Below, piece after piece: positions 1 through 64,000 of a DNA stretch of 64,000 nt (position 1 is the stretch's first letter; each line of letters opens with the position of its first letter). Under the pieces are notes generated by a model that saw nothing but the letters and a program-made list of their open reading frames with translations, ran no database searches and was not told where the DNA came from. This DNA is from Sphagnum magellanicum (taxonomy: Eukaryota; Streptophyta; Sphagnopsida; Sphagnales; Sphagnaceae). The stretch covers positions 12,818,041 through 12,882,040 of the forward strand of contig CM038917.1 of NCBI GenBank assembly GCA_021904315.1. The letters are read 5' to 3'. The position numbers and the translations under genes were made by a program.

Positions 1-3000
1 TTTAGCCTTTGAAGACTTAAATTTAAGAAATGATGTATTGAAGATTTTTTTTAATTCTAAAATCATAAGTTCATTTTTTCGAAAAATTTAACCATAAGGA
101 CCAATTTACTAGTTGGTGATGTTCTATAAAATTCAAAGGACTTAAACCTATTCAAGACCATTTATAATTAGTGATATGCACAATATAAACCCTAAACCTT
201 CAACAACATATATAGGAAATAAAACATGAATTACATGAATAACCATATTGTGGTAGTGATGATGGCATAAGAAACCTTGAGCCAATTTATGAACATATGA
301 TACACAATTGAGAATTCATTCAAGAACGGTTGCTTTGCCTTATATGCATTGAAAATTAAAAAGACATTGAAACACTGAAAAGGAGATATTCATGCAAGGA
401 TGGCCATGCCAATTACACATAAAATTATAATGTAACCATTGAAATCTCCAAGTTCTTTTGGCATTTTTGAATAAGCAACTATGTTTGATGCAAGTTCACT
501 TAATAATGCATAAACATTCAATGTGCAAAATTCAGAAATTTGGTGGAGTGGATGATGGAATGCCCCTTTGTTTCTTAACTGGTTTTACCCTAACAATCAT
601 TAGCTTAAGTATATGAATTCGATCATTGGAAAATGGAAACAATTGGCCATCCTAAAAAGTGCAATCATAGTTAAAGGAGCCAAAACCCTGCTAATATATT
701 TGAAAATTATCAAATTTTATACACTTATAATTTTCATATGAAATTTTATGCATTATCATGTGAAAATCATGGTAATTATGGGAAGTTGTGTTAAATGACT
801 AGTGTGAGTGATGAAGAATTAAAATTAAAATATTTATTTATTTATTTAAAGTTAAGGTTTTAATAAGAGGCCTTTGAACTTGAACAATAATTATGTCAAA
901 TAAATATAATTTTTGCAAAATATTAAATTAAACATTTTTTTAATAAAAATTTCATGATAACGAATTTGAAATGATTACAACTTACTACCTAGATTTTTTA
1001 ACATGCACACAATTTAATAAATGTGGAATTTGAAAGTCTTAGAAATTCAAAGTATGTTTCAAATTTTTAACAAAACAAAAGTCATTTACGAGATGTAAAT
1101 GTTAGGGCATTGCAATGTACATGACATATTAAGCAAAATCATAACTTATAATTTGCAAGAATTTTTTTTTAAAAAAATGATTAACATATTTTGGTATGAT
1201 TTGAAATTGTGATCATTTTTCAAAATAAAACAAAAAATTTCACTCTTTTGAAAATTCATATATATTCAACAACAATTAAAATATAACATATATGTATAGG
1301 GGAACCCTAGGCATATTTGATAACAAGTTGCAAAAAACACCATTCAAAAACTCCTTTTTATGGAAATTGTTTTTGGGAATAAAAGGATACAAAAGGACTT
1401 TCAATGGGTGTAAGCACTCACTCATGAACCATACATGCCCTCTTAGGTTTTTTTTCTTTTTTTAATAAATATTTTTGGATTCTCTAAAAAAATAAATTTA
1501 AATACTAAATGTAAAGGTTTATATTAATTTTTTGCAAAACAAAATCAAGTATGAATCCTTTTACATTGTAAAAATAGTGGTTACAATTATTTAAAAAGTG
1601 TTATTAGGTATTTTTAATTTAATACATTGATTTCAAATTCTCAAAATATATATAACAACATATTGAAAGTAAATTTGTATTACAAAAATTCAATTTGTAC
1701 TTTTTTTTCCCTAAAATGAATACAAAAAATTAAACTATGATGTCAAATCCTTTTATACATGTTTGCAAAATTGCACCCCAATTTTTTTATTTACATCACA
1801 AATTTAACATGTGATGAATTAATAATGAAAATTGTGTGAAGTTCGTTGATTCATAAATTAATATATTTTACACATGAAAATTATCCATTGAAAATACATT
1901 TGACACACAAATAAATGTGTTGACAGATCTAATATGAACCTATAAATGAATGAATGTCACATGAATTTCAAATTTTCTAATAAAAATGTGTGTCAAATGT
2001 GTTTTCAATGCATGATATCAGTGCATGAAATGTATAAATTAAAAATGGATGAATTTTGCATGATTTCCATTACTAAGTCGTGAGCTATTAAATTTATTAT
2101 GAATAATGTCATATAATAGATTCCTTTCAATGCGATTTGACCTTAAAGTGTAAAGGAAACCTTAAAAATTAGGGAGTACTTTTGGAGATGGGACCATTAT
2201 CTTTTTTCATTTGATGGGAATCTTTGTGTACTTGGCTCGACTAACCTTACAATTACACCTTTTTGTGCACACATTGAACTTTTTATATTGAACAAATGGA
2301 AAAGGTCACTTGATCATTTGGTCCATTATTTTAAGCTTCTTGTGACAAACCTCAACTTTTGCCCTTGTCTCATAAAAGGCACATAAATTTATTTCAAATT
2401 AAAAGCTTTGAACTTGCATGTTCCACTAACTGTAAATTATACAAAACCTTTTGACGTTAAATCTTTATATATCATATTCCCAAAACTTTCAACAAAAATA
2501 TAATTGTTGTTAAAGCTCAATTTCTTTTTAGGTTGCATTTTTTTGTCAAATTATAATGAGATGGTTTAAGGTGTTTCAATTTGGCAATTGATGTAAACAA
2601 TCTTAATTCTTCACAAAAGGGATGATACTAATAACAACATGCATCATGTCAATTCCATAGAAATTTAAATATTGGAAATAAATTGTTTTGAATGGATTTT
2701 TTAAAGGTGCTTGTTGAAACAAACTTTCATGTGCACAATTTTCTTTTATTTATACTTCAAAAAAAAAAATCACAAAGTTCAATTTGTATTTTAAAATGAT
2801 TTATGTAAATGATTTAAAGCTTTCAACTAAAAAATAGTTAATTAATTTAATTCTAACTTTTTTCATTAAACAAAATTGATAACTAGTGACAATTGAGTAT
2901 TTAAATATAAATAACATCATTGGTAGATTTAGGTGTTGTTGGTTGATAGGAAAAATTGTTTCACCTTAGAGGCAACAACAATGTGCCCTTGACCAACATC

Positions 3001-6000
3001 ACAACAAGAAGTTTAAATGTATGGAAATTTTAATGTAAGGTCAAATTGAAAAAAAATCATTTGTTTGTAAAGCTTTGCTTTGTAATAACTAAATTTTTAA
3101 TTGATGAACTTTTCTTGTTTTTGCACTTGAAAACAACTTTTCTTTAATAAATATAACATGACCTTGTATAAACAATAACCTTATATTTAAACAAGTCAAA
3201 TTATGTAGTCAAATAAGGAAATGAAACTTTGTGTACTTTTGACCAACTTTCTTTTGTGAGAATATGTGTTTTTATTTTGTAAAGTTTGTATGAATTATGG
3301 CTCAAAGCAACTAAGGCATCTTCTAAATTTGCTTTGGTGAAAAAATAAAGATGCAAAGAACAAAAAATCACATTCATAACATATGATGCATATTATGTTG
3401 ACCATACATATCATTTCTTTTATAACATGAGATAATTGGGTGACAACATGATAAAGTAGATGAAAAAATAGTCAATAACAAATATAGTCATTATTTGACT
3501 ACATCAATGCAATAAAACATGCTTCAAATTTCAATGTCAACTACCAAGATATTTCAATTCATAATAATTTCAATGCAATGTTTGGACTATTTTATTTATA
3601 TAATAAATAAGTTTCAAATATGTTTGAAATTGTTAAATGAATACAATGTTCAAACCTACTTCCACATTAGAACTTTAACAAAACATAAGTATAATGTGCA
3701 AATTTTGAAAAATGCATTATATGTGTTCGTGCACCATCAATTTGAAAAACACAATGCACCACCAATTAAAGTTTTGAAACCTATTTCATAAGAATTAAAT
3801 ATTTGGAAAAAGACTGTTGCAAGCAACTTCAATAATTCCCTTCTAAATACAAGGTTGCCATGACCCTCACTTAAGCTTACAATTGACTCTTGGGATCTTG
3901 TGATCCTAACCTTGGGTTTGAGACCAAGGTTGGAACAAAAACAAGGATATGACTTGAAAACAAGTCCATGAGATAGTGAAGTTGAATCAATAACTCAAAT
4001 GAAGGGAAAGTGTTCAAGAGACAAAATTAATCACTCCAAATTGCACTACCACATTGGTGATTGGGTGGGGAATTGGGTTAGGAATTTTGACTCATTGCAC
4101 TATCAAAAAGTCTTGAATCTTTAGGATAATGTTCAAGGACATGCAAACCTTGTTCATGTAAAATGATTTTTAGTCATGAAAAACACTACAACATGGTGGG
4201 AATTTACATTTCCAAAGCAAAATGAGATTTGAAAAATTATGACCATTTGGAAACCAACATAAAAACTATTGAAACAAGTTCCAACCATGTAGATGTTGAT
4301 TTGAAAGGCAAATGAAGCTTGATTAACAAGTTTCAAATGACATTAGAAAGCTATTGACAATAATAATAAGGTGTATGTGCATATTTCATTTGATTACATT
4401 TCCTAAGAGCTATGAGTTTCAAAGTTGTGGAACACTAAATTGCTCCATGATTTCATAAGAAGATTTTGGGATTTTTGAAAATATTGCCATTGAAACGTAA
4501 TTCTTTTTAACATATGTAAAACAAACTATAAGGAATTTAATAGTGATTCTTGTAATAGTGTGTGACATGGTGTAGTCTGTATGAGTCTATGAAAAGTTTG
4601 TCATTTGATTTTGGCTCCAATTTCATCTAACCCCCCTTTTGTTTATTTACTTTGGTTAAGGTGCGTGATAACAAATATTATTAATTTGTCCTAGTCATCA
4701 AGGTTTTCAACCAATTGTTTCAGCTATAAAGGACTAGGGAACACTCTTTGAAATTTGAATCCATACAAAGAACTAAGGAACATGCCTTGAAGTTTGAATT
4801 TCACTATTGCAAAATAAAAAATTACCACCATATCCTTTGAATGCATGGGGGAGTGTTCACAATTCTTCAATATTATCATGAATATAACAAAAATATTCTC
4901 ACATGAATCAAATATACATTAAATAAATATGAAACATATTTTTAAAAATTGACAAGTTCCATACCTATTTTAAATTTAACTTGACAAGGATCAAATTTGT
5001 CTACTTTACCGGGCTTGGACCTAGATGTAATAATTAATACCAAATAACCATATTGCTAGTTTGCATGATAATTAAATGAAAAATTAAACATTGTGTATTT
5101 CATCTCTTTATGATAAAAATATTACCTTCTCAAGACATTTGAAAGGAAGGAATCCTTTGTTATGATAAGATTGCACTTCTCATATTGAACTTTTATTTGA
5201 TTTGTGCCTAGTTATGTTGTTAACATATTTGTTTGTCTTAACATTTATAATCATTACATTAAAACTATATGTCCACATTTCTCAAATCATCAAATCTAGG
5301 AATGGTAATTGGCACATGTTGATGAAACATAATGTTAGCCATGTGTTTTAGATATTTATTTTAGTGGCATCTATAACAATTATTTGCAAAAGATTCATCT
5401 TATTTCTTAGCTTATTCCAACCAATGAGTTTTTTCAACAATATTTTCGATTTTTCAACAAACATATTGGAAAATATTGGAAAAATGTGTTTTTTTAGTGT
5501 ATATTTAACTAACTTTTCTAATGTTTGGGAAAAAATATCAATTTTTTAATTTAAAAAACTGGTTTAGTGACATTATGGTTGTAAATTTTATCATTTATTG
5601 ATTGCTTGAGTTCATTTATTGGTGTAATACCTATTGGATAGGATGGTTTTCATGGCATAAAATGTTTTTGCATGGTTGTTAATTTTCAATGTCTTTCTTG
5701 ATGTTGTTTGAAATTTTTATCATAAGAACAAATTGTGAGAATCATTTGATTCACATCAACTTTGAAGTCAAAAAGTGGCAAAAATACGAGTCTTTTAAGT
5801 GCCACAAATTGAAATTGGAATTGGTTCATGAATATAATTTAGTTTCCAAAGTTCAAAGCACAATATTCCTTGTCAAAAAATCAATGTTTAATGTGGTTTG
5901 TGGACATGTTTTCCATGTTTGCAAAAGTGCCATGGAATTTAAATATTTATAAATGAATTAAAAAAAATTATTGTTGCACTAATGGTGGGGGCCAAACAAG

Positions 6001-6377
6001 AGTCATGCACATTGCCCAATACAACAATGCTAATGACTTCAACTTGACCATGGTTGTCTAAATAACAATGAGTATGAAATAGAATGACTAGATGCACGTG
6101 GTTTATAAAATTTGTAGCCTTTAAATGTGTGGTATCAAATTTCATTAGGTTCATCCAAATCTCTAAAAGAGTTGTGTAATGGGAACATCAACAAGAACCT
6201 AACTCTAGATGTAGTGATAGGCCTTTAAAGTTGTGAATATCATAATGCAAAAGTAGGAATTGCAAAGTACAACCTTAAAATGATATGAACATATAAAATT
6301 TCTTCCAACAAAATGATATGGTTAACAAAGTAAGAGAAAGAAAATGTGGAAAAGAAAACAAAATACTAACAACACCT
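1..6377. other. AT-rich intergenic DNA, no gene seen
   Basis: Long A/T runs and dense stop codons in all frames. The open frames are at most about 90 codons, have no recognisable protein similarity and show the composition of their surroundings. I found no exon-like stretch of raised GC, no tRNA and no transposon end that I could support. It is most likely decayed repeat DNA. Confidence 0.7.
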
Positions 6378-6394
6378 CCCCCCCCCCCCCCCCC
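6378..6394. repeat. poly-C tract (17 C)
   Basis: An uninterrupted run of 17 C on the + strand inside AT-rich DNA. It is a mononucleotide microsatellite; its length may be affected by sequencing or assembly error. Confidence 0.9.
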
Positions 6395-6786
6395 AATCGA
6401 AGTTCACAAGGATCAAAATAGATCTCTACATGATGCTCACATAGTTTTGCCACAAGGTTGGCCAAATGTCAATGAAGGTTTTTGTTAAAGAAAAATAAAT
6501 TGTTACAATGTTGTGCCTAGAAGTAAGCTATTGGTAAGTAGTTGATCTTGCACCAACATGGTGTTAGGTTTGAATTCCTCCTTGTAACATAACATAAATG
6601 TTGATTTTTTGGGTATGCAATAGAATGTGAGTCATATGGAACAAGTGCACAATTGTGCAAAACCATGCCTAATGCCATGTTAACATGTTCATGAAGTTCA
6701 AGGGGGTAATCTAATGTCTTATAGATAAGGACATGATCTTGATTTAATTAGTAAGTTTGAGATGTTCAAGATTTAGAACTAAACAA

Positions 6787-7028
6787 GAGGTTAACCTTGA
6801 GCTCCCTTAATAAAATATTTGAAGTGATAATGGTTGAGGGAATCTCAAAAGGATTGGGTTTTGGGAATGGTTCCAAATAACAAGAAATCTAAAGCTAAAC
6901 CCGAAGTTAGCTTTCCACTCCCTCCAACATATAAAATATTTGAAATGAGAATGGCCAAGGAATCTTAAAAGGATTGGATTTTTGAAAAAGAGGTCACCTT
7001 TAGCATCTTGGATGTTAGTCACCAAGGT
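6787..7028. repeat. two-copy diverged tandem repeat, period about 121 bp
   Basis: The stretch beginning AAAATATTTGAA at 6812 recurs at 6933 with the same order of flanking motifs: a GAGGTTAACCTT / GAAGTTAGCTTT block before it and AAAAGGATTGG after it. On the minus strand this yields the duplicated peptide NPILLRF in an open frame of 79 codons, which is a by-product of the DNA repeat rather than a supported protein. Confidence 0.75.
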
Positions 7029-8267
7029 TTTGATCTCTATCTTCAAGATTTAAAAGAACTTCTTTTCGGTGCTAAAGTACCTTTCCAAGTTGGAAAGTAA
7101 TTGAATTATTTTTTAGAATGCCAAATTTTTTAGAAATTATGTATTGAAAATGCTGAATTATTATGTATTTAAAATCATGTATTTTTTAGAAATTATCTCT
7201 TTGAAATGCCAAATTTTGAGAAAATTATGAGGGAGAGGAAAATACAAAAATTGGTGAAAACTAGCCTCTCACTTTAGGCTAATCCACTTGTAATGCAAAT
7301 ATTCAATAATTGACAACATTTGTTTATCCTATAATATGGTGTAACATTATGTAGACTCCTCATTTTTGCAAAAAGATGCCACATAAAATGTTGAACTTTT
7401 TTTCACTATGTTAGCGGTTCAATTTTGAGAAAATTGTCATTGATGTTGCCTATATTTATTGCCAAGAATTAATAGATTATTTTTTACTATAGAATTGAAT
7501 TTTTAAAAATAACATAACTTTTCAGCACCCAAGTGCCGGACCTGAAAAGGTATCATAGTATTATTATCCTATATTGTAAAGGAAGAATGAAGCTTCCCCT
7601 TAATCCGGACGGACAGTAGCTAAATATAGCGAGACTTGCACATGCTAGCAGTTTAGCTTCATGGGGAGGGAGGAAAAGGTGTAGCAAAAGAGCAGGCGCG
7701 CTCTTGAAGGGAATGGAGCAGAAGTTGTATGGCAGTAAAGGTGAAGCGCCCGGGCTTATAATAAGGGCTTATAATAATTGCAGCCCCAACCACCCAGGCC
7801 CTGTGTTTCTCCGGGCGTCAGGACGAGGACGGTATGGGATTAAAGTGAGATGCTATGGAGAATATGTTGGGGAATACATTGGGAACTTGGGCAACATATT
7901 GGGAACCCATTGAGAACTTAAAGGGAACACATTGGGAACGAGAGAAAAATGAAAAAAAAAATCCTTCTAGCTCCCAAAAAAGCCTTGGGTGAGCACCTAA
8001 TAGCAATTTAATTCAGTTTCCATGGCCACAAGGCATTTCACTCCTTCAAAATGGTCCATTCTGTGAAGCAGAAGGCCCCATGCCAGATTTTGCTGGACTC
8101 CACAGAGGGGTGTAACCCCAAGGTAAGTGGGTAACTGAAGCACCTAGGTGGCACACACCTGTGCATTAGGCACGGGGTTCACACTCGTATAGGTTAATGT
8201 GCCTTGTTTGTCACAATCCAAGCCATTTTACATCACACACCATACTTCCAAAAAGAGACATACCTAT
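7029..8267. other. intergenic DNA, GC richer from about 7.5 kb, no gene assigned
   Basis: Composition changes near 7520 from very AT-rich to mixed, with more CpG (for example CCGGACGGAC near 7605 and GGCGCGCTC near 7696). Short degenerate direct repeats of the type ACATTGGGAAC lie at about 7870-7940. The open frames here (up to 69 codons) are not recognisable. It may be old transposon sequence or distal upstream DNA of the TPR gene. Confidence 0.45.
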
Positions 8268-8624
8268 TAAAGTTATCCGTATAGTCAGGCGGTTAGGTGG
8301 CGAGAACAGTCAGTTTCGGCATAATAGGGCATCAAATGCAGAACCGGGAATGAAATTTTACAAATCTGAATAACTGGGACCCAAACTAGTTTTAGCACCT
8401 ATTTTGGTGGTAGACTGAGTTTCATCCCCTCTTTGCTTTTTCCTGAGCGCCTCCACTCCTCCAACCTGTACAACTAGGTACTGTAATTACTCTCAAACCT
8501 TGTGCATTAAACGCTGACTTTCAGCATTTCATACTGAGATTAATAAAATTTCCTTACTTTGCGGATACCACTGAAAGAGAGAGGATAGGGGGTGAAAGAG
8601 AGGGTGACTTTACGGATAACTTTA
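8268..8624. mobile_element. MITE copy 1, TIR TAAAGTTATCCGTAAAGT
   Basis: This 357-bp element is bounded by inverted ends: TAAAGTTATCCGTATAGT on the left, and on the right the reverse complement of TAAAGTTATCCGTAAAGT, with one mismatch. A second full-length copy at 46726-47058 is alignable throughout; the blocks TCAGTTTCGG, AATAGGGCATCAAATGC, ACTGGGACCCAAACTAG and GGGGGTGAAAGAGAGGGTGA occur in both. No coding capacity is visible. Both copies are flanked by TA if the TIR is read as AAGTTATCC, which would fit a TA target duplication (Tc1/mariner type), but the TA could equally belong to the TIR. It is a non-autonomous DNA transposon; the superfamily is not settled. Confidence 0.85.
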
Positions 8625-8717
8625 TTACTTAGGTTCTGCAATTTAGGAGGAGAAATAAAATTCTTTTAGTTCTAGGGGACATGCCCCTTAGGTGCACATT
8701 CTGCCTCCCAGTGAAGT

Positions 8718-9118
8718 CATTACTTATCTGGTCTGGAGGGTTAGAACTGCCAGTTCTGGTTCCAGTTAGTGAAAACCAAACTGGAACCTGGTATGATTTG
8801 GGAACTTCCATAACCGGAATCAATATTTCTGTGTTTGAAGAACCAGACCCGGAACTGGAATGGGAACTGAGATTTTTGAGGAAAAAAAAGGGAAAAAAGA
8901 AGAAGAAGAAGACTAGAACCAGGGGCTAAACGACAATTAATACTGGTTCCATCCGGACTGGAACTGATTCTGATTTTCACAACCGGCTCCACAACTGGAA
9001 CCGGAATCACAACCAAAACCAGAATAGTTATTTTTTTAAGAACCGGAACCGGAACCGGATTCCTGGTTCCACTTATGAGTGAGAAAAAAACCGGCGGTTC
9101 TTAATAAATCTGAAGAAC
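8718..9118. repeat. GGAACC / AACCGG-rich degenerate repeat, probably hAT-related
   Basis: The stretch is built of variants of GGAACCGG and its complement GGTTCC (for example AACCGGAACCGGAACCGG at about 9041-9058), with a purine tract of GAAGAAG type at about 8880-8920. The same GGTTC/GAACC vocabulary appears inside the hAT MITE at 18556-18859. I infer an old member of that kind of family; no terminal repeats were found. The open frames on both strands are low-complexity shadows. Confidence 0.45.
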
Positions 9119-9392
9119 CGCCAACACTGGAAAATACCCCTGAAAGGCGAGGAACCCTAAACCCCCTCTCTCTTGAGTCCTCATCGTCCAGCCACGCGAT
9201 ATGGGCGGCTGTCGAGGATTGCGCTCTGGAGCCGCGGGAGTGTGAAGGAGCGGATTGCGGGAGGATTTGCGAGGTAGAGGAGGAGCATGGCGATGTCCAG
9301 GAAGATCTAGACGAGGAGCTAGTGGAGAACGTAGGCAGACTGCGAGAGTCTTCGAGATAAGCAGAATTGGGGGTTGTTCCGGGGTTCTCACC
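9119..9392 (+). promoter_or_regulatory. CpG-rich 5' flank and probable 5' UTR of the TPR gene
   Basis: This is the most GC- and CpG-rich stretch of the window (GCCACGCGATATGGGCGGCT near 9190, GAGCCGCGGGAG near 9229), lying directly before the first coding ATG. Upstream ATGs out of frame with the main start occur, for example at 9200, so the leader may contain small upstream ORFs. No convincing TATA box was identified and the transcription start is unknown. Confidence 0.5.
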
Positions 9393-9448
9393 ATGGCGAG
9401 GGCAGTTGCGGTCTCGGTCTCGGTCTCCATCTCGATTTTCAAGTCTAG
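9393..9448 (+). CDS. TPR gene exon 1: start codon and presequence start
   Basis: The ATG at 9393 sits in a strong plant context (TCACCATGG) and is the only ATG of its frame in this stretch. It encodes MARAVAVSVSVSISIFKS and ends in AG before GTAACA. The short Ala/Val/Ser/Arg composition without acidic residues fits the beginning of a chloroplast or mitochondrial targeting peptide. Exon 2 at 10100 continues the frame; joining to the AG at 10078-10079 instead would bring an immediate in-frame stop, which supports the chosen acceptor. Confidence 0.75.
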
Positions 9449-12400
9449 GTAACAATGCTTTTGTCCCCATGCGTTTTTTTTTTCATGCACGTCGGCAAAA
9501 TACTGTGATGGATATTCTCGTGTTCGTTGCATGTGCTTGACGTTAAAGGTTGGGTTTTAGGTTTCCTTTGCGCTACATTTTGGTTCTTTTGGATTGCCGT
9601 GTGTTTCGGCCATGACCTCGACAGGCATTGAAGAGGGCTTGCCCATAAATTTCACTTTCAAGCTACTCATTGGTGTTTGAAAACCACGGCAGTGTCAATT
9701 GATATGGTTTGCAATCGCAGCTTAGGACTGATTCCCGACAGCTTCAGGGTCTAGGGTTTAGCCTTCATATCCACAATAATCAATGTGGAGGAAGGATGAC
9801 AACTTCAACTGCACAATGGTTTGTAAAACATTTTTACAGAATTTTTCTGGATAGAATGAACTTCTTCTCCATTGAAGGCGTTTGCAATTCACAACTGGAG
9901 TCCACATTGTGACAGTGATACATAGATAGGAGGTTCCCATATTGTGCAGATTTGTTTACAAGCAAATTGGGACGTACCAACCCTAATTTGATCAGTCTAA
10001 TACCCTAAGGTGGGAGCACCCTTGGTGCAGTGTATGAGCTTCTCTTTTTTATCACAATTCATGTCTAACAGGCTTACTTTGAATCAATGCTACCTGTAGG
10101 GAGCTCAATCTTGGCCAGGAGAGGTGTCACACAACAATAGAGACAGGTCGATCACTCCAAGTGTTTGCCTGTTCTACACATGTGAGCTTCAAGAGTAGGT
10201 TGCAGCCAAGTTCATTTCAGATCAGAGGTGACCTCAAAGGTGTAGAACAACATTCATGGGAAAAGTTGATTTGCAACTGCTGTTGGCCACCCTCTGGCTT
10301 CTTTACAGCATTATCAGAAGGTGCAAGCTCCAGGGGACATAGGTAGGATCATATTTACAAATATCGTGCTTCAAGCTAGAGTGGATGATACTGCCCTTAC
10401 CTGTAGGGATGAAGCTTTCTTGTGATTTGCTCTTTCTGCTGTTGCCAGGTTTCTCTGGAATTTGGTTGATATGACAAAGGTTAGTCAGAGTAACATCACT
10501 AATCAGGAAAGTAATACTGATTTTGATTTCAAAGGAAGTCTAATCAACAGCAAGATGTTGTTGCACAGGGTCTCTGATGCAATGAGATATGTAAGGGAAA
10601 GCCTATGGCATGTGCAGACTCTCAAAACGACTAAAGAGGTATGCAAAGTATGAGGATGGCCCAGTTCTGGGTTGGCAATGGACACCATCTTCAGTAAGGT
10701 ATGGTGCCCTACATCAAGCTTCAATTGCTATAGAACACTGCTTCTGAATATTTTTGGATACCTAGTAATGCAGTCTGTGAAGAAGTCTTTTTCCAACGTG
10801 TCAATTTCATGAATTTGGATGCAGAGCTATCTCCCTTCCACTTTGAGCATTAGCATGAATTTCTGTGTGTCAATCTTGAATCACAACTGGTAATGTCATC
10901 AAAATAAGGCTTTTTTTTTTTTCAAACCTTTGGTCTTGGTTTTTGAGAAGACAGCTGACATGTATTGCCATCTGTGTTCCTGTGTCAGAGATACAGAAGT
11001 GGATGAGGAGAATGAAGGCATCGGCAAGGTGGAAAAAGCAGATGATGATCAGGATGCCAGTAGAGATCAGGTCCGACAGGAACAATTCAACCGTTTTGCA
11101 ATGGCAATGGCCTTAGATGATGATGACATGGCAGAGCAAGTGATGCGAGAATTGGGGTATGATCTTTTTATTCTTTTGAACCATCTGTGTGTTTAAAATT
11201 TCAATGGCTAATCTTGGTCCTGATTTCATGTGCCCCCATGCTATTCATCATTCTGGTAGACCACTCAAATAGACATTGTCTGTAGGTTGTCTATGAGCGT
11301 TTAACAGTACAACCATCACTCTTGCAGTATGTGGAAATGGTGATGAAGCAGGTAGTCCTTAGACTAAGCTTGTTTCCTTTGAGTCTTCTGTGTCAATACT
11401 GCTGCTTATATTTGCTGCTGTGGACATGCCACAGGAGTCCTGTGAAGATGAGTGAGATGAGGAAGCAGGTAGATGGGGTGACTGAACTGGAGGAACAACT
11501 ACAGGAGCTATATGCGGAAGTGAATAGGATGATTGAAGAAAGAGATGAAGATACTGCTCGTGCCTTGATAGAGGCCAACTACGAGTCTCTGATAGAGCAA
11601 TGTGAACCTGGAGGCCAAGGTGTTGAGCATGCTGCCATGTTAGACATACTGGCCCAGCTTCGCTTGACCTTGGGTGATTTTGTGGAGGCAGAGGAACTCC
11701 TTAGCCAGGTTTGTAAGCACTCTAGCTGAGTTGCAATGGAAGCCATTGCAGCTACTGAGTGTATTTGGTCTCATCCAAACCCTCAGAATTGGTTGAAGTC
11801 TGGGTTTCAGGTCTGTGCTATTTAAGTTATTCAGTTCAGAAATGGGAATTCTGTGGCTTGGAGGTGATTTAGATAATTCTGTTGTGCAGATTAGGAAAAT
11901 TCTGGAGAAAGTGGGGATCAATTCCTTGCACCCTTTGGTTGATGGTATACTAGACCATGTTGGAGGCATGTACACAGCACTGGGGAAACCTGAGGAGGGA
12001 CTGCCTTTTTATCTTAGTAGTCTTGATATTCAAGAAGAGGTACTTGGTAAGGACCTGCAACCTTCTCTTTCTAACTTTGGACATGGACTTAGGGTTCTTT
12101 GAGGCAGATTCCCTTTTGTGGGGTTCGAAGAGATGCTTTGGTGTGTAGGAGATTCTGTTGGCTGTCATGTTTGTACAGGTGTGCGTCGTAACACCTGCCT
12201 TGTGTAACTTTGAATCTGTGGAGCAAAATATTGTGTATTTGACTATATACTTCACAGTTCAAAAGTCTGTTTCCAGTTGTATCTGTCTTCTTGTGAATAT
12301 ATATTTGAAGAATTTGCTCCTGTGGTGAAACTGGCGGATAATCTGTAGTTTCCTCCACATGGGGGGGGCCTGACCCCTTCTCCATTAGGAACAGATTCTT

Positions 12401-15400
12401 AGTTGCAATGTTATGTATTTGCACAATTGCTTCTTGGGTGTATTCTGAGACATAGGCTTTGCAGAATTGTGTTTTTCATTTGTGCCTGCAGGGTGTGATG
12501 ATGTTGAGGCCTCAAAGCAGTGGGTAGAAGATTTTGATATTATGCATCTGGCTATTAATATTTGCTTGTTGTTTTGACAGGGCAAAACAGCCCCTTGCTA
12601 GTCAAGACCCTGTTGGGCCTAGCTACCACATACACTGACCTGGATGAGAATCGAAGGGCTACTGAGACTTATCAAAGGGTCCTGGCCATTCTAGAGAGAT
12701 CTCGAGGTTCCAGTGATGAGACCCTAGCACTGCCTCTTTCACATTTGGGTCATTCTCTTCTAGAAGAGGGAAGGGTTGATGAGGCTGAGCTGTCTATGCT
12801 CAGGTTTGATTCTTGTTATCATTTTGTCATGTTGATGAAATTTTGTCTCTTTCATTCCTGCTTGACCATCTGTACCAGTGCACTGAAACTCAGCTTGAAC
12901 CAGGATACTGATGACTTTTTTGATCACCTATGCCTTTTGTTTGTTAGCTGACTGCATGTCTGAGTCTTCCTATTCAGTGCAGAAATGTTACAGAAACTCA
13001 GATGTGGATTTTAGTATAATTGTTAGCCCTAATTTATTGCAGATTACTATGTGAGTGACACACCCACAGTTATGACTGCTTCATTCTTGTCATGCTTGTT
13101 TTGATTTTGCCAGAACTGACAAAGAGTTACCTTCAAAGTGTATTCGTGGAGTCCTCTCTGTAATCTCATGGATATTTTTAGTCCACTGACCAAGGCAGAT
13201 GCCTTGCATTCAAGTAGTCATTGTGGTGTGCTACCTCTGTTCAGGACTCTCTACTTAAAGACTTAGACACTGTCTGGTACAGGGCAGGCAAAAATGTCCT
13301 TCAAATTCTTGCTGCAGCTTGAATGAGGACACTATTCAGTTTGGATGCTTGCTTGTATAGGTGCAATAAAGATTCAGATGAAGCTTACCCTTGTAAGCTT
13401 GTTGCAGCTTGGATGAGGATAGTATTGACTTTTTTTATTAGCTATGTCTCTTGAATGCCTGCCAACCTCATGACTAAGGCTTCCTGTTGCTTCAGGATAT
13501 GCTACAGAAACCTAGGACACAGATTTTAGTACTATTGTTTGCCCAAAAAGTGGGCAGATAATTATCAACACCCACTTTTGGGAGCTGATGAAGTCAGTGG
13601 GAAGTCATGACAGTAGTGACTGCTATTCATAATGAAGGTGATGGTCTGATATGTTGAGTAACACTCATAAGGTTCTGACTACATATTCTTGTCTTGTTGG
13701 TATTGGTCCTGCTGGAAGTGACACAAAGTTTACCTACAATGTGTTCTTTTGGTGTTTTCTTTTCAATCTCATAGATGTATTTAGTAACATACTTTTTCTT
13801 TGACTGGATGTTGTCCAGAGCATTGCGAATTGTAGAGAAGGCATTTGGATCATGGGATGGAAGAGTTGGGGTAGCCACATGTGCACTTGGCCGGACTAGA
13901 GCTGCTAGAGGTGACTAATCCAGACCTTTCATATCTGTGAGAGCTTCTGTAGTGATCTAAATGATGCTTAAGGTTTACTGGGTTTAATCTGAGTTGTTCA
14001 AGAATAGTTGCTGCCTCTGTAAGGAGCAAATCAAATTTCAATTGCTTGATGGATGGATGATGCTTCTCAACCACTTGGGATTCCTACTGCAGGTGAGATG
14101 AGTGAAGCTGTGGCCCTTTATAGGAAGGGGCTGCAAATCATGGATGGATGTGGCAAGTTTCTTGATGACAATCCAACCATGGAGACTGTACGCACTGATC
14201 TGGCAGAACTGCTCAACATGCTGGAAAAGTGAGTGTATGAGATTGAGGGTTGAGTTGTAACTTGTGCACAAGCTCTTGCAATCTTCATGAACAGTTCTGC
14301 AAAGAAAATTTATGGAGTTGATATTGGTGTGGAACTCAGCAACATTTATCTGCAGGAATGATGAAGCAGAGGAACTATGGGAGGAGAATCTGCGGGTAAA
14401 AGAGCGAACTCTGGGACCTAATGATCCCAAGTTAGTGGTGCACCTTCAAAACTTGGCTACAGCCTATGCTGCTGTTCAGAAATATGAGAAGTGTGAACCT
14501 CTGCTTCGGCGCAGCTTGAAGCTGGTTAGTACCCACCTGGGTCCAAATGCCCCTCAGATCTCTATTCCACTTGCATGCTTGGCCACAGCCCTGCACCATT
14601 TGGGCAAACAGTCTGAGGCAGAGCCCCTTGCTCGTCAAGCGCAGCACATTCGTGAAGCTGCATTTGGACCTGACAGTCTCATTGTTGGTAAGCCCTCCAT
14701 CTTCTTTTTCCCTCTTGGGAGCCTGTCCATTCGTATTATCCATAACCTTGGAGTTGCCAAATTTGATCAAATGTTAAACAAGGTGATACTAATCGTTCTT
14801 TTAACTCATTTAGTTTATTTATAGAATTTATGTCATTGTTCAATCTAATATTTGTAGGAACTAAAAGCTTTGGTGTTTTATTTTTATTAAAATAATAATT
14901 ATTATTTTTACACAATAATAGATTTTTTCTTGAGGTGGATCATGTAAAGAATATTTTTGAATCATGGATTTTAATATTTTTCTTGTTTGTTTTTTAAAAC
15001 ACATGATGACAACACACAGATGGATGAATAGGTGTATCCAATAATTGTTGAAAATATTTATCATGATGAGGTGAAGGATTTTCCAATTGGTAGATGTTCT
15101 TTCAAGAGCTAGGTGTCTTTTTTGCTCACCCAATCTGCATGAATTTTTACAGGGGAGGCATGCAATTGCCTAGCTTCCATTTTACATTCAATGGGAAGGA
15201 ATGAGGAGGCATTGACCTTGATGTTCCGAGTATTGGCAATCCAAGAAAAGGAGCTAGGTCCTGACAGTCCTGAGATTGGGCTCACGTTGGAGTTCCTGAT
15301 TATGTTGTTACAAGATTTAGGTAGAACATCTGATATTCAACCTCTTGTTGAGAGGATACAAAAGCTGTTGAGGTCCCAGTCCCAGCTTGGAGAAGTTAAT

Positions 15401-15403
15401 TAG
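9393..15403 (+). CDS. TPR protein of kinesin-light-chain type, probably organelle-targeted (11 exons)
   Basis: Coding exons: 9393-9448, 10100-10342, 10449-10638, about 10948-11156, 11435-11708, 11890-12046, 12581-12803, 13819-13910, 14093-14228, 14356-14687, 15153-15403. Every intron is GT...AG, phases match at each junction, and the product is about 720 residues. Residues 1-100 are Ser/Arg-rich with few acids, like a plastid or mitochondrial presequence. Residues about 165-235 are acidic (ALDDDDMAEQVMREL). From about 300 to the end there are at least eight TPR units at roughly 42-residue spacing, with helix pairs such as LATTYTDLDENRRATETYQR, LATAYAAVQKYEKCEPLLRR and LASILHSMGRNEEALTLMFR, often followed by LGPDSP-type linkers as in kinesin light chains. 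TPR arrays are protein-binding scaffolds, and no catalytic domain is seen. The family suggests a plant KLC-like/TPR protein (an Arabidopsis At5g53080-type protein is possible, from memory only). The partner is unknown. Confidence 0.9.
10948..11156 (+). CDS. TPR gene exon 4: acidic linker, 5' boundary uncertain
   Basis: The 3' end is firm: GAATTGGG before GTATGA, in phase with exon 5 at 11435. The 5' end is not. Exon 3 ends in phase 0, which allows starts at 10948 or 10951 (acceptors TTTTTGAG and GAGAAG), whereas the better-looking acceptor CTGTGTCAG at 10988 is out of phase with exon 3. Either the weaker acceptor is used, or exon 3 or a small unseen exon differs. The encoded stretch is rich in Asp and Glu (DTEVDEENEG, ALDDDDMAEQ). 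Confidence 0.6.
12804..13818 (+). other. TPR gene intron 7 with internal duplication
   Basis: This is the largest intron of the gene (about 1 kb). Blocks recur in diverged form and in the same order about 0.5-0.6 kb apart: ACAGAAACTCAGATGTGG near 12990 against ACAGAAACCTAGGACACA near 13504, and AATCTCATGGATATTTTTAG near 13162 against AATCTCATAGATGTATTTAG near 13767. The intron therefore grew by an old tandem duplication. The short 92-bp exon 8 follows at 13819. Confidence 0.65.
13819..13910 (+). CDS. TPR gene exon 8 (92 bp)
   Basis: This exon has no ATG and is too short to stand out as an ORF. It is required by phase and by TPR continuity: exon 7 ends with SMLR, this exon supplies ALRIVEKAFGSWDGRVGVAT and the following CALGRTRAARG, and exon 9 continues EMSEAVALYRKGLQIMDG. 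Flanking sites are GTTGTCCAG and GTGACT. Together the pieces complete two adjacent TPR helices. Confidence 0.85.
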
Positions 15404-15834
15404 TGTCTTAAGGGTTCTGAGGAATCCAACTTGCCATAAGATTCTGAGCAACCAGTTCAGTTGACATCACGTTGCTTGTTGAGAGGATATGCAAATTGGT
15501 CTCTCAGAGCAGAGAAGCTAGTTAGTGGCTCAATGTACTCTGAGGAATCAAAGTTTTCATTTGGGTTTTGACAAACAAGTTCATCTGGCAAGTTCTGGTG
15601 TGATCATAGCTTTGATTACTACCTAGATTCTGTGTATTTTCAGACAAAAGATATTGCTGTGGTACAAAGTTACCTACTTTTGTGGTGTGATACAAAGTAT
15701 TTCTGATTTGAATTGAAACCGAAAATTGCAAGCTCAGTTGAGTTTTGCACACTAGACTCACCAAAACAGAATGTGCGGAGGTTGTATCTAGGGGTATTCA
15801 TCATACACATCCCCTAGCCCATTTTCAGTTCCTT
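15404..15834 (+). other. 3' flank / probable 3' UTR of the TPR gene
   Basis: Mixed composition like the gene itself. GTTGAGAGGATA, which occurs inside the last exon at 15348, recurs just after the stop at about 15478 with similar neighbours (AAGCTAGTTAGTGGCTCA against GAAGTTAATTAGTGTCTTAA), so part of the terminal exon is duplicated in the 3' flank. No clear AATAAA near the stop was identified. Confidence 0.45.
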
Positions 15835-16281
15835 ACTGTATTGGCAACCTAATAGTATTGTGGTTGGGGAAGAGATAGCCTATATAGGCCTTATCTTCAG
15901 TGGGAGCAGAATATCATGCACTAATGGAGGGAACTAAGAACAATGGTGGGCTAAGAAAGCTTTATAGTGAGATCAAGCATCCAAGAGGGGAACCAAGAAC
16001 TGTAATTTGTGAGCTGCAAGTCCTCTTTTTCATGCCAATAACAAGCACATTGAGTTTCATTACTACTTAGTACGCTATACATGGTGATGTCAAAAGAAAA
16101 TGTAGTACAAGAACCCACTTCTGAAGAACAAGAAGCTCCAACATTCTTACAAAACCTTCAAGGAGGACAGAGCTTGTGGCAGACAATTGGCATTATTAGC
16201 CAAAAAAACAATGGAGTGGAATTCAAGATGATAGATCCTTGATCTCTTTCTTGAAGTGAAAAAGTGATGCATGAGGGAGGG
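15835..16281 (+). pseudogene. Ty1/copia retrotransposon relic: end of RNase H domain and polypurine tract
   Basis: Conceptual translation with in-frame stops and shifts shows the C-terminal signature of plant copia polyproteins in the right order: a degraded ISW..K segment near 15856, ALSSVGAEYHALMEGTKN at about 15889-15942, LRKLYSEIKHPRGEPRTVIC at about 15954-16010, HANNKHIEFHYYLVR at about 16031-16077, and ILTKP near 16143. The known family pattern is LSSTEAEYxAL, then LRxLLxEL, then CDNQSA, then HxRTKHIExxYHxxR, then DxxTKPL; here the CDNQSA segment is broken by frameshift. The stretch ends in the purine tract GAGGGAGGG, followed directly by TG. Integrase and reverse transcriptase are absent, so it is a dead fragment. 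Confidence 0.8.
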
Positions 16282-16390
16282 TGTAAAACATGAACAATGA
16301 AGCATGATCACAGGTTTCACAGGAGACTTTAGAGTCTTCTGAGATGTGTGTGAAGTTTTGTTACAGAAATTATACAATCAATGCATATCT
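16282..16390 (+). mobile_element. possible start of the copia 3' LTR
   Basis: TGTAAAACATG begins directly after the polypurine tract, where a 3' LTR is expected. No second LTR and no certain CA end were found, so the right boundary given is only where the next repeat begins. This is inference from position. Confidence 0.35.
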
Positions 16391-16620
16391 AATCTTGTGG
16401 AAGTTTGCTGTGATGCCAAGCACCTTGACATGACAGAGGACATTGAAATGGGAAACTGCATCATCAAGCTGCTGGAATGCTGGAATACTTTTTGACCTCC
16501 TTGAATGCCCCTTTAATCTTGTGGAAGCATGCTGTGATGCCAAGCACCTCGACACAACAGAGGGCATTGAAAAGGAAAACTCCTCATCAAGCTGCTGGAA
16601 TACTTTTTTGATCTCCATCT
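16391..16620. repeat. two-copy tandem repeat, period about 124 bp
   Basis: AATCTTGTGGAAG followed by TGCTGTGATGCCAAGCACCT and CATCAAGCTGCTGGAAT occurs at 16391 and again at 16515 with high similarity. It may lie inside the LTR of the preceding copia relic. The minus-strand open frame across it simply reflects the repeat. Confidence 0.8.
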
Positions 16621-17882
16621 AATGGATCTGGAAGGATACTATAATCTGTTTCAAAAAAGATGCAATGCCAACATGCCCTGTGCTGAAGACCTCAAGCTGA
16701 AATGTGAATTTTCCTAAGGAGGAAACATGCATACCAGTTGTGCCTTCTTCTTGTCTATGTAGGTCTAGGTCTTCCATGCTTGCCTTCAGTAGGCAGTTGA
16801 AGCAACTCCTTCAATTAGCCTCAATGTAACAATTAAATAACAAGACAGGAGCTGTAGTAAGCACCTGGTCATTTGGAATGCTGAAGAACACTCAGGAACG
16901 AAGAATGAATGAACAAGGATATGTGAACTTACGGACTGTAAACTAGTGCTAAAGCTATGAATGTAGGCATGCTACAGCTAACAACTAGCTTAATTCCTTT
17001 GTGCACAGTGGTTCAAGTTGATGCCCTTTACCAACTTTGCCAGCTTCCCAGCTGTAAGGATGCAATTTGAGACTCAGATGTCCTCCCCAGTACTTCTGAT
17101 TTTTTTGCAAGTGTATACCTCTCTAAAGCAGAGATTGACTGTATTTTTTGCACTTTGCAACAGTAAATGCAGCATATGATCTTGCACCTTCAAAGACGTC
17201 ACAGTGTGACAAGGCATGAACTAATAGGGATTTATTTTCAGTGAGTACTGTTTTTCAAGCAAGTCCAGACAGCCACCATTGGGAGATAAGCTGACCAGAG
17301 CTAATGAAGGGGACCATGACATCAGTGGCAGATCCTGAAGGACAGGATGCTATGCATCACAATTATGTATTGTTAAAGGGAGATCTTGAAACTACGAGGT
17401 TTCATATTCCCAAAGCTGAAAATGACCATAACATGATGCAACATGAAGTGGCAAAGCTACAAAATTCCCAGTTTGCCTGCTTTAGGTCTAGGACATTTGG
17501 AAAAAAAGACCTGGTGTGAACATCATGTGAACCAGGAAGAAAGTGAATACAAGCTCGTTGGCTTTCAGTGAGATGATAGTCTCAATGGAACTTCTCTTCT
17601 GTGCTTGTTACACTACAAACATTTTCCATCTACATTTCAAACATTTTCCATCTTAAATTGAGTGATAACAATGGATTTAGCCAGGGTTCAGCCACTTCTC
17701 AACTTCCCTCCTGCCAGACCCCTTTCTCAATGCTGACTTGTTACAAGCAGTTGATAATTGAGTTAGGTTCTTTGTTTTTAGTTTCTAGTCTTGGATATCT
17801 GACTTGTAGCAATTCAATTTGGACTTAGGTCCTCTCCTTTTATGCTTCCTCTCCAGATTGCTGCCGGAGAAGCAATCCAAAC
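16621..17882. other. intergenic, no feature recognised
   Basis: Moderate GC compared with the flanks. An open frame of 71 codons at 17304 has no recognisable motif. It could be the rest of the copia LTR or other old insertions. Confidence 0.4.
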
Positions 17883-18099
17883 TGATACAGAATTTACTTC
17901 TCAGGTTTGAATAAAGTTTGGCAAGGTTACGTCATATGGCCAACGACTACGTGGTCAATTGCACGAACCTCAAGAGTGTACTTAGGTGCTACTTACGACA
18001 AGCTTTCTCCATTGGGTATATTCAAAGGATGTTCTCAAGTCCTGTTAAATTTTCTTAGTTTTTAAAGAGGATGCTACTTGAGAAGTAAATTCTGTATCA
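17883..18099. mobile_element. MITE-like element with perfect 21-bp terminal inverted repeat
   Basis: Positions 17883-17903 (TGATACAGAATTTACTTCTC plus A) are the exact reverse complement of 18079-18099. A weaker match continues a few bases outward (CAAAC against GAAAC-like). The 217-bp size and lack of coding fit a non-autonomous DNA transposon. No certain target duplication was seen, so the superfamily is open. Confidence 0.7.
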
Positions 18100-18555
18100 C
18101 TTTGTAAAACTGCCTTTTCTTATTTCCTTAATTTTAAAATGGAAAAAAGTCCAATTCTTATGCTGGATAAGACTTATGCCCTCATTAGGAGGACCTGTTC
18201 CTCAGGGCCCATCCACTTATCATGCAAGGTACATCATTATGGGAACACTCTTGTTCTCAGGCCTTGCCCTACACATTATTATTTGTTGGTTTTGGCAATC
18301 AAAATGAACTATAGTCAGCTGGCCACAGCAATGCTAGGGCCCCTATTATTCTCAAGTGAAATGCAATGGCAAGTTCACTCTTAACATTCTATATATTAAG
18401 TACAGGGTCGCAGAAGGGCCCATGAAAACCATGCCGATATGGTAGTGCACAACAAGCACCTTAGAGTATTTAATCTTCAGGGATTCAAAACAAAAGTTTC
18501 AAATGCCTGAAATGTCCTTCAAAATCTTCGATGCACTAACCCACCAGGTATGGAC

Positions 18556-18859
18556 CAGTGTTGGGTGGTTAGTTCTTTGAATTCTTAAAGAACTGTTAGT
18601 TCGGGTTCTTTAAATATTTCAAGACCAAAGAACTGTTGATTCCAGTTATCTCAAAAACCTCAAAGAATTGACGATTTTCATGAAAGAAATGGCAGTTCCT
18701 TGGTAAGTTCTTCAACTTTTTAAATTTGTTTTGAGAACTATGGTTATGTATCAAAACTGCTTATTTGAAAAATTTCAGAACCAGTGAGTAACTGGGTAAT
18801 ACACCTGGGTTGATAACCGATGAAGATCTTTCCCTCATTCTAAGAACTGCCCAACACTG
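18556..18859. mobile_element. hAT-type MITE with 8-bp target site duplication
   Basis: The element starts CAGTGTTGGG and ends CCCAACACTG, a perfect 10-bp inverted repeat of the hAT consensus form. It is flanked by GTATGGAC (18548-18555) and GTATGGAT (18860-18867), an 8-bp duplication with one mismatch as expected for hAT. The interior is rich in AAAGAACT / GGTTCTT motifs and has no coding capacity. Related degraded sequence is seen at 59885-60130 and shorter pieces elsewhere. Confidence 0.9.
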
Positions 18860-18867
18860 GTATGGAT

Positions 18868-20910
18868 TACATGGGATAAGGTCATCTCTGAATGAGATTT
18901 GATCATATCTTGAACATTGTGGAAATTTCAGTCTGCTCGTATCAGCAGAGAGAGAGAGGTTACCCAGAAAGCAGCCCAAAAATGGTTAGTGATGTCTCCA
19001 ATACAGTTGATTGAAGCTGGTCCCTGGGAATTTCATGGGAACACTTTGTGGCCACGATTTTCTTCTAAAATCAAGACCATTTAAATTTTAACTTTTGAAC
19101 CATCCCCAAGAATGAGCTATAATTTATCCCAGCCTAAACTTGGAACCAAAGCTTCTTATAAAGGTATGACCCATTGGACCTAGAACTATTCATCAAGAAA
19201 ATTGGACCCAGCTCTAAACTTGTCAAGTGTTAATTTTTGAAAACATTCCCTAAACCCAAACTAGAGGATCTTCCATTTTACGAAAAAAAAACTTCAGACT
19301 TGAACTTGACCATTATTTTAAGAATAAAATAACAGCCAACGTTGGTTTTAAGCAAACAAGTGCATACAATTGGGCCTCTAGCTAGTCAACTACTTGCATT
19401 TAGGATTGCACCTATGAGGTTGGTGAGAATCATAGGTTGGTACTTTTGGTTTGGAAGATTATACTTGTTGCTAAGATCATTACATTACACATCATAATCA
19501 TTAACCAAAGATATTAAGATAATGGAATTAGCTCCATAATGCACAGCGCGTTCCCCATCTTGCCCTATTAGGCTCCTCAAGAGCAGCTTACACATCATAA
19601 TGGGAAGTAGCTTGCTCATTCCATAATACATCGTTTCAACTAGCCATTGTTGTGAATTTATTATCATTTCAAGTTGTTGGTGGGAAGGACATGGAGATCC
19701 AATAGCAACTAGTTTATTTGTTACTTTTTCTACTAATAAAACAATTGTGAGTGATGTATTGTTTCATACCAATGAAAGATTTCTAGCAAAATTGCACGAG
19801 GGAAAGATGAATAAAAAAAAATTCAATGTCCTCTAGAAAAGAATTAGATTTCTTGAGACCCAATAAAGCATAATTAACTTAGGGAAAACAACAATGGCAA
19901 CTCTATTAGGATTTTAAAACAATAATATTTCAACAATGTAAATAATAAATTATTGCCAAGGAAGGATTGTACTCTACAAGTTCTAAACTATAAGTATATA
20001 ATACAATTTCTGTGCTTTGGGAGTTGAAAATTTATCCAAAATATTGTTAGAACCAAAAAAACATTAACAAACATGAACTATCACAAGTGCATCCCTCTAT
20101 AGTGGCTACAATATTGTAGTAGCAAAAAACAACAAATGAAACAAACAAAACTAGCATACTACAATAGTGGAACCTTTATTTTCATACCAATTAAGTCCAT
20201 AACTTAAATTTCAACAAGTGTCACTAAGTACATACATCTCTAGTGGTTGAACCATGAAGTTACACTTGCAAATGCAATCTCCTACTTCAACAATCCTATT
20301 TTGCATTTTCACAAACCTCTAGAGTGAACACTCTTCAAGTTCTTCTCTTCCCATTAAGTAACTAACCACTACCGAATTAGATGGCAATTATTTAAAGATT
20401 AATCCTACTTTCGCTCCTACTTTCCCTTTCTTACATCTATTTCTTAACTAGTACGACAATCCCTTCTACATAAAAAAAAGTTAAATGAAGAAAGTCAACC
20501 TGACCTAAATAATTCCCCAATTACTTACTATTACAATAACTATAATAGGGTTACTATTCACCCTAAACATCCTCAACTAACATAAGGAAATCTTTATGTA
20601 AAAATTCAAAACTTAGAATTTTGATGAGCCTTGTTAGATGTGCAAGCAATTTCAATAATAAGCATTTTTCTTCAAGAGTTCAATCATTAACAAGTCTAGA
20701 TTGAAAGGTAATATGAATGCTAAAATTATAGGGAAACAAATGGAATTTTGCAACAAATCACCTAAATTCCATATCATTTCATAAACACATGCAAACCTTA
20801 ATGTGATAAGATTTTCATGGCCATTATCTAAGGGGACATTGGACAAACAACTTTGAGAAGTTAACAAATTGTCATTTTGACAATTTTGTGTGAAAGGGTC
20901 CATGGATTTC
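18868..20910. other. AT-rich intergenic DNA, no feature recognised
   Basis: Short chance ORFs only (longest 83 codons). Some GGAACC/TTGGACC-like wording at about 19020-19250 suggests decayed transposon sequence without identifiable ends. Confidence 0.5.
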
Positions 20911-20934
20911 AGGTTTAGGGTTTAGGGTTTAAGG
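20911..20934 (+). repeat. short interstitial TTTAGGG telomere-like tract
   Basis: GGTTTAGGGTTTAGGGTTTA is nearly three units of the plant telomere repeat, followed by degraded AAGGTTTTAGG. It is too short to mark a chromosome end and is probably an internal relic or chance. Confidence 0.6.
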
Positions 20935-22375
20935 TTTTAGGATAAAAAACTTATTATTGGATCCAAACAATAATAAGGATCCTAGGTTTTCTTGTTGTTA
21001 TAAAACCCAAGTTGCAAAACCCCAATCATTTCAATAGGTTGAAAAAAACATTTTTTGTTATAGTGAATTTTTTTTGAACTTTGTATAAACCTCCTATAAA
21101 TTCAATGGACAATGCTATCAATTTGCTACACTAATATACGTCCATGTTCATTATGTGTTTCATTAGACTTTGAATGAAATTGTACAAATTTATTATGGTG
21201 AAAGTGGCCAACCCCTTAATAAATTGGGACCAATTTTTATTCTCAAGTGAATTCACTAATTGAATTCACCAATAATTAATCAAATTCACTTATAGTCAAA
21301 TCATTAATAATGAATTCACTAATAATTAAATCATCAATAGTAAATTCATTGATAGTTAATTATGAACTTAAACTAGGCACCTAGGAAGCTTCCCTAGGTT
21401 ACCTAGCCTAAGCTAGGAACTTAACCCACTTAAACACCTAAATGGGAAATATATTTCAATTTGTGAAGAAATATTTCTTGAAATTAATTTTGTTGTGTTA
21501 ACAAATTCAACTTATTGTTATTCCTTCATATATTCATATTCAATTAAATTTGAATAGATAAGCAATCTTGATCCATATTCAAATATATTTATTATATATA
21601 CATTACTATGTTTGAATATATTTAATATGAAAATTTGCTCAAACATTGATATATTCAAACTTTTGACATTACCAAGGGTGTAAAAAGTTGTATAGGGTTT
21701 GGGTAAATTGTTGGGGATTGATTAATGGTTATATCAATCTCAAGTGGAAATCAAGATGTGTCAAAAAAAAATAGTGAACCCTATTGTGGCAACCACAAAA
21801 ATGAAGTGTTTTATCTATGCAAATATCATCATCTTTCCATTGTTACATAATGCTTCATGTCTTATATAACCTACTTTGATTTTAAGGAAAGTTTAACAAT
21901 TGCAGTTTAAAACCATATATTAACTCTTGCTACAATTAATTTCATTATTTTTTGTATTTGCAACTTTAGGGCATAGATATGAAGGATCAATAAAGATAAT
22001 TGATTTTTTTTGGGAACATTTGTTGTGTATGAAACACATGTCTTGGATCACAATAAATTGTGTTTTTTTCATGGTACCAAATTTGGCATCATGGTTTGCA
22101 TTCACCTATAACTTATTGCATTCATGTATGTGTCAAATCTTTTTGAACCATCTTGTGGTGGACTTATAAACATGAAGTTTTTCATCCAACTTGTTCACAT
22201 AACCATTGAACTTATGGCAATTAAAAAAAATCTTTCTTTCACATATCCAATAATTGATTCTACAACTAGAATTGGCCTATTAGATGGCATAAATGAACAT
22301 ATTTTTAAAAATTATAATCACACAAACACATGGATTTTTTTTTTGGGTTCTAGCTATGAAGACATTTGTAATATC
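20935..22375. other. AT-rich intergenic DNA
   Basis: Short local repeats of AATTCACTAATAATTAAAT type at about 21245-21360 and CCTAGG-containing sequence at 21380-21420 (CACCTAGGAAGCTTCCCTAG). No gene or mobile element end was supported. Confidence 0.5.
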
Positions 22376-22499
22376 ACAATAGGAAGTTTGATTTGACTAA
22401 GCCATTGGCCATTTTGACTAAGGATGACATATTTAAGGACACAATAGGAGTCCTATTCAACTAAGTCATTGGCCATTTTGACCATGGATGACATTTCTT
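22376..22499. repeat. two-copy tandem repeat, period about 62 bp
   Basis: ACACAATAGGA is followed by CTAAG.CATTGGCCATTTTGAC and GGATGACAT in both halves, starting about 22376 and 22438. Confidence 0.7.
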
Positions 22500-23904
22500 G
22501 ATTTAACTTGATTAGATGTTACATTTGCAAGTGGTCAAATGGGTCACACCAATCAAGTTGATTAGTCAAAAATTACACATACCATTCACTATCTAGGGTT
22601 CTAATCAAACTATATCTTTCCATAATTCAAGATGAACAATGTGTTCAAAATGGACCACTTGAAACACTAGGACTTGTAATATAGATTCTTCTTCAATTTT
22701 TTGTCTTGTTACAACAATGATCAATGTGCAAGGTTTTCTTCTTGTTCATTTTGTTGTTGTCAGCTTTGGAGCTTGAAGCAAAATCTTCTTTTATTTTTTG
22801 TTATTTCACCTTGTTGTAGGGCAAAAGTTGTGTAAATTGTAGTAACCTATGTGTTTTCAATTGATTTGATAAACTTGTGATCATTTGAATTTCAATTGCT
22901 CCAATACATCATGCTTAGAAAAAGGATTCAACATTTTGTGTTCAATATTGATAATCCTTCAAAATGAGTCTCTTCAATGTGGTATTTTTTGATTTGGTAC
23001 TTGCAAAGTTTTCCATGGCCAAATGTGATTTAATTTGATGTTATAAATTGTTGTGGAAACTTGAGATACCAATCCTTTTGAGCACAAAAATAAGATGATC
23101 AAAATAACTCTACATGCTCTAGTTACAAATTTCATTATCATGTTTTTCATTTTTTATGTGTGGAAACCACCCATCAAAGTTTCAAACAATGAAATTGAAC
23201 AAACTGAAATAGTCTCTACCATTGCAAAGTGGTTAAATATGAATTATCACTTGGTGTTAACCTTTTGATCTTTTCTCTAAATTGTTGCATCCTTATGGTG
23301 AAATCCATGAAAATTTGAATTTCTCAAAAGATGGAGTGTGAATTGTGAGTTGTAAGGATTGCAAAGACAATGAACGCAAGCTAATCATGGAGCTAGTAGA
23401 AATAGATAATTGTGTTTTACATGATTTACATTGAAACTCAAAAATGTGGAACTACAATGAATGTTACTAAAAAGTTATACCTCACACAAGAACCTTGGGA
23501 ATGTTCATCTTTGTTTTGGTCCCACATTTGTAAATCATCAACGAGTTTAAGATTGAAACTATGTATGTTTATTACATAGCTATGGAAATCTATGTTTTTG
23601 TTTGCATAAATATTTTTTCACCTTTTTATTGTCTATGTAAAACTAATATGCCACACTATTGTATCTTGTATCATGGACTTCACATAAACTATACCAAAAC
23701 CTTTTAAAATAAAAATCTCAATTCCCTTCACAATTCTATTCCATGAAATTTTACACTCATACAACAATTTAGTTATCTCGAGTGAAGGTGTTTCCAAAAG
23801 TCACAAACACCCATTTATATACTAATCAAAAAGGAAGTTTTACACACCACATGGCTCCCCATGGCTCCATATGTGATTCCACATGCACAATAAAAGGCCA
23901 AAGA
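22500..23904. other. AT-rich intergenic DNA, no feature recognised
   Basis: No open frame of note, no repeat ends, and the composition is like the rest of the AT-rich background. Confidence 0.5.
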
Positions 23905-24211
23905 TTTTTCACATGAATAATCATGTGTGAATCAATGCACATTAATATGACAAAAAAATTTCACATGATTTTTCACATGAATTATCATGTGTGAATCAAT
24001 GCACATTAATATGGCAAAAACTTTTCACATGATTTTTCACATGAATTATCATGTGTGAGTCAACGCACATGAATATGGCAAAAACTTTTCACATGACTTT
24101 CCACATGAATTATCATGTGTGAGTTAATGCACATTAATATGGCAAAGACTTTTCACATGATTTTTCACATGAATTATCATGTGTGTGTCATGTGTGAGTC
24201 AATGCGCATAA
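23905..24211. repeat. minisatellite, 64-bp unit, about 4.8 copies
   Basis: Unit starts at 23905, 23969, 24033, 24097 and 24161 are each exactly 64 bp apart. Each unit carries TTTTTCACATGAATTATCAT then GTGTGA, ATGCACATTAATATGGCAAA and TTTTCACATGA. The core TTCACATGAATTATCATGTG is nearly palindromic, so single units can form a hairpin. Units differ by a few substitutions, and the last is cut short with a small internal repeat of GTGTG(A)GTCATGTGTG. It is not a CRISPR: repeats are contiguous without spacers and the genome is eukaryotic. Confidence 0.92.
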
Positions 24212-26029
24212 TTGAAACTATGACCAAACCATCATGAAATCCAACTACCAAGTAAATTGCCAAACTTAATCATTAAGTAATTACATAAGTAATAGTCTAA
24301 TTACATCAAATTACACATTCACCAACAATCAACACTTGTAGCTACTAGTTATTATGCAATGTATCTCCACACATATATATTATCAATACAACAGAAAAAT
24401 CACAATAATTGAAGATATTGCTTGTGCATGTTGCAGTTATGATGAAACTAACATAAATTGAACTTGAAGAACTACTAATGTTGAGAATGATAAAAATGAG
24501 TGTTTCCATGAAGACCACAACCTGATCTTGCTATAACAAATCCTTGTACAAAACAACAACTTGAACTCTAGAAGTTCAAATAGTCCTCCCCCTATATAAC
24601 ATAGTTGAATAACAAGTTCAACATTAATTATATTGTTTTTAGACATGCTGAAATTTTCAAAAAAAAGATATTTTTCTCAAAGAAAATTTTCTTGATGAAG
24701 GAAAATGAAACGTCTTTTGGAACAATTTGGGAACATTTTATTTGTCAAAATGAAATAATTATTCGGCAAGAGACCCAACCTACCTACCTTCCTATTCAAC
24801 TCTTTCATATGTGCACTACTAGGCAAGTGACATATCTCATGAGTGAAAATGTCAATCAGGCAGAGCCCAAAATTTTGTCCCATTTGAAGCTTGCAAAGGC
24901 TGTTGTTGAGGTTCCCTTGGGGAATAGATATGTAAGAAATGGCATACAATCACCTAATAGCTGCTGGTATACTGATACATGTGTGGTGGCCCAGTACTTC
25001 TTTGTTGTACCAATCTCAACTCATTTCCATGAGCTAAGAAAACAAGTGTGCTTTATTTCTGTTATATTTGCTGGTCTCCACAAAACTCCACTACACATAA
25101 ATGTTATCCATACATTGTTAATTGAAACAATATATTTGTGCACAAAATGATATCCAAACTGCTAAACATATAACTGCCATACATCGACCTATGACATACC
25201 CACATATCTTTCGGTGAAGAGATAACTACCACTCCAAGAAATGTTCACCCATGAAATTTGAAAAAATCAAAACTGGAAGGGTTCTCTTTGAGATTATTAT
25301 AGAAACAATTTTTTTCTTAGAACCTTAAGTTCTTAGAATATGATGTCCGTGTGAGTTGGAATCACGGTTATTACAAAATTCAAATAACTTCATCACATTG
25401 GTAACCATGATGGCTTGGGAATAACTTTAGGACTAGTGCATTCCCAAAGTGCGAGCGATGTCGTAGAACTCATTTCAACAAAGAGACCCATATTTTTTGC
25501 ATAAGTATGAGGCTCTAAATTTTGCCGACTTTTTAAGGTTAATCCATTACCAATTTAAATATTACATTACCAATAGGGTATGATCAACTCAAAGCCAATA
25601 GAGTCTGCCCAACATTGGTTCGAATCAGTGAAGGATTAAAATTCTTAGGTGGCTTCCCTTTCAAATTGGATCTAGGTGTAGGTGTACTTACTTACACATA
25701 GCTCATCAGAATTGATTTTTTTCTAGGTACTAGCATTGTACAACCAATGAAAATTGACCATCTATATCAATGACACGCCTAAACCACAAGGAAAAAAACA
25801 TTGCCTTCCCGAGACATGTTCCAAAAACAACAACTACATGCCTCCTAATGCCCTCCACCCCCACCTGACCCCCAAAACTATTGTGTATTTAACAGCTTGG
25901 GCACTTGAAATTTTCTCTCAAACTAACATGTCTAACCCCGGTCAGGAATATTATGATTGTTATTATTATTTTTAAAAATTAAAATTAAAATCATTTAAAA
26001 AAAAAAGATAATGAAGAACAATAAGCTAT
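24212..26029. other. intergenic; contains a 181-codon open frame of unknown status
   Basis: The frame at 24605-25150 (+) is the longest uninterrupted one of the window. Its first third is lysine/phenylalanine-rich and AT-rich; the part from about 24760 has more balanced composition and residues (for example KLAKAVVEVPLGNRYVRNG). I recognise no domain, and no splice sites clearly attach it to other exons. It could be a transposon or gene-fragment remnant or chance. Confidence 0.3.
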
Positions 26030-26145
26030 TTAAAACAGGGCTTTTGGGGGCCAATTCCAGTTTCAGAACCTTTTTTTTCAAAATTTAAAACTGGTACCCA
26101 GTAATCGACACGATAACCGGCCAAAAACCAAACCAACCAACACTG
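26030..26145. mobile_element. hAT-family terminal fragment
   Basis: The stretch ends CCAACCAACACTG, matching the right end of the hAT MITE at 18556-18859, and is preceded by ACTGGTACCCAGTAA and GATAACCGG. These correspond to AGTAACTGGGTAA and GATAACCG before the end of that element. The left terminus was not found, so the copy appears truncated. Confidence 0.5.
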
Positions 26146-27130
26146 GTTTGATGAACCACAACCACTTGTTTGGGCTTTGCTTGGTGAGGAATATATCCAA
26201 ATTGTATATATATATATATCCCCAACTTGATGGGGCCAATGACATGGGCCTTACTTTGATTCAGAATTTGGAATCACCACTTATGTACACCTTCAGATCA
26301 AGGGTTTCCAAATTTACTCTAGTCCTGGATCTCTTATTGTTCTTTCTCCCTTGGATTTGAGTGCATCAAATTGTTCCAACTTTGTGACCCTTCTAACTTT
26401 AACACAAGAAGGTGCTCTTTTCCATTTGTGGGACCCTTTACACACAAGTTGTTTTGAAGAATCTTTGTGATGAAAAGCCATGTATGGGGCTCCCCAAGCC
26501 TAGGGTGAATTTCACGTCACTGGTTGAGTGTTTAATTGGTGACTAGTTTTAGCAGGCGTCTTTGGTTGCTGTATTCTTATCATGCATCAATGGTTGTATA
26601 TAGTGTTTTTGCTTAGGGACAAATTTCAGTGTCGTTTTTCTAACAAATCCTTTGGGAAAATTTTTGAATTTTTTTTTCCCTTAGTGCAAATTTGACTAAT
26701 TTTGCTACTTTTGTGGGAAAGTTTGGCCGATCTTTTTAAATCATGAAAAAAAAACTCTAGTTGTATAGCCTACTTAGGGTGGACACACAAAATCTCATTT
26801 GAGTTACACAATCACTTGAAATGAAAATAGTCTAGGTATCAATGAGCTTAAAACTTTCAAGATGGTAGCACTACAAAGACACATAACTTTCATTTCTTAG
26901 AATCCTTTACCTATCTTATAGGTAGAAATAAGTTGTCATGTGACTTAAAAATGTGTGAATGGGTTTATGGTTTGCTACAAATAAGATGGCATGTAACTTT
27001 AGAAAAAAAGAAATGTTGGGAAAGATAAAATCAGAATGTCCTAATTTGGCTTGTCACTATTGGTTCAAATCACCATGAACACGATTACCAGAATTGGGGA
27101 AAGCACTTTGTATTCCAAAATAGATGTAGC
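26146..27130. other. intergenic DNA between hAT-type relics
   Basis: A short (TA) run lies at about 26201-26219. No gene is recognised; the right part may belong to the N-terminal region of the transposase relic that follows, but no motif was legible. Confidence 0.35.
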
Positions 27131-28435
27131 TTGTTTGTTTTGCTTTATTTTGGTAGGTTCAATGTCCAAGCTATGAATGTTGGTGGAATGTGGGCACCTT
27201 GTTTGCTATTTTGTGTGGCGCACACTAGTATGCTTATCAACTTTGTTTGTTTATTCTTCATGAGAGATTTGGTGGTGCAAAAGACAATTAATTTTGTGGA
27301 TTATATTGAGGTGATAAAAGAGTTTCAAAAGATGGATTTAAGGAGGTGAAGATTGTTCGAAAGGCATTAGTGAAATCAAAGTACTCAATAACCTTATGTT
27401 TTTATTTGGTAGAGAGAATTTGACATGCTCTAGATATGTGCTTGGTCAACATGTAGTTATTGTTTTTGTGTTGATTGTTGAGAAAATGCCATAGTCATTG
27501 CCTTATTCGAAGTAATCCCTAAGGTTCTCATTTTGCCCGTTGCATATAAGAGTTTAAGGATTCAAAAAATTGGAAAGAAACATGGATAATGTAACAAGAG
27601 ATAGTGGAATTGATGAAAAACTATGAGGGATTGAAGAGCTTGTTTGAGTTGGCATCATATTCTTAAGTTGTGCATGCTCGATAACCAAGAAATTGATAGT
27701 GTGGGGAAATTCATGTGGGTGAAAGCAAGTGAGACCTAATTTTCTTTTGGGAACTCCAAGTGCAAAATTGTTGGTACTTCATATCCACCATCTTGTTGGG
27801 GATTTTGGAAATCGATGGTCAAAGATGAGTGATTATGTGGGTGGTAATAAACCTTTTTTATTGAAATTAGTTTTGACAAAAAGCCCATATGGGCAATGGT
27901 GGTTGGGAGATCACTTTCAATTGCTGTGGTATGCTATAATGGGGTTGAATCATAAATCTATGATGTCATAGTAAGATTTGATAGTTCAAGAGAAGGTCAA
28001 AAGCAAATGTGATCCAATAGATCTTCTAGAATTTAAGTGGTAGTTTAGTTACAGTTTAGGAGCACAAAATCTCAATGTTTTGATTGAGAGGAAATCTTTG
28101 TTTTCTTTAAGAAACAATTTAAATGATGAACAACTTGAATGAAACATTATGGAATTCATGACTAAACAAGATATATGAGTTTTTCCTTTCCTATCTTTTT
28201 ATATGCTTAAAGTGGAGAGGAAGACATTTGTAATTAGGTAGTTGTTTTGGCTATGCTTGGAATGTGGGAGGATGGCTATGGAATTAATGGAATGCACTCA
28301 ATTTTAGATGAGAGGTGTGTGGTGTGGAGCAAAGGTGCTCATGAACAAGAAGCTTTTTTTATCGACTTTGACAAGCATGTTCAAGGGAAAAATTCTCTAT
28401 GTGACAATGTGATTGTTTTTCATATTAGGTTATGA
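27131..28435 (+). pseudogene. decayed hAT-like transposase
   Basis: Conceptual translation in shifting frames gives fragments in an order resembling plant hAT transposases. First is a W-x-PC ... AH segment (MWAPCLLFCVAHT at about 27187). It is followed by a helix-like stretch DLVVQKTINFVDYIEVIKEF at about 27268, then VRKALVKSKYSIT in another frame at about 27355, a WW-containing segment (QWWLGDHFQLLW at about 27892), and VIVFHIRL at about 28409. Known hAT proteins have a WxPC(V/A)AHxxxL motif before a 'VxxIVxxxKxS' helix region and a WW...LQxLA motif in the dimerisation domain. Many stops and frameshifts make it inactive. The assignment rests on motif order, not on a search; the last part (28247-28435) is weakly supported. 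Confidence 0.4.
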
Positions 28436-30383
28436 TGTGAAGTATGCATTATAGGTGGAATGTTTGATTGTAATTTCTGTTGTGCTAGTTATGTAACTCC
28501 TCTACAATGTGTAATAAAAAAAACTTGGAGATGGCAAGGAAATGATGAAAATTTCAGGGATTTTCACAATCCATGTGAAAATTTGGGAATGTGAAGAGAT
28601 CAAGGGTTTTGAAATTTCAAAGGGATGGAGTGGCATAATCTAGTCAAAGTGGCAATAGTTGTTGATGAATGATTAAATAATTAGATTGAGATACAAAGAG
28701 AGAAGGTAAATGAAGGTTAACAAAATGTATAGAATCAATACACATGGGTAAAAACATAGTTAGGTGGTTCACTTTTGATATTTTGAAAACTCCACATCTT
28801 ACAATAATTACAATTCTTTCAATTATAATAATTATCAAACTATATATCTTATAATTATCCTTTATGTGTTTGGTCACAAAATTCATGAAAGCCTGGAGAT
28901 TTCAATGTGAAATGGAAAACAAATGATAAAAAATGATGAAAATCATGACATATTAAATTTTTTAAGTGAAACTTTCTTCTATTGAAAAAGTGCATTCACT
29001 CTTAAATTCTTCATTTGAAGGTGGCCTATTTTATTTTATTTTTGACACTATTATGACATATTTTTTTAGTTCACATTTTCAACTTTCTTTTTGTGACAAA
29101 CCTGATGCCATCACTTCAAAAGTCCATTATGAATCTTTTTTTTCTTAGAAGTCATCCACAATTTTTAACATGATTCCCATAATTAAAGTTTATTACAACA
29201 TGGATAATTTAAAAATTGACAATGTTAATGTTCAATATGGGGTTACATTTTAATTCATCTACAATCCAAAAAACTACAATTGTGACAATTTAAACTATCC
29301 ATTTAATTGTGTTTTTCACTCACATGACATAATCTTTAGGCTTTGGAAGTTGGTATCATGATTGGGTTTTTTGTTGTTCATTACATACTTGTGTTTGAGT
29401 CATTTCAAATCCTAAAGAAAGGAATGGGTTTGGGTATTCAAATGTCAAGTATAGATTGGGAGATTGTGGAGTGAAGGAAAGGTATCAACTTACCCCAAGA
29501 ATAGGTGTCAAGTGAATTTGTAATATGCTCTTCAATTGCCCCATGCAATGTAGGTTTGTTAATAGTAGCAAAAAAACTATATGTAGGAAGGAAAATATAT
29601 ATGTCAATTGTCTAAAGTGGATTAGAATTATCCAAGTGGTATGCTCATGAAGAAAAGGTCGAGAAGATAAAATGAGCCAAATATGATATGTTCTAAAATT
29701 TGATCCAAGAATGTCATCTTCATTTTTAAATGAACACTATGGATGTTCACAAAATTTCATAGAATAATGTTGTTGTGTCTACTCTAGTGAGTGTTTGGCA
29801 AAGGAACTTTGAACTCGATTCATGTGTATTGGGTGTATATAACAATGTAATACACTCATTGTAGTAGTTCAACAAATGAAGTTAAGTCTCCTTACATGGT
29901 ATCATTATAACCATTATCTTTCATTTAAAACTAACATATGTCTCCTACTGTCATGAGAATTAACCTCAATTGCTACCAAATTGAATTACATAAAGTTGAA
30001 GATTTAAAAGGGGAGAGACAGAGTTGATAAGGTTTGCATAATTGAATAGTTGAATATTTCCTTCCTCTTTGGTTATAATCAACCATGCATGCTCCACAAA
30101 GTTTAATGTCAAATGTCAACTAGTTTTGTGTGGTTTTTCAATTATGTTAATAATCTTTCATTCTAGATTTTTTAAATATAAAATTCATCAACTTTGTTGT
30201 CACACTTTTTTTCCTACATGTACTTAATGTGTTTAATGGCTACACCACCACCTTGCATGTGGTTCATGTGTGTTCAATTTGTTACCTACTAGCTCATATT
30301 AAATGTTTGAAAAATGAATTTTTCATGCAATTGAAAAAAGTGGCCAAGTTTAGTCTCATGATTTGTAATTTCAATGTTTTAAT
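28436..30383. other. AT-rich intergenic DNA, no feature recognised
   Basis: Short chance ORFs only. A small inverted stretch of AATTATAATAATT type lies near 28805-28850. No mobile element ends were supported. Confidence 0.5.
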
Positions 30384-30620
30384 CAATGTTGGGCAATTTG
30401 TTGATTTGTTAAGAACCTTTGGTTCTAATTTTTTGAAACTTTTTAAGATCTTAGAACCAATGTTGTTGAATTTTTCCTTCTTGAAGAGAACATGTAATCT
30501 GAGTTTTGACATTTAAAAATTTTTGGTTGGTTTTCTAGGTGTGGGTTTGAGCCCAATTCTTCAAATTCATAAACCTATGATTTTGGTTTTAGTAGTTTTT
30601 TTTTTAATTCAAAAAGCTTT
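30384..30620. mobile_element. degraded hAT-family sequence
   Basis: Begins TGTTGGGCAATTTG, similar to the CAGTGTTGGG left end of the hAT MITE, followed by TTAAGAACC / GGTTCTAA-type motifs and GAGCCCAATTC. There is no right terminus or target duplication. The pair of ORFs on both strands here are mirror shadows. Confidence 0.35.
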
Positions 30621-31064
30621 GGGCCCAATGAAAAAACAAAGCATGTTTCCATGTATGTATTAACATTCCCCAAGGCTAGAAATTTTACACTTGTACAAAG
30701 TTTTACAAGTTAAAATTGAAAAGCATGACTTGGTAATACAACAAATTAAAAGCAAAAATTACTTATAAAATTAACTTGCTTGTTGAATTTTCAAGAAGGT
30801 TCAATGTACCTAATGCTTATTGAAAGAAATTGAACTTGTTTCAAGATTTTATTTCTAATGTTTTGAATTTAGTTTTAGTTCTAACAAAATGGTAATTCCA
30901 AGGCCTAAGGGTAGAATTTTTTTTGAATTTAGAAAATACATGAGTAAAAATATATTGTGCCATATATAGGTTGTTGGGTAAAAAATATAATTTGATTAAT
31001 TATATCAAAAGGTTGTGTTTATTCTAAAAACCAATTTATAGTTAATATAGAGTATACATTAATC

Positions 31065-31067
<3 letters not shown>
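30621..31067. other. AT-rich intergenic DNA
   Basis: Nothing beyond background AT-rich sequence seen. Confidence 0.5.

Positions 31068-31145
<78 letters not shown>
31068..31145. repeat. (TA)39 microsatellite
   Basis: 78 bp of uninterrupted alternating T and A. It is able to extrude as a cruciform and prone to length change; the exact count depends on the assembly. Confidence 0.95.
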
Positions 31146-31149
<4 letters not shown>

Positions 31150-34100
31150 GTGTTTCTAAAATTAGGTATTGGTTGTTAGGAGGTTCAATTAATATCAATA
31201 GGTTCAATTTAATGAATTTAAGTTAATAAATAAACTAGTACTAGTAAGTGTACCTATGATTCCTTTAGGTCAATCATGCACGGCAATTGTAAATGGCTTG
31301 TTTCATGTCCATGTGGCATGTGTCATGTGGTAGGTCAAAATGACATCACCATAAAAACATTGTGTGTGACCCTCATAAATTCTAGGACTATTGATTAGGA
31401 TTGTTGCTACCTCAATTATTGCAAACACCACAACTCAAGAAGCTACAAATTATGTACAAATGAAACTAAAGTTCCATGTTACATTTCCATCCCCCAAAAT
31501 TGCTAGTTGCATTCTTCAACTTGTTAATGGCCCCCTTGTTGAAGGTTTACATTGACCATAGGAACTATAGTAATATGCCACATTTGACTATCATTGTTCA
31601 TTTTGAAATAACTTTCAAAAGATTTGAAATTTGAAGCACAAATATAATGATGTTTTGTCTCAAATTGGTTTATTCCAATTTTCATATGAGTTTTCAATGC
31701 CGAAAATCTTGATTGTGGTAAATCAAGATTTGACCTACTTTTTAAAAATAGGTGTCACACTTTGTCAGTAGTCTTATGCTTTTTGTTGGTTTTGAATGAA
31801 ATGGAATGGTTGATGGCTAAAAACAATAAATATGTATGTTATTTATTGGGTACAAATTGTGATTTATCCATCCAAGGGAGTAGATGGTTATATTATTTCC
31901 AATAGTTTTAATCTTTTCATAACATTTTTCAAACCCTTGAAAAATGAGGGTTGTCATATCATGACTCATATGTTCCTTCTTTGTTATCAATTATGAAAAT
32001 CTAAATATATATAAGGTATCAAAGTTTGTTGTAAAAATAAAATAAAATAATATATACAGTGGTTTAAATGTGTGCATATTTTTTTAAAAAGTAATAATAA
32101 GATGAAAAAAAAATACTCAACCTATAACCCCTTTAAAATACCTTATTTGGTGCAAGGTAATGTAAAATTTTAGCATTTAATGTCCCCCCAAGTTCTAAGG
32201 TTTGGTCCATTGTGTTGGTTCCACCAAAAATATAGAAATTGATATTGATGTTGGGTCAAGATTGAATTGCAAGAATCTAAACCTAAACCCTTGAGTTTAT
32301 CACTTCAAACTTACCAACATTGTTCCAAACCTTCAACTTTAATCCTTAATATTTTCGCAAAAAAAAGAAGCATCTAGTTTTTGAGTATTTTCAATGAATT
32401 GGTAATTTTCATGAATTTGGCCAAAAACCAATGGTTCAAGGTACTTGTTGTTTGATCCAAATCTTAAAACCCAACCCTAGAACTAAAAGTCAAAACCAAT
32501 TCTATGATTTTTGAAAACCATCAATTAAAAGTGTACATAGATCATGTGCCATTACCCATTAATTTTTAGTTCCAAGAAGTCAGAACCTCCCAATGCTAGT
32601 ATTTACCAATGATGTTGTTCAATTCTTGATTTAAAAATGAATCTCTAGTTTTAGTTGTGAGTTTTTAAAAGTTTTAGATGGAACCTCTAACCTGGTCTTG
32701 AAACCAAGTCTTTGGATTCCGAACTTCCAATTCTAATCTTTTTTAATAGAATTGGAACCTAGTCCAATTGAAGATTAAATCCAGTTCCATCTCCATTATA
32801 CCCAACTAAACCTAAATTTTCTTATGTGGTATTATTGTGTTCAACGAATTCACACAATCCAAGATAGAGATTATGCAATATTAATTATGTATAACCAATT
32901 GAAACTAATTACTTGCATAACAAGTAGGGTCAAGCTTTTATTTGAAGATTATCTACCTAAAGAACTTGAACCTATTTAAAATGAGACAACACCTGTCTTA
33001 GGCTAGTGGGTGGGGTTTGAGCAATTTTGATTCCTAGCCAAAATGTGGCCAAACATAGTATGGCTCATGGGTAAAGTAGGGGCCAAAATTGGGCAAACCT
33101 TGCCCATTCCTTGGTGTTGAAATTTGCTTCAAAATTGTCAAGGCTCATGTTGAATGATAGATTCAACATGACAATTAATTGATCTAGAAGGAAAAATCCC
33201 TAACAACTATTAGTGTAGTTGGGTTGGACTCTGATTGGTAATTTCAACCATAACCACTTTGAACAAGGGGATATTATTAAATTCATAAACCTTCATTTCC
33301 TTTAACATGATTGATACCTCTTTCTCACATTTTCAAAGTGAAGCTTAAATTAAAACCTAAATATATATTTAATTATTAGAGTACATTCCATATATCCAGA
33401 ATTTTTTCCTTGGTCACAAGGTTCTAGTGAAAGAATGTAATTATGCCATTATGACATTATGACACTACATTTATTTTAAATATTTGGGCCAGATAAAATA
33501 TTTCAATTAGATATAGATTTTTTTTTGGTAATGACCAAAAAACTAATAAGTTTTCGACAAAACTTTTGTACTTTTCTGGTTTGAAAAAAATGGAATCTAC
33601 AATCTTCTTATTTGGAAAATAAATAATTCATTCTCTATTCTAAAAGTGTGTACAATGTCATTCCGCAAAAATTTCTTTCTTCATTTGCCTTGTTTTAGTT
33701 ATGAATACACCCCACGTTTTCAATTTATTTTTTAATTTCAAAAAAAAATTGTTAATTGAGATGTTATATTATAATTTTGCAAAGTGGATTTTTTTCCTCA
33801 TTTTCATTATAATTGGTTTTACATACACTTTTTTGGTTCAATTTTGAATATAACATTAGAGATTCAAGCCGTACGTTATACCTTGTAGTATGAATTATGA
33901 TTATGGTAACTAAAATTGCGATATATCCTAATCATGTAGTACTAATCATGATTAATATTAATTGAATGGGTACAAGTACATGTTTTTCATGAGTGCATGA
34001 TTAAAGTTAGGACATGATTAAAGTCAAAGTCGCAAAATGTTTTAGTCACAAACAAATAGATGGGTAAGATTTTATGGAGACGATTTTGCGATTTTAAAAC

Positions 34101-34823
34101 CCAAAGTGCAAAAAGTATTGAATATTGATCTTTGTCATTGAAAATTGCATAGTTGGAACAAGCGGCCATTGGGAGGTTTCGCTCTTGGTTTGGTCAAGTT
34201 CACTTGTAATGTGAAGTGATGGCATAGAATACACTCGAGGTGTGAATCAAATTTGGGGAAAACCATTCTTGAATAGCCTTGATAGGATCCATTACCACCA
34301 AAGTGAATGGCAGCATCCACTAAGGAGGCTTGCCGCGTTCTTTGGTGGAATGGGCCCTATCCATAGTACAATACATAATTGGTTATAATGGCTAGCCTAA
34401 AATCAAACACAATTGTGAATGGAGTCTAGCCTTTTTTTGTTTTTGCATCATGATGATAATTTTGGTGGGGATAGTTGTTGGCTTATTTAACTATAAAGTG
34501 TGATGTGATGATGAAATCATGTTGTTGACATTTTGATACTAAAATAGGTACAAGTTTTTGACATCAAATAGAGCATAAACTAGCTAGCCAAGGTGAGTGA
34601 AAATTCTTGGAAATCATAGTTTTGGATTATAGGTAAAAAGAGTTCTATGCTTGCCTCTATAATGCTGAATGAACATAAGGTTCCATGGCACATCACTTTA
34701 AAGATGAATCTTTAACCCCCCCCCCGCCTGATAAGCCAAAAACAACAGTTTTTTCGGAATTTCAAAATCATGCACCAAGTCAAAGAAAAAAATTATTTTT
34801 CGGCCATGTAAATTGAAGTCATA
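31146..34823. other. AT-rich intergenic DNA with GGAACC/TTGGACC-type decayed repeats
   Basis: At about 32200-32810 there is repeated wording such as GGTTCCACC, GGAACCTC, AATTGGAACCTAG and CCAGTTCC, as in the hAT-like repeats, without clear ends. A short C run (ACCCCCCCCCG) lies near 34715. No protein gene is recognised. Confidence 0.45.
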
Positions 34824-35211
34824 AGAGCATCTCCAGCTTTGCTCAGTATGTGATCCTGCACAGTAAAATTAGATGAACAAAATCCAACAACATATGCCGG
34901 TTTGACTCAGGAAATTGGTTTTGGCTCAGCATAATTGCACAGGTTGCCGTGGCTGGTAAAAGGCGCAGCAGCTCTGTGCACCTGCAGAAAAGAGTGTGTT
35001 AAATATGATCTAACTGCTGCTCAGTGTTTCTGATTGGTCCAGGTGGTTTGCTATTAGTAGTCCCCCACCTATTTGCTGTCCCAGTTTCAATTTTATTGGT
35101 GGGGTTGCAAAAGAGTACATAACCAAACTTGGATGTGAAAACTATTTTTGCAGGGTCATATACTGAGCACCGATGGAGATGCTGAAGGCTGAGCACTGCT
35201 GGAGATGCTCT
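34824..35211. mobile_element. MITE, TIR AGAGCATCTCCAGC (copy 1)
   Basis: Left end AGAGCATCTCCAGC and right end GCTGGAGATGCTCT are exact 14-bp inverted repeats bounding 388 bp of non-coding DNA. Internal text such as TGATTGGTCC, TTTGCTATTAGTAG and GGTGGGG is shared with the copy at 43725. Ends of this GAGCATCTCC type are widespread in plant MITEs. Flanks (ATA / AGG) do not show an obvious target duplication, so the superfamily is not assigned; PIF/Harbinger would need a TWA duplication, which is only approximate here. Confidence 0.85.
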
Positions 35212-36560
35212 AGGCTCCAAATTGCATGTTGGTGAGGGAAATGCATGTCAAATGGGGGGGCAGAGAGAATCAGGCGTGGAGGGGTTGGGGGATGCAAGTA
35301 ACCACCTCTTGGAGAACGGAGGGAGTTGTTCTACCCAAAAGCAACATGGAGCCAATTAGGTGAAGGACAAGAGTGGCATGGGTTGCAGTTATATTTGAGA
35401 GTGGGCCAGTGAACAACACTTATTTTGGTTAGTTTACTTGTACATTGGCTACCTTTTCTATCCGATACATCGGCAAGGGCATTTTAAAACATTTGGCGTA
35501 CAACGCATCCAATTGTACTATGAGTTGACCTCTAAAAGATATCCTTGTTTCAGGGTTGAACAAACCTGTTGAACAACTTCTCAAACAAAATGGAAATAGG
35601 AAGTATCCCTACACCACTGGCCGTGGTACATCAGCCATCTTTGTGGTTGTGAAATTTCACACGTGTAAAAAATAAAAAGAATCTGGTCATATATTTCCTT
35701 TTTTTTGGGAAAATAATAATTCAAAAATTTTCTTGGCACATTTCAACTCGGATTTTCATTTTAGGGGCATTTGAAAAAAAAATTATCACTTTTTGGATTG
35801 GTTCTAAAATCATGTTGTCATTTCTTGGGGTGGTTGCAATTGATGCAACATCAGAAAGTTCAAAAGAACAAAGGAAACACTTTACATTAATAATGTCTTT
35901 TGCTTCCAGGTTTAAAACTAACTTTTCCTTAGAATTCGATTGAAAGAAAAAACCCTAATTTGAATCCACAATCATTATGTGAACTCCAAAAATGTCAATA
36001 AGCTTTTTGTAAAATTTCAAAAATAGTTGTACCCCCCTTTTTATTATCATTAATAAAAAGCAGAAAATATATTTGTGTCCAATGTGAGGTGAGTAATTCA
36101 TTTTTTAAAAAAATTGAGTATGGGTGTTTTTTTTTTTCATTTTAAAATAACCATTCAAGTTTGGGTTTTAAGAAACCTAGTGTTGGGCAATTATGAGGTA
36201 GTGGTGGGGATTTGGATATGTGATACAACCAAGTACATCCCTAGGTTCTACACATCAAATATTTGAATGGGTATATTCATGTTATTTTGAAAGGTTATTT
36301 GACAAACACCTTTTCAAATATTGAATTTTGAATCTTTGACAAAATATAAAGCCCAATTCTTTGGATTTTGAAAGCAAAACATTTTTACACATTTTCACAA
36401 ATTGATGATAGAACACAAATTAACAAATAACAAGCAACCTCAAAGAGGTGATGGTCTTGATGGAACTTTGCAATTACACAAATTGTATTCTTAACTAAAA
36501 TGCTAACCTGAATGGTGATTCAAAATCAAAACATTTTGTCAATTTCAATGGTTCTAGGTT
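35212..36560. other. intergenic DNA, no gene recognised
   Basis: Mixed composition to about 35640, then AT-rich. CTAGTGTTGGGCAATTATG at 36177 resembles a hAT left end, but no matching right end was found. Confidence 0.4.
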
Positions 36561-37520
36561 CTATGCAACTCCTCTTTTGTTCCATTTTCCATATGACCTT
36601 TGATTCATATCCCTTAAAATTGATAGAAAACACAAGACAAAAAGACACACAAGACATAAGACATATGAAACATGAGTTACACAACATATAACAAACATGC
36701 TTAAGACATAAAACATATGAGATTTGTAAGAGACCCAAAAATCATACAACAAACACAAATAAGACCCAACACACCACACACACAATACACAATGCAAAAC
36801 ACACAAAATATGACAACTAAATGATGCAAACAAGATTAAAGATGTTATGTGCTACCACATTGACATATACACTTATTGTTGTCCATATACATGAACCAAA
36901 CAACCAAAAACCCTCATATAAGGTGCATCACATCCAAACTTGTTTAAGGTTTTTCTATGTTTATGCAAGTTTCCTATTGCATGTCATGGTTTTATGTGTT
37001 TATTTTCTTTTATGTGTTTTGAGCTTGAAATTTTTGTAGACATATAAGTGAGCAACATTTTGAATCACCAAAAGTAATTTGAAAACACACACAAAAATAT
37101 TATATCTCAAACATGAAATAACTTGAACCTTGTTCACACTTGGATTGATTTCAAGTTAAAACACAATTAACTACAGAAACCCAAATTAAGACTAACAAGC
37201 ATTATGATTTAATTAGATAGTTCACATCACACACTTGACAAAGACAACCAAATTAGCTATAGAATATTGAAGACATAAAACATAAGTCCCACAAATAAAC
37301 AAAAGAACTATATATGGCACACAAACCAAAACAAGACATAACATTTACAACACAAAAAAACACACACACAATCACTTGACACATTGAAACTACACAATAG
37401 ACACAAAACACCCACAAGACATTAAAAAAACATAGTAAACCCCCAAGCATGGTCCACTAAAACACACAAAAACTAGACATAAACAAACAAGTGACACACA
37501 ATACAACACACAATTTTTTC
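36561..37520 (+). repeat. A/C-biased tract with degenerate ACAAGACATAAAACATA-like repeats
   Basis: Two blocks (about 36600-36830 and 37255-37515) are almost devoid of G and T-rich runs on the + strand and repeat variants of AAGACATAAAACATA, ACACACAAAA and AACACACAA. Because the complement is G/T-rich, minus-strand frames read as Cys/Phe/Val-rich peptides (36526-36833, 37253-37450). These are composition artefacts. Confidence 0.65.
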
Positions 37521-38339
37521 CATTTTGAAAACTTGAAAATTTAATTTCCCCATAATCTCAAATCATGGAAGAGTTTGCCAAACCAAAACTCTGACAAATG
37601 CATCATTTCATCATCTTTACCCTACCAAGAGCATGATCAAGTTCATCCACCACCCACACATGAAACCAAACATAACAAATATCATATGTAACATAATGCC
37701 CCTTAAAGGGAATTATGTAGGTCCAAAAAATCTTTGTGTTGAACTTTGTCTTCAAATTTAACCATTGGCTCCTCCATCAAATTTTATTCTACCTCACACA
37801 TACATAGATGCAACTTTTCAATAGGTTTTAAATAACCAATATGTAGAAATGGTATATCTTGTCCAAAAACATCAACTTGCCCAAATTGTTAGTTTGTAAA
37901 AAATGACATTTATGAAATGCAGTCAAGATTGTAACAACATCACAAACTTCCTTAGGCAAAATTTCAATATGACTATAATAAATCATTAAATTTATGTTAT
38001 TTATTAAGTTTTTTTCACATCATTGTTGTGTACTTTTCATTTTATTAGTCTATTGTTGATAAAATGCTTGTTGAAAATATATAAACATAATGAACAATGG
38101 TTTTGACTTATTAATTCCATGATTATGATGATGAAAATAATAATGGTTTGTCATTTTACCATAATTTTCATGACACAAATGTAAAAAAAAATTCCATTAA
38201 AGGAAACTTAAAATTTATATCATTTTAAAGAATAATTATGTTTATGTTGATATTGTCATAATAAAATATAATTTTAACATTTGTTGAAATAACTAAAAAA
38301 TGGCAATCGATCCAAATAACATTATAGACCAATTCTCAT
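37521..38339. other. AT-rich intergenic DNA
   Basis: No open frame or repeat boundary supported. The right part borders the minus-strand hAT relic. Confidence 0.5.
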
Positions 38340-39120
38340 TATTTTTACATAATTTGTTTTCCCCAAGAAGTTTGTGATGAATGTCCAAAAAATATGCATT
38401 GTTTTCATTTAGGTTGCCAAGATGCTAAAATTCTATTGCATTGATATAACAATGTTTGGAAACTTGTGTTCCTTTTTGCACCATCAAGATGAGGCACACT
38501 TGTAATTTTGTGCATCGACAAGATACCAATGGAATCCAACAAGCTCTTTTGACACAAGGTCCTTGCAAGTGTCTACATTTGTCACTACATTGTGAAACAA
38601 AATTTCAAAATCCACTTGTAATTAAAGATTTTCAATTTTTTTAGTCAAGTTATTTACATATCAACAACTTATATGCATTGATCAATAAAGGCAACAACAA
38701 TTCTTCATCATATTTAATAAACAAAACAACATTGTCATAACATAAATAAATGGTGACCAACTACATGTTTTTAAACCTCAAATCAGACATCAAGGCCAAC
38801 ATGTTATGACCATTTTTCCTATTAAATGCAAGCAAAAAATGGGTAGAGAAACTTCCTACTTTTAGTGTTTCATGTAGACGATGAATTTTTGGAATTAATG
38901 ATCTACAATACCTTCAAGATAATGGTGTTACAAACAATCTAAAATAAAGTTCTTCATAAGTTTATTGATAAATCAATATGATCAACTACAAGGCATCCAT
39001 AAGCAACCCATGTCCATGACTTTGGTTTAAAACATAGCCATTGACAATTGTGGATAAAATTTTCATGCCACAACTTCACAAATAGCCTAGGTTCTTGGAA
39101 AAGGTATATGCCATTGTAAT
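38340..39120 (-). pseudogene. decayed hAT-like transposase, C-terminal part
   Basis: Reading the minus strand with frameshifts gives, in order from the right: PKIHRLHETLKVGSFSTHF near 38890, MLALMSDLRFKNM near 38800, VLFIKYDEELLLPLLINAYK near 38700, WCKKEHKFPN near 38470, and a broken RILASWQ..KQCIF at about 38420. Known plant hAT C-termini run LxxMLDPRFK, then a W..H...FP segment, then A..ILxI..S..ETERIF. The order and spacing fit, but each motif is degraded and stops are frequent. The assignment is from motif memory, not from a search. Confidence 0.45.
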
Positions 39121-42100
39121 TATATAGTTTGTTGGTTCTAACACAATGCTGATTTTAAAAAGTTACGACATCTTAGAATAACAATACCCAATTTGCAATC
39201 TTATGATGAATAAAAAAATAAAATTAAGAACACCATGAACCACAACAAATGTGTGCATCTATTCCAAAACCAAAAAACATTCAAATAATAATTAAAATGG
39301 GTTTACTACATCTTCAAGTTTGTGCAAGTTTTCACATGTTTACTTACCTTACTAAATTTTTTGGGTCATGTAATACATTTGTGAATGTCACCTTGAGTAA
39401 CATTTATAAATATATCTAGGTAAGACCTTGAATCATTTTGCCATATGTAGTAACATAGTACTAACACACCTTTGAAAGTGGATGTTGAAAACACAAGCCA
39501 TCAAATGGCTTTAAAATGACTAATTTACTACATGATACAATAAGATTCAAGGCATTTGCATAAGTTTGTGAAATTGAACCCTTCATCCTTCACATAAACA
39601 AAGATCTTTTGAATCAAAGAATTTTTTTCAAAGAGTTACTATAATTTAAGAACCATAATTGCATTGTTTATGCATCCATCACCTTAAACATCCATATAGG
39701 GACATATTTTTCCTCCCAATGATTCAACACAAAACTAGCAACAAATATGGCATGTGCTCCTTTTCACGTCCAAAAATCAAACAAGTTAAGCAATTGGCCA
39801 ATGCAAATTCCAAATATGCAATCATGATTTTTTCTGCCAAGGCAAACATGACATCTTCAACAAACTTTTTCAATATGGGAACACAACTCATGCATACAAA
39901 TTATATGTCAACATTTGGTTGTGCCAAATGGACTCAATAATCATCATAGACATGAAGCCTTTAACCAAAAACTCATGGGATATTCCAAGAAACCCACCCT
40001 TATTGCATCAATTTTTTGGATTAATTTGTATTTGTGAAAAAACTAAATTTGAAGTGAGGGATACATGTACTTGTTTTTTACCAAGTTCATCATCAAGTGG
40101 AGCTCTTGGGTAATTACTTGTTTTTTCTAACAACTTTTTTTAAAACAATGTGTTTAAACTCAACATGTCCAATAGACTAATGATAAGCAATAACACTTAA
40201 TGCACAAGGCAAAGATTTTAGGACCAATGATTCCATTATGGTAAACAATACATGCCATGATTTGGTTTTAAGAAAGATTCACATGTTGATTATTTTTCAT
40301 CTTAAAAAATGTCAATGCACATGAATGAATTGTGATTGTGCAAATTTAAAGTAGTTTTGCACTTCTACAAATTTTGTAAGTGCACTTTGGCGCAAATATA
40401 TATTTCATCAACATTAATAGCTTCTAGATTTCTAAACGACTCCCCACATTCATGGGCAAATTGCACATTGTTAATAATAGAACTACTATAGTATCTTACA
40501 AAAGTTGGAGAATTTTCCTTGTTATAATTAATATCATGTGAACATTCATGATAAGACATGAAAAACAACCCATCACTTGTAGTAAAAAGCCAATAGTTGA
40601 AAAAAATAAAAACATTGCTTCAACTTTAAATAAACACACCCCTAGGTTTGTCCAATGTTATTAAAGGTTTAAAATCCTTATAAATTTTCATTTGTGCAAT
40701 GAAATGCAAACCTAAAATGTATCCCTTAGCTTCCTTAAAGAAAGATAATGTTAAAGCTTCAAGATCGGACTATGACAAGTTTTTCCAAAAAGATCCTTGA
40801 AAGAATATGCTTGTAAGTTGTATAGAAGTTTAAAAAAAGATTCATGAATAATATTCTTGGAAGTTTTTAGAAGATGTGATTTTTTTCAAAAAATTATTGA
40901 TAGAAGCTTTTAGAAGACATGGTTGGCAAAAATTTCTAGAAGGTTGTTTAATATAAATCTATTAAAGTATTTTTGATGAAATAACATTAAAGATAATACA
41001 AGAAGAGGTCCAAAGGGCACCACCCCTTCATCTTGCCAACACAAGTTATGGTTTTTGTATTTTAAAGTCATATCATGCCTAGCTTGCATCATGCCTTGTT
41101 TAAACAATCAAATTGTTGAATTCTTGTACATTCTCAAGTTCTTTACTTCTTAAATATCTTAGTTTTTTCAAGTTGTGATTTTTTCTTATCCTTGATAAAA
41201 ATAGATTCACCATAGTTCAAACTTGGGAAGAAACATAATTTTCTTCTTTATAACATATTTTGTAAACAATGTTGAAAATTATATCAAAGTGACATAAATT
41301 CTTGGGGTTCCCAATTCAAAATTTTGAGATTGTCAGATTATGGTCTCATTACATTCTAAGTTCGTAAATCTTTCATATGAATTTTGATTCAAAAGTATTA
41401 ACAAAAAAAGTTGTATATTTGAAGAGAGTTTTCCAACAACACATCACACTCCACAATTGAAGGTGGTTTAACCCTTCTATTCTAGACATTTTAATTGTCA
41501 AAAATTAAATGACTAGTTTCATTCTTGATCATTCAATTAGCCATAATTTGTGTTTTAGATCTCCAAATTTGGAATGTGACCCCACTTTAAATATCTATAT
41601 AAAAAACTCAAAGGTTAAATAAAGGTCTAATTTGAACAAGGCTTGATCCCTCAAACTTTGGTCCAAACTTGTGGGACATTTTGGTGTGTCAAACCCCATA
41701 AGTGAGAATGTATTTGGGAGTTGTGAAACACTTCCTTTTCACAAGGGGAATGTGTTTCAATGCCTTATCTACTTTAGTTCATGCCCAAACCATTTTAAAA
41801 AAAACTTGTCCCAACCTTAGTTATAAGTTCAAAGCTAGGGTTGACATGAACTTATAAAGGAGATAGAGGTTTGAGGTTTAGAGTTGATAACTTTATGGAA
41901 AGGAACAAAACATAGAACACATGATATGTTACATTTTTGAAGATCTTTCCCCACATGCATTGTTTCATGTAAGCACACTTTAAAATAGAAGCTTAAATGA
42001 TGAGGTGCAAAAGCAAGGCTAATAATCAAAGTTTGAAATCCAAAATCTGTAATTCATAACTTAGTGAAAGACATTGCAATATATAGGTCATAACAAATGC

Positions 42101-43724
42101 CAAAAAAAATAATTTCAACTTTTGTTATGTTGCAAATGTGTTTTTGAATAAAAACAAATTGGATAATAAAAGTGAACCTTGTATTTGTGAATAAATAGTC
42201 AAAGATCAAGGCTTGATGAAAGGTGATACGTGCTAATTCACATCCTTGTCTCATTAGACATGTGACAAGTTTGAAAAAAAAACCACGTTGAGAGTTATCA
42301 AGATGAACAACACCAACTTGCATGTAAACATAAATGCAAATAAGAAGAAATAAGAGATGTGAAAACTAAAGACCACATACCTTTTTTTACTTGAATGACA
42401 AATGCATATTCCATGTTTCCTTGAAAAGTTTGATTTGTCTCCATTAGCTAGTAGTGTGCATTCATCTTCATACCTGTTTTCTATGGCACATTGAATAGAA
42501 ACTTATAAAGTTTAGAATGAACATTGGAAAGGAGAAAAGTGGCACTACCAAAAAAATGAATGAAAGTTTAGGGTCATCTACAAATACAAGTTCACAAACC
42601 ACAGACTCAATATTAAAAGTTACAAAACACAAAACCTAAATCATAACCTTAATTGAAAACTTTGCCAACTATTTGAACATGTTATGAATTCAGCTTTTTT
42701 GTAGATACACCCTACCATTATCTCCCCTTGGGTTAGATCTAGTAATGGGTATTTGAATTTCTAAAAGTAGTACATATGATGTGAGGGTGCGTGTTAAATT
42801 CCTAAAAAGGCTTGGTGCAAAATGGGGTGAAATTTTTGAAAACACACCCCCCAACTATCATATATGTGTATACTTAATACAATATGCAACAAACATCTAG
42901 TTGTCAAAGAGCTCACTTTATCTTTGTTGATTTTGACAGTGATGCTTTTAATGTCACATGTTCATCTTTGCAATGCCAATTGCACAATTAATTGTTTCTC
43001 CCCCACTCTCCAATGTGCCATAGTTTTGCAAATATTGTACACATTTCAATTCTCCGTACTTTTTGCTTATTTATATCCATCATATAAATGCACTATAACT
43101 GATAAACATTTACCCCTACCTTAACCCATACATGGATTAATAAGTTTGCAAAGCATATGCATAGTATACCCTTGTTTTTAGCAAAATTGTAAAGTTTTAT
43201 ATACTACTATTGGCCAAGTATATAGTTTGTTGGTTTGTATGTGGCATGGCAAAGATAATGGTATTAAGGGTCAAAACCGGTTTGGTATTTGAAATATTTA
43301 GGTCAATACGTGGACTAGGTGGGTATTGTAAGTCAAAAAGCAATATGATATGCCAAAATTACTAATGATTATTTCTTACATTTAAAATTATGGTTATTTG
43401 TTGTAATTGAACTTGAAGCTAAATATTATCAATATGCTTATGAGAAAGGGCTTGAAACAAAACACCTATATTTCATTACATTTTTGAACTCATAGGGTGT
43501 TTGAACCTTTGGTCCAGGACAATTGGTTTAGCAAGGGTGGCCTTTGTGGCTGGACAAGTAGGCAATTACCCTTGATTTAGAATCCAAGTCTTGTCATTGG
43601 TAAATAAGTTTAAGCAAATAGGCTAAGAGAAATTGTTGTTTGGAGTTTTTTCAAGGCCATTGGTGGCATATGTGTGATAATTTCAATGGAGAAATTTTTA
43701 ATGTTGAAAAACAACCAAGGCTTA
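39121..43724. other. AT-rich intergenic DNA, no gene recognised
   Basis: Several 60-90 codon frames on both strands without recognisable motifs. A small hairpin (TGAAACACTTCC ... GGAATGTGTTTCA) lies at 41724-41759. The stretch next to 39120 could be the N-terminal part of the minus-strand transposase relic, but nothing legible remains. Confidence 0.45.
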
Positions 43725-44000
43725 AAGCATCTCCAGGGGCACATTGCACAACATGTTTTGGATGAAGATTAGTAAAAACTTGCCCCCACCCAAGGCCGAG
43801 TAAAATGGCTTTGGCTTAGCATTTTTGCTCAATATGCTGAGGCTCGCAAAAGCCCCTACATAGTCTCATACCTACTCTTGATTGGTCAAATATATAAATT
43901 GGTCCATGTCATTTGCTATTAATAGGTTTTGACATTTTACAATCCCAATTTCATATTCATGGGTGGGGCTTGGGATCCACGATGATTCTTTTGTCGATTG
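43725..44000. mobile_element. MITE of the AGAGCATCTCC family, copy 2, interrupted on the right
   Basis: Begins AAAGCATCTCCAGG and shares CTTGATTGGTC, TTTGCTATTAATAG and GGGTGGGGCTTGG with the copy at 34824-35211, and GGATGAAGA.TAG with the copy at 46034. Its right terminus is not seen; the LINE fragment begins where it should continue, so the LINE probably inserted into or next to it. Confidence 0.6.
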
Positions 44001-44012
44001 CCTGCTTGCTAG

Positions 44013-44543
44013 CTAGCAGAAGTAGATGAACAACTGTCGACATACAATTTGTGCATCGATAACGATCTGTTGCCACCATGTGCTCGCCTCAAGCAGTTGG
44101 CTGAAAGGCAATACATTATACACCATCAAGTGGCTACAGCTGACTCCAACCGAGTGAGAGCCTATCTGGGGTTGAATAGCTCAGCACAGTATGGGTACAA
44201 AGAATACCTCTCCAGGGTAGACAATGCACAACTTAGGAGAAGTTTGGCACGTTTTCGTTGTGGGAATCACAAGCTGCAAATTGAGCTAGGAAGGCAAGTC
44301 AAGCCAGTGAAGGTGTCGGTGCAACAACGTTACTGCAAATTGTGCAACTTGGGTGTGGTTGAGGATGAGAACCACTTCTTGTTGGTTTGCCCTGCTTATC
44401 AAAGTGTTCGAGAGAGGTTTAGAAGTTCATTGCCACTAACTGCCATCACACCTTTGGCTGAATTGTTGAGCTGTCAGCAGCAAAACATCCTTGCTAGATT
44501 TTTAGTACAATGTCAGACATTTAGATCTAAATTGCTTTATTAG
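44013..44543 (+). pseudogene. 5'-truncated LINE ORF2, C-terminal zinc-binding region
   Basis: An open frame of about 177 codons runs from after a stop at 44010 to TAG at 44541. There is no native start; the reading enters from a missing upstream part. Near the end it carries CKLCNLGVVEDENHFLLVCP, a C-x2-C-x9-H-x4-C motif, preceded by RFRCGNHKLQIELGR and followed by a Y..VRERF segment. This arrangement is typical of the extreme C-terminus of non-LTR retrotransposon polyproteins, after the reverse transcriptase. The absence of internal stops and the higher GC than its surroundings indicate a fairly recent insertion. Endonuclease and reverse transcriptase domains are missing, the usual result of incomplete target-primed reverse transcription. 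Confidence 0.8.
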
Positions 44544-44630
44544 ACTTAACGTCAATTGGGTTCTGGCCCGGGTGCTGTTTGGCCCATTTAATGACGCTAA
44601 ATTGTAAGTAAGTAAGTAAGTAAGTAAGTA
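44544..44630 (+). mobile_element. LINE 3' UTR and (GTAA)n tail
   Basis: A short 60-nt non-coding stretch containing GGCCCGGG and GGCCCATTTAATGACGC is followed by GTAA repeated six times plus GTA (44604-44630). A simple-repeat tail instead of poly(A) is a feature of several LINE clades. GATGATTC occurs at 43981-43988, before the LINE, and at 44642-44649, after the tail. It is a possible target duplication, but is not exactly adjacent to the tail. Confidence 0.75.
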
Positions 44631-46033
44631 CCCAAAGTGGTGATGATTCACAAGAAGATTAAGCCAAATTTGGCTACACACTAATTATGAAAGCAAAATA
44701 TTTAAAACCATCTTTCTATAAAATTGGCAACGTACTTGAACCATATATAAAAATTTGGCAAAATTACTTGAATGTCGGTCAAATTCTAGCTATTGAAAAT
44801 CTCAAAAAAAAACACATGATTTTAGCAATTTTAATTTTTAATATATATAGCTGTTTGGGGGGAAAAAAAAAACTACTTGGGAAACAGTAAATAAATAATC
44901 TTGGATCTGAGAAATACTAGTTGTAGGGTCAAATTCTGAGTATGGGTGGATGCTCTCAATTATTCGCATATCCATACTTTTGTGACTATGGGGGCAAATC
45001 CACCACATTGGCTCTTTTCTCCATTTTCTTCTCCCGAAAGTGTTAAAGTTCAAACCCAGAAGAGAAACATAAGATAAGATATTAGAATTATTTAATTTTT
45101 GTATTCCCTATCTTTTTTCTAGAACAGCTGCCCTTACAGAAACAACAAAAAAGAGGGAATCTTTTCTTTTCTATTGTTAGTTCGGAGGACAAGTGGTAGA
45201 TTTCAATATGGAGTTTGTGTCTCTGGACATTTTAGGGTTCATACTCCCTCATGTATCCATGATCCATGTGTGAATCATGGGAAAAGATGAGAGCCAAGTG
45301 AAATTTTGGAAAGCACAAACATTGTATCTTCACCCTGGTCCCTCTGCCCTTTCTGTATGGTGTCTTTCTTTCCAATGGATTTTTTCATTAAAAAATAAAA
45401 TAAAGAAATAAAAATAAATTTGTAGCTAGGTGATGGGGTGTGTAAAATTGGAGAAAAATTTACCCGTATACAAGGGTTGTTGAAAAAGCAAATGGAAATG
45501 TCAGGGGATGTCAGGAAGTGTTGAGGATATGTTCTGGGACATTGGGCAATGTCAAAAAAAATTTAGCAGATGTTGGGTGGAGCCAAGGAAACTTCAAGGG
45601 GTGTTGAGTAGCATCAAGACAACTCCAATGGGAAGCCAAGAAAAATTTGGGAAATGCCAGGAAAACATTGTGAAGATGTCAGGCAACTCTAGGAAAACAA
45701 TGGAGAATGTTGGGCAATTACCAAAAAATCAAGAATTAGTGTCGGGAAGACACCATGTTGCATCGAAAAAATGTCAAAATACAATAGGATGAGCTAAGTC
45801 TGAACCAAAAAATAACTTTTGGTGAAAATGTAACAAAAAAAAACCTATGCTTCTAGGGACACTTGGAGGGTTTAGGGTTTGCCAATCACCCATTTTGTTA
45901 GGTGGGAACATGTTCTACCAAGGCCTGTTCCAAAGCCATGGCTTTCCCCACCACGGAATTACATCTCAAATGTGTTCTCCATGGTGAATTCATCCAAGCA
46001 ATTTAGAGGTCATATTGAGACGGGGAGGAACTT
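44631..46033. other. intergenic DNA with a degenerate GTCAGGnA / TGTTGGGCA-like repeat
   Basis: At about 45490-45780 the + strand repeats variants of ATGTCAGG, GGGCAATGTC, AAGTGTTGAGG and AACATTGTGAAGATGTCAGG at 20-40 bp intervals. This gives a 94-codon frame that reflects the repeat rather than a known protein. No gene is recognised. Confidence 0.45.
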
Positions 46034-46361
46034 AGAGCATCCTCCCATGCACACTCCATGGTGGAATGTTTTGGATGAAGAATAGCAAAGCTTATGCCAG
46101 TTTGGGGTATTAAAATGGCTTTGAGCCAATGTTTGTACACATGATGCTATGCCAATAAAAAAAACCATTACACAACCTAGCAACTACTCTTGATTGACGA
46201 GATAAACGATTAATGTGGGTGGTGGGTTGTTTTAGCCACCTTCCACCCTTTACATTCACAATATTCATGTTTACAATTGGGGACAAGTAAGCAAGCCATC
46301 TTGCATGTGAGAAATTCTCTTGGAGGCCCAAATGCCATGTATGTGTGTGTACAGATGCTCT
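46034..46361. mobile_element. MITE of the AGAGCATCTCC family, copy 3
   Basis: Left end AGAGCATCCTCC and right end ACAGATGCTCT form an imperfect inverted repeat around 328 bp. Internal matches with the other copies include TTTTGGATGAAGA, ATGGCTTTG, ACTCTTGATTG and GGGTGGTGGG. It sits only about 1.4 kb from the LINE-disrupted copy 2. Confidence 0.75.
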
Positions 46362-46725
46362 AAGAAAAAGATCCAGAAGATGTGAAATCCTAAACCAAAT
46401 GAACTAAAGATGTAAACTGAGTTGGGTTACTAGTAGTCATCAAATTGTACATTTGGATGGCAATAACTCCCTTTTTAGATGGAGAGTCTTTCAGTGACCT
46501 CAAGAGCCTCTGAAACTTGAGGCCTCTGACCCTCCACATCCAGTACCACTTTTGCCTCCTATTAGGCCTGAAACTGTGGTGAGACCCGGGTGAACCGCCT
46601 TGTTTTCTCTGTTCTGGTCATGTACATGGCCCAGCTACACAACTTTCTTTCATCATCCTATCTTGAATTGGTTGGTTGTATTGGATCCTTAACCCTATGG
46701 GAGAATCTATTTTGTTTTGAGACCG
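46362..46725. other. intergenic DNA, no feature recognised
   Basis: Higher GC than the background (for example AGACCCGGGTGAACCGCC near 46583) and no open frame of note. Possibly an older insertion. Confidence 0.4.
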
Positions 46726-47058
46726 TAAAGTTATCCGTAAAGTAGGGCAATTAGGGGGCGAGAATGGTCAGTTTCGGTATAATAGGGCATCAAATGCTTA
46801 ACTGGGAATGAAATTTTACAAAACAAAATAACTGGGACCCAAACTAGTTTTTCCACCAATTTTGGTGGTATACTGAGTTTCATTCCCTTTTCCCTGCTGC
46901 TACCTGTACAACTACTATAATTACTCTCGAATCTTGTACATTATTTGCTGAGTTTCAGCATTTCATACTGGAAATTTAATAATATTTCATTACTTTGTGG
47001 ATACCACTCAAAGTGAGGACAGGGGGTGAAAGAGAGGGTGACTTTACGGATAACTTTA
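46726..47058. mobile_element. MITE copy 2, TIR TAAAGTTATCCGTAAAGT
   Basis: A perfect 18-bp terminal inverted repeat bounds 333 bp that align with 8268-8624 over the whole length, with scattered substitutions and small indels (the CTGAGCGCCTCCACTCCTCC block of copy 1 is missing). It is non-coding. The two copies lie 38 kb apart, showing that the family is dispersed. Confidence 0.88.
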
Positions 47059-47989
47059 GTATGTCAATTGGACCAGTGGCCTCATGTGACAAATGCTTCC
47101 ATCATCAGGTTGATCACAAAAATGGTTCATCAACTCAAAATAGGTTAAACCCCTATGATCACAATGTGGTCTCTTTAGAAGGCCTTACATGTACCCGAGC
47201 ACTCAACTTTGGTTTAGAATTTTCTATGAAAACAACATATGGGAATTTTATATTGAAAAATTCTTGGTGATGTTATTCGCTTTTCCTTTCAAAATTGGAT
47301 TGAAGTTTAGTTCTGAAGCATTGAAAATATAAACTCCAAAGTGGGTAGGTTTTTTCCCTCCAGACTTCATATGAGAACCCAGGCGACAAGGTAATCCCCA
47401 AACTGGTTCAAACTTTTCATCAAGATGATTCTGTATTCATTACAGGATTTGTGCTGAAGCAACCAAATATGATCACCCAAAATTGGCTGCATAAAGGCCC
47501 CTTCACTCCACGTAGCGACCTCTCATTGGTTGCATGGAAATTCCATTTCTAAAATTGGCTGCCGTTATTTTTGGCCTGCACTTATAGCCCTTCCTAAGAA
47601 CACCCTACCTATTGTATTGGGCAGATTCCAAAGAGGCTTTTGCAAAATGAGCTTCAATGTTCTCAAATTTGTTCTCTAGTAGAAAGCTAAAGACTTTTCA
47701 ATGTGAAAACTTGATTTTTGCAACTTGAGTACATAAGCATCATGAATTTGGGGCATTGGGGAGAAGAATAATGTTATATTAAAGGCCTTCAAGGAATCTT
47801 ACATGACTTCTTCACTAGTGTTGGACCCCTATCCCCTATTGAACATACCTGAGTGGTCCTGGTATTGGGATTTCCTTTTTTTTCTTTTCTTTTCATACCT
47901 GGCAGGTACTGGTATTGGGTACTCTTTTAAAACTTTCATATGTCTGGTACTGGCATTAGGTCCAAGGCTAATTCTTTCCTTGTATTTTT
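47059..47989. other. intergenic DNA with GGTACTGGTATTGGG-like degenerate repeats at the right end
   Basis: No gene is recognised. At about 47855-48020 variants of GGTATTGGG / GGTACTGG recur every 30-50 bp. This wording continues into the left border of the tandem duplication described below. Confidence 0.45.
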
Positions 47990-48055
47990 CAGGTATAAAT
48001 TTGATATTGGTACTGGTATAAAGTCAGTATTGTCTCAGATCATAGTGGGTTAATT

Positions 48056-48176
48056 CTCTAGTAGAAAAAACCCATTTTGCGACTTGTCCAATGCAATTAA
48101 AAGTGTTGTTTGCAACTACACAAATGACACTTTTAGTCTCATTGGACAAGTTGCAAAATGAATTTTTTTACTAGTG
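48056..48176. mobile_element. CACTA-like foldback MITE
   Basis: The left arm CTCTAGTAGAAAAAACCC... and the right arm ...TTTTTTTACTAGTG are inverted repeats about 50 bp long with roughly nine mismatches, around a 20-bp centre; the element is 121 bp. The outer right end reads CACTAGTAAAAAAA on the minus strand, the form of CACTA-superfamily ends. Both sides are flanked by ATT (48053-48055, 48177-48179), the 3-bp duplication expected for CACTA. Unit B of the surrounding duplication lacks it. Confidence 0.8.
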
Positions 48177-48569
48177 ATTCTTCAATATATCGGTGGTACC
48201 ATATATCCAGGAAATGACACTTTTAGTCTCATTGAACAAGTTGCAAAATGAATCTTTTTACTAATGGTTCTTCAATATATCAATGGTACCATATATCCAA
48301 GAAATGACACTTTTAGTCTCATTGGACAAGTTGCAAAATGAATTTTTTTATTAGTGATTCTTCAATATATCAGTGGTACCATTTATCCAGGAAATGACAC
48401 TTTTAGTCTCATTGGACAAGTTGCAAAATGAATTTTTTTACTAGTGGTTGTTCAATATATCCGTGGTACCATATATCCAGGAAATGACACTTTTAGTTCA
48501 TTGGACAAGTTGCAAAATGAATTTTTTCACTAGTGGTTCTTCAATATATTAGTGGTTCCATATATCCAA
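48121..48569. repeat. 90-bp satellite, 5 units, seeded by a MITE arm
   Basis: Unit starts at 48121, 48211, 48301, 48391 and 48481, spaced exactly 90 bp; the last is one base shorter. Each unit holds the right arm of the MITE (AAATGACACTTTTAGTCTCA ... ACTAGTG, about 56 bp) plus about 34 bp of its original flank (ATTCTTCAATATATC, GGTGGTACCATATATCCAG). The array thus arose by tandem amplification across the MITE/flank border. Units differ by few substitutions, so amplification is younger than the segmental duplication. Confidence 0.95.
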
Positions 48570-49734
48570 GTTGCACTCTATACACCAGTACAACACTAGT
48601 CAACACCTTCAAAGTTTTATAAAATCTTACATATTTTTATGAAAATTATTGCAAACTTGATGATGCATATTTTTGCTTGTATAATATTTAGTAAGATGTT
48701 ATATACTCCACCCCCCTTTCACTAGCATGGTTAAATTCAATTGCACTGGATGCATTTGATTTTGCACGTGTTTTCTCTTATAGAACAAGCAACTATGCCA
48801 TGAGAAAATTTGTCTTAATTGTAACACAAAAAAGCATGATCTCAAAAAAAATCCAAACTAGCACTTAAAGCAAGATCTCCAAACACTCATTCCTTACTTT
48901 ATAGTTCTTCAATCAAGTTCATGTAAGTAATTCAAAAGCTTATCCATTCACTCTACATCCATTCTCCACACCATATACTCAACTAGGAGTTTTCACAATG
49001 TCTCTATCTCAAGTTTGGGATCGAGTAACAAAATATTTTATTCTACATGTTTTGTTACATGCACTTGGATCTAAACCTAAAAGGTTGTGGCAACATGAAC
49101 TAATCACCATTGCTAGCTACAAATTGTCATTGGGGTTAAATAAAGGCACTAATCATTACTAATAAAATCATGTGTGTGCTACATCTAACACTTGCAAAGT
49201 TCAAGGGGTAGTTTTCTAATGTTTCATAACCCAAATATGGACTTGTGACTAACTCCCAAAAATGATGAAGATATATCCTTCCAAGCACAATAAAAATGAA
49301 GTTGAATGCAAATTTGAAACATGGCATGAACCAAGGAGAGTGAAATGCATTCTCACACCAAGTGGGGCGTCTATGGGAGTCAAAGTACAAAATTTCAAGA
49401 ACCCAAGTTACATTCCAAATTCATATATTTGCATGTTCAAAAACATGTTTCTTTAATAGTTATGAACTAGTGTGGGCTTGTTTTTGCACAAGGAACCAAA
49501 AGGTTTGACCAATCTAATTATATTAATTGAAAACAAGTTGAATAACCCTTGAAGTTCAAGCATTTCACAACCATATGATATTGGAGTTTTGATATGCCCA
49601 TTGGGGTACCTTATATTTTGAAATACACTATGAGGAATCACGTTCATGGCAACTAGATTTCCCTATAACTAAAGTTGCAAAACAATTAATATACAACTAT
49701 GTTACAATTGTCCCATGGAAATATTTCATGGTAC

Positions 49735-51960
49735 ATCATAGGTATAAACTTGATATTGGTATTAGTGTAAAGCTAATATTGCCTAATCATATTAGATTGG
49801 TGGGTTCTTCAATATATATCCAAGTTGCACATTATACACCAATACAACACTAGTCAACACCTTCAAAGTTTAATAAAATCTTACATATTTTGTTGAAAAT
49901 TAAATTGTAATTTTGACCATTCATAATTGGGTATGTGAAATATATAGTTGGACATTATACACCTTCCTCTTCTTTGTTCTATGCAATTGCATTGGATACT
50001 TTTGCTTTTGCACATGTTTTTCACATAGAGAACACAACTAGGCCATGAAAGTCTATTTTTAAATTGTAATAAAAACAAACTAGATTTCAAAAAATCAAAC
50101 TAGCATGTTAAACAAGATCTTCAAACACTAACACTAACACTTTACTAAATTGAACTCATTCCTTACATTATAGTTCTTTGATTAAATTCATTAAAAAAAT
50201 TCAAAGGCTTATCCATTCACTTTACATTCATTTTGGATACCCTATACCCGCTTAGAAGAAGTTATCATAGTGCCTATATTTCAAGTTTTAGATATAACTA
50301 ATAATCATTTTTTTTCACATGATTTGTTACATGCATTTGGATTTAAACCTAGAAGTTTGTGGCAACATGAACTAATCGCCAATGCTAACTGAAAATTGTC
50401 ATTGGGGTTAAACAAAAGCACTAATCATTACCACTAGCATACTTCCCAACATCATGTTCAAAATGTTGTTAAATATGAATTTAAACATATTTATAACCAA
50501 ACATTATATAGAACCATGTTTGCATTAATGTTTTGTAATTCAAATATTGACTTGTGACCAACTCCTAGAAATGATAAAGTTATGTCCATCCAAAAACAAT
50601 AAGAATGAAGTTGAATGCAAATTTGAAACACAACCTGAACCAAGGAAAATGAAATGCATTCTCACACTAAGTGAGGGGTTTGTGAAAGTCAAAGGACAAA
50701 TTGTCAAGATCCCAAGATGCATTTTCACTTTAGGGATTGAAATTATTAAAGAATGTTTGATTTTCTGAAATGAGATTTGAAGTTTAGGATATATTTAAAC
50801 TAAGTGATTTTGACATCAATTGATACCTATTTCAAATGTGAATTGTAACATAATGAACTTACACTGGCAAAGATTAACTTGAAAGTTATGAAGGTTTTTA
50901 GAAGGGTTGTGACAAAAGTTGCCAAAATGCCTTTTGACCATTTAAAATTGGACATAATTTGGTTGAGGAACTTGATATGGCATTGGAAACTTCTTCTTAA
51001 GAGCTATGACATAAAATATTTGCATGCTCAAAAAAAGGTTTCTTAACAATTATGAACCAAGGTTAACTAGTTATTATTGTTTTTTCAAAATTGATTGAAC
51101 ATATTATTTTTCATTTTTTATTTTTTGCACCACATAGCTATCAATAAAATTAAAATTAAAATTGAAGACCTAGCTATTATCAATTTCTTCATCAAATTAA
51201 TACCCATAGTTATTAATTAATGTGGTTACTTTTTTTGGTGTTAACTACTTGTTATGCATAAGGATATTCAGTGATCAAACATTTACCTTAGAAATCGCCC
51301 AATATACCATTTAAGTAGTTTTTTTTTTGTGGTTTTATTAACCAAAAGTGCATGCCATGCTCAATGTGTGCTAAATCAAAGATAAAAAAAACTCTTGGAT
51401 TATTGTTTTGTGAAATTATTAAAAATCACTAAATCGACCTCATGATGATCACAAATTACATATATATTTAGCCTCCATGTTTCTTCATTGGCATGGTCAA
51501 TTGACAAAAATATGAAAATGCATTTTTAAACTTATATTATAAAATTATTTCATTGGATTAATTTCCTTTGTGGTTAACCAAAGTGTTGAACTTGAGTTTT
51601 ATCAAAAAATCTATGTTTTTTCTTTGGCAAAATTCAAAAATTGTTACCCTCAAAGTATTTGAGAGACCATGTGTTTGAGTATTTCATTCATAGTAGTTGG
51701 TAGGAACAAAAATCACATAGGGTGGTGGTACTAGCACAAGGAACGAAAGGGCTTGGCTGATCTAACCATATTAATTGAAAACAAGTTGAATAAACATTGA
51801 AGTTTAATCATTTCACAACCATTTAATATTGGATTTTTGATATGCCCATTGGTCCAAAATTTTTAAGGTGTATCACCTAAGGGCCATGATGAAGTAGAAA
51901 CAATTTCAAATTCAATCTTTAATTCTACCTTATATTTTGAAGTATGATAGCTTAGACACC
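49735..51960. repeat. ancient tandem segmental duplication, unit B
   Basis: Partner of unit A (see 47990-49640). It retains the un-inserted site at about 49795-49830 (GGTGGGTTCTTCAATATATA then TCCAAGTTGCAC). Relative to A it holds two extra stretches, about 50740-51000 and 51060-51715, which are either insertions in B or deletions in A. Both units keep a short open frame around KNEVECKFET (49262-49456 and 50547-50768). Confidence 0.85.
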
Positions 51961-52291
51961 ATATATCAAGAAATATCAATATCATTCACTATAATTATGT
52001 TGATGGTGAAAAGAAATAATAAAAAATTCAAAAGAGGAGTACAAAAGGGTGATGATATCACAACATTTTTTAATACACATTAAAGAATTTGGATGTGTTC
52101 CAAATTTGGACTAAATGCAAAGTGGTAGATTATTAAAATTTTGGGGTAAATAGGGATTGATAACCTACTTGGATGAAAATTGCAAACATTCAAAAAGTTA
52201 ATAAACTATGACAACTCAGTATTGGTCTTATTGGTTTTGTACATTTTACCTACCAAGTAAATAGGTTCTCCAACTAATTTTCAAAATAATA
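51961..52291. other. AT-rich intergenic DNA
   Basis: Nothing beyond background seen. Confidence 0.5.
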
Positions 52292-52345
52292 ATAACTAGC
52301 ATCTAGTTTATTGATAACCTTATTGATAAACTAGATGCTAGTTAT
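52292..52345. repeat. perfect 20-bp hairpin
   Basis: ATAACTAGCATCTAGTTTAT at 52292-52311 and its exact reverse complement at 52326-52345 enclose a 14-bp loop. TTATTGATAA occurs three times in and next to the structure. It may be a template-switch product or an excision relic; there is no evidence of transcription. Confidence 0.9.
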
Positions 52346-54119
52346 TGATAACCATGTCTTTTTGATAATTAACCAACATTTTTATGAACCACCAATTTTG
52401 GAGTGAGATTTTGAAAATTTCAAAAAAAATGCCATTGTGTAATGTCCACAATGAATTACAGAAATTAAAAATCATGCACAGAGGGGGGAAAACAAGTCAT
52501 TTACTTTGAGAAAAAACATGAAGTACAAAAGGGGGTTTTGAAGTTTTAATTGATGGAACCAACAAACACCCCAAAGATGGTGAGCTCTAATATTAATTCT
52601 TTTCATAATGGTATAGGTGTGATGAAGTTCATGTAAATTTATGATGAATTTGTGTCTCAATTTTTGTTCCAATTACATTCAATAGCCTCTTCTTTTGTTT
52701 TGTATACTTAAGGTGAAGGGAAGTTGTTTGAAAATGTAGTATCATTAATTATGGGGGCTAAAACAAATGTAGCTACTACTTGTCTTTTTCATCTTTCAGT
52801 GTCAAAAATTGTACCAATGTTGCAAGTTTATAATGTTTTTATATAACAATGTTTTAAATATATTATGAAAACATGTGGAACAATTTGGAGTGAATATAAT
52901 GAATATAAAATATTCAAAAGCACTATAACTATTTTTTTGTTGTTCTTGTTCATTTTTTGAATGACTTGAATGTATTAAAAACTACACAATCACAAATTAT
53001 AAAAATTTCCACTCCTTTACATATGAATATATAATGTCATCTTTTTCATGAATATTTTTTGTGACATTAAAAATGATTTTTAATCCATATCCTTTTGTAA
53101 CCCATTCTAATCTCTCACATTATCTAGAAATTAGGACCTTTAGTTATTGCAATGTCTTTTAAGTTCAATTAGTAAAAAAATGTGTTAAAAAGTGATTCAT
53201 ATTTATCATCTATATTGTTATAGAAAGCTAATACCAAACAATGAAAACCAAGTGACCATTTTTTTTAATCTTTGGGGGACATTTAAACTTGTGTTTCATC
53301 ATGCATCAAAGTCTATACACATTTTAAAATGGACTTGTAACTCTTGGAATATTAAATCAAATGTTTTCTAGCAATACTCTATCATAGGTTGTATGATTAA
53401 AATGAACATGAAAATTCATATCAAGAATGTGATTGCAAATGGGAGTAGACATTTACTTACTTTGTAAAGCCTTGGTTGTGGAAATTCATTAAGTCTTTTC
53501 AATGTGAAAACTTTGAATTTAATGGAATTTTTCATTCAAAGTATTCAAAAAATGTATTACGAATGGAAGGCAAAGGTAGTTCTTGCAAAAAATTGAATTT
53601 TGCTAAACATATTTATTTTGAAGGTGTTGATAACACCAAAAATTGTGCAAAAATGAATTCCTATTATGCCACTTGTGGTTCACCTTAGTGTGCAACTACT
53701 CAAGTGGGCAAGTTGTGGTTCCTAATAATGTGTTTTCACCTTTATGAAAACTTCTATTTGTCCTAGTCATCCCCAAGCCCCTTATATTAATTGTAGAAAG
53801 TTATAATAAAAGTGCACCTTTACACTATGAAAAAAGGGGTGTTTTATTATTATTATGCAACTATATTATAAATGCACCCATGATGTCATGCTAACGTCAT
53901 TAATTGTCATCCATCTAGTAAAATTTGACACTTAACACTATGAAGATTTTTGGACATAGTTTTTTTTTTTTTTCAAAATATTGATCTTTAGCATCCATTA
54001 TGATTGTTAATGATGGTCTTAAATTGTGACATGTGACATAATAAAAAAATTGCCACATGAAATATTAATTGTATTTTTGAAAAAATTAATATAAATAAAT
54101 GTTTATTTTAGTAGCTAAG
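52346..54119. other. AT-rich intergenic DNA, no feature recognised
   Basis: Short frames up to 70 codons without motifs, and homopolymer runs of T. No transposon ends supported. Confidence 0.5.
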
Positions 54120-54260
54120 TGGGTTGTACATAACCATAGGTAGGTAGGTTGGTAGGTCATAAAACCTACATACTTAGGCATTTACCTAGGAGCTACCTAC
54201 CTACATAGGTAAATTAAAAAGTAGCATTTGATTACTTACCTAAATAGTTAAGTAGATAGG
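54120..54260. repeat. GGTA/TACC tetranucleotide-rich foldback
   Basis: ATAGGTAGGTAGGTTGGTAG is followed within about 60 bp by CTACCTACCTACATAGGT, the approximate reverse complement, with ACCTAGG in between. Similar wording recurs at 61330-61480. Confidence 0.65.
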
Positions 54261-57200
54261 AAAACATAAGATTAAGTAAATTAAAGAATAAGCATGCAAT
54301 TTTATTTTATTTATTTTATGTTTTGCCTTCAGGGTTAAGCTTATTTTAAGTTCATCCCATAATGGCACATGTATTTTAATGTGAGAATATATATATATAT
54401 ATATAGTTTGTAACATGGGATTCAAAAATAAAACATACGAATTAAATCTTTCAATTGTTCCTTAGTTGCAAATTGAGTTGCAATTATAAAAAGGTTTTCC
54501 CATATGTTTAGTGTTTGTTTTTCATTATGAAAGTTATACAATTAAATAAATGGATATATGATAATTAAATATGTGAATTAATTATTTTCATTAATTAATG
54601 AACTAATTATGTGAAACCAACTTAGGTAATGTAAAATTAATTATATGAATTCCACTTATTTATTCATATTAGCAGTCAATTATGTAGTACAATCAATAAA
54701 TTCATAATAAATAAGTGTATTAAACATAGTTAATATTTAATAGTCAAATTATTGAAACATTATTTATAAAACATTACACGTGAACATGTATTGTTATTAA
54801 GTTATAAATAGTTGTTTTATAATTATAACATAGTTGAGTAATAATATTTTAGTAGTGGTGCATTAATGACCAGACTAATTGTATCAATGGGAATCATAAT
54901 TGAAAACTAATTGCAAATGTCTCACATAATGGGTGGTGGAAATGTGGACATGTGGCATGATCACATGTATGTACATTGTGCATTAAAGTTGCAACATAGT
55001 TGTTGTTTTAGTGGCCCATTTACAATAATTTAAAAATAGTTGCCACATGCAATTATAATGTAACTCTTGAAAATGTATGTACGATGTGTATAAATTACCG
55101 TATAGAAGACCCATTTTCAACTCATTTTCAACTATAATATAATTAGCTGATTTTTTGATGTGACAATTTATTTATTAATACTTCATATATCTAAGGGGAT
55201 AATTGCACAATAGTTGTATATGAGTTATTTTTTGAGCTTTAGTTGTAGGGTAATTTGGCTTAAGATTTAGGGCTTTTTGGGTAGTCACACATTTCCATAT
55301 AATGTTCACGTTTAAATTCTCTGATTTTAAACCCTAAAACCCTAAAACCTTTAGACATTTGTTTCAATACCAAAATAAATAAACAATTCTTTATTAAGTG
55401 TGTATAAACCAAGAGACATGAAAAAAAATTGTTGCATTTGAAATGCATAATGTAAATAACCAATAATAAAAATTCCAATACAATTGTTGCAAATATGAGG
55501 AATATCATGCATTAGGAATACCAATTTGGGAGGTGGTTTTGCTTGATGTCATGGCAAAGTTTGAACCCCTTAAAAAATAAAATTGGTAAGGCACCACTTG
55601 CACAATTTAACCTTGCACCAAAGGCCCATGTAAAGATATTTAATGCCTACATTTCAATCTAAGAGGGTCATCAATGGGGCCACAATTGTTCAAAAATTAA
55701 GCTCTTGCAATGAATGATTGCCTTATGACGACCCATGTCATAATAACTTGGGCAACACCTAGCTTGCTATAATTTAACTAAAGTAACAAATAGAGGAAAA
55801 TAATGGATATACTAATCATCACTTATGACAAGATTAATGCCAAAGGTAATGTTGGGCAAAATATTAAAAATGATGATGAAATCAAACTTAAAAGCCATTT
55901 GTCTAAAAACAAGGGCTTCTTTGTTAAGAAATGTTGGAAAAAAGTCTTTTCAAGGATTGAGTAGGATTACAACTACATGAAGGGTGAAAACATAGTCAAA
56001 AGAGCCATTAAAGTGAGTGTACACTTTTTAAAATTGCATTTTTGTATGTTTGAAAAATCACAAGTGAGCATAATAATTTGAATTTTCATAATTCTTTTGG
56101 AATATTTTTCATTAATTACAAAGCTTACATGCTCAAAGCTTGAGACAAATCAAAAATGTTTTTGCATGTTCAAAGCATTCAAACCTTGAGAGTGGATAGT
56201 CCTTGTTTTTTTCCGATGCCTTTTTTTTCTACCAAATGTGCACCATTTCTTTTGAAAATTGGAAAGGATTTTAACATTGATGACTAGAAGGACAAAAGGA
56301 CTTGATTTGATGAAAATTATTATTATAATCAATTTGAGCACATTTGGTTCAAAAGTGCTTTGACCCTGAAAATTATGGATGTTGAAAATGTGCTTTTGAC
56401 AAAAGTTCATGTTTATGTGATAAAGGGCATGAATGTATAATGTACATGATATAAAATCAATTTGTAATCAAAATAAATTTTTATTTAAAATGCAATATTA
56501 AAGCAAATATTTGAAACACAAATTTTAAAGTTATAAATCAACATAGCAATGACATGTGTCATGTGCAGTCCTTGGAAAAGGACTTTTACCTTGGTGCCCT
56601 TGGTTCCCTTGACTATGTTTTCACCCTAAATGAAAATAAAACTTTGAAAATTTCCTACTTAAATTTATTGAAATAAAAAAAAATTTACAATATTGATTGA
56701 ATTATCTAGTGGTCTTGCAAAGTATGATTGAACCTTCATTAGTTTTTAATTTGGTGACATATTATATGTAATTAAAAATAAATGGAATTACAAATGGTAA
56801 TAAAAAGTACTAGACTTGATCTAACCCCATAATCCAAAAAAATTATTATAATATAGTTTGTTAATCTAAATATCAATTTTGAAACCAAATATGATTGATA
56901 ATAATACATTTTTTTTGTAAATTTTGCATAAAGCCTTACATTACAATCAAATATACAACTTTGCTTTCAACCATGATCACAAATTGTGAACTATCTTAAT
57001 TATTAAGTACACTCCAAAATCGTTTAAACTTGAAATCCAATACAAATTTTTAAAAATATTTTTGAAACATGCTTCAACACATGCGGCCTTTCAAATTGTG
57101 AAATATATGAAAGTTCACAATAAATTTGAAAACATTTTGTGAAGGCTTTAGTAATAAAAAAACATGTCCACATTTTAAAGCTCTAAGAAAACATAATTCA

Positions 57201-59884
57201 AAAAATATTTATGCATGTAAAAGGATTTTCACAACGTATTGAAATGATTCCAAGATTATAATTCATGAGTAAATGAATATCATATTCAAAAATATTTATT
57301 TATTTCATATACCTCTATACATTTCAAACTAAATAAAATACAATGTAAATTACATTCAACAAATCCTTTAGCTCCTTTTATTATGATTGCATCCCCGCTC
57401 CTTATTAACTCAATTCCTGCAATTCACATTCAATTTGAATTGAATTCACATCACCATGACTAATTCCCAAAAGTTGTTCATTCAAAACTTGCAAGTAATC
57501 CTTTCTCTTGAGTACCATTTGTTACATGGATGGTTAGTTGACCCCATCCTATCAATGGTCAAAAAAGAGGAGTGCACTTATATACATCTTCCTCTTTTTA
57601 CAAACACAATTCCACATCCCATCCTCCCATATCAAAAATTTATAAATCCACCTACACCTAAATTTGATCCAATGACGATTAGGTTTTAACCATCATTTTG
57701 AATGAATGCAAACTTGAATTTCAGACCCAAACTCCCCCTTAAGACCAAACCACATGACCTTAACCCCCTTCAAAAGTCAAAACCCTACCCTAAGTCTATT
57801 ACTTCCCCCATCACCTAACCTTGCTTTGAACTACCCTATAGTACCCTAGATTTTCATTGATGTGATTGATATAAAGCCCACCCATGACAAGGGCCAATAG
57901 CCATATGGTGAAGATGCTTTTATTTATTACTATCAACTATGGCATTTGTGTAAACCTTCATTTCATTTCATGATTTTCTTAGTTGTAAATGGTTTAATTA
58001 TTGTGTCTAAATTTGCATGGTTCAAGTTGATTGAACAAATCTTGATTTTTTAATGATTTTATATCAAAATCATAAGAGCTTTGCTTCCTTTTGAAAGATT
58101 TCATCATTGGTGTAGGTGTAACTAGAAGTTATGTAGAAATTAAAGAATTTAATTAACCCCATTTATGATGGTTAAGAAGTTTCAATACTAACTTAATTTG
58201 CTTCTTATTAAGGGTTGAATGACATTTAGAATAACTAAGGTTACAACTACTTTAACATGTTTAAACACTTCATTAATTCAAAAACAGGTTTGGCACTTAC
58301 TTAATGTAAAATAATGTGACAAGCTTAGTAAAAAAATAGTAGTTTTTTTCAAAACCATAATATGGATTGCACTAAAATTCTTAACAACTTTTGACTCATT
58401 ATTTTTTATGGGGATCAAAATATAGAGTAAAAAAAAACTGCAATAAAGCCTAGGCCCTTTTCATCATGTGTGGTACATTTTAAAGGATTTTCATCCCATT
58501 AGTGTTTAAATTGAAGAAAAATCCTAGCATGTAAATCATATTTAAAATTCAATCGATGCATGACATATATTTGCTTGTAAAATGATGTGCATATTGTAGA
58601 TTGGATTTATTCATTTAGTTGAAAGCCATGATTTTGCCATGTAAGTAAATATATCAAAGTATTACCTAATGATGTTCACAAAATTTCCATCAATAATAGA
58701 GGTATTTCCATAAATAAAATACAATTATTCTTGAGAAAACAACCATACATATCACCAAGAAATGACATACACACACAACTTTTGTAGTAAAATTTCATTA
58801 CTTAAGAAAAATATGTTGACTTATGTCAACAACACAAAACATTTTCTAATGCACGTGTGTAAGTGTATTTCCTATTTGCATTAAGATAGGATGGTTCCCA
58901 ATTTCATTTTGCTCTTTCTTTTCAAATTCAAAATGACTTTTTACAAATCAAAAAACTAGTATTCTTGTTGTATTGACACATGTAGGTGATCATCTAAAAC
59001 TCCATAAGAGTTTTTCCTCTTTTTGTTTGTTTGCTATACCTTTATTTTTCCGTTTCAAAATTATTTGGATTAACATTATTGTCTAGTGTTTCAATGTGAA
59101 ACAATTTTAAATTTGGTTGCAGTGCATGAACATTTTCTTTTATTGTACTCCATATTTTTTGCTTTCAAGAACTTGATGGTGAGATTTCCAATGGTATAGT
59201 AAAGGTCCAATCAAGAATACATGTGATAATAAACTCTACTTGAGGTTATTTAGACTACACATGGTAATTGGAAAAACACAAGAGTTGTTTAAAGTTCAAG
59301 GTTAATAAAGTACCTTCTCATGAAAAGGTGAAATATCATTTCTTCTAGAAGCTTGAAGAACTATATATGAACATTGGTTCAATCCAATGCAAACAACCTC
59401 AACAATTGAAATTGTGGAAAATGGAACAAATAAGATGAACTTATCTTTGTTCTATTTTTTTTTTAGATGCCTAAAAATGTTCATGGTGTAGGACCCATAA
59501 CTTGTAATAATGTTTTCTCTAATCTAGTTGAACAACGTTCATAACACAACAAATAAGATATGAATATGCATTCAAAATTGCATTCCACAAGGTCACTTTA
59601 TAAAAATTATGCAAGCACTATATAAAAATTCAAGACTAATTTGTTTTGAATTGCATTTAGACTAGTAGATTAATAAAGACCATGAAAAATGGACTAGATG
59701 AAATAGAGGCATTTCATTATATTTTTATTCTTTAGCATTAGACCAAAACCTTGTCATATTAAAAGGATAAATGTTTATTGCTCTTTAGGCTTTCATGCAA
59801 TTATGTTGTGGATTGCAAATTTTTTATGTTTACATTTCAATTGTAATGTTTATACATGTATGCAAGGTCAAAATGTTTGAGGCA
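54261..59884. other. AT-rich intergenic DNA, no gene recognised
   Basis: The composition is among the most A/T-rich of the window, with a short (TA) run at about 54388-54405. An AAACCCTAAAACCCTAAAAC stretch at about 55328 resembles degraded telomere repeat. Frames of at most 86 codons have no motif. Confidence 0.5.
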
Positions 59885-60130
59885 TTGTTGGGTGGTTATC
59901 CATGATTTTTTTTAATGCCCTCTAGTCTGATTTTTGAGAAAATACAAAAATAAAATAAGGTTTGGTTCTAATTTTTTAAAATTTGGAAATGAAAGAACTT
60001 TGGAATCTAGGCTTTTTAAAAAGCCTCAAAGAATCAACGATTTCATGAAATAATTGTCAAAGAAATAGTTGTCCTTAAGAAGGTGATTGATTAGTTCTTA
60101 GATTTTTTTCAAGTTTTAATTTTTTTGACT
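59885..60130. mobile_element. degraded copy of the 18556 hAT MITE family
   Basis: Starts TTGTTGGGTGGTTA (compare CAGTGTTGGGTGGTTAG) and keeps the internal blocks AAGCCTCAAAGAATCAACGA, TTTCATGAAATAA and TTAGTTCTT in the order of the intact element. The right terminus is not recognisable, so the end coordinate is approximate. Confidence 0.6.
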
Positions 60131-61319
60131 TTAACCCTAATTCTATACTCTCAACCTTATAGAAAATTGACTTAGTTTTAAGAAAATATTTAGTATGATG
60201 AAGATGAACCTCCAAAATGAAATGATAATAAATGACACTACCTTCTAAATATTTAACCATATGAATGGGGTTTATAAATGATTATTGGGGGTTTATAATA
60301 GTTTTTCCAATTCTTCATTTGGAAAGGAACCTTATTTTTAGTTTTAAATTTGGTTTAATAAAACTTCCAATGTGTAATTGAAAATAATATTTTGGTTTTG
60401 TAGAACTTCTAGTGCCAAAGATTTCTCAAATAGAAAAACTTTTGGAGACCAAATTTTTAACTATATCAAGTTCAATCTTCACTAAACACAACAAATTTTT
60501 TAAAAATGTGCTTTATTTGTTGTATTCAATTAGTGTATAGATCCCAATAAAAATTAATTCATGTCATTAATCATGTGTAAGCAATCAAAATTGAAAATGC
60601 ATCTAAAAAGTAGGGCTTTACTTTCACACTTCAAAATTGTTTACACCTAGATAAAATTAAAAAACTTAAACCTCTTTAACATAGGAGAATGGCTTGGTCC
60701 AAGTCCTAGTTTCAATAAGAGGTTGTAGATCCAATTTTGTGGTTTTAGGAAAATCATGAACCTTTAGTTTGTGTACTTTAAAAGAAATCATGGGCAATGA
60801 CTTGGTTGAAGAACTTGCTCATTACCTTGAACTTGCCAACACTAGAGATGGGATTAATGGGATAAATTTAGTCATTCAATTTTTAGGAGGTTAATTTTCT
60901 TTACGATTTTCCAAACTTTTCATCTTTCAAAACCAAAGTTTTCAAGCATTGTTGAAAATTTCATTTCCCAATTTGGTAGTGCATTTAAAAATATTTGGAA
61001 ATACATATTAAAGGTTTTTGCGAATGTTATTAACAAAGTTATTGTTTGTAACCAATCAACTTGCAAGTGCCATGGAATTGGTTGTTTGCAAATATATTAA
61101 AACTTCATGTAACTAAAAGGTTGAAACCATGTGGTTTTCAATAAATATGTTGTTTATATAACTAGTTTGTAACTAATGGTGTAAAAAAACAATGACATGG
61201 ATGATTTGTTGTGATTTTTTTATTCAAATATATTACTTTAAACCCTTTGAATTGCATATGTGACCACTTCATGGTTGCATATGCAACTAATATCAACTAA
61301 TGGTCCATAATAGTATTCA
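60131..61319. other. AT-rich intergenic DNA, no feature recognised
   Basis: No frame above 61 codons and no repeat borders seen. Confidence 0.5.
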
Positions 61320-62280
61320 TGTTTGGCTCCTTGCCTACTTACATTAGGGTAGGCTACTTATATACTTAAGCTACTTACCTACTTAGAGTAAGTTCCTACC
61401 TGCCTATTTTTTATATTTTTACCTACTTAGTTATGCACTTAGTTAACTTAGGTGGCCTAGGTTACCTAGCCTTAGGCTAAGTTAGGTGTCACATGGCATG
61501 GGCTAGGTTTAAGCTTAGCTTTGAGGTGCCACATGGCCTATGTTTAGATCTAGCTACCATGTGGCTTAAGTGGTCTAGGCCTAGATGCCATGTGGCCTAG
61601 CTTAGGTGGCACGTATGGTATGTTAGTCAGTAGGTTAATTTAATTAATAGGTAGTAAGTTAGATTAATAGATAGTAGGTTAAGGTAAATAGTAGTTGGTA
61701 GCTAGTACTTGAGGTAGGTTAGGAATGTAATTAAATAGTTGTTGGTATGTAATAGTTGTGATTAGGTTGTAATTAGGTTGCAATTAGAGTGTTTATCCCA
61801 TATGCTTTTTCTTTCATTTCAATATAAGGAAGTGCACTAGAGAGATTGAAAAAATACATTTAAATGCAAATGCCATTTGGGATGAGTCAATCAAAGAGAT
61901 TCAATGTCACTAAATTTGAAATGAAGTAAAGTTTTAAAGATGAAATAGGATTTCCCAAAAATGAAATAAGATTTTTTCAACTATGTTTGGCCTAGGTTTA
62001 GGTTTAGCTTAGGTGGCTTAAGGCTAAGTATATCTTAGGTGGCTTATATGCTATTGGGGCCTAGGTTTAACCTAGGTGGCTTAGGGTGAACCTTAACCTC
62101 GATGCCATGTGGCCTACCTTAACCTAGGTGGCCTAAGGTGAAGCTTAACCTCAATGCCATGTGGCCTTCCTTAACCTAGGTTACTTATCTCTAGGCCTAG
62201 CCTAGGTTTCATGTATGTTATTTAGATGTAGGACTAACATATATAACACATAAGCTACCTAGCTTGGGTTGCATGTCTAT
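61320..62280. repeat. CCTAGG / ATGCCATGTGGCCTA-rich repeat block
   Basis: The block is dense in CCTAGGT, TTAGGC, GGCCTA and repeated (A/T)GCCA(C/T)(A/G)TGGC phrases. A local tandem with a period of about 52 bp is visible at 62069, 62121 and 62172 (AACCTAGGTGGC ... TTAACCTC ... ATGCCATGTGGCC). A TAGGTAGTAGGTTA-type part covers 61620-61740. It is non-coding. Confidence 0.7.
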
Positions 62281-62699
62281 TAATGATTCATATGCATTTT
62301 GCCAATATTGCAATAAAAAACAGTTACACAATAATTGCAAGGGCAACCACCATATACTATATGACAATGGATGAACTTGTATAATATAATATGAAACATG
62401 TTATGTCACTTGCAATAGTAGTTAATTGTAACTTGTCGGTTACTACTAAGGAATTTTTAGTTGCAAATGTTGCCCACGACTAAAAGATAGTTGCAAAAAC
62501 CAATTCTAAATCCATAACTTTCTTGTAATGAAAGTAGTTCAAACATAGGTTTGAAACCATGTGTTTGTGATCATAACATTTATTTGCAACATTGGTTGTA
62601 ATTGTAAACTTGGTGTGAAAGTTTTACATGGTGCATTAGGTTTTGAAACTCAAATGTGCATTGAAACATTTGCATTCAAACAACATGAAACAAATTTGA
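62281..62699. other. AT-rich intergenic DNA
   Basis: Nothing beyond background seen. Confidence 0.5.
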
Positions 62700-62960
62700 A
62701 ATATTTGAAATCTAAACCTTAAAAGGTCCAAATACAACCTTTAAAATTTCAATGTCCAAAACCCAAAAATTAAACTTTAAAACTTAAGCCTAAACAATAC
62801 CAAACAAAAACCCTACAAACAAAACCCTACAATTTGAAGTTTAAACATGGAAACCTAAACTTAAAACTCCAACTCCTAAACACTTAAAACTTAAACTAGA
62901 AAAAGACCAAAGAAAAACCCCAAAATAAAAAACTCAAAACTCATACGCTATAACCCAATA
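62700..62960 (+). repeat. A/C-biased tract with AAACCCTA-like motifs
   Basis: The + strand is nearly free of G and repeats variants of AAACCCTAC, AAACTTAAA and CCTAAAC. AACAAAAACCCTACAAACAA occurs near 62803. It resembles strongly degraded telomeric repeat or an A/C-biased minisatellite. Confidence 0.55.
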
Positions 62961-63229
62961 TAACCCATAAGCTATATAGCCATATAGTCCTTATTACCTT
63001 ATATAGCCCCTTAAGCCTTCCTCATTCCCTGTATGACCCTCCTAGCATGGAATATTATTGGTGAGCAGCCTATGGGTGGAAAAGAAAATATTGTTAAAAT
63101 TGATTTTGAGATCTCACGATGAGTTTTGTGAAATTGATATTTGAGGACTTTATGAATAATAAGCAACAAGGTGGGAACCACCAGGGCATCAGTTTAGGGA
63201 AAACTTTACTATCTCACTCCTCTTTCAAC

Positions 63230-63740
63230 ACCATCCTCATTAATTTTAAAGCCAATAGTAACTGGCCTATCATCGAACATTAGCTTATTATCATCGAACA
63301 CTTTGGCAGATCTTTCTCAAATCTTCTCCATTTTGAGTGATTTAAAATGTTATAGGAGCGCCTTCTTGAGCTTTACAAATCATCTTTGAAATGCAAAGCC
63401 AAATGAGCAGCCTAAAAAGAGCAGTAAAGAAAACACCATTTTTTGAATTGCAAAACACATTTTTTTTCATTTTTGAGCCCTCTTATTTCATCAGTGCATA
63501 ACTTTCTCAAATTTTTATTCAAATTGAGTGATTTAAACTGCTCTGAAATAGTGAACTTAAGCTCTACAAATCATCTTGTAACTCTAAAGGCAACATAGTG
63601 ATATTTAAGGTTTTTTTTGAGGGGTTCGGAAATAGGCTATTAGCTGTTCAATGGAGAATTTTATGTAAAACCAACCCCCCCTTACTTCAGAGGGCTGTAA
63701 CTTTCTTGTCCATTTTTGCCAATTTTTAGTGCGATAGATG
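63230..63740. repeat. diverged tandem repeat, period roughly 190 bp, LTR-retrotransposon-like
   Basis: TTTCTCAAAT..TTTTGAGTGATTTAAA with CTTTACAAATCATCTT (about 63315-63390) recurs as TTTCTCAAATTTTTATTCAA, ATTGAGTGATTTAAA and CTCTACAAATCATCTT (about 63503-63585), and more weakly as AACTTTCTTGTCCATTTTTG at about 63700. This wording is common in non-coding parts of plant LTR retrotransposons; the attribution is inference. Confidence 0.5.
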
Positions 63741-64000
63741 CGCAAAGAGGAGGGCTCCATCTACTCTTTAAACACCATAAACAATTGGGCCCTCCTGCAA
63801 AAACGGCGAGAAACCGTTCCTGAAGTGTACTATGATCGACCTCTCTACCCTAGAGGCAATATTAGAACACACCAGAAAATAAGCAAATTAGCAGCTTCAG
63901 AATGCAACCTAGTTGGTTGAAGTAGAATATATTTTGAGGTCAATGCTTATTTCTAAAAGTGAAATTAGAGGATGTTGTAGAGCTATGGAGTTTATGGGTA
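63741..64000. other. window end, GC-richer, no gene assigned
   Basis: Composition rises from 63660 to the end. The 60-codon frame at 63738 has no motif. It may continue the LTR-retrotransposon-like sequence beyond the window. Confidence 0.35.

Follow-up and report, generated by a model that had tools for sequence, protein, structure and literature searches.

The analysed window, a 64-kb stretch with 33% G+C, lies on contig C11 of a genome that was searched over 438,994,042 bp in 31 contigs. Self-comparison of the window revealed two paralogous units, A (47970–49718) and B (49719–51858), both with approximate limits, and a foldback element with a short tandem array is present in unit A and absent from unit B. 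The element (48056–48176, 121 bp) has arms that are paired almost throughout; 48065–48112 and 48121–48168 are 83% complementary, and the single-strand fold of −37.7 kcal/mol (z = −10.5) was equalled by none of 200 shuffles. The left arm (48056–48112), delimited by arm alignment and fold, is single-copy and lies outside the array, and an apex of 8 nt is predicted for the hairpin at 48113–48120, as counted from the dot-bracket notation of the fold. Both the left end, CTCTAGTAGAAAAAA, and the right end, TTTTTTTACTAGTG, are of CACTA form, the left one having decayed to CTCTA here and to TTGTA in the second copy of the locus, A', described below. The arm complementarity and the fold thus bear out the first-pass annotation, which had recognised a 121-bp foldback element with CACTA-form ends, and together with the 3-bp target-site duplications of the family they identify it as a foldback MITE. 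A second MITE candidate at 47674–47820 (CTCTAGTAG ... CTTCACTAGTG) was left unproven: with up to 3 mismatches allowed, the window contains 53 matches to the end motif where 37.6 are expected, 53 were reached in 2 of 100 shuffles, and the array itself contributes part of the excess.

The tandem-repeat scan of the window placed the array at 48122–48568, with a period of 90, 5.0 copies and 92% matches. As a result of unit alignment, it was divided into five units spanning 48122–48570, each composed of 55 bp of the right arm and 35 bp of host flank. Unit U1 (48122–48211) begins 2 nt past the predicted hairpin apex and comprises the element's own right arm (48122–48176) and the host flank at 48177–48211; it is followed by U2 (48212–48301), U3 (48302–48391) and U4 (48392–48481), of 90 bp each, and by U5 (48482–48570), which has 89 bp and borders on the distal host flank. 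The first unit therefore includes the right arm of the element itself, and the array holds four extra units, five in all. The annotation had placed five 90-bp units after the element, each made of the right arm and 34 bp of flank; the array, its period and the arm-plus-flank makeup hold, but unit 1 lies within the element, and the flank measures 35 bp.

A genome search with a two-unit query, in which all 15 first-look candidates were scored, located the arm-plus-flank unit only in the window and at C14:16080590–16080918, the other matches being confined to the arm or reaching at most 14 bp beyond its end. Thus, within the genome search, the unit occurs at two paralogous places only, and no older genome-wide satellite of the same unit was found. 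The C14 copy belongs to a larger block: the stretch 37659–54431 of the window was matched, in inverted orientation, within 20 kb fetched from C14, where it carries A' (the element with three units) and B' (empty). This block extends over about 17 kb, at about 16.075–16.089 Mb, in ten collinear pieces, seven of which are 91–96% identical to the window, while the remaining three show 77.5, 85.9 and 89.1% identity; the K2P distances between the blocks are 0.058 to the left in A, 0.037 to the right in A, and 0.053 in B. In A', the same element has the same left edge (GTGGGTTAATT) and is accompanied by units V1–V3 of 90, 89 and 89 bp, for which the tandem-repeat scan gave a period of 89 and 3.0 copies. 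Furthermore, the junction CCA(A/G)G|AAATGAC is common to the arrays on C11 and C14, so that at least two units were already in place when the block was copied, whether to C14 or from it. The insertion and the first duplication are accordingly older than the block copying, unless the same junction arose twice.

We then compared the occupied sites with the empty ones. The empty site in B (49800–49824) reads GTGGGTT^CTTCAATATAT...ATCCAAG, and both B and B' read GTGGGTTCTTC. In B', 32 letters are aligned to the 35-bp unit flank, leaving a 3-bp gap and, by our reading, a single mismatch to the unit consensus; B lacks a further 11 bp that B' keeps. Since the empty B' retains most of this stretch, the 35-bp flank of the unit is host DNA, as had been claimed earlier. 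On the same grounds we rejected the alternative that 14–16 bp of the unit flank originated by short tandem duplication of the element end, for which a shuffle test had given equally good results in 1 of 5000 shuffles for U5 and 356 of 5000 for U1. The claim that unit B keeps an empty site is likewise upheld, with the added detail that B has lost 11 bp, and a 90-bp array was looked for in unit B and not found. With B and B' both empty, the element and array in A', and the unit nowhere else in the genome search, the proposed order of A/B duplication, MITE insertion into A and amplification of arm plus flank is supported.

The A/B divergence was considered as a means of dating the insertion and was dropped, because the identity is 93% over the 89 bp to the right of the array (48560–48648 versus 49814–49902) and 72.6% over the whole aligned stretch. 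Local conversion or constraint is possible in this patch, part of which also recurs on C15 (L013), and given possible conversion the divergence between A and B cannot date the insertion.

The target site itself is less regular. In A and A', host GTGGGTT is followed by AATT (48052–48055 in the window) and then by the left end of the element, and this AATT is absent from B and B'. Directly after the arm, at column 56 of the unit, ATT is found only in U1 and U3; GTT occupies this place in U2, U4, U5 and all three units on C14, as it does at the corresponding position of the empty sites B and B'. The element is thus flanked by ATT on the left (after GTTA), and on the right by GTT in six of the eight units of both arrays and by ATT in two. 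The ATT that the annotation reported on both sides accordingly does not form a clean target-site duplication. These letters would most simply be read as a GTT target with 4 bp of filler on its left side, though this reading is unproven.

CACTA-type elements have termini beginning with CACTA and generate 3-bp target-site duplications. A genome search in which 40 of 58 candidates were scored gave 69 matches, and most of these covered only the element. Both ends were recognisable as CACTAGTAGAAAAA (up to 4 mismatches in 14) in 39 of 57 loci, 36 of them distinct. Identical 3-mers flank 22 of these 36 distinct copies, against a shuffled mean of 2.5 and a largest value of 10 in 5000 shuffles, while identical flanking 4-mers were seen in 2 of 36 and 5-mers in none of 36. 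The MITE family is real and CACTA-like. It shares with CACTA (En/Spm-like) MITEs the CACTAGTAGAAAAA ends, the 3-bp target-site duplications and the foldback structure, and the focal copy differs from them in that its own duplication is not clean. The family is also large: two different queries yielded 153 and 472 candidates at first look. At L019, L021, L024, L035, L038 and other loci, the match to the element covers only about 60 bp, ends near TTTGCAACTA and gives way to different sequence, suggesting shorter or longer subfamilies. Exact-pattern scans with the MITE core found no match in collections of viral contigs and genome contigs, as expected for a plant element.

To describe the age of the array, we counted pairwise differences per 90 columns, with gaps included, and averaged them from an eight-unit matrix. 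The mean was 6.7 within C11 (10 pairs), 6.7 within C14 (3 pairs) and 7.5 between the two (15 pairs), so the units do not show the closeness within loci, relative to that between loci, of a homogenised satellite. The average unit divergence of about 7% exceeds the 4–6% of the DNA around both arrays. Furthermore, U1 shows 4 differences from V1, against 7 from U2 and 8 from U5, and the unit nearest to U5 is V3 (7). Such a pattern would be expected if proximal and distal units had already diverged before the split. On the other hand, U1, U3 and U4 differ by only 3–5, and part of the C11 array may therefore be younger. The eight-unit tree has no supported fork and so does not settle the descent among the units; losses and conversion could mimic separate expansion. 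An apparently shared 1-bp deletion in U5, V2 and V3, all of 89 bp, was dropped as a marker, since U5 may lack another base than V2 and V3, and a single common loss is no more parsimonious than independent ones. The case for two units before the block duplication therefore relies on the common junction and the unit distances.

The first-pass annotation had presented the array as a satellite caught being born. Satellite DNA forms long arrays or occupies many loci, and here five and three units were found at two paralogous places. Nor does birth describe an array whose units are not homogenised within loci and whose first duplication is older than the copying of the surrounding block, now about 4–6% diverged. 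Instead, with head-to-tail units of tens of base pairs (period 90 with 5.0 copies, period 89 with 3.0 copies), both arrays answer the description of a minisatellite, or small tandem repeat. The focal array is a MITE-edge minisatellite, of a kind already known; it looks like an old, tiny and ordinary repeat, not a nascent satellite. It has no evident function, and we regard it as a neutral minisatellite that lies at the edge of a transposon.

For the locus as a whole, the best explanation, and in our judgement a probable one, is MITE insertion after the A/B duplication, then tandem duplication through break repair, and later a change in unit number. A CACTA-type foldback MITE would have inserted into unit A after the A/B tandem duplication, an order supported by the two empty B copies, and a 90-bp segment reaching from the hairpin apex to 35 bp outside the element would later have been duplicated in tandem. 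At the duplication junction, as read from the letters, host CCAAG or CCAGG is joined to element AAATGAC without microhomology. Because the breakpoints share no base, end joining or fill-in of paired nicks would be the simplest route of break repair, and template switching would fit the junction as well. With two units present, unequal exchange or slippage may have altered the unit number, and after the block copying one locus would have reached five units and the other three. This account does not explain the AATT at the left of the focal element. Alternatively, unit B may once have had the element and lost it, by excision or by a deletion between GTGGGTT and AGTGGTT, as B lacks the AATT that stands before the element in A, and this near-repeat could guide such a deletion. 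We regard such a loss as improbable: B' has the same GTGGGTTCTTC junction and most of the flank, so that the loss must have been clean and must have preceded the block duplication. On C15 (L013), a distant third copy of the patch next to the array also seems uninterrupted by eye, although this is weak support, as the alignment covers 54 bp at 81% identity and starts just to the right of the site. An array that came first, as a host repeat, in which the left arm would be a unit fragment copied in inverted orientation and no MITE had inserted at all, would suit the decayed left end and the flanks that form no clean target-site duplication. Such an origin is nevertheless highly improbable, for the inverted similarity ends at a CACTA-form end, both ends recur in the 36 distinct other copies, 22 of them with the 3-bp duplication, only one of 82 surveyed copies has a duplication of arm plus flank, and the unit is found nowhere else in the genome search and in neither B nor B'. 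Chance or an assembly artefact can hardly be entertained: short tandem repeats are generally hard to assemble, but the eight units differ pairwise by 3–10 of 90 columns and stand in different versions at two paralogous loci.

The annotation had also suggested that the long inverted arms promote slippage or break repair, and in its strongest form this would make the locus a nascent satellite driven by the hairpin, with arm plus flank amplified repeatedly through replication stalling at the arms or cleavage at their apex. The start of the unit 2 nt from the predicted apex favours this reading, but by a rough estimate about 1 in 10 random starts would be equally near the loop, so the position is merely suggestive. 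We surveyed the edges of other family members, covering 82 distinct copies (87 fetched, 5 repeats removed) and 164 edges, with 18 and 10 places from the two family queries left out; where a MITE end was unrecognisable, the limit of the match served as the edge, and some edges are therefore not true element ends. Indeed, one independent case was found, at L073:1601–1746 (C3 near 1906138–1906348), where the last 38 bp or so of the MITE and about 35 bp of flank are duplicated once (period 73, 2.0 copies, 91%). Under a stricter criterion, which called for a repeat reaching the point with at least 36 bp and at least 88% identity, 1 of the 164 edges qualified, compared with 7 of 2376 points in the background (2 of 44 loci). 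Background points were taken from the 44 longer loci alone and edges from all 82 copies, and points 40 bp apart are not independent. Adding the focal case, which had been selected in advance, gave an odds ratio of 4.1, with a Fisher P of 0.11. When the criterion was loosened, direct repeats appeared at 4 of the 164 edges and at 84 of 1584 points in the background (25 loci). No significant excess of tandem duplication at MITE edges was therefore detected among the 82 copies by either criterion, and the proposed role of the inverted arms is not shown.

The recurrence of the same kind of duplication in the second case, and the odds ratio of 4.1 with the focal case added, speak for a hairpin, but the duplicated piece at L073 begins well within the arm, about 38 bp away from the element end and not at the apex. 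Together with the age of the focal array and the lack of homogenisation, this makes the hairpin-driven satellite unlikely. The annotation had proposed a search for MITE copies without arrays; among the 82 surveyed, L073 alone has a duplication of arm plus flank. Three further edges with direct repeats did not pass the stricter criterion: L028 and L087 were taken as ends of neighbouring elements, and L043 as an 18-bp match. L069 was rejected as a third array, as its MITE adjoins a 79/158-bp repeat without the element's end (L069:1501–2016). That MITE edges recurrently start tandem duplications of part of the arm and about 35 bp of flank, as in the focal case and L073, with abortive nicking by a transposase or cleavage of the hairpin as a conceivable cause, is an improbable proposition. 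If it were true, the MITE family would seed many small tandem repeats, few of which could ever become satellites.

Short plant tandem duplications reportedly arise from patch-mediated break repair and are not tied to transposon ends in particular (Vaughn and Bennetzen 2014); the focal array resembles them as a local tandem duplication, and its junction is consistent with such repair. A review of MITE-derived satellites lists Xstir of Xenopus, D1100 of rye, and HindIII and BIV160 of bivalves (PMC9659126), all of which resemble the focal locus in having a tandem unit that contains MITE sequence. Many such satellites, and models that include MITE/array composites, appear in this and two other papers (PMC9659126, PMC12628747, PMC6947457), Xstir being alike also as a composite of a MITE and an array (PMC12628747). 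The focal case differs in the 35 bp of host flank carried by each unit, in an array that lies largely outside the element, and in its three to five units at one ancestral place. In the Tetris element of Drosophila virilis (PMC4079207), inverted-repeat sequence of a foldback transposon has likewise turned tandem (TIR-220), and the copy number varies between 3 and 4, which the authors attribute tentatively to unequal crossing-over; the small difference in copy number is a further likeness to the focal locus. However, the TIR-220 repeats lie inside the element and form satellite-like arrays of kilobase size, whereas the focal unit extends across the outer boundary of the element, and the searches revealed no large array. 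The focal array thus differs from the known cases by the host flank in each unit and by staying tiny. Searches of the open-access literature found no account of this locus or of the MITE family. By itself the locus shows no new mechanism, and its value is as a clean example of a tandem repeat starting at a transposon edge, complete with empty sites, a tag of host flank on each unit, and paralogous arrays that differ in unit count. It also advises caution, since a small array has outlasted a later duplication, now about 4–6% diverged, without becoming a satellite.

Finally, other features of the window were recorded. Rfam and tRNA scans of the 64-kb window found none, and Pfam matched one of three frames tested, to TPR families. 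Exons resembling a TPR (TPR_12-type) protein gene lie at 11000–15420, and their first part matches C15:6.52 Mb at 87%, perhaps as a genome-duplication partner. An intron stretch in this gene region (14734–15087) has about 30 other places at 70–94% and represents an interspersed repeat of about 350 bp. Another tandem array lies at 23903–24185, with a period of 64, 4.4 copies and 93% matches. A dispersed repeat occupies 8268–8627 and 46726–47061, with copies 81% identical within the window, and pieces of a high-copy interspersed repeat, with many places at about 73–82% identity, are found at 53850–55260.
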